Origin: Gammaproteobacteria bacterium
Lineage (GTDB): Bacteria; Pseudomonadota; Gammaproteobacteria; Thiohalomonadales; Thiohalomonadaceae
DNA length: 64,000 nt
NCBI GenBank assembly: GCA_003252455.1
Contig: QKED01000015.1
Location: forward strand, 1-64,000
Direction of reading: 5' to 3'
Every line of letters starts with the position of its first letter. Within the stretch, counting starts at the first letter, position 1. Shown one piece after another: positions 1 to 64,000 of this stretch. The position numbers and the translations under genes are program-made. The notes under the pieces were generated by a model. It ran no database searches. It saw only the letters and a program-made list of their open reading frames with translations, and was not told the DNA's origin.

Positions 1-57
1 GACGGGGTGAGCGCACTGAGAGTATTAGGATTAATTAATTATCCATGAATGGGTCCG

Positions 58-107
58 TCGGCAGGCGTGCTAGACATCGCTCTGTAATAGCGTCTATCTA
101 ACCTGCC
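58..107 (+). promoter_or_regulatory. possible regulatory hairpin and weak promoter upstream of the biosynthetic locus
   Basis: The AT-rich leader holds GGCAGG (60-65) facing CCTGCC (102-107), with weaker complementarity inside. TAGACA (71-76) and TATCTA (95-100) are 18 bases apart and could be weak -35/-10 boxes. This is the only sizeable non-coding gap before the first gene of a long same-strand run, so a promoter or operator is expected here, but none of the matches is strong. Confidence 0.2.
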
Positions 108-142
108 CACGATGAGTATTTGTCTGAGTTATTGGTCGCTCG

Positions 143-1681
143 ATGAATAAAAAGCAAAAAGCCGGTGAGCTCGATATCGCTTCGCTACGTGCGATCTACC
201 GCGATACGCGGCCCTCGGCGCTGGTTTGGGATGGAAAGCAGGTCGCGCGTGGCGCGGCGATTGTCGATGCCATCGTGGCGGGCGAGCACTCGGTCTATGG
301 GATCAATACCGGCTTCGGGGCCAATCTCAATACCAAAATAGCCCCCGAGGAGCTCGCCGCCCTGCAGGAGAGACTGGTGCTCTCGCACTGCGCCGGGGTC
401 GGTCCGGACCTCCCCGAGGCCGTGGTCAGATTGATCATGACCCTCAAGCTCAACACCTGGGCCCAGGGCTATTCAGGGGTGCGTCCGCAGCTGTGCGAGA
501 CGCTCTCGCGCCTGCTCACGGCGCGTGCCTATCCTTGCATCCCGGCGCACGGTTCGGTCGGTGCCTCCGGCGACCTCGCCCCCCTGGCCCACCTCGGTGC
601 GGCCATGATGGGGGTCGGGGAGATGCAGTGGGAGGGGCGGCGGCGACCGGCCGCGGAGGTGCTGCAGGCCCTCGAACTGGAGCCGGTGCGTTGGGGCCCC
701 AAGGAGGGCCTCAGTTGCGTCAACGGCACCCAGGTCTCCACTGCCATCGCCCTCGCGGGGCTGTTCGAGACAGAACACCTGTTCAACACTGCAGTCGTGG
801 CGGGTGCGCTCAGTATGGAGGCGCTCTATGCCAACCTCAGTGCCTTCGACGAGCGCCTGCATCATGCCCGGCGTCAGCCGGGCCAGATCCGTCTCGCGGC
901 GCACTACCGTCGGCTACTCCAAGGGGGGGAGCGGCGTGGCAATCTCGGCCGCCAGCGCCTACAAGACCCCTACTCGGTGCGCTGCCAGCCACAGGTGATG
1001 GGTGCCTGTTGGGACCAGGCGAGTGCCGCCGCGCGCGTGCTGGTCGACGAGGCCAACGGCGTGAGCGACAACCCCATGGTCACCGGCACCCCCGAGGCGT
1101 ACGCCACCCTGATGGGCGGCAACTTCCACGCCGAACCGGTCGCCTTCGCCGCCGACAATCTGGCCCTGGTGCTGGCCGAGGTGGGCAGCCTGACCGAGCG
1201 ACGGATCGCCCTGCTCAACGACACCCACCTCAGCCGTCTGCCGCCGTTTCTCGCCAATACGCCCGGGCTCGATTCGGGGATGATGATCCCCCACGTCACC
1301 GCCTCGGCACTGGTGAGCGAAAACAAGCGCCTCGCCACCCCGGCGAGTGTCGACAGCATCCCCACCTCGGCCAATCAGGAAGACCATGTGAGCATGGCCA
1401 CCCACGGCGCCCTGCGCCTGCTCACCATGGCCGAGCACCTGCGCCAGATCGTCGCCATCGAGTTGCTCGCCGCCTGCCAGGGCATCGACCTGGGGGATGG
1501 CGAGAAGGTGTCGCCGGTGCTGTTGCCGCTCTATAGTGCGATACGCTCACGGGTCAGTTTCATGCGCAAGGACCGCTATGTGGCGCACGACATGCGCTTG
1601 TTGGCCGAGATGGTCGGCAATGGGACCCTGCTCGACCTACTCGAACCACCCCTGGAGCTGTTGTCGGGGATGGCGCCGTGA
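143..1681 (+). CDS. aromatic amino acid ammonia-lyase, histidine ammonia-lyase type
   Basis: Predicted to deaminate histidine to urocanate with a self-formed MIO cofactor. The 512-residue product has the normal family length. The MIO tripeptide ASG lies at 141-143 inside GSVGASGDLAPLAH. Tyr52 in VYGINTGFG matches the catalytic tyrosine. The selectivity pair is Ser81-His82 (LSHCAGVG), which is the HutH pattern, not the His-Leu of tyrosine or Phe-Leu of phenylalanine lyases. QDPYSVRCQPQVMGAC and TSANQEDHVSM are also HutH-like. No hutU, hutI or hutG is present; the gene instead heads a PKS/NRPS locus and lies 31 bases before the next gene. I infer that it supplies urocanate as a biosynthetic building block. 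Family is secure; substrate is likely but untested. No strong ribosome-binding site precedes the ATG. Confidence 0.9.
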   Translation: MNKKQKAGELDIASLRAIYRDTRPSALVWDGKQVARGAAIVDAIVAGEHSVYGINTGFGANLNTKIAPEELAALQERLVLSHCAGVGPDLPEAVVRLIMTLKLNTWAQGYSGVRPQLCETLSRLLTARAYPCIPAHGSVGASGDLAPLAHLGAAMMGVGEMQWEGRRRPAAEVLQALELEPVRWGPKEGLSCVNGTQVSTAIALAGLFETEHLFNTAVVAGALSMEALYANLSAFDERLHHARRQPGQIRLAAHYRRLLQGGERRGNLGRQRLQDPYSVRCQPQVMGACWDQASAAARVLVDEANGVSDNPMVTGTPEAYATLMGGNFHAEPVAFAADNLALVLAEVGSLTERRIALLNDTHLSRLPPFLANTPGLDSGMMIPHVTASALVSENKRLATPASVDSIPTSANQEDHVSMATHGALRLLTMAEHLRQIVAIELLAACQGIDLGDGEKVSPVLLPLYSAIRSRVSFMRKDRYVAHDMRLLAEMVGNGTLLDLLEPPLELLSGMAP

Positions 1682-1712
1682 CACCTGTCGAAGCCACCGA
1701 GGTTGCCCACCG

Positions 1713-3800
1713 ATGATTACGGTCTCCCTGCTCGCCGCTGGCGCCACGATGTTCGGTTACGGGGTCAAGCGTTTTGCCGAGGGCTCCCCGGACGCCCTGG
1801 CCCTGACCAACAGGGCGCGTCAACGCAAGCAGTTGGGGCGTCTGGCACGCAACGCACAGCGCGACCCGGGCAACGAGGTCGTCGCCGACGAGCGTTTCAA
1901 CCCTGCCGCGACCCTCGACCTCATCTGGCAGCCGAGCCACAAGGAGCTACAGGTCCAGGAGTCTGTCGCCTGGATGACCCTGGGGTTGGCCGTCGGTAGC
2001 CTCGCACTGCCCATCTTGGCCATTCCCTGCATCCCCCTGCTGGTCTATCGCTGTAGCCCCTTCCTCAAGGTTGCCTACAGCGACCTGTTCAAGGAGAAGC
2101 AGATCACCCTGGCGGTGCTGCTCACCGTGGTGCTGGTCGGCGGTCTCGCCTCCGGTTTTCTGCTCGCCCTCTCCATCGCCTCGTGGATCCTGGCACAGAT
2201 CTACGGCGCGCTGTTCCGCGCCCAATACGGCGTGCAGCGCTCCATGCTCACCCAGTTCGGCGAGATCCCGGAGCACGCCTGGGTGCTGCGCGACGGCGCC
2301 GAGGTCGAGGTCTCCCTGGCCGAGATCAAGGTTGGCGAGACCATCGTGGTCAACGCCGGTGAGACCATCCCCCTCGACGGCACCGTGGTCGCGGGCTCGG
2401 CCCTGGTCGACCAGCACCGCCTCACCGGCGAGAGTCAGCCGGTGGAGCGCGAGTGCGATGAGGAGGTCTTCGCCGCCACCCTGGTGGTCACCGGGCGTCT
2501 GGAGGTCCGCGTCGACAAGCCGGGCCACGAGTCGGCGGTGGCCAACATCGCCGAGGCGGTGAACAACGCCGTGGAGTATCGCAGCGACTTCGTCACCCGC
2601 TCACGCCGTATGGGCGACAAGGTCGCGCCGCCGATGCTGCTGCTCAGCCTCATCACCCTACCGCTGCGCGGGCCGAGTGGGGCGCTGGCGATCCTGGAGA
2701 GCAACTTCGGCTACAACATCCGCTTCGTCGGGCCCATCACCATGATGAGCTTCCTGGAGCTCGCCTCGCGTCAGCAGGTGCTGATCAAGGACGCGCGCTC
2801 GATGGAGATCCTCAACACCATCGACACCGTGGTGTTCGACAAGACCGGCACCCTCACCGAGGAGCAGCCGACCCTGCACCGGATCCACGCCCAGGGTGAG
2901 TGGCAGAGCGACGATCTGCTCGCCCTGGCCGCCGCCGCCGAGCAGCGCCTCGGCCACCCGGTGGCGCGCGCCATCCGTGGCGCGGCGCGTGCGCGTGGCC
3001 TCGCCCGACTCAAGGTAGAGCAGGCCGAGTACAGCATGGGTCTCGGGCTGCAGGTGACCATCGCCGGGCGCAAGGTGCAACTCGGCAGTGCGCGCTACAT
3101 GGAGCGCAGCGCGGTGGTGGTCCCAGAGAGTATCGCCGAGGTCCACGCCGAGAGTGCCGACCTCGGCCACTCGCTGGTCTATCTGGCGGTCGACGGGCAG
3201 CTCGCCGGGGTGCTCGAACTGCGCCCCACCTACCGCCGCGAGGCCGCCGGACTCATCGCCGCGCTGCGCGAGCGGGGCCTCAAGACCTACCTCATCTCCG
3301 GTGACCACGAGGCCCCCACGCGTCAGTTGGCTCAGGAGCTGGGCATCGACCAGTACCACGCCGACACCCTGCCCGAGCAGAAGGCCGAGCTGGTCAAACA
3401 GCTGCAAGAGGAGGGGCGTAGTGTCTGTTTCGTCGGCGACGGCATCAACGACAGTGTGGCGATGATGCAGGCCAACGTCTCCGTCTCGCTGCAGGGGGCC
3501 ACCACCGTGGCCACCGACACCGCGCACATCGTCATGCTCAACCCCAACCTCGACCAGTTCGTGCCGCTGCTCGACCTGGCGCGGCGCTACGAGCGCCACA
3601 TCGACCAGGGCATCCGCCTGAGCATGATCCCCGGTGCGCTGTGCATAGGTGGCGTCATGCTCTTCCACCTCGGTTTCTTAGGCTCGGTGTTCATCTTCAC
3701 CGGGGGCTTGGCCAGCGGTGTGGTACACGCCCTGTTGCCACGCCTACAGGCCCATCCCGAGGCGGAGTCGAACGAGTCCGGGGAGCAGGGCCATGCATAA
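1713..3800 (+). CDS. P1B-like P-type ATPase lacking the CPC motif
   Basis: A 695-residue membrane cation-pump-like ATPase. It has the actuator motif TGES at 238-241, the phosphorylation motif DKTGT at 376-380 and the hinge GDGIND at 575-580, so the catalytic cycle looks intact. The transmembrane stretch that normally carries CPC, SPC or TPC reads RFVGPITMM (V339-G340-P341), so the usual cysteine metal ligands are absent. There is no N-terminal HMA or CxxC domain; the N terminus is one hydrophobic helix followed by an Arg/Lys-rich segment. The ATG at 1713 was chosen because upstream residues in this frame lie inside the lyase gene. The gene overlaps the next by 8 bases, so it is probably co-translated with the biosynthetic enzymes. 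Substrate unknown; iron or another soft-metal-independent cation is possible. Confidence 0.85.
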   Translation: MITVSLLAAGATMFGYGVKRFAEGSPDALALTNRARQRKQLGRLARNAQRDPGNEVVADERFNPAATLDLIWQPSHKELQVQESVAWMTLGLAVGSLALPILAIPCIPLLVYRCSPFLKVAYSDLFKEKQITLAVLLTVVLVGGLASGFLLALSIASWILAQIYGALFRAQYGVQRSMLTQFGEIPEHAWVLRDGAEVEVSLAEIKVGETIVVNAGETIPLDGTVVAGSALVDQHRLTGESQPVERECDEEVFAATLVVTGRLEVRVDKPGHESAVANIAEAVNNAVEYRSDFVTRSRRMGDKVAPPMLLLSLITLPLRGPSGALAILESNFGYNIRFVGPITMMSFLELASRQQVLIKDARSMEILNTIDTVVFDKTGTLTEEQPTLHRIHAQGEWQSDDLLALAAAAEQRLGHPVARAIRGAARARGLARLKVEQAEYSMGLGLQVTIAGRKVQLGSARYMERSAVVVPESIAEVHAESADLGHSLVYLAVDGQLAGVLELRPTYRREAAGLIAALRERGLKTYLISGDHEAPTRQLAQELGIDQYHADTLPEQKAELVKQLQEEGRSVCFVGDGINDSVAMMQANVSVSLQGATTVATDTAHIVMLNPNLDQFVPLLDLARRYERHIDQGIRLSMIPGALCIGGVMLFHLGFLGSVFIFTGGLASGVVHALLPRLQAHPEAESNESGEQGHA

Positions 3801-6735
3801 TGTCGCCGCCACCCTCTGGCAATCGCCCGCCGCGCAGTGCGCCCTGCGCGCCGACGGCGTCGACTACAGCTACGGCGAACTGGCGCACTCGGCGCTGAGC
3901 CTGGCCACGCGACTGCGCGCGGCGGGCATCGTTCCCGGCGAGCGGGTCGCGCTCCTGCTGGGCAACTGTGTCGAGTTCTTCCCCGCCTACTACGGCATCC
4001 TGCTCAGTGGCGCGGTGCTGGTGGCACTCAACCCCAAACTGCGCGCCGAGGAGCTGGAGCGTCTGCTCGCCGACAGCGGCGCCGTGGCGCTCATCGGTGC
4101 CGAGGCGCTGATCACCCCACTCCTGACCCGTGCCCCCAGTGTGCGCCACTGGTGGAGTGTGGGCCGCGACAGTGCAGACAGTGCAGAGGGCGCGCTGCGC
4201 CCCTTCGCCGAGTTGACCGCGCCGAGCGCTACGCCGCTGCCGGAGCTGCACGCCTTCGACCGCGTCACCGCGCACGACCCGGCCATGCTGCTCTACACCT
4301 CGGGCACCACCGGTACCCCCAAGGCGGTGGTGCTGAGCCATGGCAACATCACCAGCAACGTCTTTGCCGCCGCCGAGGCCTACGGGCTCGCCGCCGACGA
4401 CCGCCAGCTCATCTATCTGCCGCTCTACCACAGCTACGCCCAGTTCTCCGGCTTCGGCGCCAGCCACGCCGCCGGGGCCTGTGTGGTGTTGCAGCCGGAG
4501 TTCGATGTCGAGCGCGTGCTCGCCGCCCTGCGCGACGAGGGCATCACCACCCTCTACGCCGTGCCCTCGGTCTACCAACTGCTCACCGAGCGCATCGCCG
4601 GTAACGCCCCGACGCTGCGCCGCTGCATCTCCTCCGGGAGCCTGTTGTCGCGCCAGGTGGTCGAGGCCTGGTATGCCGTCTGCGCTGTGGCGATCCACTC
4701 CGGCTTCGGCATGAGCGAGGCGAGCCTGGTCTGCGTCAACCGCGACCCGCTGGCACAACCGGGTTCGGTCGGTACGCCGATCCGCGCGGTGGCGGTGCGC
4801 GTCGTCGACGACCACCGTGAGCCGCTGCCCGCCGGTGAGTTGGGCGAGGTGCAGGTGCGCGGGCCGAACGTCATGACCGGCTACTGGCAGCGCCCCGAGC
4901 TGAGCGCCGAGGTGCTGCACGACGGCTGGCTCGCCAGCGGCGATATCGGTTATCTCGACCCCGCCGGGCGGCTCTACATCGTCGACCGCCTCAAGGACAT
5001 GATCGACGTGGGTGGCCTCAAGGTCTATCCGTTCGAGGTCGAGGAGGTGCTGGAGGCACACCCGGCGGTGCAGGCCGCCGGGGTCTACGGCGTGCCCCAT
5101 CCGCTGCTCGGTCAGCAGGTGCGCGCCGCCGTGGTCCTCCAGCCGGGGGCCGTGCTGGAGGCGCAGGCGATCATCGCCCACTGCCGTGCCCACCTGGCCG
5201 ATTTCAAGTCACCGGTGCAGTTGAGTTTCACCGAGGATTTGCCGCGCGGACCCACCGGCAAGCTGCTGCGCCGTGAGCTGCGTGCAAAGGCCGAGGCGCC
5301 GAGCGACACCGCGGTCGAACTCGGCGTGGCCCCGGCGCTGGCGCTGCTGCCGGGCACGGCGGGCGAGCTGAGCGGCTTCACCCTGGCCAGCTGCGCGCGG
5401 CGTGCCCCCGCGGCGGGCGAGGTGGAGCTGCAACTGCTCGCCAGCGGGCTCAACTTCCGCGACCTGCTTATCGCCCTCGGCCTCTACCCCGAGCCGCCGC
5501 CGCTGGGCGCCGAGTGCGCCGCACAGGTGGTCGCGGTCGGGGCCGGTGTCACCGTGTTGGCCCCCGGCGATACGGTGATCGCCTACGCCCCCGGCGCCCT
5601 GCGCCGCTACCTGACGCTCGACGCCGGTCTGGTCGCGCCGCTCAACGGCATGAGCCCCACCGAGGCGGCTGGTTTCCCGGTCGCCTACCTCACCGCCGCC
5701 GTGGCGCTGGAGGAGGTCGCGGCCCTGGGGGCCGGGGAGCGGGTGCTGATCCACGCCGCCGCCGGTGGGGTAGGGCAGGCGGCGGTGCAGATCGCCCACG
5801 CCCTCGGCGCCGAGGTCCACGCCACCGCCCACCCCGACAAGTGGCCGCTGTTGCGCCGCCTCGGCGTGCGCCACCTCTACCACTCGCGCAACCTCGACTT
5901 CGCCGCCGAGGTGCGCACGGCCACGCACGGGCAGGGGGTGGACGTAGTGCTCAACAGCCTCACCGGCCCCGGCTTCATCGCCGCCAGCCTCGACCTGCTG
6001 CGCACTGGCGGGCGCTTTATCGAACTCTCCAAGCGCGACATCTGGAGCCCGGCGCAGGTGGCCGCACGCCGTGGCGACCTCGACTACCGCGTCTGGGACC
6101 TGCGCGAGCTGGTCGAGCAGGCGCCCGCCGGGGTCGGCGCCCGGCTGGTGCGCCTACAGCGCCGCGTCGCGGCGGGCGAGCTGCGCCCCTTGCCCTATCA
6201 GGCGCGCCCGGTAACGGCCATCGAGCAGGCGCTGCGCACCCTGGAGACGGCGGGCTTCGCCGGTAAGCAGGTGCTGGTGTGGGAGGATAGCGCCGAGGCT
6301 TGCGCCCCGCGCGTGGCGCGTGCCCCCGGTGCGTTGCGCGACGAGCTGCGTGCACTCGCGGGCGCCGCGCGCCGCCGCCACCTCACCGCCTGGCTGCGTG
6401 CCGCCGTCGCCGCCCGCCTGGAGCTGGACGACCCCGAGCGCATCGCCCTCGACCTAGGGCTGTTCGAGCAGGGGCTGGAGTCGCTCACCGCCACCGACCT
6501 GGTCCAGGCGCTGGCGCGTGAGTTGTCCCTGCCGCTGACCACCACCCTGCTCTTCGACCACCCTGCCATCCAGCCGCTGGCCGACCACCTGCTGGCCCTG
6601 CTCTTCCCGGCCCAGGCGCCAGCAGTGCGTGGCCCCGGAGCCGTGCCGAGCCCGACGCCGGAGGCTGACGACGGCCTCGACGCGCTCGATGGCGACGACC
6701 TCGCGGCACTCCTCGCCGCCGAACTCTCACGCTGA
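3793..6735 (+). CDS. starter-loading protein: adenylating ligase, enoyl reductase and acyl carrier protein fused
   Basis: This 980-residue protein has three parts. Residues 1-510 are a class I adenylate-forming acid ligase with LLYTSGTTGTPKAVVLSHGN around 167-183, GFGMSEA near 304, the YLDPAGRLYIVDRLKD segment near 383 and the C-terminal TGKLLRREL lysine near 488. Residues about 520-830 are an MDR-type enoyl reductase with the NADPH loop IHAAAGGVGQAAVQIA near 655. Residues about 850-945 are a carrier protein whose phosphopantetheine serine is Ser897 in QGLESLTA (Glu replaces the usual Asp). The C-terminal LDGDDLAALLAAEL helix resembles a docking tail. The start ATG overlaps the ATPase stop and follows GGGGAG. 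I infer that it activates an unsaturated acid, plausibly urocanate, loads it on its own ACP and reduces the side-chain double bond. Confidence 0.88.
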   Translation: MHNVAATLWQSPAAQCALRADGVDYSYGELAHSALSLATRLRAAGIVPGERVALLLGNCVEFFPAYYGILLSGAVLVALNPKLRAEELERLLADSGAVALIGAEALITPLLTRAPSVRHWWSVGRDSADSAEGALRPFAELTAPSATPLPELHAFDRVTAHDPAMLLYTSGTTGTPKAVVLSHGNITSNVFAAAEAYGLAADDRQLIYLPLYHSYAQFSGFGASHAAGACVVLQPEFDVERVLAALRDEGITTLYAVPSVYQLLTERIAGNAPTLRRCISSGSLLSRQVVEAWYAVCAVAIHSGFGMSEASLVCVNRDPLAQPGSVGTPIRAVAVRVVDDHREPLPAGELGEVQVRGPNVMTGYWQRPELSAEVLHDGWLASGDIGYLDPAGRLYIVDRLKDMIDVGGLKVYPFEVEEVLEAHPAVQAAGVYGVPHPLLGQQVRAAVVLQPGAVLEAQAIIAHCRAHLADFKSPVQLSFTEDLPRGPTGKLLRRELRAKAEAPSDTAVELGVAPALALLPGTAGELSGFTLASCARRAPAAGEVELQLLASGLNFRDLLIALGLYPEPPPLGAECAAQVVAVGAGVTVLAPGDTVIAYAPGALRRYLTLDAGLVAPLNGMSPTEAAGFPVAYLTAAVALEEVAALGAGERVLIHAAAGGVGQAAVQIAHALGAEVHATAHPDKWPLLRRLGVRHLYHSRNLDFAAEVRTATHGQGVDVVLNSLTGPGFIAASLDLLRTGGRFIELSKRDIWSPAQVAARRGDLDYRVWDLRELVEQAPAGVGARLVRLQRRVAAGELRPLPYQARPVTAIEQALRTLETAGFAGKQVLVWEDSAEACAPRVARAPGALRDELRALAGAARRRHLTAWLRAAVAARLELDDPERIALDLGLFEQGLESLTATDLVQALARELSLPLTTTLLFDHPAIQPLADHLLALLFPAQAPAVRGPGAVPSPTPEADDGLDALDGDDLAALLAAELSR

Positions 6736-6765
6736 CCGCAGACCGACAAAAGTAGAAAGAACCGC

Positions 6766-9700
6766 ATGAGCCAAGCCATCGACCAGGAGCAACTTCTCAA
6801 GCAGGCGCTGCGTGAGCTGCGCGCCCTGCGCAGCGAGCGCGACCGCCTCCAGGCCACCCTGCACGGCCCTATCGCCGTGGTCGGTATCGGCTGCCGCTTC
6901 CCCGGTGCCGATGGCCCCGCCGCGCTCTGGTCGCTCCTTGCGCAGGGTGAGGACCACGTGCGTCCGGCCCCCGACTCCCGCTGGCCCGGCCTCGATGGCA
7001 CGCGCGTGCCGCGCTTCGGTGGCCTGCTCGACGATGCGGCACTCCAGACCTTCGACGCCGCCTTCTTCGGCATCTCCCCGCGCGAGGCGGTGGGCATGGA
7101 CCCACAGCAGCGCCTGGTGCTGGAGGTGTGTTGGGAGGCGCTGGAGGAGGCGGGCATCGCCCCGCGCGCGCTCGACGGCAGCGCCACCGGCGTCTTCATG
7201 GGCGTGAGCGTCAACGACTACGCCCTGCGCCACACCAAGGCGGGCCTCGGCGCAGTGGACGCCTACCTCGGCAGCGGTACGGTACACAGCGTGGTGGCCG
7301 GGCGCGTGGCCCACCACCTCGGCCTACAGGGCCCGGCGGTGGCGCTCAACACCGCCTGCTCCTCCTCGCTGGTGGCGGTGCATCAGGCGCTACAGGCGTT
7401 GCGCCGCGGCGAGTGCGACCTGGCCCTGGCCGGTGGCGTCAACATGCTCTGGGAGCCGGAGCTGCAACTCACCTTCGCCGAGGCGGGGATGCTCGCCCCG
7501 GACGGACGCTGCAAGAGCTTCGACGACCGCGCCGACGGCTATGTGCGCGGCGAGGGGTGCGGCGTGGTGGTGCTCAAGCGGCTGTGCGACGCGCAGGCGG
7601 CGGGCGATCGCGTCTACGCCGTGCTGCGCGGCAGCGCGGTGAATCAGGACGGCCACACCAGCGGCCTCACCGTGCCCCACGGCCCGGCGCAGCAGCGCGT
7701 GGTCGCCGCCGCCCTGGCCGACGCCGGGGTGGTGGCGGGGGATATCGGCTACCTGGAGGCGCACGGTACCGGTACCGCCCTCGGCGACCCGATCGAACTC
7801 GAAGCCCTCGCCGCGCAGTTCGCCGGGCGCGCCGAGCCACTCTACGTCGGCTCGGTGAAGACCAACATCGGCCACCTGGAGGCCGCCGCCGGGGTCGCCG
7901 GTCTGATCAAGGCGGCCCTGGCGCTCTATCACGGCGCCATCCCGGCCCACCTGCACTGCACCACACCGACGCGGCGCTTCGACTGGGCCGCGCACCCGCT
8001 GCGCGTGGCCACCACACACACACCCTGGCCCGAGCGCCTGCCGCGTCGGGTCGGGGTCTCCAGCTTCGGCTTCAGTGGCACCAACGCCCACCTGGTGCTT
8101 GAGGCGGCCCCCGCCCCGGCCGAGGCCAAGGGCGCCGAGTGGCAGCGCCCCAGCCAACTGCTCACCCTCAGTGCCCACGACGGCGAGGCGCTGGAGGCCC
8201 TGCGTGCCGCCTACCTGGCGCGCCTCGACGACGGCACCCCCTTCGCCGCCCTGGCCGCCTCGGCCACGCGCGGGCGCAGCGCCCTGGGGCTGCGCCTGGC
8301 GCTGGTCGCCGAGAGCAGTGCCACGGCGCGCGCCGCCCTCGCCACGGCCAGCGCGCGCCGTGTCGGGGGCGAGGCACCGGTGGCCGCCTTCCTCTTCACC
8401 GGGCAGGGCTCTCAGTACCTCGGCATGGGGCGTGAACTCTACCGCGACGCGCCGACCTTCCGCGCCGCCATTGATGAGTGCGCCGCGCTGCTCGCCGAGG
8501 AGTTGGACCGCCCACTGCTTGCGCTGCTCTTCGGTGAAGAGGCCGCGCTGCTCGACCAGACCCGCTACACCCAACCGGCGCTGTTCGCTGTCGAGTACGC
8601 CATGGCGCGCCTGTGGCAGAGCTGGGGTGTCGAGCCCGAGGTGGTCATGGGCCACTCGGTGGGCGAATATGTCGCCGCCTGCATTGCCGGGGTCTTCACC
8701 CTGGCCGAGGGGCTGCGCCTCATCGCCGCGCGTGGGCGCCTGATGCAGGCGCTGCCCGAGGCGGGCGGGATGCTCGCGGCGCGCCTCTCTGGCGTGGATG
8801 CGCAGGGGCGTCTGGCACGCCACCCCGGCCTCGCCCTGGCCGCCGACAACGGCCCGCGCAGTGTGGTCTTCTCCGGCAGCGACGCCACACTCAGCGCCCT
8901 ACGCAGTGAGTTGCAGGGGGAGGGGGTCGAGTGCACCCCGCTACAGGTCTCCCACGCCTTCCACAGCGAACTGATGGCGCCGATGTGCGCGCCGCTGCGT
9001 GCGGTGGCCGAGGGGATCGCTTTTCAACCGCCGAGGCTGGCGCTCATCTCCAACGTCAGCGGCGCCCTGGCCGGGGCTGAGGTGGCCACGGCCGACTACT
9101 GGGTGCGCCACACCCTCGCCCCGGTACGCTTCGCGGCGGGGATGCGCGCACTGCTCGACTACGGCGTCGACCACTGCATCGAGGTCGGCCCGAGGCCGGT
9201 GCTCTGCGGCATGGGCGCCGAGTGCCTCGACCCGGAGCGGGGTGAGACAATGAGTTGGCTCCCCTCGCTGCGCCCCGATCAGCCGTGGCAGACCCTGCTA
9301 CAGAGCCTAGGCGCCTGGTGGTGTGCGGGGGGCGCTGTGGCTTGGAGCGCCGTCGAGGCGCCCTACGCCCAGCCGCGTGTCGACCTGCCCACCTATCCGT
9401 TTCAGCGCAAGCGTCACTGGCTGGATCTCGACGGGCGTGGTGACTTCACCCTGCGCCCCCATGCGGACCCACTCCTCGGTGAGCCGATCAGCCACGCCGG
9501 ACTCGCACCCGATCAGTCGCTCTACGCCACCCACCTCTCCAGCCACAGCCCCGCCTATCTGGCCGACCATCGGGTGGCGGGGCGCGTCGTCTTCCCCGCC
9601 GCAGGTTATGTGGCGCAACTGCTCGCCTTGGGTCGGCAGTTCTGGCCCGAGGGGGGGCTGTGCGTCGAGTCGCTCACCCTCCTCCAGCCCCTGGTGCTGG

Positions 9701-12700
9701 AGGAGTCGCCGACCCGCGTCGAGTTGCTGACCCGCCGCCAGGGCGAGCGGCTGGGTGTCGAACTCTACGCCGAGGCGCCGCAGGAGGGGGGGCAGGAGGA
9801 GGGGTGGATACGCCACGCACAGGGGACGCTCGCCCTGGCGGGTAGCCGACTCGAACCACTCGACCTCGCCACCCTCAAGGCACGCTGTACGACGCCGCTG
9901 TCGGTGGCGGAGCACTATCGCCACTGCGCCGCCCGCGGCCTCGACTATGGCGCCCAGTTCCAGGGGCTGGTCGAACTCTGGGGCGGCGCGGACGAGGTAC
10001 TCGGGCGCCTCGCCCTCGCCCCGTCGTCGCACGACGGGCGGATGTCGCTGCATCCGGCCCTGCTGGACGCCGCGCTCCAGGCGAGTGACGGACTCTATGC
10101 CGCGATGGGCCCCGAGACCACCTTCCTGCCCTTCGAGATCCAGCGTCTGCACTGCGTCGGACGCCTCGGTGCCGAGGCCTGGTGCTGGTTGCGCCCGCTG
10201 CCGTGTGCCGATGACGAACGCCGCTTCGACCTGTGGCTCCTCACCGCGCAGGGCGAGGTGGTCGTCGAGGCGCGTGGCGTGAGTTACCGGCGCAGCGCGA
10301 TCCGCGCGGGGGCGCGTGACGACCTCGCGCTACGGACCCTCTACCGTCAGCAGTGGCAGGCCAGGGACCTGGAGCCCTTCGTGACGCACCGTCGCCCCTG
10401 GCTGTTGGTCGGAGAGGCAGCGCGCACCACGGCGCTGGCCCAAGGGCTCGATGCACTCGGGCAGGCGAGCCAATGTGTCGACCCGGAGGCACTCGCCGCG
10501 ACACTTGCCGCCGCCTCGGCCAACCCGACGGCGGGGTGGGCGGGTCTCGCCCTGTTGCCGCTCGCCGAGGCGTCGCTCAGCGACCCGGCGCTGGCGCCAC
10601 TGGCGCAGGTCGAGGCGGGCAGGCGCGCCGTGCAGGCGCTGCTCGCCCACCCCGAGCTACCCTGTGACACCCTCTTGTTGCTCACCGAGCAGGCGCTCGC
10701 CCTGACCCCGGGGGAGGCGCCGCATGCGGCCCAGGCCACCCTCTGGGGCCTGGGTCGGACGCTGCTCAGCGAGCAGCCGCAGTTGGGCAGTCGACTGCTC
10801 GATGTGGACCGTCTGGACAACCCGCTCCTGGCCCAGTGTCTGCTCCAGCACGACGAAGAGTGTCAGGCACTGCGCGATACCACCCGCTTCGTCCCCCGCT
10901 TGCGGCACTGGCGCGACGGCCCACAACTGGCGCGGCCCGAGGGCGAGGTGCGGCTGACACTGCCGAGTGCCGGCTCGCTCAAGCAGTTGCGACTCGATAC
11001 CCTGGTCGTGTCGCCACCCGCTCCGGGCGAGGTGCAGTTGCGCGTCTACGCCTGTGGCGTCAACTTCCGTGACCTGCTCAAGACCCTGGGCGCCTACCCG
11101 GCGAGTGACGATGCCCTGACCCTGGGGGACGAGGTGGCCGGTGTGGTCACCGCGGTCGGTGCCGGGGTGAGTGGCTTCTCCCCAGGGGAGCGGGTGGTCG
11201 GGATCGTCGGTGGTGGTTTCAGCACGCGTGTGAATGCCCGCGCGGAGCTGCTCTGCCACCTGCCCGAGGCGCTCGACTACACGGCGGCGGCCACCCTGCC
11301 AATCGCCTTCTGCACCGCCCAGGCGGTGCTCCAACTCGGTGGGCTGAAGGCCGGTGAGCGGGTCCTGATCCACGCCGCCGCCGGTGGTGTGGGGCAGGCC
11401 GCCGTGCAGCTCGCACAGGCCCTCGGTGCCGAGGTCTACGCCACCGCGAGTCGCTCCAAACAGCCCCTGTTACGGGCGCAGGGGGTGACGCACGTCTACG
11501 ACTCGCGCAGCCTCGACTTTGCCGCGGCACTACGTCGCGATACCGGCGGTGAGGGGGTGGCGCTGGTCCTCAACAGCCTCACCGGCGAGGGCTTCATCGC
11601 CGCCTCGCTCAGTTGCCTGGCCCCCGGTGGGCGCTTCGTCGAGATCGCCAAGCGCGACATCTGGAGCCCGGTCGAGATGGCCGCGGCGCGCCCGGATGTC
11701 GCCTACCAGACCCTCGCCCTCGACCACTGGACGCAGCATGAACCGGCACGGCTGGGGGCGCTGCTGCGTGCGCTGATGGGACGCTTTGCAGACCATACGC
11801 TGCGTCCCCTGGGGCGGCGCATCTACCCCTTGAGCGAGCTGCCGCTGGCCCTGCACACCCTGCAGCAGGGGCGGCACACCGGCAAGCTGGTGGTCGTGCT
11901 CGACCCACCCGCCACCCACGCGGGCAGTACCCTCATCACCGGCGGCACCGGTGCCCTCGCTCAGGTGGTGTTGCGGGCCTGGCTGGAGGAGGGGGGGCGG
12001 CACGCCGTGTTGGCGGCGCGCAGCGCACCCTCGCCGACGCGACAGCAGGCGCTCGATCGCCTCGCACACGAGTTTCAGGCCACCCTGGTCTCGGTGCAGG
12101 TCGATGTGGCGGATGCCGCCCAGGTCGAGGCCCTGGTCGGGCGCTTCGGGGGGGAGTGGCCGGCGCTGTGCGGTGTGGTGCACGCCGCCGGTGTGCTCGA
12201 CGACGCACTGATCGATCACCTCGACGGCGAGCGGCTGGCACGCGTCCTGCGCCCGAAGGTACTCGGTGCCTATCACCTCGACCGCGCCACCCGTGGTCTC
12301 ACCCTCGAACGTTTCGTACTCTTCAGCTCACTCGCCGCCCTGCTGGGCAATCCGGGGCAGGGTGGCTACGCCGCGGCCAACGCCTATCTCGACGCCCTCG
12401 CCGCGCAGCGCCGTGCCGCGGGGCATGTGGCCACCAGCCTGGCCTGGGGCCCCTGGGCCGATGGCGGCATGGCCAGCGGCGCAGCGGCGCGTGCGCAGCT
12501 GGCGGCGCAGGGCTTTACCCCGCTCGCAGGCGCGACGGCCATCGCCGCTCAGCGCACCTTGATCACCTCCGGGGTCGCCGCAGCGGCGGTGGTCGAGGTG
12601 GATTGGGGGCGCTACGGCGCCGCCCTCGGCCAACGCCTCCCGCGCCTGCTCGATGAGCTGGTGGTACAGGGCGAGGCGGTGGGTGCGGGTGAGTGGTTGC

Positions 12701-13029
12701 AGCAGTGGTTGCTGGCGCCAACCGAGGCGGCCGAGGCGGCCATGGTGCGCCTGATCCAGGCGCAGGTTCAGGAGGTGTTGCGCCTGGGTACGCCGCCCGA
12801 CCCCGAGACCCCGCTGCTCGACCTCGGCATGGACTCGCTGATGGCGGTCGAGCTGCGTAACGAGTTGCAGCGTCTGCTGACCTCGGGTCCGCTCACCGGC
12901 GCACGCCTGCCACTGACCCTGCAGACCCTGCTCGCCCACCCGAACGTGGCGCAACTGGCCACGCAGACCCATGCGTGGTTGGCCCCCTATCGCGGTGCCG
13001 ACGAGGAGTATGAGGAGGGTGTGCTATGA
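6766..13029 (+). CDS. type I polyketide synthase, fully reducing module KS-AT-DH-ER-KR-ACP
   Basis: A 2087-residue single extension module. A short N-terminal coiled-coil docking helix (1-33) precedes the ketosynthase (35-445) with active Cys198 in NTACSSS plus EAHGTGT and KTNIGHLE. The acyltransferase has Ser631 in GHSVGEY and the HAFHS motif at 730-734, which marks malonyl-CoA specificity. The dehydratase has His935 in DHRVAGRVVFP and the later DAALQ element. The enoyl reductase holds IHAAAGGVGQ near 1535. The ketoreductase has GGTGALA at 1726 (the usual last Gly is Ala), Ser1855, Tyr1868 and a B-type LDD motif. The carrier serine is Ser2024 in LGMDSL. All catalytic residues I could check are present, so one malonate should be added and reduced to a methylene pair. 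It follows the loading protein by 30 bases. Confidence 0.95.
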   Translation: MSQAIDQEQLLKQALRELRALRSERDRLQATLHGPIAVVGIGCRFPGADGPAALWSLLAQGEDHVRPAPDSRWPGLDGTRVPRFGGLLDDAALQTFDAAFFGISPREAVGMDPQQRLVLEVCWEALEEAGIAPRALDGSATGVFMGVSVNDYALRHTKAGLGAVDAYLGSGTVHSVVAGRVAHHLGLQGPAVALNTACSSSLVAVHQALQALRRGECDLALAGGVNMLWEPELQLTFAEAGMLAPDGRCKSFDDRADGYVRGEGCGVVVLKRLCDAQAAGDRVYAVLRGSAVNQDGHTSGLTVPHGPAQQRVVAAALADAGVVAGDIGYLEAHGTGTALGDPIELEALAAQFAGRAEPLYVGSVKTNIGHLEAAAGVAGLIKAALALYHGAIPAHLHCTTPTRRFDWAAHPLRVATTHTPWPERLPRRVGVSSFGFSGTNAHLVLEAAPAPAEAKGAEWQRPSQLLTLSAHDGEALEALRAAYLARLDDGTPFAALAASATRGRSALGLRLALVAESSATARAALATASARRVGGEAPVAAFLFTGQGSQYLGMGRELYRDAPTFRAAIDECAALLAEELDRPLLALLFGEEAALLDQTRYTQPALFAVEYAMARLWQSWGVEPEVVMGHSVGEYVAACIAGVFTLAEGLRLIAARGRLMQALPEAGGMLAARLSGVDAQGRLARHPGLALAADNGPRSVVFSGSDATLSALRSELQGEGVECTPLQVSHAFHSELMAPMCAPLRAVAEGIAFQPPRLALISNVSGALAGAEVATADYWVRHTLAPVRFAAGMRALLDYGVDHCIEVGPRPVLCGMGAECLDPERGETMSWLPSLRPDQPWQTLLQSLGAWWCAGGAVAWSAVEAPYAQPRVDLPTYPFQRKRHWLDLDGRGDFTLRPHADPLLGEPISHAGLAPDQSLYATHLSSHSPAYLADHRVAGRVVFPAAGYVAQLLALGRQFWPEGGLCVESLTLLQPLVLEESPTRVELLTRRQGERLGVELYAEAPQEGGQEEGWIRHAQGTLALAGSRLEPLDLATLKARCTTPLSVAEHYRHCAARGLDYGAQFQGLVELWGGADEVLGRLALAPSSHDGRMSLHPALLDAALQASDGLYAAMGPETTFLPFEIQRLHCVGRLGAEAWCWLRPLPCADDERRFDLWLLTAQGEVVVEARGVSYRRSAIRAGARDDLALRTLYRQQWQARDLEPFVTHRRPWLLVGEAARTTALAQGLDALGQASQCVDPEALAATLAAASANPTAGWAGLALLPLAEASLSDPALAPLAQVEAGRRAVQALLAHPELPCDTLLLLTEQALALTPGEAPHAAQATLWGLGRTLLSEQPQLGSRLLDVDRLDNPLLAQCLLQHDEECQALRDTTRFVPRLRHWRDGPQLARPEGEVRLTLPSAGSLKQLRLDTLVVSPPAPGEVQLRVYACGVNFRDLLKTLGAYPASDDALTLGDEVAGVVTAVGAGVSGFSPGERVVGIVGGGFSTRVNARAELLCHLPEALDYTAAATLPIAFCTAQAVLQLGGLKAGERVLIHAAAGGVGQAAVQLAQALGAEVYATASRSKQPLLRAQGVTHVYDSRSLDFAAALRRDTGGEGVALVLNSLTGEGFIAASLSCLAPGGRFVEIAKRDIWSPVEMAAARPDVAYQTLALDHWTQHEPARLGALLRALMGRFADHTLRPLGRRIYPLSELPLALHTLQQGRHTGKLVVVLDPPATHAGSTLITGGTGALAQVVLRAWLEEGGRHAVLAARSAPSPTRQQALDRLAHEFQATLVSVQVDVADAAQVEALVGRFGGEWPALCGVVHAAGVLDDALIDHLDGERLARVLRPKVLGAYHLDRATRGLTLERFVLFSSLAALLGNPGQGGYAAANAYLDALAAQRRAAGHVATSLAWGPWADGGMASGAAARAQLAAQGFTPLAGATAIAAQRTLITSGVAAAAVVEVDWGRYGAALGQRLPRLLDELVVQGEAVGAGEWLQQWLLAPTEAAEAAMVRLIQAQVQEVLRLGTPPDPETPLLDLGMDSLMAVELRNELQRLLTSGPLTGARLPLTLQTLLAHPNVAQLATQTHAWLAPYRGADEEYEEGVL

Positions 13030-13105
13030 GGCCACGCCACACAGCGCAGACCCTCTGCCCTCGGTCGCGCGTTGCGCCCAACCCGACACAACCCGTAGGA
13101 GACTC

Positions 13106-13600
13106 ATGGTGAACAGCGCGAGTACAGCGAGCGGAGTGTTCAACGCCTATGGTCTGGCCTTTCACCACTTCGGTCTGGCGGTGAAGCAGCCCAGCGCCGC
13201 CACCGCCTTCCTCGATGCCCTCGGCTATCGCCGTGGTGCGGCGATCTTCGACCCGCTACAGGGGGTCAATCTGGCCCTCTGCGAGCACCCGAGCATGCCC
13301 GCCGTAGAGCTGATCTGGCCCGGTGCCGGGGAGGGGCCCTCGCCCGTGGACAAGATCCTGGCCAAACGCGACAGTCAGCTCTACCACCTCTGCTTCACCT
13401 GCCCCGAACCGGAGCAGGCGTTGGCCCGGTTGCAGGCCGACGGGCATCTGCTCCTGCCAGCCGTGGAGGCGAAGGCGGCGGTGCTGTTCGGTGGGGTCGA
13501 GGTCTCCTTTCACTACGTGGTCGGGTTCGGGCTCATCGAGCTGATCCACTGTGACGCTGACCACCCAGGGCTCACCGCCGTAGCGGAGGCCGGAGCATGA
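13106..13600 (+). CDS. VOC-superfamily protein, methylmalonyl-CoA-epimerase-like
   Basis: A 164-residue vicinal-oxygen-chelate protein. Likely metal ligands are the His pair in AFHHFGLAV (20-21), the Glu in AVELIWP, the His in LYHLCF and the Glu in LIELIH, which together match the methylmalonyl-CoA epimerase layout. An excellent AGGAG lies just upstream of the ATG at 13106, and the stop overlaps the next start in ATGA, so it is translationally coupled to the FkbH-like gene. That pairing suggests that it acts on the same small acyl unit, for example as epimerase, lyase or binding partner. The precise reaction cannot be read from the sequence. Confidence 0.8.
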   Translation: MVNSASTASGVFNAYGLAFHHFGLAVKQPSAATAFLDALGYRRGAAIFDPLQGVNLALCEHPSMPAVELIWPGAGEGPSPVDKILAKRDSQLYHLCFTCPEPEQALARLQADGHLLLPAVEAKAAVLFGGVEVSFHYVVGFGLIELIHCDADHPGLTAVAEAGA

Positions 13601-15531
13601 GTGGCGCCCTCTACCGTGACCTGGGCTGGCTCCCGGCCACGCCGAAGAACTTCACCCGCTTGTGCGATGCGCTGCTCGAACGCGAGGGTGACCTGGGGCG
13701 GCGCATCGCCACTCTGGCCGGCTTCGCCCTCGATGACAACGCCCTGGCACGTCTGGCCAAGGTGATCGAGCAGGCACGTGCACGCGGCCTCGCCCTCGCC
13801 CCGCTGCAACCCCTGCGCCTCGGTCTGTTGAGCAACGCCACCACCGCACTACTGGTCCCGGCACTAGTGGCCACGGCGGCGCGCCATGGCTTCGCCCTGG
13901 AGTGTATCGAGGCGCCCTTCGGGCAGGTGCTCCAGTCGGCCCTCGACCCCGACTCCGCGTTCAATCGCGCCCGGCCCGACGTGGTGCTGCTCGCCCTCGA
14001 CTATCGCGCTCTGCCGCTCCTGCCGACGCCGGGTGACGCCGCACAGGCGCGTGCCACGCTGGAAGCGGCCCTGACCGAGCTGGAGGCGATCCGCACCGCC
14101 GTACGGCGCAACAGCGGCGCCTTCTGCCTGGTGCAGACCCTGGCCCGCCCACCCGAGGCGCCAGGGGGCTCCTTGGAGTCCTCCCTGCCGGGTAGCCTCG
14201 ACCACCTGGTGCGAGAGTTCAATCGCGAACTCACCCTGCGTCTGGCCACCTCCAGCGACCGTCTGCTCGATACCGCCGCGCTCGCCGAGACGGTGGGGCT
14301 TGCCGAGTGGCACGACCCGGCCTTTTGGCAGATGGCCAAACTCCCCTTCGCCGCCGCCTATCTACCGCTCTACGCCGACCACGTCATGCGCCGCCTCGCC
14401 GCCGCGCGCGGCAAGAGTCGGCGTGCCCTGGTGCTCGACCTCGATAACACGCTGTGGGGCGGGGTGATCGGTGACGACGGCCTGGAGGGTATCCACCTCG
14501 GTCAGGGGGACGCCCGTGGCGAGGCACACCTGGAGGTGCAGCAGACCGCGCTGGAGCTGCGCGGACGTGGGGTGGTGCTGGCGGTCTCCTCGAAAAACAG
14601 TGACACGGTGGCGCGACTGCCGTTTCGTGAGCACCCCGACATGCTGCTCAAGGAGGAGCATATCGCGGTGTTTCAGGCCAACTGGGAGGACAAGGCGAGC
14701 AACATCAGCGCCATCGCCAAGGCACTCTCCCTGGGCCTCGATGCCCTGGTGTTCCTCGACGACAACCCGGTCGAGCGCGCGCTGGTACGCCAACTGTTAC
14801 CGCAGGTGGCTGTCCCCGAGCTGCCGGAGAACCCCGCGCTCTATCGCCGCACCCTGCTCGCCGCCGGTTACTTCGAGGCCGATACCTTCTCCGAGGAGGA
14901 TCGCCGCCGTGCCGACTACTACCAGGCCAATGCCGAGCGCGTGGCACTCCAGGGTCAGGTGGACGACCTCGACGCCTATCTCGCCTCGCTACAGATGACC
15001 CTGACGGTACAGCCGTTCGATGCCACCGCACGGGCGCGTATCACCCAGCTGATCAACAAGTCCAACCAGTTCAATCTCACCACCCGCCGCTACACCGAGG
15101 AGCAGGTGAGCGCGTTGGAGCAGGACCCGGAGGTCTTCACCCTACAGGCGCGTCTACGCGACCGCTTCGGTGACAACGGGGTGATCGCCGTGCTCATCTG
15201 CCGCCGCCAGGGGAGTGCCTGGGCGATCGACACCTGGTTGATGAGTTGTCGCGTGCTCGGGCGCGGGGTCGAGCAGGCCCTGCTCGGCGAGCTATTGGTG
15301 CAGGCACGCGCCCAGGGCATCGACGCGCTGCATGGCTGTTATCGCCCCACCGAGCGCAACGGCATCGTCGCCGAACACTACGCCAAACTCGGCTTTACCC
15401 CCCTCGATGCGGGGTCCGATGGGGCGAGTTACTGGGTGCTGGAGACCCATGTCGAGTCGCACCAGCAGCCCCCCATCGCCATCCAACGGGGTGGCGCGCT
15501 GGCCGACCCGCCTGACTACCCGCATGACTAA
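13597..15531 (+). CDS. FkbH-like HAD-IIIC protein (glyceryl-carrier type)
   Basis: A 644-residue protein. The N-terminal about 260 residues resemble the SGNH-like region found before FkbH cores. The HAD phosphatase core begins with Asp281-Leu-Asp283-Asn-Thr in LVLDLDNTLWGG, followed by SSKN and the FLDDNPVER segment. The last about 150 residues form a GNAT-like domain (RFGDNGVIAVL, CRVLGRGVEQALL, YRPTERNG). Characterised FkbH homologues take 1,3-bisphosphoglycerate, load the glyceryl unit on a carrier protein and remove the phosphate. No free-standing ACP is encoded nearby, so the acceptor could be a carrier domain of the neighbouring megaenzymes, in particular the PCP of the adenylation-less last NRPS. 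It is coupled to the VOC gene by a 4-base overlap. Confidence 0.88.
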   Translation: MSGALYRDLGWLPATPKNFTRLCDALLEREGDLGRRIATLAGFALDDNALARLAKVIEQARARGLALAPLQPLRLGLLSNATTALLVPALVATAARHGFALECIEAPFGQVLQSALDPDSAFNRARPDVVLLALDYRALPLLPTPGDAAQARATLEAALTELEAIRTAVRRNSGAFCLVQTLARPPEAPGGSLESSLPGSLDHLVREFNRELTLRLATSSDRLLDTAALAETVGLAEWHDPAFWQMAKLPFAAAYLPLYADHVMRRLAAARGKSRRALVLDLDNTLWGGVIGDDGLEGIHLGQGDARGEAHLEVQQTALELRGRGVVLAVSSKNSDTVARLPFREHPDMLLKEEHIAVFQANWEDKASNISAIAKALSLGLDALVFLDDNPVERALVRQLLPQVAVPELPENPALYRRTLLAAGYFEADTFSEEDRRRADYYQANAERVALQGQVDDLDAYLASLQMTLTVQPFDATARARITQLINKSNQFNLTTRRYTEEQVSALEQDPEVFTLQARLRDRFGDNGVIAVLICRRQGSAWAIDTWLMSCRVLGRGVEQALLGELLVQARAQGIDALHGCYRPTERNGIVAEHYAKLGFTPLDAGSDGASYWVLETHVESHQQPPIAIQRGGALADPPDYPHD

Positions 15532-15574
15532 GAGTGCCCACGAGCGTGTTATGAGTGAAGGATCGAGTGACGCC

Positions 15575-18500
15575 ATGTCGATAGATGCGTTTATCCAGGC
15601 CGTGCAGCAGCAGGGGGTCAATCTCTGGCTCGATGAGCAGGGCCAGCTGCGCTTCAAGGCGCGCGCCGGGGCCATGACGCCGACCCTCCAGGGTGAACTG
15701 AAGGCGCGTAAGGGGGAGCTGGTCGCTTTCCTCGCTGCACAGGCGTCGGATGCGGCGTTGCCGACCCTTGAGCCAGACCCCGACAACCGCTATCAACCCT
15801 TCCCCCTCACCGATATCCAGGAGGCCTACTGGGTAGGGCGCAGCGGGCGCTTCGAGCTCAACACCCCGAGCCACTTCTATGACGAGTTCGCCGTGCAGGG
15901 GCTCGACCCCGAGCGCCTGGCGGAGAGTTGGCGCCACTTGGTGGAGCGCCACGAGGCGCTGCGCACCATCGTCTTGCCCAGTGGCGAGCAGCAGATCCTG
16001 GCCGCGCCGCCGCGCCTGGATGTGGCTTGCTTCGACCTGCGCGAGGGGCAACCCGATGCGTTGCAGCAGCACCTCGGCGCGCTGCGCCAAGAGATGCTGG
16101 TCACCCCCTTCGTGCCGCAGCGCTGGCCGCTGCACCGCCTCTGCCTGAGCCTGCTGCCGCAGGGCGAGGTGCGTATCCACCTGGCCCTCGACATGCTCAT
16201 CGCCGACTGGGGGAGCCTCGGGTTGCTGCTCGACGAGTGGGGCGAACTCTACCACCACCCCGAGCGACCGCTGGCGCCGCTGGCGCTCTCCTTCCGTGAC
16301 TACGTGCTGGCCGAACGGCGTCTACACGAGACGGCGCTCTATGCCCGTGCCAAGGCCTATTGGGAGGCGCGACTCGACCACCTGCCCGCGGCCCCGGAGT
16401 TGCCCCTGGCCCTCGACCCCGAGCAGCTTACACGCCCGATCTTCAGTAGCCGTCGCACCCTGCTCGATGCCACCACCTGGGGGCGCCTCAAGGAGGTGGC
16501 CAAGGGGCAGGGGGTGACCGCCACGGTGCTGCTGCTCGCGGCCTTCGCCGAGGTGTTGAGCCGCTGGAGCAAGCAACCACACTTCGCCATCAATCTGACC
16601 CTGTTCAACCGCCTGGAACTGGGTGATATGGCGCAGATCCACAAGCTGGTGGGCGACTTCACCAGCGTCAACCTGCTGGAGGTGGACAACCGCGCCGCCG
16701 ACGAGAGCCTGGCGCAGCGTACCCAGCGTCTGCAACAGCGCCTCTGGAGCGACATGGAGCAACGCGTCTACAGTGCGGTGCGGGTCATGCGGGCGCTGAG
16801 CGCACGGCGCCAGGGTGCGCCGGTGCGCATGCCGGTCATCTTCACCAGTGGTGTCGGCCTCGCCCAGCGCGACGAGTGGCTGGGTGAGCCGGTACACGGC
16901 TTCAGCCAGACCCCACAGGTGTGGCTCGATTGTCAGGTCGGGGAGAGCCAAGGGCGCCTGCGTGTGGTGTGGGATGTGGTCGACGACCTCTTCCCCGCCG
17001 GGATGGTCGACGCCATGTACGGCGCCTTCCTCGACCTGCTGCGCCGCCTGGCCATCGAGCCCGCGCTGTGGACGGCCACGAGCCCCGAGCTACTGCCCGA
17101 GGCGCAACGGGCGACGCGCGCGCGGGTCAATGCCACCGAGGCGCCGATCGCTGAGGCGCGCCTGCACGAGCTGTTCCTCGCCCAGGCCCGCCTGCACGGG
17201 GCACGCCCGGCGGTGATCACCCCGCTGCGCCGCCTCGACTACGCGGAACTCGCCCGCGAGGCCGCCCTGGTGGCGCACTGGCTGCACGACCTAGGGGTGG
17301 GGCGCAACCAGTTGGTGGGTGTGGTGATGGAGAAGGGGTGGGAGCAGGTGGTGGCGGTCCTCGGCGTGCAGATGGCCGGTGCGGCCTACGTGCCCATCGA
17401 CCCGGATCAGCCCACGGAGCGACTGCACTACATCCTCGACCAGGCGCAGGCGCGCGCCGTGCTCACCCAGCCTTGGGTCGAGACGGCGCACCCGTGGCCC
17501 ACGGAGTTGCCGCGCCTGGCCGTGGCCCCGCCCGGCGAGGGGACGCCGCAGGTGGTCGCCCCGCCCGCAGTGCAGGGAGAGGCGACCGATCTGGCCTACG
17601 TCATCTACACCTCCGGCTCCACCGGTAGCCCCAAAGGGGTGGTGATCGACCATCGCGGCGCGGTCAACACCGTGCTCGATATCAATCGCCGCTACGGCGT
17701 CGGCCCGGATGACCGGGTATTGGCCCTCTCGGCCCTCAACTTCGACCTCTCGGTCTACGATATCTTCGGCCTGCTCGCTGCGGGTGGCGCCCTGGTGATG
17801 CCGTTGGCCGAGGCGCGGCGCGACCCCTCGCAGTGGGCCGAACTGATGCAGGCGCATGGGGTGACCCTGTGGAACACGGTCCCGGCGCTCATGGCCATGT
17901 TGGTCGAGTATCTGGGCGCGACGCCGCTCGACGCACCGCTGGGTCTGGTGATGCTAAGCGGTGACTGGATCCCGCTGGAGCTGCCCGAGCGCATTCGGGC
18001 ACTCTTCCCCAATGCGCGCCGCTACAGTCTGGGTGGGGCCACCGAGGCCTCTATCTGGTCCAACCACTTCCCCATCGAGCGCATCGAGCCGCAGTGGAAG
18101 AGCATCCCCTACGGCGTACCCTTGACCAACCAGTACTTCCGCATCCTCAACGCGCGCCTGGACGACTGCCCCGACTGGGTCCCTGGGCAGCTCTGCATCG
18201 GTGGTGTCGGTGTGGCGCTCGGCTACTGGCGTGACGAGGAGCGGACCAACGCCCAGTTCTTCACCCACCCCCGCAGCGGCGAGCGCCTCTACAACACCGG
18301 CGACCTGGGGCGCTATCTGCCCGATGGCAACATCGAGTTCCTCGGGCGAGAGGATTTCCAGGTCAAGATCAGCGGTTATCGCATCGAACTCGGCGAGATC
18401 GAGAGTCAGCTGTTACGCCACCCGGCGGTCGCCTCCGGGGTGGTCGCGGCGGTGGGTGCGAGCCGCAGCGACAAACAACTGGTGGCCTACTACGTCCCCA

Positions 18501-19822
18501 CCGAGGCGGCGCGCACGGCGCAGCGACGCCAGAGCGAGGACCTGGCCTATATGCCCGAGGCGGCCCCCGGCCTGATCACCGAGGCCACCGAGCGCATGCA
18601 GTTTCGCCTCGCCCAGCCGGGACGCCTGCGCAGCCTGGAGGGGCGGGCCGAGGTCGCCCTGGAGGGGGCGGGGTTGGACGACGCCGCCTACCTGAGGCGC
18701 CAGAGCTTTCGCCACTTCCTCGACCAGCCGGTGGCGCTGCCAGAACTGGGACGGCTGCTCGGCCAGTTGCAGCCGCGCCAGTTCGAGCAGGGGGTGCTGC
18801 CCAAGTATCGCTACGGCTCGGCGGGTAGCCTCTACCCGGTGCAGTGTTACCTCTACATCAAGCCGGGGCGGGTCACCGGCCTCGCCGGTGGCTACTACTA
18901 TCACGACCCGCTCGCGCACCGCCTGCTACAGGTCGGTGCTGGCCCCGAGATGGAGCGGGCGCACTACGACGGCGGTAATCGCTTGATCTTCGACCAGGCC
19001 GCCTTCGTGCTCTTCCTGGTCGCCGACTACCGTGCCATAGAACCGCTCTACGGCACCCACGCACGCGACTTCTGCCTGCTGGAGGCGGGCTACATCAGCC
19101 AGCTGCTGATGATGGAGGCGGGGCAGTACCAGCTCGGGCTCTGCCCCATCGGGCTGATGAACTTCGCCCAGGCAGAGGCCCTGGCGCTCGACCCGCAGCA
19201 GGAGATGGTCCACAGCTTCCTCGGCGGCGCGATCGCCAGCGAGCAGATGGCGCGCCTGAGTCAGGCCAGCCCGGCACTCGAACCGCTGGCGCAGCAGTTG
19301 CGCAAACACCTCGCCGAGCACCTACCGGGCTATATGGTGCCGAGCGCCATCGTCGAACTCGATGCGATCCCGCTCAGTGCCAACGGCAAGGTCGACCGCA
19401 AGGCCCTGCCGCTGCCCGAGGTGCGGCGTACCCACGCCACCGCCCCGCGTGTCGAGCGAGCCCTGAGCGAGACCGAACAGCGTCTCGCCGGGGTGGTCGG
19501 GCGGGTACTCGGGGTGGCCAGTGTCGGCCTCGATGATCGCTTCTTCGACCTCGGTGCCGACTCCCTGGCGATGGTGCAGATCTACAACGCGGTGCAGGCC
19601 GAGTTCCGACGCGAGCTGACCATCGGTGACATCTTCGACCAGATGTGTGTCGCCGCCCTGGCCCCGCTGATCGATGCGGCCACGCCGCTGGCCGAGGTGG
19701 ACACGGCGTCCGACGATGGCGAGGCGTCACTCGACGCCGCCGATATCGACCGCCTCAGCGCCAACCTGGAGAACCTCAGTGACGACGAGGTCGAGCGGCT
19801 GCTCGCCCAGTTCGGGATTTAA
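15575..19822 (+). CDS. NRPS: TubC docking-Cy-A(Cys)-Ox-PCP, thiazole-forming module
   Basis: About 1415 residues from MSIDAFIQ, the typical start of a TubC_N docking domain; in-frame ATGs at 15524 and 15551 are alternatives, the first overlapping the FkbH gene. The heterocyclization domain starts at FPLTDIQEAYWVGR (near 75) and has the DxxxxDxxS signature DMLIADWGS (near 205), with FTSG and FSQTPQVWLD later. The adenylation domain (about 530-960 and 1230-1285) has YTSGSTGSPKG and my reading of its specificity code is D-L-Y-N-M-S-L-I-W-K, close to the cysteine code. An FMN-dependent McbC/EpoB-type oxidase (KYRYGSAGSLYPVQ and onward, about 975-1225) is inserted between A8 and A10. Ser1330 in LGADSL is the PCP attachment site. 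Expected role: condense, cyclize and oxidise cysteine to a thiazole. The C-terminal LSDDEVERLLAQF looks like a docking helix. Confidence 0.93.
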   Translation: MSIDAFIQAVQQQGVNLWLDEQGQLRFKARAGAMTPTLQGELKARKGELVAFLAAQASDAALPTLEPDPDNRYQPFPLTDIQEAYWVGRSGRFELNTPSHFYDEFAVQGLDPERLAESWRHLVERHEALRTIVLPSGEQQILAAPPRLDVACFDLREGQPDALQQHLGALRQEMLVTPFVPQRWPLHRLCLSLLPQGEVRIHLALDMLIADWGSLGLLLDEWGELYHHPERPLAPLALSFRDYVLAERRLHETALYARAKAYWEARLDHLPAAPELPLALDPEQLTRPIFSSRRTLLDATTWGRLKEVAKGQGVTATVLLLAAFAEVLSRWSKQPHFAINLTLFNRLELGDMAQIHKLVGDFTSVNLLEVDNRAADESLAQRTQRLQQRLWSDMEQRVYSAVRVMRALSARRQGAPVRMPVIFTSGVGLAQRDEWLGEPVHGFSQTPQVWLDCQVGESQGRLRVVWDVVDDLFPAGMVDAMYGAFLDLLRRLAIEPALWTATSPELLPEAQRATRARVNATEAPIAEARLHELFLAQARLHGARPAVITPLRRLDYAELAREAALVAHWLHDLGVGRNQLVGVVMEKGWEQVVAVLGVQMAGAAYVPIDPDQPTERLHYILDQAQARAVLTQPWVETAHPWPTELPRLAVAPPGEGTPQVVAPPAVQGEATDLAYVIYTSGSTGSPKGVVIDHRGAVNTVLDINRRYGVGPDDRVLALSALNFDLSVYDIFGLLAAGGALVMPLAEARRDPSQWAELMQAHGVTLWNTVPALMAMLVEYLGATPLDAPLGLVMLSGDWIPLELPERIRALFPNARRYSLGGATEASIWSNHFPIERIEPQWKSIPYGVPLTNQYFRILNARLDDCPDWVPGQLCIGGVGVALGYWRDEERTNAQFFTHPRSGERLYNTGDLGRYLPDGNIEFLGREDFQVKISGYRIELGEIESQLLRHPAVASGVVAAVGASRSDKQLVAYYVPTEAARTAQRRQSEDLAYMPEAAPGLITEATERMQFRLAQPGRLRSLEGRAEVALEGAGLDDAAYLRRQSFRHFLDQPVALPELGRLLGQLQPRQFEQGVLPKYRYGSAGSLYPVQCYLYIKPGRVTGLAGGYYYHDPLAHRLLQVGAGPEMERAHYDGGNRLIFDQAAFVLFLVADYRAIEPLYGTHARDFCLLEAGYISQLLMMEAGQYQLGLCPIGLMNFAQAEALALDPQQEMVHSFLGGAIASEQMARLSQASPALEPLAQQLRKHLAEHLPGYMVPSAIVELDAIPLSANGKVDRKALPLPEVRRTHATAPRVERALSETEQRLAGVVGRVLGVASVGLDDRFFDLGADSLAMVQIYNAVQAEFRRELTIGDIFDQMCVAALAPLIDAATPLAEVDTASDDGEASLDAADIDRLSANLENLSDDEVERLLAQFGI

Positions 19823-19846
19823 ACGGCATTCGATGAGAGAGAGCGC

Positions 19847-22690
19847 ATGAACCAACCCACGCTATCGGCCGAACGCAAGGCCCTGCTGGCCAAACTGCTG
19901 AAAGAGAAGGCACAGACCTACCACTTCCCGCTCTCTTACGGACAGCAGGGGCTCTGGGTGATCTACAACCAAGACCCCAGCAACACCGCCTACAACATGG
20001 CCTGGGCGGTGACCGTGGAGGGGGCGTTGCTGGTCGAGACCCTGCGCGCGGCGCTGGCCGCCCTGGTGGTGCGGCATCCGGCCCTACGTACCACCCTGGA
20101 GCAGGTGGACGGCGAGGCGCGCCAGTGCGTCCAGCCGCAGGGTGACTACCACTGGACGCTGCATGAGACGGGCGACGAGGCCGCACTCTGGGAGGCACTG
20201 CGGGCGAGCTATCGACGCCCCTTCGACATCACCCGTGACGCGGTGCTGCGTGTCGACCTGGCGCGCGTCAGCCCCACACGCCACCTGTTGTTGCTGACCA
20301 TGCACCACATCTTCGGCGACGCCGAGTCGCTCGACCTGTTGGGCGCTGAGCTGTTCGAGGTCTATCGCGCCAGGTGCCAGGGTGAGAGCCCGCGCCTGGC
20401 CCCGCTCAACAGCACCTATGCCGACTTCGTGCGTGCCGAGGCAGCGATGGTCGAGGGGGTCGAGGGTGAGCGGATGCGCGCCTACTGGTTGGCGCGTCTA
20501 GGCGGGGAGGTGCCGACCCTACGCCTGCCCCTCGACCATCCACGCCCGGCGCAGCCGAGCTACAAGGGCGGGGCATTCAGCTTCACCCTCCCCACGTCGC
20601 TCAGTTGCCGCCTCAAGGTCATGGCCAAGGAGGAGAACAGCACCCTCTTCACGCTCTTCCTCTCGGCCCTGCAGATCCTCCTGCAGCGCTACAGCGGCGA
20701 GAGCGAGGTGTGGATCGGCTCCCCCTCCTCGGTCAACCGCCACCACCCGAAGTACGCCGACATCGTCGGCTATCTGGCCAACTCGGTGGTGCTGCGTGGC
20801 ACCCCCGGCGACGGTCGCGAGGCGGGCTTCATCGACCTGGTGCGAGAGAATCGTCCGCGCGTGCTGGAGGCGATCCAGCACGCCACCTACCCCTTCCCGC
20901 TGCTGGTCAAGTCGCTGCTGCACAAGCGTGAGGCGGGTCTCTCGCCGCTGTTTCAGGTGATGCTCGACTACAAGGGGGCGGACTTTCTCGCCCTGGCGGG
21001 GCAGGGGGGCGACGCGCTACGTCTGACCCGAGTCGATTTCGCGCAGATGGAGGGGCAGTTCGACCTCACCCTCAACATCATCGAAGGGGAGGCGTTCCTC
21101 TGTACCCTCTACTATGTCGAGGCACTCTTCGAGCGCGACACCATCGAGCAGATGGCGCACCACCTGGAACGGCTCCTGAGTGCCGCGGTCGAGGCACCAC
21201 ACCTGCCCCACGCCGAGCTCCCCTGGATCGAGGCGCACGAGCGTGCACAGCTCGACGCCTGGGGTGAGGCGGCGTTCGACAGCGACTGGATCAGTGAGCT
21301 GCCGCTGGCCGACGAGGTGCCTGGCTTGACCACCATCCTGGAGGTGGGTGGCACGGGTCGGGTGGTGCTGCTCGACCCGGTGGGGCGTCTGTTACCGCAG
21401 GGGGTGAGTGGTGAGGTGCATCTCGACCACCCCATGCTGCCGCGTCTCCTGGAGGCCTATCCCGATCTGGCGGCGAGCTATCTGCACGAGGTCACCCTCG
21501 AAGGGGCGGTGACCCGGCTGGTGCGCAGCGGGCGCCGCGCACGCTGGGGCCACGATGGTCGCTTGCAGTTCGTTGCCGAGCCGGTCGAGGCCGCCACAGC
21601 GGTCGTGGCGGGTCAGGAGGGTGCGCCGAACTACCTCAACCCACGCGACGATATCGAGTTCCGTCTGGCGCGCCTCTGGGAGGCGCTGCTCGACCACGCC
21701 CCAGTGAGCGTGGTGGACGACTTCTTCGCCATCGGTGGTGACTCGCTGCTGGCCATTCGCCTGCTGTTCAACATCCAGAAGGAGTTCGCGCTGGAGGTGC
21801 CGATGCACGCCCTGTTCGAACACAAGCGCCTGGAGCAGTTGGCGGCACTGATCCGTAAGGGTGGAAAGCACAGCTACAGACCGTTGGTCTGCCTCGATGC
21901 ACGGGGTGAGAAGCGCCCGGTGTTCTTTGTGCATGCCTCCGGTGGCACCGCCTTCGACTACCTGGAGATCGCCAACCTGATGGGCGGCGAACGGCCGTTC
22001 TACGCCTTTCAGCCGCGCGGCATCGAGATGGGCGACGCGTTCCACGACTCGATCGAGCAGATGGCCATCGACTACGTCGCTGCGGTGCGCGAGGTCCAGC
22101 CGCACGGCCCCTACCTGCTCGGCGGTTGGTCGTTCGGCGCCACCGTCGCCTTCGAGATGGCGCGCCTGCTCGAAAACAGCGGTGAGCGTGTCATCGAGCT
22201 GCTGATGATCGACACCCCGGCACCGACCGCCGACGTCTGCAAACAGGACGACTTCGAGTTTCTCATGGACCGTCTGCCCCACTACCACGGGGTCAGTCTC
22301 GACCAGCTCGATCTCCAGGACGATACGGAGAAGAAGGTCGCCTACCTGTTGCAGGAGGTGAAGCTCTCCGGTCTCTTCACCCCCGATATCGACCAGGCCT
22401 ACGCCCACCACTGGTTCCGCATGTACAAGCACCACAACGCCACCGTGGCCGACTACCACCCGGCGCACAGCGTCGCCGCGCCCATCGACTTTCTCAAGCC
22501 CTCCGAGAGCATCCCGTTCGATGAACAGATGGGCAACCCGAGTCACGTCTGGGCGCGCTACACCCGCGGTGAGTACCGGGTATTGGACGCCCCTGGTAAC
22601 CACTTCACCATGGTCTCACCAGTGAATAATCCGGCGCTGGCACAGATGGTCAAAGAGAGTTTGGCGCGTGCCGAGGCACACCGCTCTTAG
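19847..22690 (+). CDS. NRPS termination module: C-(adenylation remnant)-PCP-TE
   Basis: A 947-residue protein. The condensation domain begins near FPLSYGQQGLW; its catalytic motif is HHIFGDAES (His153-His154, Asp158), with Ala where HHxxxDG has Gly. Residues about 480-590 are a short piece resembling the A5-A7 region of an adenylation domain (VLLDPVGRLLPQGVSGEVHL), but the ATP loop, substrate pocket and catalytic lysine regions are missing. The PCP serine is Ser633 in IGGDSLLAI. A type I thioesterase follows with Ser762 in GGWSFGA and the His in PGNHFTM. It starts 24 bases after the previous gene. Without its own adenylation domain the PCP must be charged in trans, stay empty, or pass the chain to a free nucleophile. 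Confidence 0.9.
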   Translation: MNQPTLSAERKALLAKLLKEKAQTYHFPLSYGQQGLWVIYNQDPSNTAYNMAWAVTVEGALLVETLRAALAALVVRHPALRTTLEQVDGEARQCVQPQGDYHWTLHETGDEAALWEALRASYRRPFDITRDAVLRVDLARVSPTRHLLLLTMHHIFGDAESLDLLGAELFEVYRARCQGESPRLAPLNSTYADFVRAEAAMVEGVEGERMRAYWLARLGGEVPTLRLPLDHPRPAQPSYKGGAFSFTLPTSLSCRLKVMAKEENSTLFTLFLSALQILLQRYSGESEVWIGSPSSVNRHHPKYADIVGYLANSVVLRGTPGDGREAGFIDLVRENRPRVLEAIQHATYPFPLLVKSLLHKREAGLSPLFQVMLDYKGADFLALAGQGGDALRLTRVDFAQMEGQFDLTLNIIEGEAFLCTLYYVEALFERDTIEQMAHHLERLLSAAVEAPHLPHAELPWIEAHERAQLDAWGEAAFDSDWISELPLADEVPGLTTILEVGGTGRVVLLDPVGRLLPQGVSGEVHLDHPMLPRLLEAYPDLAASYLHEVTLEGAVTRLVRSGRRARWGHDGRLQFVAEPVEAATAVVAGQEGAPNYLNPRDDIEFRLARLWEALLDHAPVSVVDDFFAIGGDSLLAIRLLFNIQKEFALEVPMHALFEHKRLEQLAALIRKGGKHSYRPLVCLDARGEKRPVFFVHASGGTAFDYLEIANLMGGERPFYAFQPRGIEMGDAFHDSIEQMAIDYVAAVREVQPHGPYLLGGWSFGATVAFEMARLLENSGERVIELLMIDTPAPTADVCKQDDFEFLMDRLPHYHGVSLDQLDLQDDTEKKVAYLLQEVKLSGLFTPDIDQAYAHHWFRMYKHHNATVADYHPAHSVAAPIDFLKPSESIPFDEQMGNPSHVWARYTRGEYRVLDAPGNHFTMVSPVNNPALAQMVKESLARAEAHRS

Positions 22691-22731
22691 CCCTTGTGGC
22701 AGATACACCCAGGCCCCCCCGAGAGGTTGAG

Positions 22732-24504
22732 ATGATAGTTTTAGGTTGTAACGGTTTCAGTAAATCCGCGGCGTTCTTCGGCGCCTATTTCGGCAGTGTC
22801 GGCAACGACCGCAACCTGCTGATGGGCCACGATGCCAGTGCCGCGCTGTTCAAGGATGGTGTACTGATCGCCGCCGCCGAGGAGGAGCGCTTCAACCGCA
22901 TCAAGAAGAGCCCCGACTTTCCCGAGCAGGCGGTGCGCTACTGCCTCCAAGAGGGGGGCGTGAGTGTCGAGGATGTGGACCTGGTGGCCATCCCCTGGGA
23001 CTGCAACGAGGCGTGGATCAGCGGTATCTTCAGTCACATCTTCCGCGGTGAGGATAAGCTGGAGAAGAAGGTCGAGCTCTACGAGAAGCTCAAGACCATG
23101 TACTACCAGGTCGCCTCCCACGAGACGGTGATCCAGGACTTCAACTGCCGCATGGGCACCGACTTCGGCCCGGAGCGCTTCGTCTTCGTGCCGCACCACC
23201 TGGCGCACATGATGGCGGGCTTCTACGTCAGCGACCTGCGTCCGAGTGCCTTTCTGGTCACCGATGGGCGCGGTGAGGCCTTCTCGGCGAGCCTCGGCGA
23301 GATCGATCGCGACGGCTTTCATATCTTCGACAACGTCTCGATCCCCAACTCCCTCGGTGTGCTCTACCGCAAGTTCACCCGCTACCTCGGGTTTACCCCC
23401 AATAGCGACGAGTACAAAGTGATGGCCCTCGCCCCCTTCGTCAAACAGGACCCAGGCTACGACGTAGAGGCATTCATCGAGCTGCTGCCCGAGGGGCGTT
23501 ACCAGCTCAAGGTGCCGGACGATGTAGACGGTCACACCGACTACTACCGCTTCTTCGAGGCCTACTTCGGCCCGCGTAGTGAGAGCACCGACCACAAGAT
23601 GGCCTGGTTCGTTCAGCACCTCACCGAACTGGCGACCCTGCACCAGGTGCGCTACCTGGAGCAGCGCAGCGCGCACGATCACCTCTTCATCGAGGGGGGC
23701 GTGGCGCTCAACTGCGTCAACAACGGCAAGCTGCTGAAGCAGTCGCGCTTCAAGGATATCGCCGTCAGCTTCGCCGCCAGCGACACCGGTGTGGCCATCG
23801 GCGCGGCCTTCTATCAGGTCTACCAGACGAAGGCGTTCACCCCGCACACCATCACCCCCTATCTGGGGCCGGAGTACAGCGACGAGGTGATGCGCCAGGC
23901 CCTGGAGGCGCGCTCCGATGCGCTCCGTTTCGAGCGTCTGGAGGGGGCGCAACTGCGCGAGCGTCTGGTGGGCTACCTGACCGAGAAGAAGATCCTCGGC
24001 TGGTTCCAGGGGCGCATGGAGTCGGGCCCGCGTGCGCTCGGCAACCGCAGCATCCTCGCCAGTCCCCAGTTCGACGACATGAAGGACATCATCAACGCCA
24101 AGGTGAAGTATCGCGAGGCGTTCCGCCCCTTCGCCGGGGTGATGGTGGAGGAGGCGGCGCCGACCTATTTCGAGCTCGGCAAGAAGCAGACCTCGCCCTA
24201 CATGACTTTCGTCTTCGACGTGAAGCCGGATATGGCCGCGCGGCTGCCGAGCGCGCTGCACTTCGATGACACCTCACGCCTGCAGACCGTCACCGCGGCG
24301 CAGAACGCCAAGCTCTACGCCCTGCTGACCGCGTTCGGCGAGAAGACCGGTACCCCTTGTTTGATCAACACCTCGTTCAACGTCGCCGGTGAGCCGGTGG
24401 TCTGCTCACCGCGCGACGCGGTCAACACCTTCCTCAACAGCGGTATCGATGTACTGGTGCTCGGGGATTACGTGGCCCACAAGATCGAACCCCCGAGTGC
24501 CTGA
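22732..24504 (+). CDS. O-carbamoyltransferase (NodU/CmcH family)
   Basis: About 590 residues from ATG 22732, which follows GAGAGG at 22721-22726; an upstream GTG at 22696 has no comparable site. Carbamoyltransferases of this family transfer carbamoyl from carbamoyl phosphate, via carbamoyl-AMP, to a hydroxyl. The N-terminal Kae1/YrdC-like part has GHDASAALF and the His-rich HHLAHMM (His155, His156, His159) that binds metal in the family. The C-terminal domain has GWFQGRMESGPRALGNRS near 423 and NTSFNVAGEPV. Its position directly after the releasing thioesterase makes it a probable tailoring enzyme for the NRPS/PKS product; a hydroxyl on a glycerol-derived unit would be a natural target. Confidence 0.92.
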   Translation: MIVLGCNGFSKSAAFFGAYFGSVGNDRNLLMGHDASAALFKDGVLIAAAEEERFNRIKKSPDFPEQAVRYCLQEGGVSVEDVDLVAIPWDCNEAWISGIFSHIFRGEDKLEKKVELYEKLKTMYYQVASHETVIQDFNCRMGTDFGPERFVFVPHHLAHMMAGFYVSDLRPSAFLVTDGRGEAFSASLGEIDRDGFHIFDNVSIPNSLGVLYRKFTRYLGFTPNSDEYKVMALAPFVKQDPGYDVEAFIELLPEGRYQLKVPDDVDGHTDYYRFFEAYFGPRSESTDHKMAWFVQHLTELATLHQVRYLEQRSAHDHLFIEGGVALNCVNNGKLLKQSRFKDIAVSFAASDTGVAIGAAFYQVYQTKAFTPHTITPYLGPEYSDEVMRQALEARSDALRFERLEGAQLRERLVGYLTEKKILGWFQGRMESGPRALGNRSILASPQFDDMKDIINAKVKYREAFRPFAGVMVEEAAPTYFELGKKQTSPYMTFVFDVKPDMAARLPSALHFDDTSRLQTVTAAQNAKLYALLTAFGEKTGTPCLINTSFNVAGEPVVCSPRDAVNTFLNSGIDVLVLGDYVAHKIEPPSA

Positions 24505-24580
24505 TGACGCGGCCCGCACCGCTCGCATACGACACCACTGAGACCCTCTCAATCCGCGAACACAATAGGAGAATCGACCC

Positions 24581-25249
24581 ATGAAGAACCATCCGGCCAA
24601 GCACCTGCTCGCCCTCCTGGCACTCGGCTGTGCCGCGCTGCCCGTCCAGGCCGAACTGGCGATCTATGGCAACGTCACCGTCGCCAGCAACTTCCTCTGG
24701 CGTGGTCAGGCGAGTGACCAGAGCGCCACCTCTGGTGGCTTCGACCTCTACGCCGAAAACGGCCTGCATGTGGGCGTCTGGACGGTCAACACCAGCTTCG
24801 CCGGGAGTGGCTACGAGCTGGATACGACCCTGGGCTACGCCGGGCAGGTCGGCGCTGTGGGCTACGACCTCTCCGTGGTGCAGGTGCAGTACCCCATGTA
24901 CAGCGGCTATGACATGAAGGAGTTCATCGTCAAGGGCAACTACGGCGTCGGCTCCCTCGAAGTGGCCTACATGTTCGACAACGATGTCGAGGACGAGACC
25001 GGCTCGGTGTACGCCGCCCTCGGTCTCAGCTTTCCGCTCCAGGAGCATGTCACCCTCGGTCTGAAGTTGGGTCAGTACAACTACAGTGACAAGAGCTTCA
25101 TGGATGACTACACCCACACCAGCGTCGAGCTGACCAAGGCGACCGAGCAGATGGGCAACATCACCCTGACCTTCTCCCAGGCGGGCGAAGAGGCCAACGG
25201 CGGCAACGACGATATGCGTACCGTCGCCTCCTGGAGTCTGAGCTTCTAA
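24581..25249 (+). CDS. TorF-like putative porin
   Basis: A 222-residue protein with a signal peptide (charged MKNHPAKH, hydrophobic core, cleavage near PVQA-E) and a barrel-like alternating pattern rich in aromatic and acidic residues. The opening IYGNVTVASNFLWRGQ and the closing VASWSLSF with terminal Phe match the TorF/Gcw_chp outer-membrane family. A strong TAGGAG site precedes the ATG. It lies between the carbamoyltransferase and the sulfatase maturase in the same direction, so it could let the product or a metal complex cross the outer membrane. Transport function is inferred from family and context only. Confidence 0.8.
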   Translation: MKNHPAKHLLALLALGCAALPVQAELAIYGNVTVASNFLWRGQASDQSATSGGFDLYAENGLHVGVWTVNTSFAGSGYELDTTLGYAGQVGAVGYDLSVVQVQYPMYSGYDMKEFIVKGNYGVGSLEVAYMFDNDVEDETGSVYAALGLSFPLQEHVTLGLKLGQYNYSDKSFMDDYTHTSVELTKATEQMGNITLTFSQAGEEANGGNDDMRTVASWSLSF

Positions 25250-25261
25250 TCCCAGGGGTGG

Positions 25262-25281
25262 GCGGCGCCCACGGGCGCCGC
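25262..25281 (+). other. GC-rich perfect inverted repeat between porin and maturase genes
   Basis: GCGGCGCCC and GGGCGCCGC flank the two bases AC. There is no T-run, so this is not a classical terminator; it may attenuate transcription or protect the porin message 3' end. Confidence 0.4.
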
Positions 25282-25314
25282 TCGGATCGCAATGCGACAG
25301 CTCGGTAAGCGACC

Positions 25315-26454
25315 ATGCGCCATCTCCAGAGTCTGCTGATCAAACCGGTCGGCTCCTTCTGCAACATCCACTGCGACTACTGCTTCTACTTGGAGAAACA
25401 CGCCCTCTATCCGGGGCCGGTCTCCCGGCATCGCATGTCCGATGAGGTGCTCGAAGGGCTGATCCGGCAGATGTTCGCCTGCTCCAACGCACCGACCTTC
25501 ACCTGGCACGGGGGGGAGCCGACGATCATGGGGCTGGCGTTCTTCGAGCGTGCGGTGGCGCTGCAACGACGCTACTGCCGCCCCGGACAGCGCTATTTCA
25601 ATGCGTTGCAGACCCACGGCCTGCTGCTCGATGAGGCGTGGGCCGACTTTCTGCGGCGTGAGAATTTCCTCGTGGGGGTCTCGCTCGATGGTCCCCAAGC
25701 GGTGCACGACCGCTATCGCAAGGATGCGCGCGGGCAGGGCACCTTCGAGCGCGCCTTCGCCAATGCGCGCCTGCTGCTCGACCGGGGTGTCGAGGTGAAT
25801 GTGTTGGCCACGGTCAACGACCACTCGGTGCAGCATGCCGAGGCGATCTATCGCTTCTTTACCGCGCACGGCTTCAGCTTTATGCAGTTCAGTCCAGTCG
25901 TGGAGAGCGACCCCAACGACCCGACGCGCGCCGCCCCCTTCTCCGTCGATGCGCAGGCCTACGGGCGCTTCCTCACCCGTCTGTTCGAACTGTGGCTGGA
26001 GGACTTCGATTGGGCGCACCTGCGCCAGGGCTCCTCTATTCGCTTTTTCGATGCCTTGGTGAAGCGCTATGTGGGGATGGTCCCCGACCACTGCGCCATG
26101 TTGCAGGATTGCGCCGTCTACCTAGTCGCGGAGCATACCGGGGACCTCTACTCCTGCGACTTCCTGGTCGATGCACAGAGCCGCGTCGGTCACCTCTTCG
26201 AGGAGGGGCTGCAAGGGGCCTTCGACTCCGCGGCGCATCGCGCCTTTGGCCAGCGCAAGGCGGACTATGGTGAGACTTGTGCCCGTTGCCGCTGGCTCAA
26301 GCTCTGCTACGGCGGCTGTATCAAAGACCGCCTGCGCGACCCCCGCGACCAGGGGCACAACCGCTTCTGTGCGGCCTATCTCGACTTCTTCAAGCGCGCC
26401 CACCCGGAGTTGGAGCGGCTCGCCGCGCTCTATCGTACGCACTATTCGCAATAA
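25315..26454 (+). CDS. anaerobic sulfatase-maturating radical SAM enzyme
   Basis: A 379-residue radical SAM/SPASM protein. The cluster motif CNIHCDYC has Cys16, Cys20 and Cys23, followed by FYLEK as in anaerobic sulfatase maturases. WHGGEPT is the SAM-binding glycine motif and SLDGP is also typical. The C-terminal half has the auxiliary-cluster cysteines in CAMLQDC, LYSCDFLV and CARCRWLKLCYGGC. Family members oxidise the active-site Cys or Ser of sulfatases to formylglycine. A sulfatase with a Ser in that position starts 38 bases downstream, which explains the pairing. Oxygen-independent maturation suggests activity under low oxygen. Confidence 0.93.
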   Translation: MRHLQSLLIKPVGSFCNIHCDYCFYLEKHALYPGPVSRHRMSDEVLEGLIRQMFACSNAPTFTWHGGEPTIMGLAFFERAVALQRRYCRPGQRYFNALQTHGLLLDEAWADFLRRENFLVGVSLDGPQAVHDRYRKDARGQGTFERAFANARLLLDRGVEVNVLATVNDHSVQHAEAIYRFFTAHGFSFMQFSPVVESDPNDPTRAAPFSVDAQAYGRFLTRLFELWLEDFDWAHLRQGSSIRFFDALVKRYVGMVPDHCAMLQDCAVYLVAEHTGDLYSCDFLVDAQSRVGHLFEEGLQGAFDSAAHRAFGQRKADYGETCARCRWLKLCYGGCIKDRLRDPRDQGHNRFCAAYLDFFKRAHPELERLAALYRTHYSQ

Positions 26455-26492
26455 CACGCAGGCCGACGCCTGCAATAACAGAGGGAACAACG

Positions 26493-28703
26493 ATGAACCT
26501 AAGGGCAACGATCGCCGCACTGTGTGCCAGCGGCATGTTGGCGGGCTGCAGTCACCAAACTGTGCTCCCCGAGCAGGCACCTACCGCCGCCCACCGCAGC
26601 GGCAAGACCAACTTCGTCACCATCGTCATCGACGACATGGGGTACTCCGATATCGCCCTGTTCGGCGGCGAGGTGGAGACCCCCAACATCGAGGCGTTGG
26701 CGGCGGACAGCATGATCCTCAGCGACTTCTACGCGGCCGCCTCTTCGTCGCCGTCGCGTGCCATGCTCTTCACCGGCAAGGACAACCACAGCGCCGGCAT
26801 GGGCTCCATGGCCGAGACCCTGCGTGATGAGCAGCGGGGGCAGCCGGGCTACGAGGGGGTGATGTCCCTCGATGTGCCCAACCTCGCCGAGCTGCTGCAC
26901 GACGGCGGCTACCACACCATGTTCACCGGCAAGTGGCACCTGGGCGGACACGAAGAGGGTGAAGAGGCCTACTTCCCCTATAACCGTGGCTTCGACCAGA
27001 CCCGCGGTGTAGTGCTGCCCGGTGGTGAGGTGACCTACATTACCGGCAAGGATGGGGAGCTGATCACCGAGCACCCGGCCTCGCACCGCTTCGGCCGTGC
27101 CAGTATGTGGAACGAGAATGGCCACGAGATGGATATGAGCGGCCTGCCGCCGTTCCAGATCGCCGAGGACCTCTTCACCGACCAGGCGTTCCGCATGCTC
27201 GACACCTGGAAGGCGACCGACGGCGCCTCACCCTTCTACCTGAACATGTCCTACATCGCCCCACACCAGCCACTGCAGGCGCCCAAGGCGCGCATCGACA
27301 GCATGGTGCCGGTCTATATGCAGGGGTGGGACAAGATCCGCGAGGCGCGCTTCGCCCGCCTCAAGGCGCGTGGCTTGCTGCCTGCCGACACCGTCCTGCC
27401 GCCGATGCCGGCCAATGTACCCGCCTGGGATAGCCTGAGCCCGCGCAAGCAGGCCTTCGAGGCGCACCGCATGGCCGTCTACGCCGCCGAGATCAAGACC
27501 CTCGACGAGAACATCGGGCGTCTGGTGGCCAAGCTCAAGGCGCTGGGTGAGTACGACAACACCGTCTTCTTCGTCTACTCCGACAACGGTGCCTCCAACA
27601 GCTCCTTCGGCCACATGCCGGCCAACTTCACCTATCACGAGTACGACGAGGCCCAGCTCGCGGCCATGGGCGAGGGTGAGTTCCAGACCATGCTCGGCGA
27701 GATGGGCTCCGCCTACTCTTGGCTCGGGCCGAACAACGAGTGGGCGACCGTCATGGGTACCCCGCATCGTGGCGTCAAGGGCGACACCTTCGACGGTGGT
27801 TTGATCGGCATGGCCTTCGTCACCTACCCCGGTGTGACCCAGGGGCAGCACCTCAACAACTGCCTCTGGTCGGTGACCGACCTGCTACCGACCATGCTCG
27901 ACATCGCCGACATCAACTACCCGGCCTACTACCACGGCGCACCGACCACGCCGATGGACGGGGTCTCCATGGTGCCGATGCTCACTGGGCGTGAAGGGCG
28001 TTGTAACACCGAGCGTGTACTCGGCTTCGAGGTGGACGGCATCCGTGGCCTGCGCTACGGCGATTGGAAGATCTCGCAGGGGTGGAACCACAACCACCTC
28101 TACCTCTTCAACGTCGCCGAAGACCCCTTCGAGGAGCACGACCTCTCGGCCTCCAACCCGGAGAAGATGGCCGAGATGCTCGCCCTCTACCAGGCGTACG
28201 CCCGTAACCATCAGGTCTACGAGGTCAACACCCAGAAGCTGCCCGAGCTGATCGACGGCGAGGCCAAGGTGCGCGCCGGTGTGGTGGCACTCGATGCCCT
28301 CGGTCTGCCCATGGCCTTCTACAAGGCCGAGCGTAGCCTGCCGGGGGCCGCGGTCATCAGTCTGGCCGGCGAGGTACGCCCGGCAGCCGCACATGTGGGC
28401 AAGCCGGGTAAGCTCTTCGTCGAGGTGATCGCCGAGACCCAGGGCGGTAGCAAGCAGAGCTACTTCCTCACCGAGGCGGGTCTGCAGGCGGGCAAGGCGG
28501 GCTCCCGTGTCGCCCTGAAGCACTATGATGCCCTGCCGGAGATGACGCCGATGGAGATCTACAACGGCCCGTTCTCCGCGCTGCTCTCGCGCCTGGGTAG
28601 CGACGTGACCCAGGTGCACGTGGTGCTGGGCTATAAGCCCGATGGCCTGCGCGCCATCGACAATCGCTCCGGCAAGGCCGCGAGTGTGACCCTGGCCGAG
28701 TAA
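26493..28703 (+). CDS. Ser-type sulfatase, predicted outer-membrane lipoprotein
   Basis: A 736-residue type I sulfatase/alkaline-phosphatase-superfamily protein. The start is ATG 26493, giving a lipoprotein signal with lipobox MLAGC (Cys19) followed by Ser, so outer-membrane sorting is expected. The metal motif VIDDMGYSD is at 45-53. The modification motif is SSPSR with Ser85 as the predicted formylglycine residue, continuing AMLFTGK; this Ser-type site needs the radical SAM partner encoded immediately upstream. FTGKWHLGG and YSDNGASN further support the fold. Substrate unknown. A sulfotransferase gene follows, so one possibility is removal of sulfate from a sulfated product outside the cytoplasm; scavenging of environmental sulfate esters is the alternative. 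Confidence 0.92.
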   Translation: MNLRATIAALCASGMLAGCSHQTVLPEQAPTAAHRSGKTNFVTIVIDDMGYSDIALFGGEVETPNIEALAADSMILSDFYAAASSSPSRAMLFTGKDNHSAGMGSMAETLRDEQRGQPGYEGVMSLDVPNLAELLHDGGYHTMFTGKWHLGGHEEGEEAYFPYNRGFDQTRGVVLPGGEVTYITGKDGELITEHPASHRFGRASMWNENGHEMDMSGLPPFQIAEDLFTDQAFRMLDTWKATDGASPFYLNMSYIAPHQPLQAPKARIDSMVPVYMQGWDKIREARFARLKARGLLPADTVLPPMPANVPAWDSLSPRKQAFEAHRMAVYAAEIKTLDENIGRLVAKLKALGEYDNTVFFVYSDNGASNSSFGHMPANFTYHEYDEAQLAAMGEGEFQTMLGEMGSAYSWLGPNNEWATVMGTPHRGVKGDTFDGGLIGMAFVTYPGVTQGQHLNNCLWSVTDLLPTMLDIADINYPAYYHGAPTTPMDGVSMVPMLTGREGRCNTERVLGFEVDGIRGLRYGDWKISQGWNHNHLYLFNVAEDPFEEHDLSASNPEKMAEMLALYQAYARNHQVYEVNTQKLPELIDGEAKVRAGVVALDALGLPMAFYKAERSLPGAAVISLAGEVRPAAAHVGKPGKLFVEVIAETQGGSKQSYFLTEAGLQAGKAGSRVALKHYDALPEMTPMEIYNGPFSALLSRLGSDVTQVHVVLGYKPDGLRAIDNRSGKAASVTLAE

Positions 28704-28710
28704 TCGGCCC

Positions 28711-28748
28711 CGGCACGCCGCCCCTAGGCGGCGTGCCGCCCCATTTTT
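28711..28748 (+). terminator. rho-independent terminator after the sulfatase gene
   Basis: A perfect 12-bp GC-rich stem (28711-28722 with 28727-28738) around the loop CCTA, followed by a short T5 run (28744-28748). It separates the sulfatase from the sulfotransferase and suggests that the genes downstream have their own promoter or rely on read-through. Confidence 0.75.
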
Positions 28749-28790
28749 GCCGTGGCCAATGCGGCCATGGAGAGAGTATTGGTAACACGC

Positions 28791-29459
28791 ATGTTGAAAG
28801 TGATCGAACTGGGTTTTGGGCGTTCCGGCACCATGTCGCTCAAGGCCGCGCTGGAGCAGCTCGGGTTTGGCCCCTGTTACCACTTTTCCGATATGTTTCA
28901 TCGGCCTGGCGACCCGGCGGTCTGGGGGGCGGCGCATCGAGGTGAGGCGGTGGATTGGGAGCGGCTCTTCCAGGGCTACCAGTCCACTGTCTACGTCACA
29001 CCGGGGATGGATTTTACCCCCCTGCTGGAGCGCTACCCCGAGGCCAAGCTGATCCTCACCACCCGTGACCCGGTGAGTTGGCACCGCAGCTATCTGGACA
29101 CCGTCTACAAATACAACCACCTGACCCCGTCGCTGCGCCTCAAGCTCAAGCTCGCGGGCCTCTTCAAACCCTTTCCGCGCCAGCTCTACGCCACCTGGGA
29201 CCTACAGGAGCGCACACTGTTCAACGGCGTCTTTGCCGGGCGTTTCACGGATCAGGACTTCGTCGTCAAGACCTATCTAGAGCAGATCGAGGCGATCAAG
29301 GCCAAGGCCCCGGCGGGGCGCCTGCTGGTCTACAACATCAAGGAGGGGTGGGAGACGCTCTGCCCGCATCTCGGCGTGCCGATCCCCGACACCCCCTTTC
29401 CCCATGCCAACGACACCGCCTCGTTTATCGAGTGGCGGACCGGTAAGCGAAAAAAGTGA
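28791..29459 (+). CDS. sulfotransferase-family P-loop protein
   Basis: About 222 residues from ATG 28791. The N terminus MLKVIELGFGRSGTMSLK carries the PAPS 5'-phosphosulfate loop (GFGRSGT) of sulfotransferases, followed by the ALEQLGFGPCYH segment typical of the Sulfotransfer_4 group. LILTTRDPVSWHRSY is the 3'-phosphate-binding region. Other in-frame starts exist at GTG 28752, ATG 28767 and TTG 28779; the TTG has GGAGAG just upstream, but the family N terminus fits 28791. It may sulfate the PKS/NRPS product or a lipid or sugar. It lies directly after the sulfatase terminator. Confidence 0.8.
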   Translation: MLKVIELGFGRSGTMSLKAALEQLGFGPCYHFSDMFHRPGDPAVWGAAHRGEAVDWERLFQGYQSTVYVTPGMDFTPLLERYPEAKLILTTRDPVSWHRSYLDTVYKYNHLTPSLRLKLKLAGLFKPFPRQLYATWDLQERTLFNGVFAGRFTDQDFVVKTYLEQIEAIKAKAPAGRLLVYNIKEGWETLCPHLGVPIPDTPFPHANDTASFIEWRTGKRKK

Positions 29460-29527
29460 TACGAACTGGCGTACGATAGGCGGCCACGCCCGCTAAAGAA
29501 TGCCGCAATGAATGGAGAGCAGAAACC

Positions 29528-29890
29528 ATGGTCGCACTCGGAGCCCTGAAGGCCGGGGCCCTTGCCTTCGCCAATCCGCTGGTAGCGCTCGTCGCCGTCG
29601 CAGGGGGTCTCTGGACCTGGGATCGACGCGACCAGCGGCGCTATCGCAGTGACCCCGCGCTCGCCGAGCGTCTCGCCCGTGTCGAGGCCGAACTCGCCCA
29701 GGCCACGGCGCAGTTGACCGAAATGCAGGCGGTGGCGACGCCGAAGCCGGCCACCGCCCGTGGCGCCGAGGTGGTGAGTCGTGGCCCGCGTGACGAGGCC
29801 AAGGCCCACCTGCTGCTCAAGGTGGTCGAACAGAACGAACGTCTGCGCCACCCGCTGGGTGACGCCGACCCCAGCCACCCCGCCCTCTAA
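29528..29890 (+). CDS. small membrane-anchored coiled-coil protein, unknown function
   Basis: A 120-residue protein I do not recognise. Residues 1-30 are hydrophobic and small-residue rich, followed by an Arg/Asp-rich stretch WDRRDQRRYRSD and a heptad-like helix LAERLARVEAELAQATAQLTEMQ (in two parts) typical of a coiled coil. The tail is polar. GGAGAG lies nine or so bases before the ATG. It is immediately upstream of the MamK-like gene and may anchor or organise the filament at a membrane. Its N terminus resembles those of the two P-type ATPases of this locus. Confidence 0.75.
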   Translation: MVALGALKAGALAFANPLVALVAVAGGLWTWDRRDQRRYRSDPALAERLARVEAELAQATAQLTEMQAVATPKPATARGAEVVSRGPRDEAKAHLLLKVVEQNERLRHPLGDADPSHPAL

Positions 29891-29923
29891 CCTCATACCA
29901 TCGCATAGGGAGCCGCCCTGACC

Positions 29924-30928
29924 ATGACCTACTCCGTCGGCATCGATCTCGGTACCAGCCGTTCCGCCATCGTCACCTCCATGGGCACACGTGCCAGCGT
30001 CGCCTCGTGCGTGGGCTACCCCAAGGATGTGATCGCCCGTAAGCGTGTCGGCCACGAGCCACTGCTCGGTGAGGCGGCCCTGGCCCACCGTATGGCGCTG
30101 GAGCTGGTCTACCCACTCGGCGACGGGGTGGTGAAGGAGGGCGAGCGCGCCGGTGAGGCGACCCGGGCGATCCTCGCCCATCTGCTCGACCAGGCGCTGC
30201 CCGAACGCGACACCGAGCGCGCCATCTTCGCCGCCATCGGCGTCCCGGCGCAGGCCAGCGTGCAGAGCTGTCAGCGCCTGCTCGCGCTCTGTGAGGGTCT
30301 GTTCACCAAGGTGCTGATCGTCAGTGAGCCCTTCGCCGTCGCCTACGCACTGGACCGTTTCGACGAGGCCCTCATCGTCGACATCGGCGCGGGTACTGTG
30401 GATATCTGTCGGATGCACGGTGTGATGCCCGAGGCAGACGACCAGGTGACCCTGAATACCGCCGGGAATTTTCTCGACGGGGTGATCGAGCGGGTGATCC
30501 TGGCCAAATACCCCGAGGTGCAGCTCACCGCGCAGATCATCCGCCGCATCAAAGAGAAGTACGGCTATGTCAGCGAAAAGAGCGACCCCGTGGAGGTGAC
30601 CCTGACCAAACACGGCGTACCGGCGCGCTACGACATCACCACCGAGCTGCGCGAGGCCTGCCTCGAACTGACCCGCCCCATCGCCCAAGCGGTGCAGGGG
30701 TTGGTGGGGAGCTTCGACGCCGACTTTCAGCACCTGCTGCGCGACAACATCATCATCGCCGGTGGCGGCTCGCGCCTGAAGGGGATCGACCTGGCGTTGG
30801 AGAGGAGCCTCGCCGCCTATGGTGGGGCCCGCGCCCTCTGCGTCGAGGACGCCGAGTTTTGTGGTGCCCAAGGGACACTGAAGATGTGCCTGGAGATGCC
30901 CGAAGAGTATTGGCAGCGCATCGATTGA
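29924..30928 (+). CDS. MamK-like bacterial actin
   Basis: A 334-residue actin/Hsp70-fold ATPase. The phosphate-1 loop is GIDLGTSRSA (6-15), the connect/phosphate-2 region is VDIGAGTVDIC (near 151), and the adenosine motif is IIAGGGSRLKGI. From memory of MamK sequences, VGYPKDVI, YPLGDGV, AIGVPAQAS, VSEPFAVAYALD, DDQVTLNTAGNFLD and PEEYWQ are all close matches, much closer than to MreB, ParM or DnaK. MamK polymerises into filaments that align magnetosomes. No magnetosome gene (mamA, B, E, M, O, P, Q) lies in the window. The flanking membrane proteins suggest that this filament positions some membrane or metal-related structure. Confidence 0.85.
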   Translation: MTYSVGIDLGTSRSAIVTSMGTRASVASCVGYPKDVIARKRVGHEPLLGEAALAHRMALELVYPLGDGVVKEGERAGEATRAILAHLLDQALPERDTERAIFAAIGVPAQASVQSCQRLLALCEGLFTKVLIVSEPFAVAYALDRFDEALIVDIGAGTVDICRMHGVMPEADDQVTLNTAGNFLDGVIERVILAKYPEVQLTAQIIRRIKEKYGYVSEKSDPVEVTLTKHGVPARYDITTELREACLELTRPIAQAVQGLVGSFDADFQHLLRDNIIIAGGGSRLKGIDLALERSLAAYGGARALCVEDAEFCGAQGTLKMCLEMPEEYWQRID

Positions 30929-30965
30929 TACTGACCGACCCGTGCGAACATTCCGAGGAGTTGAG

Positions 30966-31517
30966 ATGAGCGAGAGCCCACAGCAGGACCACACGCACAC
31001 CCACGAGGCCGTCGAGGAGGAGGTGTACGAGCCGACCCTCGATGAGCGCACGGAGAGTGCCAACCGGCATATCCGCGACTACACCCTCGGTGCCATGGCC
31101 ATCGGCCTGGTGCCGATCCCCTTCGTCGACCTGGCCGCGCTCTTCTCGCTGGAGCTGAAGTTGCTGCACAGCCTGGCACGCACCTTCGATATCGAGTTCC
31201 GTGCCGATGCCGGGCGTGCGGCCATCGGCAGTCTGGTCAGCGGCTCGCTCTCGGTGGCGGCGGCCCCGGCAATCGCGACCACGCTGGGTAAGCTGATCCC
31301 AGGGGTCGGTACCACGGTCGCTGCCGGTTCACAGATGTTCCTCAACGGGGCGCTCACCTATGCCCTCGGCAAGGTGTTCATGCAGCACTTCTCTTCGGGG
31401 GGGACCTTCCTCACCTTCGACCCGGAGATGGTGCGTGACTACTTCACCGCCCAGGTGGAGGAGGGGAAGCGGGTCGCGAGCCAGCTGCACAAGGAGCGCA
31501 AGGCGAAAGGGAGCTGA
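30966..31517 (+). CDS. DUF697-like membrane protein
   Basis: About 183 residues from ATG 30966, with GAGGAG upstream; the frame is open from 30942. A charged N terminus carries a His-rich HTHTHE patch. Two hydrophobic segments follow: GAMAIGLVPIPFVDLAALF and a Gly/Ala-rich stretch with LIPGVGTTVAAG, then LTYALGKVFMQHF. This pattern, with its PIP and PGVGT turns, matches DUF697/YcjF-type proteins, several of which associate with membrane or GTPase systems. It follows the MamK-like gene by 37 bases and precedes the phosphopantetheinyl transferase. Function unknown; I infer that it works with the actin-like protein. Confidence 0.75.
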   Translation: MSESPQQDHTHTHEAVEEEVYEPTLDERTESANRHIRDYTLGAMAIGLVPIPFVDLAALFSLELKLLHSLARTFDIEFRADAGRAAIGSLVSGSLSVAAAPAIATTLGKLIPGVGTTVAAGSQMFLNGALTYALGKVFMQHFSSGGTFLTFDPEMVRDYFTAQVEEGKRVASQLHKERKAKGS

Positions 31518-31541
31518 GACGGGGCGAACCGGGTGCAGCCC

Positions 31542-32261
31542 ATGCCGTCGGTGGAGCTCTGGTATCTGGAGCGCTGCGAGTCGGTGCCGTCGGCCACGGC
31601 GCGCCAGGTGAGTCTGCTGGATGCCACCGAGCGTGCGCACATGGGCCGCTTGGTGCACCCGGCGGACCGCGACAGCTACCTCTACGCCCACCTGCTGTTG
31701 CGGCTGGTGGTGGCGCGCGCGTGTGACCGTCCGGCCGCTGCACTGTGCTTTCGCCCAGGCGCCAACGGTCGCCCCGAACTCGTCGATGGGCCGGGACGCG
31801 AGGAGTTGGATTTCAACCTCTCGCACACCCGCGGTGGGGTGGCGGTGGCGCTGGGCAGGGGGACGCGGGTCGGGGTCGATATGGAGGCGCAGGCGCGGGT
31901 CATCGAGGTCGAACCGCTGCTGCCCATCCTCTGCAGCGCGGCCGAACGACGGTGGTTAGAGGCGCTGCCCGTGGCCCACAGGCGAGCGGCCTTCATGCGC
32001 CTCTGGGTGACCAAAGAGGCCTATCTCAAGGGGCTCGGTTGCGGACTCGGACGAGAACCGAGTAGCGTCGAGTGTCACGCCGACGGGGAGGGCCGCCTCT
32101 GCTGTCGACCCGTGGCGACACGGGCACCAGTGGGGGATGGGGGGGGCGACTGGCGGGTCGACCTCCACACCACCCCTGGCGGTTATCTGCTCGCGCTGGC
32201 CCATGAGGGCCTGGCGAACAGTGTGCCGCACTCGGCCGAGGGTCTGTTGCAGGGGATCTGA
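31542..32261 (+). CDS. 4'-phosphopantetheinyl transferase, Sfp type
   Basis: About 239 residues. Sfp-family enzymes move phosphopantetheine from CoA to the conserved serine of carrier domains. The Mg-binding motif is VGVDMEAQARV and the second signature is LWVTKEAYLKGLG; FNLSHTRGGVAVAL is the usual preceding element. The start ATG 31542 has no strong ribosome-binding site. This enzyme should activate the four carrier domains encoded upstream (Ser897, Ser2024, Ser1330 and Ser633 of their proteins). Its presence downstream of the MamK-like and DUF697-like genes argues that those genes belong to the same functional locus as the PKS/NRPS. Confidence 0.92.
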   Translation: MPSVELWYLERCESVPSATARQVSLLDATERAHMGRLVHPADRDSYLYAHLLLRLVVARACDRPAAALCFRPGANGRPELVDGPGREELDFNLSHTRGGVAVALGRGTRVGVDMEAQARVIEVEPLLPILCSAAERRWLEALPVAHRRAAFMRLWVTKEAYLKGLGCGLGREPSSVECHADGEGRLCCRPVATRAPVGDGGGDWRVDLHTTPGGYLLALAHEGLANSVPHSAEGLLQGI

Positions 32262-32333
32262 ACAGCTGGCGTGGTAGGGTAGTGGGGGCCCCGGTGGGCA
32301 GAACGAAGCGAACTTTAATTTAGGGGGCGAGGG

Positions 32334-32459
32334 ATGGAGATGAGACGCTGTGCATCGGCACTCGCCCGCTACTGTGGTGTCGAGGGGATGGGCATGACCC
32401 CGCACGCCACGCGTCTGGCCCTTGTTCTGCCCCGCTCACGGCGAGGAGTCACCCCTTGA
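32334..32459 (+). CDS. possible 41-residue small protein coupled to the degenerate ATPase
   Basis: ATG 32334 opens a 41-codon frame beginning MEMRRCASALARYCGVEG and ending in a TGA that overlaps the TTG start of the next gene. AGGGGGCGAGGG precedes it. The product is basic, with two cysteines and no recognised domain. It could be a real small protein, a translational leader for the downstream gene, or chance. Confidence 0.3.
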   Translation: MEMRRCASALARYCGVEGMGMTPHATRLALVLPRSRRGVTP

Positions 32460-34390
32460 TAGCACTTGGTTACGCCGCTGGGGCCTTGGTCGGGCGTCGC
32501 CTGCTGCGTTGGCGCGAGCGGCGATTGGTCGATTCGATCCGCGCCGCGGAGCGGGTCGCCCGTGAGCAGCGCGAGAGCCGCAATGCGGTCGGTGTCGGCG
32601 GACTCGCCACCCTGGGCTGTACCCTGGGCCACTTCTATCCGCCGCTGTTGCCGCTCAATCTCGTCCTGGTCGGCTATGGGATGGAGCCCGCCGTGCGCCG
32701 TGCCGAGGTGGCATTGCGTGAGCGGCGCGAGGTGCAGGCCGATGGCTACGCCTCGCTCGTCACCCTCGTCTGCCTGCTCGGCGAGCAGTACTTTGCCGCG
32801 GCACTCAATCTCACCCTCTATCACATGGGGAGCGCCCTCCTCACCCAGGGGCGTGAGCGGCTGGCCGAGCAGGCCATGCCGCAGCTGCTGCGAAATGCCC
32901 CCGAGGTGTGGACGCTCGGCGAGGGTGGCGAGATGGCCACGCCGCTCACCGAGGTCACCCAGGGCGCCCCCTTGGTGCTGCGTGCCGGCGAACTACTCTG
33001 GGTCGAGGCCGAGGTCGTGGCCGGGGAGGGGGTCTTCGCGCCCCCGGAGGAGGGCGCCTCGCAGCAGGCCTACCCGGCCGCGCCGGGGATGCGTCTGGTG
33101 GTGGGGACGCTGTTGCTGCGTGGTCGTCTGGTGCTACGCGCCAGCCAGAGCGGTGTCGCCAGGCTGGACCGGATGCTGGAGGGTCTGCTGCAGCAGACCG
33201 CCGAGCGCCCGAGTCTCTTGGAGCAGCGTCTCGCTCAGCTCACCCGCGCGAGCTATCTGCCGGTACTCGGTCTGAGCGTCGTCGGCCTCCCGCTGGCGGG
33301 GTTGGTACCGGTCACCGCACTGCTGTTCAACGCACCACAGAACACGCTGGGGGCCTTGATGAGCCGGCAGCGCATGGAGATCCTACAGCGTGCCGCCGAG
33401 CACGGATTGTGGATCCGCGACGCCCGCCTCCTGGAGGGGGTCGAGCGGCTCGACTGCCTACTCATCGACCCGCGCGGCACGCTGACCGCGAGCCGCCCCA
33501 CCCTGGAGGGTGTCGAGTGCTATGCACACTTCGACCGCGACCAGATCCTGCAGATGGCCCTGGATGCGCCGGAGCCGCTCCCCCTGCCGGAGGCCGAGAC
33601 ACTGCGCGAGGCGCTCGCAGGGTGGGGCGAAGGGCTCGATGGCGTACGGGCGCACCTGGGTGACCGCGCCTACCTGCAGCGTCACGGCATTCGCCCGCCC
33701 CCCGAGGGGCCGCGCACGCCCACCCCACGGCCCGGGGAGCGGCGGCTGTTCGTGGTGCTGGAGGCCGAGGTGGTGGGGGCGGTGCGCCTACACTACCCCC
33801 TACGCGAACAGGCCCTCGCGCTGCTCGAACAACTGCGTGAACGGGGTGTGCGGCGGCTGGAGCTGGTCACCGCCGAGGGACGCGAGGGGTGGGCCGAGCT
33901 GCTCCTCACCCTCCCGCTGAGTGGGCTGCACGCCGAACTCGGACCGGTGCAGAGGGCCGAATTGGTCGAGCGTCTCAAGGGTGAGGGGTATCGGGTCGGC
34001 TACCTGGGTAACCACTTCGCCGATCTACCCGCCATGCGCCAGGCCGACCTGTCGATCTGCCTCGACGAGGCGGACGAGGCGCTGCGCCACAGTGCCGACC
34101 TGGTCGTTGAGGCGTCAGGCTTGGCACACCTCCCGCAACTGCGTGACGCCGCCCTGGCCCTGCAGTTGCGCCAGACCGTGATCCCCGGCTTCTGGTTCAG
34201 CTACGTGCTCTTCAATAGCGTCGGTGTGGTGCTGCTCCACTTCACCCCGGCCTTCTCAGCGCTACTCCTCGCTGCGACCTTCGGCTCGGCCTACCGCCTG
34301 ATCCAGCTCCCCTCACGAGCCGCCGTCGAGGAGGAGCACGCCGAGGGTGGGGTCGTGCTCGACCAGGGGCACACCTTCACACTCACCTGA
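32456..34390 (+). CDS. degenerate P-type ATPase-like protein (catalytic motifs lost)
   Basis: A 644-residue protein with the overall P1B-like layout: N-terminal hydrophobic and Arg-rich segment, paired membrane helices, actuator-like region, more helices, a split HAD-like domain and final helices. The phosphorylation motif DKTGT reads DPRGT (Asp338-Pro-Arg), the TGES actuator loop is missing (EEGASQQAYP in that area), and the hinge GDGxND reads LGNHFAD. It therefore should not pump by the normal cycle. The open frame is intact over nearly 2 kb, so it is probably a maintained pseudoenzyme, not decay. TTG 32456 is chosen as start because GAGGAG lies eight bases upstream. It may partner the active-looking ATPase at 1713-3800 or act as a structural or sensing protein. 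Confidence 0.8.
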   Translation: MIALGYAAGALVGRRLLRWRERRLVDSIRAAERVAREQRESRNAVGVGGLATLGCTLGHFYPPLLPLNLVLVGYGMEPAVRRAEVALRERREVQADGYASLVTLVCLLGEQYFAAALNLTLYHMGSALLTQGRERLAEQAMPQLLRNAPEVWTLGEGGEMATPLTEVTQGAPLVLRAGELLWVEAEVVAGEGVFAPPEEGASQQAYPAAPGMRLVVGTLLLRGRLVLRASQSGVARLDRMLEGLLQQTAERPSLLEQRLAQLTRASYLPVLGLSVVGLPLAGLVPVTALLFNAPQNTLGALMSRQRMEILQRAAEHGLWIRDARLLEGVERLDCLLIDPRGTLTASRPTLEGVECYAHFDRDQILQMALDAPEPLPLPEAETLREALAGWGEGLDGVRAHLGDRAYLQRHGIRPPPEGPRTPTPRPGERRLFVVLEAEVVGAVRLHYPLREQALALLEQLRERGVRRLELVTAEGREGWAELLLTLPLSGLHAELGPVQRAELVERLKGEGYRVGYLGNHFADLPAMRQADLSICLDEADEALRHSADLVVEASGLAHLPQLRDAALALQLRQTVIPGFWFSYVLFNSVGVVLLHFTPAFSALLLAATFGSAYRLIQLPSRAAVEEEHAEGGVVLDQGHTFTLT

Positions 34391-34445
34391 GTGCCCGCCG
34401 ACCCGCACGGCACCCGGCCATCGGCGGCGTGGCCCGCACCCGGGG

Positions 34446-35204
34446 TCAACTCTGGTTGAAGAGGTGGGCATAGGCGCGACTCACCTTGACCCCCTTGGCC
34501 AGACCCGCGACCTGGAGCAGGTAGCCGCCGGAGAGCTGGCGTTGGGCGCGCTCGATGGCCGCGACGCGCACGATGGTCGAGCGGCTGATGCGCCAGAAGG
34601 CGTCCGGCTCCAGCTCCCCCTCCAGCGCGGTGAGGGACTTGCGCAGCAGGAACGCCCCCTCCTGGGTGTGCAGGGTGATGTACTTGTCCTCGGCCTGCAG
34701 CAGGTTGACCTGCTCCACGGCGATGAGGCGTACCTCCTCGCCCTTACTCACCTTGAACCAGCGCAGATAGTGGGTCGTGGACGGCAGGGCCGCCTGCAAC
34801 TGCTCGACCAGGGCGTGCAGCGGCGCGGCGGGGGTGGCCGAGGCGAGGCGACGCTGGAGCCGTGTGACGGTCTGGCGCAGGCGCGCCGAGGTCACCGGCT
34901 TGAGCAGGTAGTCCACCGCCTCGTGCTCGAAGGCGGGCACGGCATACTGGTCGTAGGCGGTGATGAAGACCACCTGAGTCGGCCAGGCCAGCGCGGCGGC
35001 CACCTCCAGGCCGGAGAGCCCCGGCATGCGGATGTCGAGAAACAGGCAGTCGGGGCGCAGCCGATTGGCCAGCTCCAGGGCGCGCTCGCCGTTGTCCGCC
35101 TCGGCGATGATGGCAAGCTCGGGCCAGAGCTCTGCCAACTGCTTGGCCAACTGCTGGCGCAGGATCGGTTCGTCTTCGGCGAGGATCGCGGTGGTCTCAG
35201 ACAT
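34446..35204 (-). CDS. LytTR-family response regulator
   Basis: About 252 residues from MSETTAIL; the frame extends further upstream inside the kinase gene. The receiver domain has Asp11-Glu12, the phosphoacceptor Asp57 in LFLDIRMPG and the conserved Lys in YLLKPV. The C-terminal about 100 residues form a LytTR DNA-binding domain (VEQVNLLQAEDKYITLHT, WRISRSTIVRVAAIE). Its start overlaps the stop of the kinase gene by 8 bases, so the pair is translationally coupled. It is last in a seven-gene operon and probably controls that operon. Confidence 0.93.
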   Translation of the reverse strand: MSETTAILAEDEPILRQQLAKQLAELWPELAIIAEADNGERALELANRLRPDCLFLDIRMPGLSGLEVAAALAWPTQVVFITAYDQYAVPAFEHEAVDYLLKPVTSARLRQTVTRLQRRLASATPAAPLHALVEQLQAALPSTTHYLRWFKVSKGEEVRLIAVEQVNLLQAEDKYITLHTQEGAFLLRKSLTALEGELEPDAFWRISRSTIVRVAAIERAQRQLSGGYLLQVAGLAKGVKVSRAYAHLFNQS

Positions 35205-36240
35205 CGGGCAGCTCCAGGCGGGCGCAGACGCCCCCTTCGGGTCGTTCACAGAGGCTCAGGCTCGCGTCGTTACCATAGGCACTGACCAGCCGTTCGCGCA
35301 CGTTGCTCAGCCCCAGGCCGTGGCCCGGCTTGACCTCGGTCGCCTCACGCAGGCCGAGCCCGCTGTCGCACACCTCGATGCGCAGACACCCGGAATTCGC
35401 CTCGGCGCGGATCCGCAGCTCGCCACCGGCGGGGGCGGGCTCCAGGCCGTGCTGGATGGCGTTCTCCACCAGGGGTTGTAGCAGCAGCGGGGGCAGGGGG
35501 CGCCCCTTGAGCCCCTCGGGCAGATCGATGGTGTAGCGCAGCCGCTCACCCATGCGTAGTTGGAGAATGGTCAGGTAGTGGCGCACCAGTGCCAGCTCCT
35601 GTCCGAGGGTGGTGCTGGCGTCGCGGCTGCGGTCGAGGTGGCTGCGCAGCAGGTCGGTGAGGCTTTCGAGCATCGCCTGTGCGGTGCTCGGGCGCGCCTC
35701 GATGAGGCCGTGGATGGTGGCCAGGGTGTTGAACAGGAAGTGTGGCTCGATCTGCGCCTGCAGGGCGAGCAGCCGCCCCTCGGCCAGTTCGCGCTGCTGG
35801 CGCTCGATGCGCGCCTGGTCCTCGGCGCGCTGGGTGCGCGCCTCGGCCAGCGCCATGAGGGTGTAGAGCAGGATAAAACCGAGGCCGGAGAAGAACAGCA
35901 CCAGCACCATGATGCGCAACCCCGCCTCACTCAACTGGCCGGGGTCGTCCAGCAGCGGGCGCACCCAGAGCAGGAAGCCGAGCAGCCCGCCGCCGCCACC
36001 GCCACAGAGCAGCGCCAGGGGGATGCGTAGGCGCGTAGAGGGCCAACCGATGCGCGTCAGTAGGCAGTCGAGCCCCCAACTGCCGAGGCCGATGAGGTAA
36101 CTCATGCCCAGGTTGAGCCCCACGTCGCCCCAGGGGTTGCCGCGATTGAGCAGCGTTAGGAACAGCCCCACCGCCGTGCAGAAGAGCAGCAGTGCGGCGA
36201 ACGGGGGCAGCGGGGCGAGTCGCGGCATGGGGGTCACCAT
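35197..36240 (-). CDS. LytS/YehU-type sensor histidine kinase
   Basis: A 347-residue membrane kinase. Several N-terminal hydrophobic segments (about 12-130) replace a large sensor domain. The His_kinase motif is QIEPHFLFNTLATI with His167, followed by the N box PLVENAIQHG and the G box GHGLGLSNVRERL. Partner of the LytTR regulator encoded next. Its ATG overlaps the TGA of the barrel gene (ATGGTGA), so it is coupled to the transport genes upstream, which suggests sensing of envelope or transport state. Confidence 0.93.
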   Translation of the reverse strand: MVTPMPRLAPLPPFAALLLFCTAVGLFLTLLNRGNPWGDVGLNLGMSYLIGLGSWGLDCLLTRIGWPSTRLRIPLALLCGGGGGGLLGFLLWVRPLLDDPGQLSEAGLRIMVLVLFFSGLGFILLYTLMALAEARTQRAEDQARIERQQRELAEGRLLALQAQIEPHFLFNTLATIHGLIEARPSTAQAMLESLTDLLRSHLDRSRDASTTLGQELALVRHYLTILQLRMGERLRYTIDLPEGLKGRPLPPLLLQPLVENAIQHGLEPAPAGGELRIRAEANSGCLRIEVCDSGLGLREATEVKPGHGLGLSNVRERLVSAYGNDASLSLCERPEGGVCARLELPDV

Positions 36241-37445
36241 CCTAGGGCGGTCTGCCAGTCGAGATAGAGGCGGTCACGCTCCGCCAGGTTGGCGAAGAGG
36301 GCGTCCGCTGGGCCGTCGAGGTGGCGCCAGCCGAACTCCAGGCGTTGTGCCGAGCCCAGCTCGCGACCCAGGCGCAGGGTGGTGGCCAGGCCGCCATCCT
36401 CGGGGTGGATGAGCAGCTCCAGCGCCGGGTCCCAGCGCTCCCCATCATACGCCAGACGCAGGAAGAGGTTGTGCGGCTGAAGGCTGGCCGCCTGGTTGAG
36501 CGTACCGAGTGCCTGTGTGAGGTCGGCGAGGGCCGAGGTGCTCCCCGCTGGGAGCTGTTGGGGTGCCTGTTGGGCCAGGGTGATGAGGTCGAGGCTGTGG
36601 CGCCAGCTCGCGTGCGTCGGTGCACTCTCGTCCCACCAATACTCACCGATCAGCGTCCACCCCTCGGCGCTGCTCCACTGGCCACCGATGAGTGCCTTGG
36701 TGCCGTTTTCGCGCTCCTGGGTCTGCACCTGCTCTCCGGCGGCGAGGGCGCCCAGACCGGGTACATCCAGTCGCGTGTAGCGCTGTTGTCGGGTCAGCTC
36801 GGCGTGCACCGCCCAGGCGTCGTCCACCACCCAGGCGAGGCCGACCCCGACCACCGCGTCGCGCGCGGCGTCATGGTGCAGCAGGGCCATCAGGTCGAGC
36901 GCCTCGCCGCCGTGGAAGTAGCGCAGGCTCCACGCCTCGGGGCTGCTGGCGAGGCGGTTTTGTTGCCAGTCGAGGGCGTTGCTGTAGATGAGCGCCAGGC
37001 TGTCGCTCAGGCCGAACCACTCGGCGCTCGCCTGCGGCACCCCCTCGCTCGGGTTGGGGGCGAGCTGCTGGCGGTCGTCGAGCTGGAGCAGGTCGAGGGG
37101 GCGATAGCCGTAGCCGACGCCCCAGGCGAGGCGGCGCTTGCCCAGGGTGAGGTCGAGCCCCTGCCATGCGCTGGCGCAAAACGCCTCGTTGAGCCGACCC
37201 TCGGCGTGCTTCTCGTCACCCTCGCGCGTGGCGCTGCCGCGCCACTCGGCCTGACAGCCGTGGCCGCTCATGGTGAGCCCCAGCGCCACCCGCCCGCGCC
37301 CCTCGTAGTCGGCTTGGTCACTGGCGGCGAGGGGGGCCGTGCTGTGATACGCCGAGAGCGAGGGGGTGGCGGCCAGCTCCAGGGTGTTGGCCAGCAGTGG
37401 CGTCGGCAGCAGCCCGAGCAGCAGGGTGATGCCGCGTCGCTTCAT
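36234..37445 (-). CDS. predicted outer-membrane beta-barrel protein
   Basis: A 403-residue protein with a signal peptide (MKRRGITLLLGLLPTPLLA) and alternating polar/aromatic strands ending in a terminal Trp-type signature (DWQTALGW). I cannot name the family; it resembles porin-like or assembly-type barrels found next to LolA-like and FtsX-type genes. It overlaps the LolA-like gene by 4 bases and the kinase by 7. It likely forms the outer-membrane end of the system encoded by this operon. Confidence 0.7.
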   Translation of the reverse strand: MKRRGITLLLGLLPTPLLANTLELAATPSLSAYHSTAPLAASDQADYEGRGRVALGLTMSGHGCQAEWRGSATREGDEKHAEGRLNEAFCASAWQGLDLTLGKRRLAWGVGYGYRPLDLLQLDDRQQLAPNPSEGVPQASAEWFGLSDSLALIYSNALDWQQNRLASSPEAWSLRYFHGGEALDLMALLHHDAARDAVVGVGLAWVVDDAWAVHAELTRQQRYTRLDVPGLGALAAGEQVQTQERENGTKALIGGQWSSAEGWTLIGEYWWDESAPTHASWRHSLDLITLAQQAPQQLPAGSTSALADLTQALGTLNQAASLQPHNLFLRLAYDGERWDPALELLIHPEDGGLATTLRLGRELGSAQRLEFGWRHLDGPADALFANLAERDRLYLDWQTALGW

Positions 37446-38179
37446 GGCGCCTCCGGGGCGGCGTGGATCAGGTACTGCGGGTTGTAGAGCTTGTCGTCCA
37501 GCTCGACCTCTTTGAGCCCGGAGTGGGTGATCACCGTGCGCCGGTCGTTCTGTAGTCGGTCGATGAGGGTGGTGGTGGTCACCTGCCTGCGCCCCTCGAC
37601 CGCTTCGAGCTGGTAGGTCGCCTGCTTGGCCAGCTTGCCGGAGGTGACGTAGAGGTCGGCGGCGACGGGGGCGAGGTCGTCACTGTCGAGCCAGAGTTCG
37701 ATCTGGTGGTAGGTGGAGGAGGGGTAGCGCGCGGTGAGCGAGAGGTGCACGCAGCGGCGCCCCTCGCGCGTCTCGGCCTCGTCCACCAGGGTGGCGTCGT
37801 AGTAGTCGGACCAGGTGAGGGTGGCGATGTCACCGGCGGCGGCGTCGCCGAGCAGCTTCTGCATCGGCGTGATGCGCATGGGGCGGCGCGACTTGGGCAT
37901 CAGCAGCCAGAAGTTGTCCTCCACCATGAGCACCTTCTGCCCCGCCTCGATGGGGCTCTGGAACAGTACCAGGGAGCGGCGCCCCGGCTTGATGTAGACG
38001 CGATAGTCGCGCTCCTTGGTCAGCGTCTCGCCCTCGTAGAGCGCCACGTGGGAGTCGAGCTGCATGCTCTGGCCCGGCAGCCGGTAGGCGTCGGCGGCGC
38101 CGAGCGCGGCGGCCACATCGAAGGCGTGGGCCAGCGTGGGCAGGGTGAGGGTCAGCAGCAGGAGGATGTGCTTAAACAT
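37442..38179 (-). CDS. LolA-like periplasmic outer-membrane lipoprotein-sorting protein
   Basis: A 245-residue protein with a signal peptide (cleavage near LAHA-F). ALYEGETLTKERDYRVYIKPG, the FQSP element and NFWLLMPKSRRPMRITP match the PF17131-type LolA-like proteins that carry lipidic cargo or lipoproteins across the periplasm. It overlaps the permease gene (38172-38179) and the barrel gene. Together with the ATPase and FtsX-type permease it looks like a specialised parallel to LolCDE-LolA. Confidence 0.85.
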   Translation of the reverse strand: MFKHILLLLTLTLPTLAHAFDVAAALGAADAYRLPGQSMQLDSHVALYEGETLTKERDYRVYIKPGRRSLVLFQSPIEAGQKVLMVEDNFWLLMPKSRRPMRITPMQKLLGDAAAGDIATLTWSDYYDATLVDEAETREGRRCVHLSLTARYPSSTYHQIELWLDSDDLAPVAADLYVTSGKLAKQATYQLEAVEGRRQVTTTTLIDRLQNDRRTVITHSGLKEVELDDKLYNPQYLIHAAPEAP

Positions 38180-39383
38180 GGGCCAGGGCCTCGACGATGG
38201 GTTTACGGGTGCCGCGTCGGGCGGCGATGAAGGCGGCGACCATGCAGACGCCGATCACCAGCGGCAGGGTGAGGGCGGCCAGCTCCCAGGAGAAGTAGAT
38301 CGCCAGCGGGTAGCCGTCGCTGCGCCCTGGGGGCGGGGGCATCTGAATATCCGCCAACGCCAGGAGCAGGGTAATGAGGGCCGAGAGGAGTAGCCCCAGT
38401 GCGGTGCCGAGGCCACCGATGACCAGCGCCTCCAGGACAAAGTTGCGGATGATCTCCCCGGCGCGGGTGCCCATGGCCGCCAGCGTGCCGATCTCGCGCG
38501 TGCGCTCCACCACCACCATCGACATGGTATTGGAGACGGAGAAGAAGACCATCACCATGATCACCAGGCCCAGGGTGCCGAAGATGCGGTTGTAGAGGTC
38601 GCGCACCTTTTTGTAGAAGAAGGCCTGGTCGAGCCAGGTCTGAAGCCCCAGCTCCGGGTAGCGTGCCCGCACGCGTGCGGCCAGGGCGTCGGTGTCGTCG
38701 GTGTCACTGAGGTAGATGGAGAGGGTGCTCACCTTGTCGCTCACCAGCAGCGTTTGGGCGGTGGCGATGTGGGTGAGGAGCAGACGCTCATCCAGCTCCG
38801 GCACACCGGTGGTGAAGATGCCCACCACCTCGACATCGATGGCGTTGAGCGCCCCCTCGGCGGTGGTGCCGAGCAGGGTCAGGCCGCTGCCCACCTGTGC
38901 GTGCATCGCCCGCGCCAGGGTCTGGCCGAGCATCACCTGGGGAAGCTCCTGCTCGGCCCCGGTGAGGCGCTGGCCCGAGGTGACGGTGAAGGTGGGGCCC
39001 TTGACTGCGAACTCCTCGGGGTCGATGCCGGAGCCGATGAAGATGGTCGACTTGTCACCGTTGCTCACCAGCCCGGAGAACTTCACCCTGGGTAGGATGT
39101 TGCGCACCTCGGGCTCGGGCAACAGCGCCTTGGCAACACTCGGGTAGTCGGTGAGGCCGAGGGCCATGGGGGCCTCCTCGTCGTGGTCGAAGTAGTCGGC
39201 GTGGGCCAGGATCAGGTGGCCGGAGTCGCGCGCGGCCAGCTCGCGCAGGCCGTCGTAGGTGTAGATGGCGAAGCCGCCGCTGGTCATGATGGCGGCGGTG
39301 CCGATGCAGGCGATGAGCACCGTAATGAGGGTGCGGCGGCGGTTGCGCAGGGTGTTGCGCGCGGCATAGAGGAGCCAGTTCAT
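38172..39383 (-). CDS. FtsX/MacB/LolC-type ABC transporter permease
   Basis: A 403-residue permease. One N-terminal helix (NTLRNRRRTLITVLIACIG) is followed by a large periplasmic MacB-PCD-like domain (about 50-260), then three C-terminal helices with NTMSMVVVERTREIGTLAAMG, the coupling segment characteristic of FtsX-domain permeases. It overlaps the ATPase gene by 4 bases. LolCDE-like mechanotransmission is expected, not a channel for solutes. Confidence 0.9.
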   Translation of the reverse strand: MNWLLYAARNTLRNRRRTLITVLIACIGTAAIMTSGGFAIYTYDGLRELAARDSGHLILAHADYFDHDEEAPMALGLTDYPSVAKALLPEPEVRNILPRVKFSGLVSNGDKSTIFIGSGIDPEEFAVKGPTFTVTSGQRLTGAEQELPQVMLGQTLARAMHAQVGSGLTLLGTTAEGALNAIDVEVVGIFTTGVPELDERLLLTHIATAQTLLVSDKVSTLSIYLSDTDDTDALAARVRARYPELGLQTWLDQAFFYKKVRDLYNRIFGTLGLVIMVMVFFSVSNTMSMVVVERTREIGTLAAMGTRAGEIIRNFVLEALVIGGLGTALGLLLSALITLLLALADIQMPPPPGRSDGYPLAIYFSWELAALTLPLVIGVCMVAAFIAARRGTRKPIVEALAHV

Positions 39384-40051
39384 TGGATCACCCCGTCGGT
39401 CAGGTGGAGGGCGCGGTGGCAGCGGCTGACCATGCGCTCGTCGTGGGTGGCGATAAGGAAGGTGGTGCCCTGCTCGCGCCCCGCCTCGTGCATCAGGTCG
39501 ATCACCTGGGTGGCGGTCTCGGTGTCGAGGTTGGCCGTGGGCTCGTCGGCGATCACCAGTGCCGGGCGTTTGATCAGCGCGCGGGCGATGGCCACGCGCT
39601 GGCGCTGGCCGCCGGAGAGGCGGTCGGGCAGGTGGTGGGCGTAGGGGGCGAGCCCGACCCGCTCCACCAGTGCCGCCACCGTACGTCTGCGCTCGGCGGC
39701 GGGCATGCCGGTGAGCAGCAGCGGGTACTCGATGTTCTCCGCCGCCGAGATGACCGGCACCAGGTTGAAGGATTGGAAGATAAAGCCGATGCGCTCACGG
39801 CGCAGCTCGGTGAGCTGGGCGGCGCTCAGCTCCGTGGTGCGCCGCCCCTCTAGCCGATACTCACCACTGTCGGGCCGATCGAGCAGACCGCAGAGGTTGA
39901 GCAGGGTGCTCTTGCCGCTGCCGGAGGGACCGGCGATGGCGGCGAACTCCCCGGCGCTGATGGCGAGGTTGATGTCGATCAGGGCGTCGACCCGGGTCTC
40001 GCCCAGGTGGTAGCTCTTGGAGACCTGTTCGAGGTTGATGATCGCCGCCAT
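39380..40051 (-). CDS. LolD/MacB-type ABC transporter ATP-binding protein
   Basis: About 223 residues from MAAIINLEQVSKSY; the upstream extension is in-frame but lies over the preceding gene. Walker A is GPSGSGKSTLLN, the Q loop is FIFQSFNLVPVISAAENIEYPL, the signature is LSGGQRQRVAIARAL and Walker B is LVIADEPTANLD. The NLVP Q-loop context is typical of LolD/MacB ATPases. One base separates it from the preceding gene's stop. Confidence 0.95.
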   Translation of the reverse strand: MAAIINLEQVSKSYHLGETRVDALIDINLAISAGEFAAIAGPSGSGKSTLLNLCGLLDRPDSGEYRLEGRRTTELSAAQLTELRRERIGFIFQSFNLVPVISAAENIEYPLLLTGMPAAERRRTVAALVERVGLAPYAHHLPDRLSGGQRQRVAIARALIKRPALVIADEPTANLDTETATQVIDLMHEAGREQGTTFLIATHDERMVSRCHRALHLTDGVIQ

Positions 40052-40052
40052 C

Positions 40053-40685
40053 TCACTGCACCTCGGTGATGAGCGCCTGGCTCTTGGCGGCCACCGGACC
40101 ACTCGGGGCGAGGGCGAGGGCCTGTTTGGCCAGGGTCAGAGCCTCGCTCCCCTTGGCGACCTCGGCCTTGGCCAGCGCAGCGTAGTAGTAGACCTCGGCC
40201 TGGCGGCTGGCGGGCACCTGCGCGAACCGGGCGTCACCAAACACCTCGGCAAACAGTTGCTCACCCTGCTCGAAGCGGCCGAAGAGTTGCGGTACCTGGG
40301 TAAAGGTGATGGCGCAGAGCACCTTCACCTCCAGGTCGAGGTAGGCCCCGTTGGCGAGTTGCTCCGGCTCCTTGGGCAGTAGCTTGAGGGACTTGGCCAT
40401 GCGGTCGAGCCCCTCCTCGGTGAGGTGGACCTTGGACCAGGGGAGCCAGGCATCGCGCCCCTGTAGGGTGTAGGTTGCGCCGAGATAGACCTGCAACAGC
40501 GGGTCGGCAGGTTCGACCTGGGTCAGGGCCTGTAGCAGTGCTTGGGCCTGCTCGTTGGCGGTGCTGTCGCCCTCCACGCCGCGCAGATAGAGCGCCTGAG
40601 CGGAGAGGAAGGCGGTGAGGTCACGCGCCGAGGTGGCGGATGTGGCCGCGAGGAGCATGAGTAGGACGAGGGCAAGTCGTGACAT
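40053..40685 (-). CDS. periplasmic helical-repeat protein, unknown function
   Basis: A 210-residue protein with a signal peptide (MSRLALVLLMLLAATSATSA). The rest is helical with Ala/Leu-rich pairs that resemble TPR-like repeats (NEQAQALLQALTQVEP, AEVYYYAALAKAEVA). First gene of the seven-gene transport/regulatory operon; a strong GGAGAA (- strand) precedes it. No specific function can be named. Confidence 0.75.
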   Translation of the reverse strand: MSRLALVLLMLLAATSATSARDLTAFLSAQALYLRGVEGDSTANEQAQALLQALTQVEPADPLLQVYLGATYTLQGRDAWLPWSKVHLTEEGLDRMAKSLKLLPKEPEQLANGAYLDLEVKVLCAITFTQVPQLFGRFEQGEQLFAEVFGDARFAQVPASRQAEVYYYAALAKAEVAKGSEALTLAKQALALAPSGPVAAKSQALITEVQ

Positions 40686-40933
40686 GGCCGGGGTTCTCCT
40701 GATGGGTATGGCAGGAGACTAACAGCCCCTTGGGTGGGCGTCAGAGGGGTGTGATGGGTGGGGGATAGGGGGCGCGAATGGGTTGTCGTGGGCGCGAGTC
40801 GTCGGGTTGCACACGCCTAGGCGTCGACGCGGTGGCCACGCCGTGGATGGTGAGGAACATCGGGTGCCCTGGGGTGTCGCCCACCTTGCTGTGGGTTACG
40901 TGACACAAACATCGAAAGCCCACCGTCAAGATT

Positions 40934-41028
40934 CATTGACCACTAACTCTGGGGGGCCAATATTCGACGCTGACGACGGGTCGAATTTGGGTGATCCCTG
41001 AGGTCTACGTGTTGTTCATTGGTCAATG
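40934..41028. repeat. nested inverted repeats upstream of icd
   Basis: Outer arms CATTGACCA (40934-40942) and TGGTCAATG (41020-41028) are exact 9-base complements. Inside them CCAATATTCGA and TCGAATTTGG form a second pair with a single-base bulge around about 13 bases. This could be a regulator site, a folded RNA leader or a small mobile remnant; nothing in it identifies which. Confidence 0.45.
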
Positions 41029-41110
41029 CCCATCACAGAGCCGCTTACACCTCAAAAACCTTATCCACGAAACAGAGACCATCAGCGTATATTGTGATGC
41101 CGTGATCCCC

Positions 41111-41133
41111 CCGGGTTCTGTATAATCACCCGG
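41111..41133 (+). promoter_or_regulatory. probable icd promoter -10 within an inverted repeat
   Basis: TATAAT at 41121-41126 is a consensus -10 box about 34 bases before the icd ATG. It is flanked by CCGGGT (41111-41116) and ACCCGG (41128-41133), a 6-base inverted repeat that could be an operator overlapping the promoter. No good -35 is visible at 16-18 bases, so activation by a regulator is possible. Confidence 0.5.
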
Positions 41134-41159
41134 TTGTATCTCACATACGGAGTCACCCC

Positions 41160-42416
<1,257 letters not shown>

Positions 42417-42450
42417 GTCGTGCTGTGGCCAGGGATGGCCGTGACAAAAA

Positions 42451-42484
42451 AGCCGCCACCGGTAGTTCGGTGGCGGCTTTTTTG
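42451..42484 (+). terminator. bidirectional rho-independent terminator between icd and the cold-shock gene
   Basis: An 11-bp stem (AGCCGCCACCG at 42451-42461 with its complement at 42468-42478) around a 6-base loop, with a T-run on the + strand and an A-run before the stem that serves the - strand. It sits between two convergent genes. Confidence 0.93.
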
Positions 42485-42510
42485 TCTGCGCTCTGTGTCT
42501 AGGGGAGGGG

Positions 42511-42771
42511 TCAGCCGCTGTGGCGTCTATGCCCGCCCCCCTGTGGCCGTGCTGGAGCGATCACCGAGAGGGGCTTCACCTCACAGGCAGAGAGGCCCTT
42601 GGGGCCATAGAAGAGCTCGAACTCCACCCGTTGACCGCAGAAGAGGGTCTTATAACCACTCATATGGATCACCGAGTGGTGGACAAAGACCTGTTCCTTC
42701 TCCGGCCCATCGAGGGTGATGAAGCCGTAGCCTTTCTTATTGTTGAACCATTTCACCGTGCCGATGGGCAT
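42511..42771 (-). CDS. cspD: cold-shock domain protein, CspD-like
   Basis: About 86 residues from MPIGTVKWF; the frame is open further upstream without a better start. The OB-fold RNA/DNA-binding motifs are RNP1 KGYGFI and RNP2 VFVHHS. The C-terminal tail after LSVIAPARPQ is basic and Gly/His-rich. Position next to icd and divergent from clpS matches the cspD locus of other gammaproteobacteria, where the protein inhibits replication in stationary phase; that role is inferred from synteny. Confidence 0.88.
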   Translation of the reverse strand: MPIGTVKWFNNKKGYGFITLDGPEKEQVFVHHSVIHMSGYKTLFCGQRVEFELFYGPKGLSACEVKPLSVIAPARPQGGGHRRHSG

Positions 42772-42856
42772 GTCGCAGGACACTCCTCCGGGTCTTGCCA
42801 CCGCGTTCAGGGTCTTGGAGAGGTGCCGGGTGGTGCTCACCCGTCGCCCTCTTTCG

Positions 42857-42884
42857 GATATAGTTCCCCTACGCCGAGAGACAA
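42857..42884 (-). promoter_or_regulatory. candidate promoter for the cold-shock gene
   Basis: On the - strand TTGTCT (42879-42884) and TATATC (42857-42862) are spaced by 16 bases and lie about 85 bases before the cspD start. A palindrome GAGTATACTC at 42915-42924 contains TATACT and could serve the divergent clpS gene. Confidence 0.35.
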
Positions 42885-43006
42885 GCGCTCATTAGAGAGG
42901 GGGCGAGGGCGCTTGAGTATACTCGCGCCACACCCCATGAACCAAGAAACGCCGAGTGCTGGCAACCGCTGGCCCCGGCGTCAACGATTTGAGGATGCCT
43001 AGACCG

Positions 43007-43333
43007 ATGAGTAGTGGCGACCCGCACCACCACGATGACGACCACAACCTCGCCGTCGAGACCAGCAAGCCTGAATTGGCCAAACCGCCGATGTACAAGG
43101 TCTTTCTGCTCAACGACGACTACACCCCGATGGAGTTCGTGGTGCATATCCTGGAGCAGTTCTTCAACATGGACCGCCACCGCGCCACCCATGTGATGCT
43201 CACCGTGCACACCGAGGGGCGCGGCATTTGCGGGACATTCACCCGTGATGTGGCGGAGACCAAGGTGCACCAGGTCAACAACTACTCGCGCAAGCACCAG
43301 CACCCTCTGATGTGCAGCATGGAAGCGGAATAA
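43007..43333 (+). CDS. clpS: ATP-dependent Clp protease adaptor ClpS
   Basis: A 108-residue N-degron adaptor. The core [17 protein letters not shown] and the HxxVML helix ([11 protein letters not shown]) are diagnostic; the N-terminal arm is His/Asp-rich. ClpS presents proteins with bulky N-terminal residues to ClpAP. ATG 43007 is used because GAGG lies 12 bases upstream and the ATG at 42995 has no site at a proper distance. Followed 13 bases later by clpA. Confidence 0.97.
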
Positions 43334-43346
43334 GGGAGATAGTGAT

Positions 43347-45626
<2,280 letters not shown>

Positions 45627-45687
45627 GGTGGGCAGGAGGGGCGTGACCCCTCCCCAATAGTCCGTAAAACGGTGTAGATACCAGCAG

Positions 45688-45724
45688 AAAAACCCCGCTG
45701 TGCACGCACAGCGGGGTTTTTCGT
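45688..45724 (+). terminator. bidirectional terminator between clpA and infA
   Basis: A 15-bp perfect stem (45688-45702 with 45707-45721) around CACG, with an A-run at the left and T-run at the right, so it can end transcription from both convergent genes. Confidence 0.95.
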
Positions 45725-45742
45725 GTTACGGCGAGACGGGGC

Positions 45743-45961
45743 TTAGCGGGCGCGGTAGGTGATACGGCCCTTGGTCAGGTCGTAGGGGGTGAGGGCGACC
45801 GTGACCTTGTCGCCGGTGAGGATGCGGATGTAGTGTTTACGCATCTTACCGGAGATGTGGGCGGTCACCACGTGACCATTTTCGAGCTCCACGCGGAACA
45901 TGGTGTTGGGCAGGGTGTCGATCACCGTGCCTTCCATCTCGATATTGTCTTCTTTCGCCAT
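45743..45961 (-). CDS. infA: translation initiation factor IF-1
   Basis: A 72-residue S1/OB-fold protein of exactly the usual size: [36 protein letters not shown] and the ending KGRITYRAR are near-invariant IF-1 segments. IF-1 binds the ribosomal A site during initiation. It is convergent with clpA as in Pseudomonas. Confidence 0.99.
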
Positions 45962-46266
45962 GCAGTAACAGTTCTCGTTGCGGTTGGAGCGCGTTCTAGC
46001 CGGAATTGCCTAGGCCGCGCGGCAAGATTAGAAAATACTAATAGTGTCGATCAATAAGCGCCGAATTATGCCTAACCATGCCTGCCAGATCAACCGGTTG
46101 CCGACCGGGGCGTAGGCGGTGCGAGGTAAGTGATTGAAGGAGGGTCGGCATTGGTGGCGAGTCCACTGAGTGGATGGTACCCGGGCGACCTACTGCAACC
46201 GCGCATACAGCATGTCCGGTGCGCGCCATGGGTCGATGAGCGATGGATGCCCACCATGGTTGCGGC
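45962..46266. other. 305-base intergenic region between infA and bpt
   Basis: No gene seen. An AT-rich stretch at about 46026-46060 lies upstream of infA on the - strand and probably contains its promoter, though no clean -35/-10 pair stands out. No clear terminator hairpin follows bpt. Confidence 0.5.
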
Positions 46267-47004
46267 TCAGCCCGCATCGAGACCCAGCTCCGCATCGCTC
46301 ATGGCACGCCATAGGCCGTCGCGATACTGCTCGATGGGGCGATACTCGCGTTTGTAGACCATTTTGCGACAGTCGGCGATCCAGTAGCCCAGGTAGAGGT
46401 GGGGTAGGTTGAGGCGTTGACACTCCTTGAGTTGCCAGAGGATGGCGTAGCGCCCGAGGCTGCGAGCACCCTCCTCGGGGTCGAAGAAGGAGTAGACCGC
46501 CGAGAGTGCGCCGTTGAGGTAGTCGACCACCGCCACCATCACCAGGCGCCCCGCCTGGCGGAACTCTACCAGTTGGGTCTCGCAGCAACTCTGGGTGAGG
46601 AAGGTGCTGTACCCCTCCGGGCCACTCTCCTCCATGCTGCCGCCGCTGTGACGGGCGGTGATATAGCGGCTGTAGAGGGCGTAGTGCTCGGTATCGAAGC
46701 GCATGGGGGTGCGGACCACCTCTAGGTCGGCATTGCGCTTGAGGTTGCGCCGCTGTTGACGGTTGAACTGGAACCGCTGTGAGTCGATGCGCACCGGGAC
46801 ACACGCCTGGCATTCTGGGCAGTGGGGGCGGTAGGCCATGCGCCCGCTGCGGCGAAAGCCGATCTCGACTAAGCGGGTGTAGATCTGAGTATTGATGGGG
46901 TAGTGAGGGTCGGCGATGAGTGAGACGCTCAGCTGCTCGGGCAGGTATCCGCACGGGTGGTTGTTGCTCAGGTAGAACTGCAGGTGCGGGTTGGGACTAC
47001 TCAT
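46267..47004 (-). CDS. bpt: aspartate/glutamate leucyltransferase (bacterial Ate/Bpt family)
   Basis: About 245 residues from MSSPNPHLQFYLS; upstream in-frame sequence lies inside aat. The N-terminal CGYLPEQ and CPECQACVPVR cysteines, the RRSGRMAYRPHC segment and LYLGYWIADCRKMVYK are typical of the Ate1-like fold. Bpt enzymes add leucine to proteins with N-terminal Asp or Glu, creating ClpS/ClpA substrates. The start overlaps the aat stop by 8 bases. Confidence 0.95.
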   Translation of the reverse strand: MSSPNPHLQFYLSNNHPCGYLPEQLSVSLIADPHYPINTQIYTRLVEIGFRRSGRMAYRPHCPECQACVPVRIDSQRFQFNRQQRRNLKRNADLEVVRTPMRFDTEHYALYSRYITARHSGGSMEESGPEGYSTFLTQSCCETQLVEFRQAGRLVMVAVVDYLNGALSAVYSFFDPEEGARSLGRYAILWQLKECQRLNLPHLYLGYWIADCRKMVYKREYRPIEQYRDGLWRAMSDAELGLDAG

Positions 47005-47722
47005 GGGCGTGGGGTCCGGTGTAGGTCCAGGGGCCGAGGCGGGTCTCGCTCGCTTGCATGCGCTGGTTGAGGGCGAGGAACTCGCTGCGGCGCATAGGTC
47101 GGGTACCGAGGCTCTGCATGTGGGGCGAGACCAACTGGGCGTCGATGAGTCCAAATCCCCAGGCGGCGGTCTGCTCCACCAGTCGAGCATAGGCCACTTT
47201 GGAGGCGTCGTCGGTACGTGAAAACATCGACTCGCCGTAGAAGGCCGCACCGAGCGAGATGCCGTAGAGCCCGCCGACCAGCTCGTCATCGCGCCAGGTC
47301 TCCACCGAGTGGGCGTAGCCGAGGCGGTGCAGGGCGATGTAGGCGGCCTGCATCTCGCGGGTGATCCAGGTCCCGCCCCCTATCTCTCTGGGGGCGGCAC
47401 AGGCGCGGATCACCTCGGGAAAGGCGCGGTCCATGCTGGTGGTGTAGTCACCGCGCCTGAGGCGCTTGCGCAGCGAGCGCGAGAGGTGGGCGTCACCGGG
47501 GAGGATCACCCCGCGTGGGTCGGGGCTCCACCAGAGTAGCGGCTCGCCTGGGCTGAACCAGGGGAAGATGCCGTGGCGATAGGCCTCCAGCAGGCGCTCG
47601 GGGCTGAGGTCACCGCCCACGGCGAGCAGGCCATTGGGCTCATCGAGCGCCTGCTCTGGGGCGGGAAAGCCGCGCTCAAAGGGGTCAAGAAGGTAGGGGC
47701 CGTCGGGGTAGATGCGCTGCAT
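46997..47722 (-). CDS. aat: leucyl/phenylalanyl-tRNA-protein transferase
   Basis: A 241-residue GNAT-like aminoacyl transferase. NGLLAVGGDLSPERLLEAY, HGIFPWFSPGEPLLWWSPDPR and GGLYGISLGAAFYGESMFS are diagnostic. It adds Leu or Phe to N-terminal Lys or Arg of proteins. With bpt, clpS and clpA within 5 kb, the whole N-degron pathway except clpP is encoded here. Confidence 0.98.
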   Translation of the reverse strand: MQRIYPDGPYLLDPFERGFPAPEQALDEPNGLLAVGGDLSPERLLEAYRHGIFPWFSPGEPLLWWSPDPRGVILPGDAHLSRSLRKRLRRGDYTTSMDRAFPEVIRACAAPREIGGGTWITREMQAAYIALHRLGYAHSVETWRDDELVGGLYGISLGAAFYGESMFSRTDDASKVAYARLVEQTAAWGFGLIDAQLVSPHMQSLGTRPMRRSEFLALNQRMQASETRLGPWTYTGPHAHE

Positions 47723-48021
47723 GGGTCTGCACCTTGTACGGTGGCGTCGAGCTGGAGGGGCCCCCTTGGGTCCACCACTCTATGTGCTGCGCCCGTGCGA
47801 GGTTCCGTCTCGTGTGGTCGGCCACTCCGGGGTATGGCCATTGAGTCGTGATGCCACTCTACAGGTTTTTTAATAGTGGTGAAAATAGGCCATATCACCC
47901 AATTACATGCCCCGCGCGTGGGGCATATGACGACATCTGGCGGTAAATGAAAATCCCTGTGGTTTCAACGTACTAGATGGGTTAGGATGCCGCGCTAACG
48001 CCACACGAGGCGACCAATGAC
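47723..48021. other. 299-base intergenic region between aat and the copper-assembly genes
   Basis: Divergent control region with no gene. ATGCCCC (47907-47913) and GGGGCAT (47920-47926) form a 7-base inverted repeat about 95 bases before the 48022 gene and could be an operator. No confident promoter boxes were found. Confidence 0.5.
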
Positions 48022-48477
48022 ATGAAGCAGACCTGGCTCTGGGCCATCGCGGCACTGCTCGCCGCCCTGGCCGCTTGGCACGCCCTGCAGCAGGGCGAGG
48101 TCGGCGCTACCGCGACCCTCTACGCCTGCGACCTCAATCAGGGCCCGTGTGCATTGCGCCTACCCGGTGGGCAGGTGGCCCGACTGGTTGTCGAGCCGCG
48201 CCCGCTGCCGGTGGTGACGCCCCTGACCCTGCGGTTACAGGCGCCAGCGGTTGCCGGGCTGAGTGGTGGGTTGGCCCAATTCACCGGTGTCGATATGGAG
48301 ATGGGGCGCAACCTCTTTGTGTTGGAGGCAGAGGGCTCCGGTGGGCTCACCGGCAACGCCATGCTGCCCATCTGTACCGACGAGCGTATGGCGTGGCGCC
48401 TCCTGCTCAAGCTCGACTCCCCAGCGGGGAGCAGCTATCACCAACTCGAATTCCGATCCGTGAGGCCTGGACGATGA
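48022..48477 (+). CDS. membrane-anchored periplasmic protein of unknown function, linked to copper genes
   Basis: A 151-residue protein I cannot assign. An N-terminal helix (WLWAIAALLAALAAWHAL) anchors a periplasmic domain with YACDLNQGPCALRLPGG (two cysteines), and PICTDERMAWRLLLKL. Its stop overlaps the start of the SCO gene in ATGA, so the two are translationally coupled. A role in copper delivery or cytochrome oxidase assembly is inferred from that coupling. Confidence 0.8.
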   Translation: MKQTWLWAIAALLAALAAWHALQQGEVGATATLYACDLNQGPCALRLPGGQVARLVVEPRPLPVVTPLTLRLQAPAVAGLSGGLAQFTGVDMEMGRNLFVLEAEGSGGLTGNAMLPICTDERMAWRLLLKLDSPAGSSYHQLEFRSVRPGR

Positions 48478-49124
48478 AGAGCATCCTTCCCCATGTGGTG
48501 ATACTGTCGCTGCTGATCCTGCTCTCTGTGCAGCTCTTCAACGAGCCCGATGGCGGTCAGCAAGAGGTGCAGGAGGCGATCCAGCAGCTCGTCAGTCAGA
48601 GCCATACGGTGATCCCACCGGGTGGACCCTTCACCCTCCAGGGTGTCGATGGGCCGGTCTCACTGAGCGATTTTCGTGGCAAGTTGGTGGTGATCTACTT
48701 CGGTTACACCTGGTGCCCGGATGTCTGCCCCACCAACCTCGGCATCCTCGCCGTGGCGCTCAATAGCCTGAGCCCCGCGGAGCAGGCGCGGATCCAGCCC
48801 ATCTTCATCAGTGTCGACCCGGGGCGTGACGACCCGGCGCGTCTGGCCAAGTACGCTGAGTTCTATCTGCCCAATCTAATCGGCCTCACCGGCACGCCGC
48901 AGCAGCTACGTGAGCTGGCCAGCCGCTACGGAGTGGTCTATCGCAAGGTGGAAGACAAGGCCTCGGCCACCGCCTACACCGTGGACCACTCCTCCAACAC
49001 CTATCTGCTCGATAGCCAAGGCAAGCTCCAGGCCATGCTCACCCACGCCACTGCACCGAGCCGCGTGGCGCAGGCTCTGCGCGAGCTGCTGGCACGCGAA
49101 TTCCCAACCCCTGAATCGAGGTGA
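48474..49124 (+). CDS. SCO1/SenC/PrrC copper-binding assembly protein
   Basis: About 216 residues with an N-terminal membrane anchor and a thioredoxin-like domain. The copper/redox motif is CPDVC (Cys81, Cys85) in FGYTWCPDVCPTN, with the third ligand His172 in YTVDHSSNTYL. SCO proteins deliver copper to the CuA site of cytochrome c oxidase or keep its cysteines reduced. Followed by a PCuAC gene, the usual partner. Confidence 0.96.
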   Translation: MKSILPHVVILSLLILLSVQLFNEPDGGQQEVQEAIQQLVSQSHTVIPPGGPFTLQGVDGPVSLSDFRGKLVVIYFGYTWCPDVCPTNLGILAVALNSLSPAEQARIQPIFISVDPGRDDPARLAKYAEFYLPNLIGLTGTPQQLRELASRYGVVYRKVEDKASATAYTVDHSSNTYLLDSQGKLQAMLTHATAPSRVAQALRELLAREFPTPESR

Positions 49125-49129
49125 CTCCC

Positions 49130-49642
49130 ATGTCCAGACACGCCCTCTCCCTTTTCGCCCTGGCCTTTGCCCTGAGCCCGATGGCCGCCCTGGCCGACGC
49201 CGCGGGTGAGGTGATGGTCGACGCCCCCTTCGTGCGCGCCGTACCGCCCATGCAGCCTAACAGTGCGGCCTTCATGGTGTTGCACAACCACTCCGGTAAC
49301 GCCCATGCGGTGGTCTCCGCCAGTTCGCCCGCCGCCGAGGTGGTAGAGCTGCACACCCACACCATGGCCGACGGGATGATGCAGATGCGCCGTATCGAGC
49401 AGATCGCACTCCCCGCCGGAGAGATGGTCAGCCTGCAGCCTGGTGGCCTGCATGTGATGCTGATCGGCCTGACCGGGCCACTGCAGGTCGACCAGGTGGT
49501 CTCTCTGACCCTTACCTTCGAGGATGGCAGTAGCACCTCGGTGGAGGCCCCGGTGAAGTCCGTCTCCAGCCCCATGATGCCGATGGCGGGTGAGGGGTCG
49601 ATGGACCACAGCGGCATGGACCATGGCCACATGGGCCACTGA
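49130..49642 (+). CDS. periplasmic copper chaperone PCuAC
   Basis: About 170 residues from ATG 49130, with GAGGTG placed before it; a GTG at 49121 is the alternative. Signal peptide ends near ALA-D. The H/M copper site is split between ELHTHTMADGMMQMR and GGLHVML as in PCuAC proteins. A C-terminal Met/His tail (SMDHSGMDHGHMGH) gives extra copper sites. It works with SCO to metallate cytochrome oxidase. Confidence 0.95.
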   Translation: MSRHALSLFALAFALSPMAALADAAGEVMVDAPFVRAVPPMQPNSAAFMVLHNHSGNAHAVVSASSPAAEVVELHTHTMADGMMQMRRIEQIALPAGEMVSLQPGGLHVMLIGLTGPLQVDQVVSLTLTFEDGSSTSVEAPVKSVSSPMMPMAGEGSMDHSGMDHGHMGH

Positions 49643-49650
49643 GCCCCGCG

Positions 49651-49677
49651 CCCCGGTAGGCACTACGCCTGTCGGGG
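49651..49677 (+). other. hairpin after the PCuAC gene
   Basis: CCCCGGTAGGC and GCCTGTCGGGG pair over 11 positions (two G-T pairs) around ACTAC. No T-run follows, so termination is uncertain; it lies between two convergent genes. Confidence 0.35.
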
Positions 49678-49715
49678 TCTGTGCTGGGCACGCCCGGCCA
49701 GCCTGAGACTCATCT

Positions 49716-51716
49716 CTAAGGTTCGCCCGGTGCCGTGTGCAGCGCACTGCCGTGCTTGACCCGCTGCCAACTGAGCGCCAACAGTGCCTGGTGCAGGTCA
49801 CGCGCCTGCGTCAGCCACGTCCCCGGTGCAGGCCCCTCACCCTCCAGCCCCAGACTGAAGAGCTGTGGGGGTTCACTGGTAGTGGCGATCCAATCCTCTC
49901 CGATCATCAACTTGAATCCCTGGGCCACCTTGGGGTCGGGCCCGGCCAGCAGGTCGTGGCCGAAGCTCACATAGGGGAACCCCGCGGGCGCGCTAAGACC
50001 GACCAGGGTCGCCACCAGGTCTTGGTGGCTGGCGGGCCGACTCAGGGTGGCCGCCTGTGGGATCACCCGTGGACCGTAGAAGATCAGCGGTACCGCGTAC
50101 TGCTCGAAGACGTTGTCGCCGGGGAAGCGCACCTGCAACCGGGCGGTGTGGTCGCCGGTCAGGGCGAACAGTGAACCGGGCAGGGCCGCCTCGGCGTTAC
50201 GCACGAAGCGTCCCGCCTCGCGATCGGCATACCAGAGGTGGCCGAGCACCTTGAGGGTCTCCTCTTTGGTGATGGTGAGTGTCTCCGGCAACGCCTTCAC
50301 GGGGTAGCCGAGGGCCTCTAGATCGAGGTCGTAGGGGGGGTGGTTGCTGGTGGTGAGGATAAAGTTGATGCTCGGGGTGTCGGGCGCCTTGCGCAGGGTG
50401 CTGAGGACGAAGTCGAACAGCACCGCATCGGCCACGCCCCACTCGTTGGTCTGTGCCCCGGCACTCATGTGGCCACCGCCGTAGAGCTCGTCGAAACCCT
50501 GGGCGATGGCGAAGCTGTCGAGGCGTTGCCAGCTCAGGTAGCCACCGTAGAAGAAGCGGCTACGGTAGCCAAGGCGCTTGAAGATTGCCGCCAACGCACT
50601 CGGGTAGGGGGTGGTGGAGCGCGGCTCGTAGTTGATGTGTAGTCCGGCGTCGGGTAGACCGGCGATGAGGGCGTTCATCGAGCCGATGGTGCCGCTGGAG
50701 GCGGGCAGGGTGTGCGGGAAGTAGAGCCCTTGCTCGGCAAGCGCAGCCAACTGTGGGGAGAGGCCGATGTCACGCCAGGCGGGCATCACCGTCCAGCCGC
50801 TGTGGCTCTCCATCAGCAGCACGAAGAGGTGTTTGGGGGCTGGCCCCGTGTGACCACGGGCGAGCTGGGTCAGCGCCTGGTCGATGTCGTTACCAGGTTG
50901 ACCCGCGACTCGGACCAGCGCCTGCTGCAGGTCGCCACTGGGCCAGAGCAGCTCCAGGCCACCACCGGCCTGCAGCTGTTGGTGGGTCTCCAAGGCCAGA
51001 CGCAGGGCGGTGAAGGGATTGACGGCACAGCGGTTGAGGAACAGCTCCTCGGCGACGAAGGCGTGTTTGAGGCGGATCGGTTCACCCCACAGGGTACCGC
51101 CACGTCCCATGGCGATGTAGAGGAGCAGGATTGCCACGAGTGCCAGGGTGCGTGTGATGGGGCTACGCAGGGCGCGCAGACGGCGGCAGAGTTCCAGCTC
51201 GCGGGTCAGCCAAGGGGTGAAGCGGTGTAGCACGAGGGCGCTGAGTAGGCCGACGCCGAGGAGGATCGGCAGCGGGTGATAGCCCTTCCAGATGGTGATG
51301 AGGATCGCCTCGGTGTCGTCGTGCACCAGGCCAAAGAGGGTCTGGTTGAATTGATCGCCGTACTCGTCCACATAGACCAGGTCGACGGCAAAGAGAAACA
51401 GGGCGAGCAGCACGAACAGGCGCCAGGAGAGTAGGCGCAGGGCACGACTGGCACCGACCCAGGGGAGCCAGGCGGTCGAGACGGAAAAGAGGAGGGTCGG
51501 CAGTAGCCAGATGGCGGCGGTGGAGACATCGAAGCGCAGACCCACCGCCATGACGGCAGCGATGTCGCTCCATACCCCGGGGCCGAGGTCATCGGCAAAG
51601 AGGCCGATGAGCAGCAGCCGAAAGAGCTGCAGGGCGGCGACGATGAGCGCCCAGAGACGCAACTCCCGCCCCCACTCGCCGAGTAGGGTCGTCCAACCGG
51701 GGGCCGGGTAGGGCAA
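49716..51716 (-). CDS. LTA-synthase-family sulfatase-fold membrane protein
   Basis: A 666-residue protein: about five N-terminal membrane helices (1-200) and a periplasmic alkaline-phosphatase-fold domain. VLLMESHSGW is the metal motif, the nucleophile is Thr343 in SSGTIGSMNAL (as in LtaS/MdoB phosphoglycerol transferases, not a formylglycine residue), and ALTGDHTARL completes the site. Probable role: transfer of phosphoglycerol or phosphoethanolamine to periplasmic glycans or lipids. Substrate unknown. Not related to the Ser-type sulfatase of the biosynthetic locus beyond the shared fold. Confidence 0.9.
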   Translation of the reverse strand: MPYPAPGWTTLLGEWGRELRLWALIVAALQLFRLLLIGLFADDLGPGVWSDIAAVMAVGLRFDVSTAAIWLLPTLLFSVSTAWLPWVGASRALRLLSWRLFVLLALFLFAVDLVYVDEYGDQFNQTLFGLVHDDTEAILITIWKGYHPLPILLGVGLLSALVLHRFTPWLTRELELCRRLRALRSPITRTLALVAILLLYIAMGRGGTLWGEPIRLKHAFVAEELFLNRCAVNPFTALRLALETHQQLQAGGGLELLWPSGDLQQALVRVAGQPGNDIDQALTQLARGHTGPAPKHLFVLLMESHSGWTVMPAWRDIGLSPQLAALAEQGLYFPHTLPASSGTIGSMNALIAGLPDAGLHINYEPRSTTPYPSALAAIFKRLGYRSRFFYGGYLSWQRLDSFAIAQGFDELYGGGHMSAGAQTNEWGVADAVLFDFVLSTLRKAPDTPSINFILTTSNHPPYDLDLEALGYPVKALPETLTITKEETLKVLGHLWYADREAGRFVRNAEAALPGSLFALTGDHTARLQVRFPGDNVFEQYAVPLIFYGPRVIPQAATLSRPASHQDLVATLVGLSAPAGFPYVSFGHDLLAGPDPKVAQGFKLMIGEDWIATTSEPPQLFSLGLEGEGPAPGTWLTQARDLHQALLALSWQRVKHGSALHTAPGEP

Positions 51717-51743
51717 GGGCGGGGCTCGTCGGGGGAGGGGGGC

Positions 51744-52724
<981 letters not shown>

Positions 52725-52846
52725 TTAGGGTAAAAGGGGTGTGACGGCCTGGACGCGCCACTATTAAGAGTGGGGTGGATGGTAACGCCCGCCACAGAAT
52801 TCAACTATGTTACGAAAAACCACTATTCAGGGTAAAGGAGTGCACT

Positions 52847-53902
52847 ATGCGTATCGGAATCCCGCGTGAAGTGAAGACCCTCGAAGGGCGAGTCGGCCTC
52901 ATACCGGCCGCCGCCGCTGAGCTGGTGCGTGCGGGCCACACCCTCTTCATCGAGGCCGGTGCCGGTGCGCCGAGCGGCTACCCAGACAGTGCCTACACCG
53001 CCCTCGGGGTGCAGACACTGCCCGATGCCGCCAGTCTCTACGCAACGGCGCAGATGATCGTCAAGGTCAAGGAGCCGCAGCCCCAAGAGTGGCCACTGCT
53101 GCGCCCTGACCATCTGCTCTTTTGCTATTTACACCTCGCCGCCGAGCCCGCGTTGACCCAGGCCCTGCTCGACATCGGCCTCACTGCTGTGGCCTTCGAG
53201 ACGGTGCAAGAGGGGCTGACGTTACCCCTGCTGGCCCCCATGAGTGACATTGCGGGGCGCATCGCCGCCCTTACCGGGGCGCAACTGCTGACCCGCCCTC
53301 AGGGTGGACGGGGTGTGCTGCTCGGCGGACTGCCCGCCGCCGAGCGGGGGCGTGTGGTGGTACTCGGTGCCGGGGTCGCGGGGGGGAGTGCCGCGCTGGT
53401 GGCCGCCCACATCGGTGCCGAGGTGACGGTGTTCGACCGCCAGCGCGACAAATTGGCGCAGATGCGTGCCATCGGCCCCAACGTCACCGCCTTGCACGCC
53501 TACCCAGACGCCATCGGTGCGGCGGTCGCCGAGGCCGACCTGGTGGTCGGTGCCGTGCTCATCCCCGGCGCGCGCGCGCCCCATCTGGTGAGTCGTGCGA
53601 TGGTGCGGGCGATGCGCCCCGGCAGCGTGGTGATCGATATCTCCGTCGATCAGGGGGGGTGTATCGAGACCACCCGCCCCACTACCTATGCGGACCCGAC
53701 CTTTGTCGATGAGGGGGTGGTGCACTATGGCGTGACCAACATGCCAGGGGCCGTGCCGCGTACCGCCTCTCAGGCCCTCTCCGCCGCCATCACCCCCTAT
53801 GCCCTGCGTCTTGCCGCTGGTGGTTGGGAGGGGGAGGCGGCCCTGCGCCTCGGACTCAACCTGCGCGACGGCGAGTTGCTGCTGGCCGCCTTAAGTACCT
53901 GA
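52847..53902 (+). CDS. ald: alanine dehydrogenase
   Basis: A 351-residue NAD-dependent enzyme converting alanine to pyruvate and ammonia or the reverse. GRVGLIP supplies the substrate Arg, IVKVKEPQ the Lys, YLHLAAEP the His, and VIDISVDQGGCIETTRPT the Asp; the NAD loop is VLGAGVAGGSAAL. It is slightly shorter than the usual 360-375 residues, mainly near the C terminus. AAAGGAG lies seven bases before ATG 52847. Divergent from trxB. Confidence 0.95.
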   Translation: MRIGIPREVKTLEGRVGLIPAAAAELVRAGHTLFIEAGAGAPSGYPDSAYTALGVQTLPDAASLYATAQMIVKVKEPQPQEWPLLRPDHLLFCYLHLAAEPALTQALLDIGLTAVAFETVQEGLTLPLLAPMSDIAGRIAALTGAQLLTRPQGGRGVLLGGLPAAERGRVVVLGAGVAGGSAALVAAHIGAEVTVFDRQRDKLAQMRAIGPNVTALHAYPDAIGAAVAEADLVVGAVLIPGARAPHLVSRAMVRAMRPGSVVIDISVDQGGCIETTRPTTYADPTFVDEGVVHYGVTNMPGAVPRTASQALSAAITPYALRLAAGGWEGEAALRLGLNLRDGELLLAALST

Positions 53903-54122
53903 CTCTATGACAGCTGTATGATGTCAACGACTTTTTTTACAATCGTCGCCTTGCGAACACACTTAACACAGGATATAAAGTAATCACCTCAACTCATTGA
54001 ATGCCTTGAAATTTGGATTTCAACGGATCTCACCAATGAGGCCGAATCACTGGCTCCTGGGCCTTGATCTCCCTTGATTTCAAGGCGTTGTAATACCTAA
54101 TCGGACAACGGACCTGCACTCG

Positions 54123-57029
54123 ATGGCACAGGCCTCTGCCAAACATAAGAAGAAGGAGCCGTTGCTCCTTGTAAGGGGCCTACGAGAACTGGGGTTATTC
54201 CTCTTCTCGACCTTTGCGGTCTACCTATTGATCGCCCTGGCCACCTACAACCGGCAGGACCCGGGTTGGCACTCCACCGGTCACACGACCAAGGTGGAAA
54301 ATGCGGCCGGTACCGCCGGTGCGTTCACCGCCGATCTGATGGTCTACCTGTTCGGCTATATCGGCTACGTGGTGCCGGTATTGGTCTTTTTCTTGGCCTA
54401 CACCCTGTTCCGTAACCGCCACACCGGCGTCATCGACAAGCTCGACCTCATCACCCGTGGCGTGGGTTTCGTCCTCATTGTCGGCGGTACCACGGCCTTT
54501 CTCTATCTGCACATCCAGACCCCGCAACAGGTGTTGCCGATGGACAGCGGCGGCGTCCTCGGTACCCTCATCGGTGGCGAGATGAAGGCCAAGCTCGGTC
54601 TACTCGGCAGCAGCCTGTTTCTCGCCGCCTTCTCCCTGGCCGGCGTCACCTTCTTTACCGGTTTCTCCTGGTTCAATTTCATGGAGTGGGTCGGTTCGCG
54701 CGTGGTCAGCCTACTCGCCTGGCTACAGCTGCATGGCCATCGGCGCTGGGCGAAGATGTTGGAGGCCGCCGAGGAGCGGCGTCTTGCCCGCGAGGCCGCT
54801 GCCGCCAGTGCCACTGCCGTGCGTGAAGAGGTGACGGCCACGGCGGAGGAGGGGAGTGCCAGTGGTCTCTTGCGCCGCCTCACCGCCAGCCTGTTCCAGC
54901 GTGAGAGCGCGAACCAGTCTGTCGATGAGAATGAGGTCGCCGAGCCGTTGGCGCGCACCGCCGAGATGGGGGGGGCCGGTCGCAAGGGCGCCGCTGGTCG
55001 CACACCGCGCCAGGAGCCCGCGCAAGACCCGCAACAGGAGGCCAAGCTGCGCGGCCCCAGCGCCGAGGAGATGTGCGAGTTGGTACGTGTGGCCGACGCA
55101 TTGCCCGACCCGCTGGCCGAAAGCCCCAACAACGTGGTGCCGTTTCGCCTGCCGGCACGCAGCAAGGTGGTCTCGGGTGTCGAGCCTGTGAGTAGTAGCG
55201 TGCCCGTGCCTGCCGACGAGCTGGCGAGCGGCAACAAGCAGGAGCCGACCCTCGACATGGACGCCCTCGATGGGGTGGTGATCGAGGCACCGACCGAGGG
55301 CGACCCGTTCAGCAAACTCGACGATGCCATTGCCGAGGCCGATGCGGTGCAGGAGGCGATGGCGCAGGAGCTGGCCGACTTCTTCGCACCAAGCACCGAG
55401 AAGCAGGGTGAGCGCCCCAACCTCTTTCGTACCCCGGTGGAGGAGGCGACGCCGAAGATGCGCCGCGTCATGCCCAACAGTGAGACCGAGAGCTTCAAGG
55501 TGGACCTGGGCGAGTTGCCCGACCCGGTGGATGGGCTGCCGCCCCTGCAGCTCCTCGACCCACCGCCGGAGAGCCGTACACGCCAGAGTGTCGACCACCT
55601 GGAGGCCACCTCGCGGCTCATCGAGGAGAAGCTCAAGGACTTCGGCATCCGCGTCGAGGTGACCGAGGTCCACCCCGGGCCGGTGATCACCCGCTACGAA
55701 CTGCTGCCCGCCGCAGGGGTCAAGGTCAACCAGATCGTCAATCTGACCAAAGACCTCGCCCGTGCCCTCTCCACCGTCAGTGTCCGGGTGGTGGAGGTGA
55801 TCGCCGGGCGCAACACCATCGGCCTTGAGGTGCCCAACGCCAAGCGCGACATCGTCTATCTCTCCGAAGTGTTGCGCTCCAAGGCCTACCAGAATACCAA
55901 GTCTCCGCTCACCCTCGGTCTCGGACACGACATCAACGGCCGCGCCGTGGTCGCCGACCTGGCCAAGATGCCGCACCTGCTGGTGGCCGGTACCACCGGC
56001 TCCGGTAAGTCGGTATCGGTCAACACCATGATCCTCTCGCTGCTGTTCAATGCCACCCCAGAGCAGGTGCGCATGATCATGGTCGACCCGAAGATGCTCG
56101 AACTCTCCATCTACGAGGGGATCCCGCACCTGCTCGCCCCTGTGGTCACCGACATGAAGGACGCCAACAACGCCCTGCGTTGGTGTGTGGCCGAAATGGA
56201 GCGTCGTTATAAGCTGATGGCCGCGATGGGCGTACGAAATATCGCTGGTTTCAACCGCAAGATCGAAGAGGCGGAGGCCAAAGGTGAGCTGCTGATCGAC
56301 CCGGTGTGGGTCCCCGAGCCCTGGGCCGACGAGCAGGCAGAGCCTCCGGTGCTGGCCAAGCTCCCCTACATAGTGGTGGTGGTGGACGAACTGGCCGATA
56401 TGATGATGGTGGTGGGCAAGAAGGTCGAAGAGCTGATCGCCCGTCTGGCACAGAAGGCCCGTGCCTCCGGTATCCACCTCATCCTCGCCACCCAACGCCC
56501 TTCGGTCGACGTGCTCACCGGTCTCATCAAGGCCAACATCCCGACCCGTATCGCCTTCCAGGTCTCCTCCAAGATCGACTCGCGTACCGTGCTCGACCAG
56601 ATGGGCGCCGAGTCCCTGCTGGGTAACGGCGATATGCTCTACCTGCCACCCGGCTGTGGGGCACCCGAGCGCGTCCACGGGGCCTTTGTCGACGACCACG
56701 AGGTGCACCATGTGGTGGACTACCTCAAACAGCAGTTTGGTGCCGCCAACTACCTCGATGACATCCTCACCGGCCCGGTGGACGGTGGCGACGCCTTCAT
56801 CCCAGGTGAAAATATGGGGGCTGAGGGTGGCGAGCAGGACCCCCTCTACGACGAGGCGGTGCAGTTCGTACTCGAATCGCGTCGCGCCTCTATCTCTAGC
56901 GTGCAGCGTAAACTCAAGGTGGGCTACAACCGCGCTGCCCGCATGATCGAGGAGATGGAGATCGCCGGTCTGGTCACCCCGGCCGGCAGCAACGGCCAGC
57001 GCGAGGTGCTGGCTCCAAACCACGAATAA
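54123..57029 (+). CDS. ftsK: DNA translocase FtsK
   Basis: A 968-residue septal DNA pump. Four N-terminal membrane helices (about 20-190), an Ala/Glu-rich linker (about 200-480), then the RecA-like motor with Walker [13 protein letters not shown] near 624 and Walker [13 protein letters not shown], and a C-terminal gamma winged-helix domain ([19 protein letters not shown] in part) that reads KOPS. It resolves chromosome dimers with XerCD. lolA, which follows ftsK in many relatives, is absent here. Confidence 0.98.
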
Positions 57030-57096
57030 CCGCTTTGTGACAGCGCTGTTTCAGGCTTGACAGCCCTGAGAAAAGCCTGTTTAATGCGCGCTCCTT

Positions 57097-57172
57097 GCCC
57101 GGGTAGCTCAGTCGGTAGAGCAGGGGATTGAAAATCCCCGTGTCGGCAGTTCGATTCTGTCCCCGGGCACCA
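57097..57172 (+). tRNA. tRNA-Phe (GAA)
   Basis: A 76-base cloverleaf with encoded CCA. Acceptor GCCCGGG pairs with CCCGGGC, the D arm is GCTCAGTCGGTAGAGC, the anticodon loop TTGAAAA gives GAA, and the T arm contains GTTCGATTC-type sequence. It lies 67 bases after ftsK and is followed by a terminator. Confidence 0.97.
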
Positions 57173-57180
57173 AACTGACA

Positions 57181-57216
57181 AAAGGCCCGCCTATCTCGCG
57201 ATAGGCGGGCCTTTTG
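57181..57216 (+). terminator. terminator after tRNA-Phe
   Basis: A 14-bp stem (57181-57194 with 57201-57214) around CTCGCG, ending in TTTT. The A-run at the left end means it can also stop the - strand ABC gene. Confidence 0.9.
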
Positions 57217-57237
57217 CGTTGTGGCCCTGTTCCAATT

Positions 57238-58002
57238 TCAGTGTGGGAGAAAGAGGCGTCCTACGGGTCCATCGACGGTGTCGAATGCCACATCGTAGAG
57301 CGTGGCGAGGCGTTCGCTGGTGAGGAGCGTCGTCGCCTCTCCGTGCAGCACCGCACCACTGGCGTGCAGCAGCAGCACGTGGCTGGCATAGCGCGCCGCG
57401 AGGTTGGGGTCGTGCAGTGCCATCACCACCAGGTCCCCGGCGCGCGCCAGTGTCTGGAAGTGGCGCAGGAGGGCCTGTTGGTGACGCAGGTCCAAATGGT
57501 TGTTCGGCTCGTCCAACAACATGACCTGCGCCTGTTGGCAGAGCAGGGTAGCGATGGCGAGGCGTTGGCGCTCGCCCCCCGAGAGTTCGTCGACCAAGCG
57601 CTGCTCCATGCCGGTGAGGTCGACGCGCGCGAGTGCCGCTGTGGCGATGGCCAGGTCGACCTCGCCCTCGATGCCCCAGGGACCGAGGTGCGGGTGGCGC
57701 CCGAGTAGCGCGCTCTCTAATACCCGGCTAGGGAACGGGTCGTGCTGTTGCTGCAGTAGCAGTGCCAGTCGCTGTGCCAGGGCGCGGCGCGCTAGCGTTG
57801 TAAGGGGTTGGTCGTCGAGCGTGAGGGTGCCGGTCTCGGGGGGGAGTAGGCCAGCGAGTAGGTGCAACAGGCTGCTTTTACCCACCCCGTTAGGACCGAG
57901 GATGGCCCAGCACTCCCCTCCACGAAGCGTCAGGTCGAGTGCGCCGAAGAGCGTCCGCCCTGCGCGCTTGAGGGTGACCTGTTGCAGACGCAGCTCAACC
58001 AC
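57238..58002 (-). CDS. BtuD/FecE-type ABC transporter ATP-binding protein
   Basis: About 254 residues. Walker A GPNGVGKSSLLH, signature LSGGERQRLAIATLL, Walker B VMLLDEPNNHLD. The start is uncertain: GTG 58002 (MVELRLQQ) has AGAGG at a good distance; GTG 58008 and 58011 are close alternatives. It overlaps the permease gene by 8 bases. ATPases of this group energise uptake of cobalamin, ferric siderophores or hemin. No binding-protein gene is adjacent. Confidence 0.93.
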   Translation of the reverse strand: MVELRLQQVTLKRAGRTLFGALDLTLRGGECWAILGPNGVGKSSLLHLLAGLLPPETGTLTLDDQPLTTLARRALAQRLALLLQQQHDPFPSRVLESALLGRHPHLGPWGIEGEVDLAIATAALARVDLTGMEQRLVDELSGGERQRLAIATLLCQQAQVMLLDEPNNHLDLRHQQALLRHFQTLARAGDLVVMALHDPNLAARYASHVLLLHASGAVLHGEATTLLTSERLATLYDVAFDTVDGPVGRLFLPH

Positions 58003-58960
58003 GTTCACCACCTCTTGCGAGGAGGTAGAGGAACAGCGGGACACCGAGGAGGGCCGTGAGCACCCCTACGGGGAGCTGTTGCGGTGCGATGGCGACCCGC
58101 GCCAGGGTGTCGGCGGCGAGCAGTAGCAGGGCTCCGAGAAGGGCGCTGCACGGGAGTAGCCAACGGTGGTCATGGACCCCGGCCAGGCGCAGTAGGTGTG
58201 GGGTCACCAAACCGATAAAGCCGATGCTGCCACCCAGGGTCACCGCCATCGCGGTAAGCAGGGAGGCGAGAAAGTAGATGAGCGTCCGAAGTGGGCCGAC
58301 CTCGACCCCGAGAAGGGTCGCTTGGGTCTCACCGCGGGCGAGGAGGTTGAGGGGGCGCCCGAGGGGGGTGATGAGTAGCGTGGCCAGCACCACGGCGGCG
58401 AGCGCCGCCCAGGGGGCTCTGGCGTGGCTCAAGTCACCCATCAGCCAAAAAAGCATGCCGTGTACGGCCCCCTGTGGCGCAAGGGTGAGCAATAGGCTGA
58501 TCAGCGCGCCCCAACCCGCAGCGAGCACCACACCGGTGAGCAACAGTCGTGTGGTGTTCCAACTGCCCTGCCCGTGGCTCAGGGTGAAGACCAATAGGAT
58601 GGAGCAGAGTGCGCCGAAGAAGGCGCCACCCGCCTGCCAGAGCCCGCTGACCCCGGCGAGGATCGCCAGTAGGGCGCCGCTGGAGGCGCCGCCCGAGATG
58701 CCGAGGATGTAGGGGTCTGCCAACGGGTTGCGCAGCAAGAGTTGCAGCAGCGCTCCGGCGAGTGCCAGCAGCCCGCCGACCGCTACGGCTGCGATCACCC
58801 GCGGCAGGCGCAGGTCGAAGAGGATACGGCTGGTGAGTGGGTCGAGCGTACCACTCAGTAGACGTTCGCCCACCCCTTGGCTGCCACTCGCCAGGGCCAG
58901 GGGGATGGCCAGGGCGAGTAGCAGCAGCAGCGCGAGCAGCAGGCGACCGTGGCGCTTCAC
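57995..58960 (-). CDS. BtuC/FecCD-type ABC transporter permease
   Basis: A 321-residue permease with about ten membrane helices. LRLPRVIAAVAVGGLLALAG, LLRNPLADPYILGISGGAS and GFIGLVTPHLLRL are hallmark segments of the FecCD family. Coupled with the ATPase gene, it should import a corrinoid or metal chelate. A substrate-binding protein and TonB receptor must be encoded elsewhere. A link to the predicted imidazole-thiazole metabolite is possible but unsupported. Confidence 0.95.
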   Translation of the reverse strand: MKRHGRLLLALLLLLALAIPLALASGSQGVGERLLSGTLDPLTSRILFDLRLPRVIAAVAVGGLLALAGALLQLLLRNPLADPYILGISGGASSGALLAILAGVSGLWQAGGAFFGALCSILLVFTLSHGQGSWNTTRLLLTGVVLAAGWGALISLLLTLAPQGAVHGMLFWLMGDLSHARAPWAALAAVVLATLLITPLGRPLNLLARGETQATLLGVEVGPLRTLIYFLASLLTAMAVTLGGSIGFIGLVTPHLLRLAGVHDHRWLLPCSALLGALLLLAADTLARVAIAPQQLPVGVLTALLGVPLFLYLLARGGERG

Positions 58961-58963
58961 CGG

Positions 58964-59617
58964 TCAGCGCAGGGAGAGGATGGGCCACCCCTTGGCCAGG
59001 GCGTGGTCGTTGAGGGTCGGGTCGGGGTCGACGGCCACCGGATGCGCGACCCGCTCCAGTAGTGGCAGGTCGTTGTGCGAGTCGCTATAGAACCAGCTCC
59101 CTTCGAGGTGGGCGCCGTGCTGCTGCAGCCAAGTGTGCAGCCGTTCCACCTTACCGTGCTGGAAGCTGGGGACCCCGGCGACACGCCCGGTGTATTGCCC
59201 GTTGCGCTCTTCGGGGTCGGTGGCGATGAGATGCTCGATGCCGTAGGCCGCAGCGATGGGTTCGGTGACGAAGCGGTTGGTGGCAGTGATGATCATCAGG
59301 GTGTCGCCGCGCTCACGGTGTTCGGCGAGCAGGGCGTGAGCCTTGGGTAGTAGGATAGGTTCGATCACCTCGCGTATGAACTGCTCGCGCAGGGCGAAGA
59401 GTTGCGCGCGCGGCAGGGTGGCGAGTGGCGTCAGGCTGAAGGCCAGGAACTCATGGATATCCAACCGTCCGGCCTTGTAGTCATCGTAGAAGCGCTGGTT
59501 CTCGCGTTCGTAGTGGTTGCCATCGACCAGTCCCTGCGCCACCAGGAAGGTGCCCCACAGGTAGTCGCTATCGCCGGCGAGCAGGGTGTTGTCGAGGTCG
59601 AAAATGGCCAGGCTCAA
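58964..59617 (-). CDS. HAD-superfamily phosphatase, SerB-like (IB subfamily)
   Basis: About 217 residues from TTG 59617 (LSLAIFDLDNTLLAGDSDYL), which has GAGGGA five bases upstream; the frame runs on to 59752 but the family normally begins here. DLDNTL is the nucleophile motif, ITATNRF motif II, and YSDSHNDLPLL motif III. Hydrolyses a small phosphoester. It is divergent from rppH and adjacent to rppH-ptsP, an order also seen in Pseudomonas. Confidence 0.88.
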   Translation of the reverse strand: MSLAIFDLDNTLLAGDSDYLWGTFLVAQGLVDGNHYERENQRFYDDYKAGRLDIHEFLAFSLTPLATLPRAQLFALREQFIREVIEPILLPKAHALLAEHRERGDTLMIITATNRFVTEPIAAAYGIEHLIATDPEERNGQYTGRVAGVPSFQHGKVERLHTWLQQHGAHLEGSWFYSDSHNDLPLLERVAHPVAVDPDPTLNDHALAKGWPILSLR

Positions 59618-59782
59618 GGGGATCCCTCGCTGTGTGTCGAGCAGAGCGACCCGCTGCGGTGGTGCACGGGGCTCAATTACCATGTTATGAAGTGCTGAAG
59701 GAGTATAAAGGAAATTGCCCAGCACCTGTAAGTTGTGGAAAAATCTCGACATCGAACCGTAACTGCGGTCAGGGGTAGCATC

Positions 59783-60403
59783 GTGATCGATTCACAGGGT
59801 TTTCGCGCCAACGTCGGCATCATCCTCTGTAACGACAGAGGTCAGCTGCTGTGGGCGCGTCGTATCCGTCAGGATGCATGGCAGTTCCCGCAGGGCGGGA
59901 TTCAGCGCAACGAGAGCCCGGAAGAGGCTGTCTATCGTGAGCTGATGGAGGAGGTGGGACTCGGGCCAGAAGATGTGGAGATCATCGGCTGCACCCGTGG
60001 CTGGCTCCGTTATCGCCTACCGAAGCGCTTCATTCGTCGGGGCTCGAAGCCGCGCTGCATCGGACAGAAGCAGCGTTGGTTCATGTTGCGTCTGGTCGGC
60101 GACGAAAACCATGTGCGCCTCGACGCCAGCGAAAAGCCTGAGTTCGAGGAGTGGCGTTGGGTGAACTACTGGGACCCGCTTGCCGAGATCGTTTTCTTCA
60201 AGCGTCGTGTCTATCAGTTGGCACTCACCGAGCTTGCGCCCCTTATCGTTGCCGATGCGCAGCTTCTCTCCCCCCCAGAGGAGTTGATCAAGCTGCATCA
60301 GTCCGAACAGCAGGCCTACGCGGCCTGTCGGGGCCAGCCGCGGGGGCGTGGCCAGGGTCATCCCAGCCGACGCCGACGTAGCGTGCAGGGCGCGCGCAGC
60401 TGA
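59783..60403 (+). CDS. rppH: RNA pyrophosphohydrolase
   Basis: About 206 residues from GTG 59783 ([15 protein letters not shown]), with AGGGG seven bases upstream; RppH proteins start at this IDSxGyRxNVGI motif. The Nudix box is [20 protein letters not shown] with VGL following. It removes pyrophosphate from mRNA 5' ends to trigger decay. The C terminus is extended to about 206 residues (family usually 160-180) by a basic Arg/Gly tail ([17 protein letters not shown]) that may bind RNA. Confidence 0.93.
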
Positions 60404-60489
60404 CACGACTGCGCTTGCTTTCCATTCTGCTCTGCCCAAGGTACCCTGAGAGGCTGATTTAGCCGACCGAACCTAGGGGTCGATCTCTC

Positions 60490-62814
60490 ATGTTGACGGG
60501 CAACGCGCACAACACGCTCAAGAGCCTGCACAGCTTGGTGCAGGAGGTGAATGGGGCCAATAACCTCGACCAGGTGTTGGCGCTCATCGTGCGTCGCGTC
60601 AAGGTGGCCCTGGGGGCCGATGTCTGCTCCGTCTACCTCTCCATCGGCGACGCGCGTGACCGTCTCATGTTGATGGCCACCGATGGACTCAATCCGAGCG
60701 CCGTTGGACAGGTGGTGATCGAGCGCGACACCGGACTGGTCGGCCAGGTGGCACGCAAGGCCGAATCGGTCAACCTCGGTAACGCCCCCGCCCACCCGAG
60801 CTATCGCTACTTCCCCGAGACCGGTGAGGAGCGCTACCACGCCTTTCTTGGCGCGCCTATCATCCATCACGGTGACGTACTCGGTGTGTTGGTGGTACAG
60901 AGCCACCGTGCCGAGCCCTTCGTCGAGGAGATGGAGACCTTCCTCTTCACCATCGCCGCGCAACTCTCGGGGGCCATCCTCCATGCCGAGGCGCAGGGCC
61001 GTCTAGGACCGCCCACTGGCGGTGTGAGTGAGAAGACGTTGCTCAAGGGGGAGTTCAGTGGCCCCGTGCAGGGTCAACCCGGTGCGCCCGGTGTCGCCAT
61101 CGGACGCGCCGTCCTTATCCACCCCTTCGCCGCTATCGAGTCGGTCCCCGATCGACACATCACCGATGTGGAGGCCGAGCTCGAGCACTTTCGTGAGGCA
61201 CTGGAGCGTGTACGCAGTGATGTGCACGAGATGCTCGCGCGCATGCATCACTCACCAGCGGGGCAGGCGCAGGCGGGGCTGTTCGATGCCTATCTGATGA
61301 TGCTCGACAGCGACTCGCTAGTCGAGGGTATCGAGCTGCGTATCCGTTCTGGGGTGTGGGCCCCGGCGGCACTACGCGAGGTGGTGCTGGAGCACGTCAA
61401 GGCGTTCGATGCCATGGAGGACCCCTACCTACGTGAGCGTGCACAGGATGTGCGTGACCTCGCGCGGCGTGTGCTCGAACAACTCGAACAGGGGGCGGAC
61501 GGACGCCTGGCGCGTGAATATCCGAAAGACACGGTGTTGGTCGGCGAGGAGATCACTGCCAGCATGCTCGCCGAGGTGCCACAGACCCACCTCGTCGGTG
61601 TCGTTTCGGTGCGTGGCTCACGCACCTCACATATGGCCATGCTTGCCAGTGCCTTCGGCATCCCTGCCGTAATGGGTGCGGAGGGGTTACCGCTCAAGCG
61701 CGTAGAGGGGGCGGCGATCATCGCCGATGGCTATTCAGGGCGTCTCTACCTCAACCCCGACGAGGCGGTGAGCCTAGAGTACATCCGCCTCCAGCGCGAA
61801 GAGGAGGAGTTGGCCGCCGGTCTACGTGGACTGCGTCACCAACCCGCCGTGACAGTCGATGGTTTTGCGATCGAACTGATGGCCAATACCGGTCTGGTCG
61901 CCGATATCCGTCCGGCTCAGGCGAGCGGCGCACAGGGCGTTGGCCTCTATCGCACTGAATTTCCCTTCATGATCCGCGAGCGCTTCCCTAGCGAGGAGGA
62001 GCAGCGTGCGGTCTACCAGCAGGTGCTCGACACCTTCCATCCACTGCCTGTAGTGATGCGCACCCTGGACATCGGTGGTGATAAAAACCTCTCTTACTTC
62101 CCCATCGTCGAGGAGAACCCCTTTCTTGGTTGGCGTGGTATCCGTGTCACCCTCGACCACCCTGAAATCTTCATGATTCAGTTGCGCGCCATGCTGCGCG
62201 CCAATGCGGGTCTCGGCAACCTGCAGATCCTGCTACCGATGGTCACCAGCCTACGCGAGGTTATTTCAGCCCGAGGCTACATCGACCGCGCCTACGACGA
62301 ACTTGTCGAAGAGGGCTATAAGGTGACGCGCCCAAAAGTGGGGGTGATGATCGAGGTGCCCGCTGCCATCTACCTCGCGCCCGAGCTGGCACGGCGTGTC
62401 GATTTCTTCTCCCTCGGTACCAACGACCTGGCCCAGTACCTCCTCGCGGTTGACCGCAATAACGTCCACGTCTCGGATATCTTCGATACCCTTCACCCCT
62501 CACTGCTACGCGCCATCAAACAGGTAGTGGAGGTGAGCGAGCAGTCAGGTGTACCGGTCAGCGTCTGCGGTGAGATGGCGAGCGACCCCTGCGCCGCGCT
62601 GGCCCTTATCGGCATGGGAATCAAGACCCTCAGCATGAGTGCTTCTGGTATTTTGCGCATCAAGTGGTTGGTGCGCAGCTTTACCCTAGAACAGGCCTAC
62701 GAGCTCTACGCCGAGGTGAGCCAGATGGAGGCCCCCGCCCCGATCCGCGCGCACCTGGAGACGGCGTTGCGTGATGCAGGGCTAGGTGGACTGGTACGGG
62801 CTGGCAAGAGCTGA
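60490..62814 (+). CDS. ptsP: phosphoenolpyruvate-protein phosphotransferase PtsP (EI-Ntr)
   Basis: A 774-residue protein. The GAF domain (about 1-165) begins near LHSLVQEVNGANNLDQVL and senses metabolites such as glutamine in relatives. The PtsI-like part has the phospho-accepting His379 in GSRTSHMAM and the PEP-binding C-terminal barrel with Cys694 in VCGEMASDP. First enzyme of the nitrogen-related phosphotransferase cascade. Follows rppH by 86 bases. Confidence 0.96.
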   Translation: MLTGNAHNTLKSLHSLVQEVNGANNLDQVLALIVRRVKVALGADVCSVYLSIGDARDRLMLMATDGLNPSAVGQVVIERDTGLVGQVARKAESVNLGNAPAHPSYRYFPETGEERYHAFLGAPIIHHGDVLGVLVVQSHRAEPFVEEMETFLFTIAAQLSGAILHAEAQGRLGPPTGGVSEKTLLKGEFSGPVQGQPGAPGVAIGRAVLIHPFAAIESVPDRHITDVEAELEHFREALERVRSDVHEMLARMHHSPAGQAQAGLFDAYLMMLDSDSLVEGIELRIRSGVWAPAALREVVLEHVKAFDAMEDPYLRERAQDVRDLARRVLEQLEQGADGRLAREYPKDTVLVGEEITASMLAEVPQTHLVGVVSVRGSRTSHMAMLASAFGIPAVMGAEGLPLKRVEGAAIIADGYSGRLYLNPDEAVSLEYIRLQREEEELAAGLRGLRHQPAVTVDGFAIELMANTGLVADIRPAQASGAQGVGLYRTEFPFMIRERFPSEEEQRAVYQQVLDTFHPLPVVMRTLDIGGDKNLSYFPIVEENPFLGWRGIRVTLDHPEIFMIQLRAMLRANAGLGNLQILLPMVTSLREVISARGYIDRAYDELVEEGYKVTRPKVGVMIEVPAAIYLAPELARRVDFFSLGTNDLAQYLLAVDRNNVHVSDIFDTLHPSLLRAIKQVVEVSEQSGVPVSVCGEMASDPCAALALIGMGIKTLSMSASGILRIKWLVRSFTLEQAYELYAEVSQMEAPAPIRAHLETALRDAGLGGLVRAGKS

Positions 62815-62924
62815 GGTCGTGTTGAGCTACTACCTAAACAGGCATAACCCGAACCTGGGCGTCAGGCGTGTCGGATCTGTATGGGCGGCGACATGTGCTA
62901 CTGGGCGATAGCCCGATAACGAAA

Positions 62925-62954
62925 AAAGGGGTTAGGAAATCTCCTAACCCCTTT
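62925..62954 (-). terminator. terminator downstream of tRNA-Lys
   Basis: A 13-bp stem (62925-62937 with 62942-62954) around AATC. The A-run at 62922-62927 on the + strand gives a T-run on the - strand, so it mainly serves the tRNA; it may also stop ptsP transcripts. Confidence 0.85.
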
Positions 62955-62988
62955 GTGTGCAATGTGCAGAGTGTGCAAGTGCAGATTT

Positions 62989-63064
62989 TGGTGGGCCGTG
63001 CGCGACTCGAACGCGCGACCACCTGATTAAAAGTCAGATGCTCTACCGACTGAGCTAACGGCCC
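62989..63064 (-). tRNA. tRNA-Lys (TTT)
   Basis: A 76-base cloverleaf with encoded CCA on the - strand. Acceptor GGGCCGT pairs with ACGGCCC, the D arm is GCTCAGTCGGTAGAGC and the anticodon loop contains TTT between the CTGA and TCAG arms. Confidence 0.97.
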
Positions 63065-63111
63065 TGAAAGAGTCGCCTATTATAGCCGATTTCTTGTATG
63101 TCGCAACCTTG

Positions 63112-63828
63112 TTACGGCTGTTTGAGGGTGTGTGAGCCCTGGGTTCGGACTTGATAAGGGGTGGGATCCACTACACCCGCCGCAGCGAAGCCAGCCGAGC
63201 GTAGGCGGCACGAGTCGCAGACGCCACAGGCGTTACCGAGGAGGTCGGGGTTGTAACAGGAGAGGGTGAGGCCATAGTCGACGCCAAGGCGATGCCCTGC
63301 CAGGATGATCTCGGCCTTGCTCAGGTCGATAAGTGGGGTATGCAGGCGCATAGGGTGTCCCTCGACGGCGGCCTTGGTGGCGAGGTTGGCCATCGCCTCG
63401 TAGGCACGGATAAACTCGGGTCGGCAGTCGGGATAGCCCGAGTAGTCGACGGCGTTGACGCCGATGAAGATGTGGCCAGCACCGAGTACTTCAGCCCAAC
63501 CGAGGGCGAGGGAGAGGAAGACGGTGTTGCGCGCGGGCACGTAGGTGACCGGGATCCCTTCGCTCGGGGCGCTCGGTACCTCGATGGCGTCGTCGGTCAG
63601 GGCAGAGCCGCCGATGGCGCGTAGGTCGAGACGGATGGTGCGGTGGTCGATGGCGCCGAGGGTCTCGGCGATGCGCTCGGCAGCGGCCAATTCGCAGCGG
63701 TGGCGTTGACCATAGTCGAAGCTGAGGGCATAGCAGGCATAGCCCTGCTCTCGGGCGATGGCAAGCACGGTAGCGGAGTCGAGGCCACCTGAGAGGAGGA
63801 CCACGGCCTTGGGTTGGGTCGCGTGCAT
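63112..63828 (-). CDS. queC: 7-cyano-7-deazaguanine synthase
   Basis: About 238 residues from [10 protein letters not shown]. The PP-loop is [10 protein letters not shown], followed by SFDYGQRH, and the zinc-site cysteines lie in [19 protein letters not shown]. It converts carboxy-deazaguanine to preQ0 in queuosine synthesis. queE lies directly upstream, 4 bases away, so the two form an operon. The C terminus is a little longer than usual. Confidence 0.97.
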
Positions 63829-63832
63829 CGCC

Positions 63833-64000
63833 TCAGTGCCCGGGTTGGTCGCCCCAGAGGAGCTTGTGCAGTTGGACTTGCAGGCGCACAGGGAGCCGGT
63901 CTTCGAGGATCCATTCGGCCAATTGTCGCGGGTCGAGGGTGCCGAAGGCGGGAGAGAAGAGGATCTCACAGCGCCCGATCAGTTCGTCCTCCAGCAGGAT
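63833..64000 (-). CDS. queE: 7-carboxy-7-deazaguanine synthase, C-terminal part, cut by window end
   Basis: Only the last 55 codons are visible. The reading [19 protein letters not shown] and [16 protein letters not shown] match the QueE C terminus. The start and the radical SAM cysteines lie beyond the window. Its product is the substrate for QueC. Confidence 0.9.

Follow-up and report, generated by a model that had tools for sequence, protein, structure and literature searches.

Gene organization of the locus

We studied a stretch of 64,000 nucleotides (hereafter the window) from contig QKED01000015.1 of a gammaproteobacterium belonging to the family Thiohalomonadaceae. All the genes listed in a preliminary description of this DNA were present where it had placed them: an actin-like gene, flanked by genes for a membrane/coiled-coil protein and a DUF697 protein, lies between a sulfotransferase and an Sfp-type transferase. 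The P-type ATPase-like gene downstream of the Sfp-type transferase (32456-34390) was absent from that list. The features considered here are the following:

28711..28738, + strand: terminator-like hairpin between an upstream sulfatase and the actin unit (12-pair stem with 11 G-C, T-rich tail; a pattern match only)
28752..29459, + strand: sulfotransferase (Sulfotransfer_4, Pfam 183 bits), opening the unit
29528..29890, + strand: putative Bbp partner with an N-terminal membrane helix, a coiled coil and the C-terminal motif KAHLLLKVVEQNERLR (partner profile)
29924..30928, + strand: Bbp actin-like ATPase, MamK-related, 334 aa, intact (tree support 100/100; 56-66% identity to other Bbp)
30942..31517, + strand: DUF697 membrane protein (Pfam 48 bits, cut-off 27.7)
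31533..32261, + strand: Sfp/AcpS-type 4'-phosphopantetheinyl transferase (Pfam ACPS 54.5 bits)
32456..34390, + strand: catalytically dead P-type ATPase of a CPC-less subfamily (TGE replaced by EEG, DKTGT by DPRGT and GDGxND by GNHFAD)
1713..3800, + strand: P-type ATPase of the CPC-less subfamily whose catalytic motifs are intact, located within the PKS/NRPS cluster (TIGR01525 389 bits, above cut-off; ORF listed as 1497-3800, likely start 1713)
143..24504, + strand: PKS/NRPS cluster enclosing the preceding gene (Pfam), with aromatic lyase, AMP-ligase/ADH/ACP, PKS, FkbH-like, NRPS, NRPS-TE and carbamoyltransferase genes

The five ORFs from the sulfotransferase to the Sfp-type transferase are separated by intergenic gaps of 13-68 bases. 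The strong terminator-like stem was found only before the sulfotransferase; between the genes up to 34700 the + strand showed no other hairpin like it, so that a single transcription unit from the sulfotransferase through the downstream genes is plausible.

The actin-like protein belongs to the Bbp family

The resemblance of the window actin to MamK, pointed out in the preliminary description, was far beyond chance: it scored 252 bits against the solved MamK (5ljw), versus 135 against BeeR (8r2n), a related bacterial actin that is farther from it than MamK, and 35 against MreB. Identification as MamK itself did not hold. The NCBIfam MamK model gave 380 bits, slightly below its cut-off of 400; the magnetosome-cluster MamK proteins of magnetotactic relatives reached 451-460 bits and the Bbp proteins 380-398. 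Other family models scored far lower (Pfam MreB 61.7, ParM_N 14.2 and HSP70 8.6 bits; NCBIfam BeeR 208, with a cut-off of 530), and the protein belongs to the MamK side of the actin superfamily, being neither ParM nor Hsp70. An origin as a plasmid segregation actin was rejected, with no plasmid hits and the weak ParM score, and so was a viral origin, with no relative in viral contigs.

In a tree of 70 rows the window actin was nested with 100/100 support in a clade of 35 rows, typical of giant and filamentous sulfur bacteria, that includes proteins of Desulfonema, Thiomargarita, Beggiatoa and Thioploca, apart from the MamK of magnetotactic relatives; it formed the first branch of this clade, on a rather long branch. 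Since this is the clade that Geelhoed et al. 2023 (PMC10580974) named Bbp ('big bacteria protein'), the window actin is, by sequence and tree, a further member of an already described family that is sister to MamK. These authors described Bbp in giant cable bacteria, Thiomargarita, Beggiatoa, Desulfonema and others, with some hosts of ordinary cell size and no function reported; in Ca. Electrothrix gigas the bbp neighbors were a hypothetical protein and a Kelch-like protein, and no common partner was described (PMC10580974).

Among sampled genomes of the host's class we found three closer relatives (56-63% identity), and a scan of 84,980 species genomes yielded 34 loci at 56-66% identity. These came from Beggiatoa, Thiomargarita, Thioploca, Parabeggiatoa, Desulfonema magnum, other Desulfobacterota, Zetaproteobacteria and a marine symbiont, and most of the hosts are of the kind already described for Bbp. 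One genome (G135; loci L026 and L024) carried a Bbp (60%) plus a separate MamK-type actin (39%). The active-site segments of the window actin are conserved relative to the MamK structure, and its predicted model, the confident actin part of the read-through chain described below, superposed on the MamK filament subunit with a TMt of 0.95. We infer that it is a filament-forming ATPase.

The window host differs from the Bbp hosts described before in coming from a family with magnetotactic members. In two genomes of this family (G004 and G008) MamK lies beside MamE-, MamH- and MamF-like genes, names that were read by eye from the translations. Two MamK copies per genome were seen in two magnetotactic members of the family (L007, L008, L009). 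As the preliminary description had noted, no other magnetosome gene lies near the window actin; genome-wide, the host yielded no second MamK, no MamH relative and, with MamE queries, only generic HtrA-type proteases and no magnetochrome-type MamE, which leaves no sign of a magnetosome island among the genes searched for.

A conserved membrane protein encoded upstream of bbp

The gene at 29528-29890 encodes a 120-aa protein that has a single membrane helix close to its N-terminus, followed by a coiled coil, and ends in an NxxLR motif. A first BLAST with this small protein gave no matches, and its kinship became visible by motif and profile. In 22 bbp loci a small upstream protein has this layout of membrane helix and coiled coil and carries a C-terminal stretch resembling KLAMLKRLVEDNIxLR; its gene is directly upstream of bbp in most of them and about 2.8 kb upstream in L044. 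A profile built from these 22 partners of other genomes, with the window left out, added five loci (L053, L054, L055, L061 and L084), so that the partner was found upstream of bbp in 27 of the 35 other loci. Searched against the 524 ORFs of the window, the same profile had a sole match, 29528-29890 (E 1.5e-4). Four positions, G27, N103, L106 and R107, were invariant in the partner alignment (20 rows). Of the eight loci without a partner, three (L041, L050, L063) had little upstream sequence; the others were four from Desulfobacterota for which the upstream region was available (L042, L049, L052, L056) and L048. By motif and profile, these comparisons show the small upstream protein to be a conserved putative partner of Bbp. 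The 'hypothetical protein' beside bbp in Ca. Electrothrix gigas (PMC10580974) may be the same partner.

As the partner and actin genes are in one frame, they were modeled as a single chain read through the intervening stops. The motif helix was predicted with a pLDDT of about 90 in this chain, with disorder on both sides, and of about 80 in the partner alone; the chain itself imposes proximity on the two parts. The model thus gives a weak hint that the motif helix may bind the actin.

A closely related known system is the magnetosome chain with MamK and MamJ/MamY. Both systems have an actin fold, at about 37-42% identity between MamK and the window actin, and, as an idea, both would have a filament bound to membranes via separate proteins. 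They differ in that no magnetosome genes were found in the window host, whose actin falls under the MamK model cut-off, and in that the Bbp partner has no recognized match to magnetosome proteins.

Bbp co-occurs with DUF697 proteins and CPC-less P-type ATPases

Of 36 genomes searched, 32, including that of the host, held relatives of the DUF697 protein, often in several copies. Among 369 sampled genomes of the host's class, DUF697 matches with E below 1e-24 occurred in nine. The window also has two P-type ATPases in which other residues stand in place of the CPC metal motif: the catalytic motifs are intact in the copy at 1713-3800 and lost in that at 32456-34390. A profile built on the segment where the motif is missing detected such CPC-less ATPases in 8 of the 369 genomes, clearly set apart from all others, and in seven of the nine DUF697 genomes (p 2e-12). 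Bbp itself occurred in four of the 369, and all four had both DUF697 (Fisher p 2e-7) and a CPC-less ATPase (p 9e-8); they represent four families, although these are few genomes and Fisher statistics ignore phylogeny. No such enrichment was seen in genomes that had a MamK-type actin and lacked Bbp (CPC-less ATPase in 1 of 11). Three related genomes (G159, G195, G347) had the ATPase and DUF697 without Bbp. At the level of gene content, these counts show Bbp to be associated genome-wide with DUF697 proteins and CPC-less ATPases.

Physical linkage was less frequent: the ATPase was adjacent to bbp in 8 of 35 loci and DUF697 in 6 of 35, several of them from close relatives. The ATPases beside bbp in L051 and L058-L064 belong to the subfamily with the CPC metal motif replaced. 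The nearest relatives of the dead ATPase of the window included the ATPase adjoining bbp in L051, where this homologue class immediately precedes the partner gene and bbp, as well as an ATPase of the magnetotactic genome G008. SPFH, acyltransferase-like (PF03417) and periplasmic binding proteins also recur near bbp in one group of genomes (L064:441-8799, L059, L060, L062, L067); such neighbors (L051, L057-L067) were set aside, being absent from the window and found mostly in close relatives.

The P1B heavy-metal ATPases (TIGR01525) are the closest reference for these enzymes: the copy at 1713-3800 passes the general subfamily cut-off and the domain order is equal. They differ in that the CPC/CPx metal site of the P1B type is absent from both window copies (replaced in CPC-less ATPases, as in ESNFGYNIR and NAPQNTLGA) and in that the 32456 copy is without catalytic motifs. 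Ferrosome (fez) systems are iron compartments with a P1B-type ATPase; no fez gene was identified among the genes described here. In L127 and L129 (also L181:1289-3940) a His-rich linker joins DUF697 to a CPC-type P1B ATPase in one fusion protein, and in the first two the fusion adjoins a cation diffusion facilitator gene. Five giant or mat-forming sulfur bacteria (G385, G392, G394, G396, G407) had 10-18 P-type ATPase matches per genome, many of them CPC-less. Among the papers searched, none treated DUF697 together with a P-type ATPase.

PKS/NRPS genes in the neighborhood

The association of the actin with PKS/NRPS genes proposed in the preliminary description is real in the window, and as a general property of bbp it was rejected: such genes occur at only 2 of about 36 bbp loci, the window and L026 (NRPS plus an Sfp-type gene). 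Of 55 loci with CPC-less ATPases, about 9 (including L183, L187, L189 and L199) had PKS, NRPS, carbamoyltransferase or sulfotransferase genes as neighbors, versus 2 of 40 controls, both weak, a difference that is not significant (p 0.11); the two control matches (L038 and L069) resemble an aminotransferase and an ADH and not PKS/NRPS. Because the link is direct at so few bbp loci and runs more often via the ATPase family, it is suggestive only, as is the recurrence of PKS/NRPS genes near CPC-less ATPases. In a member of the Mariprofundaceae (L183:407-12365), three CPC-less ATPases are accompanied by genes for a carbamoyltransferase and for a sulfotransferase that are similar to the tailoring genes in the window cluster; in L179:9151-14271 and in L199, from the magnetotactic G008, the neighbors of CPC-less ATPases are an FkbH-like gene and an NRPS-PKS gene. 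The third CPC-less ATPase of the host genome (L100:4426-6678) has no PKS/NRPS gene within the surrounding 18 kb.

A proposed role for the Bbp cytoskeleton

We propose, with a probability of about one half, that the partner tethers a Bbp filament to a membrane and that this filament serves a membrane system with DUF697 proteins and CPC-less ATPases. The actin would form a filament as an ATPase; the partner would be inserted in the membrane by its one helix, its coiled coil reaching into the cytoplasm, and its conserved C-terminal helix, with the NxxLR motif, would hold the filament. A partner that is both membrane-inserted and holding the filament would therefore tie the filament to the membrane. 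The filament would then position or segregate a membrane system containing the DUF697 protein and the CPC-less, heavy-metal-like P-type ATPases; one of the latter, the dead pseudo-ATPase (32456-34390), could act as an adaptor or regulator. Both the tethering by the motif and any part played in placing a compartment, or in dealing with what the adjacent PKS/NRPS cluster makes, are inferred. A compartment containing metal or metabolites, as suggested in the preliminary description, is a possibility that the co-occurrence of Bbp with heavy-metal-type P-type ATPases and DUF697 across genomes supports indirectly.

In the strongest competing account, Bbp would be a cytoskeleton of the envelope serving cell size or shape, anchored by the partner at the plasma membrane with no compartment involved, the ATPases and DUF697 co-occurring for ecological reasons. 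This is a serious though somewhat unlikely alternative. It fits the spread of Bbp in giant or filamentous bacteria, reported previously (PMC10580974) and seen in our genome scan, the plain one-helix anchor, and the many bbp loci consisting of just partner and actin amid housekeeping genes; however, ordinary-size bacteria are among the Bbp hosts (PMC10580974), and the association with DUF697 and CPC-less ATPases extends over four families of the class and is local in L051, L057-L066 and the window.

A more specific form of the membrane-system proposal, which we regard as improbable as it stands, is that Bbp and its partner are the positioning cytoskeleton of an undescribed intracellular membrane compartment of sulfur bacteria; its membrane would carry DUF697 proteins and an expanded family of CPC-less P-type ATPases, and the ATPases would load it with an uncommon cation or with a product of PKS/NRPS or lipid type. 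Slightly less probable again is that the actin organizes a PKS/NRPS product, with sulfotransferase, actin, DUF697 protein, transferase and ATPase forming one operon for making, exporting or storing a compound, which could for instance be pumped through a membrane. The co-directional genes with their tight gaps and single terminator, the CPC-less ATPase inside the cluster, the similar neighbors of bbp in L026 and the excess of such genes near CPC-less ATPases argue for it; yet the rarity of PKS/NRPS genes at bbp loci and the p value of 0.11 under the strict control count argue against it, and giant sulfur bacteria may be generally rich in such clusters. Lastly, a stray MamK captured from a magnetosome island is very improbable: two genomes of the host's family do carry MamK in magnetosome clusters, but the window actin falls in Bbp, apart from those copies, and the queries for a second MamK, MamE and MamH found no mam genes in the host genome.

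Returning to the proposal of a membrane-tethered Bbp filament, Bbp itself was already known (PMC10580974), and what is added here is a conserved membrane partner, a link to DUF697 proteins and a link to CPC-less ATPases. The partner motif and the genome-level links offer concrete candidates for testing, by binding and localization, what the Bbp cytoskeleton holds. As the host is a relative of magnetotactic bacteria in which magnetosome genes were not found, it helps to separate the functions of Bbp from those of MamK.
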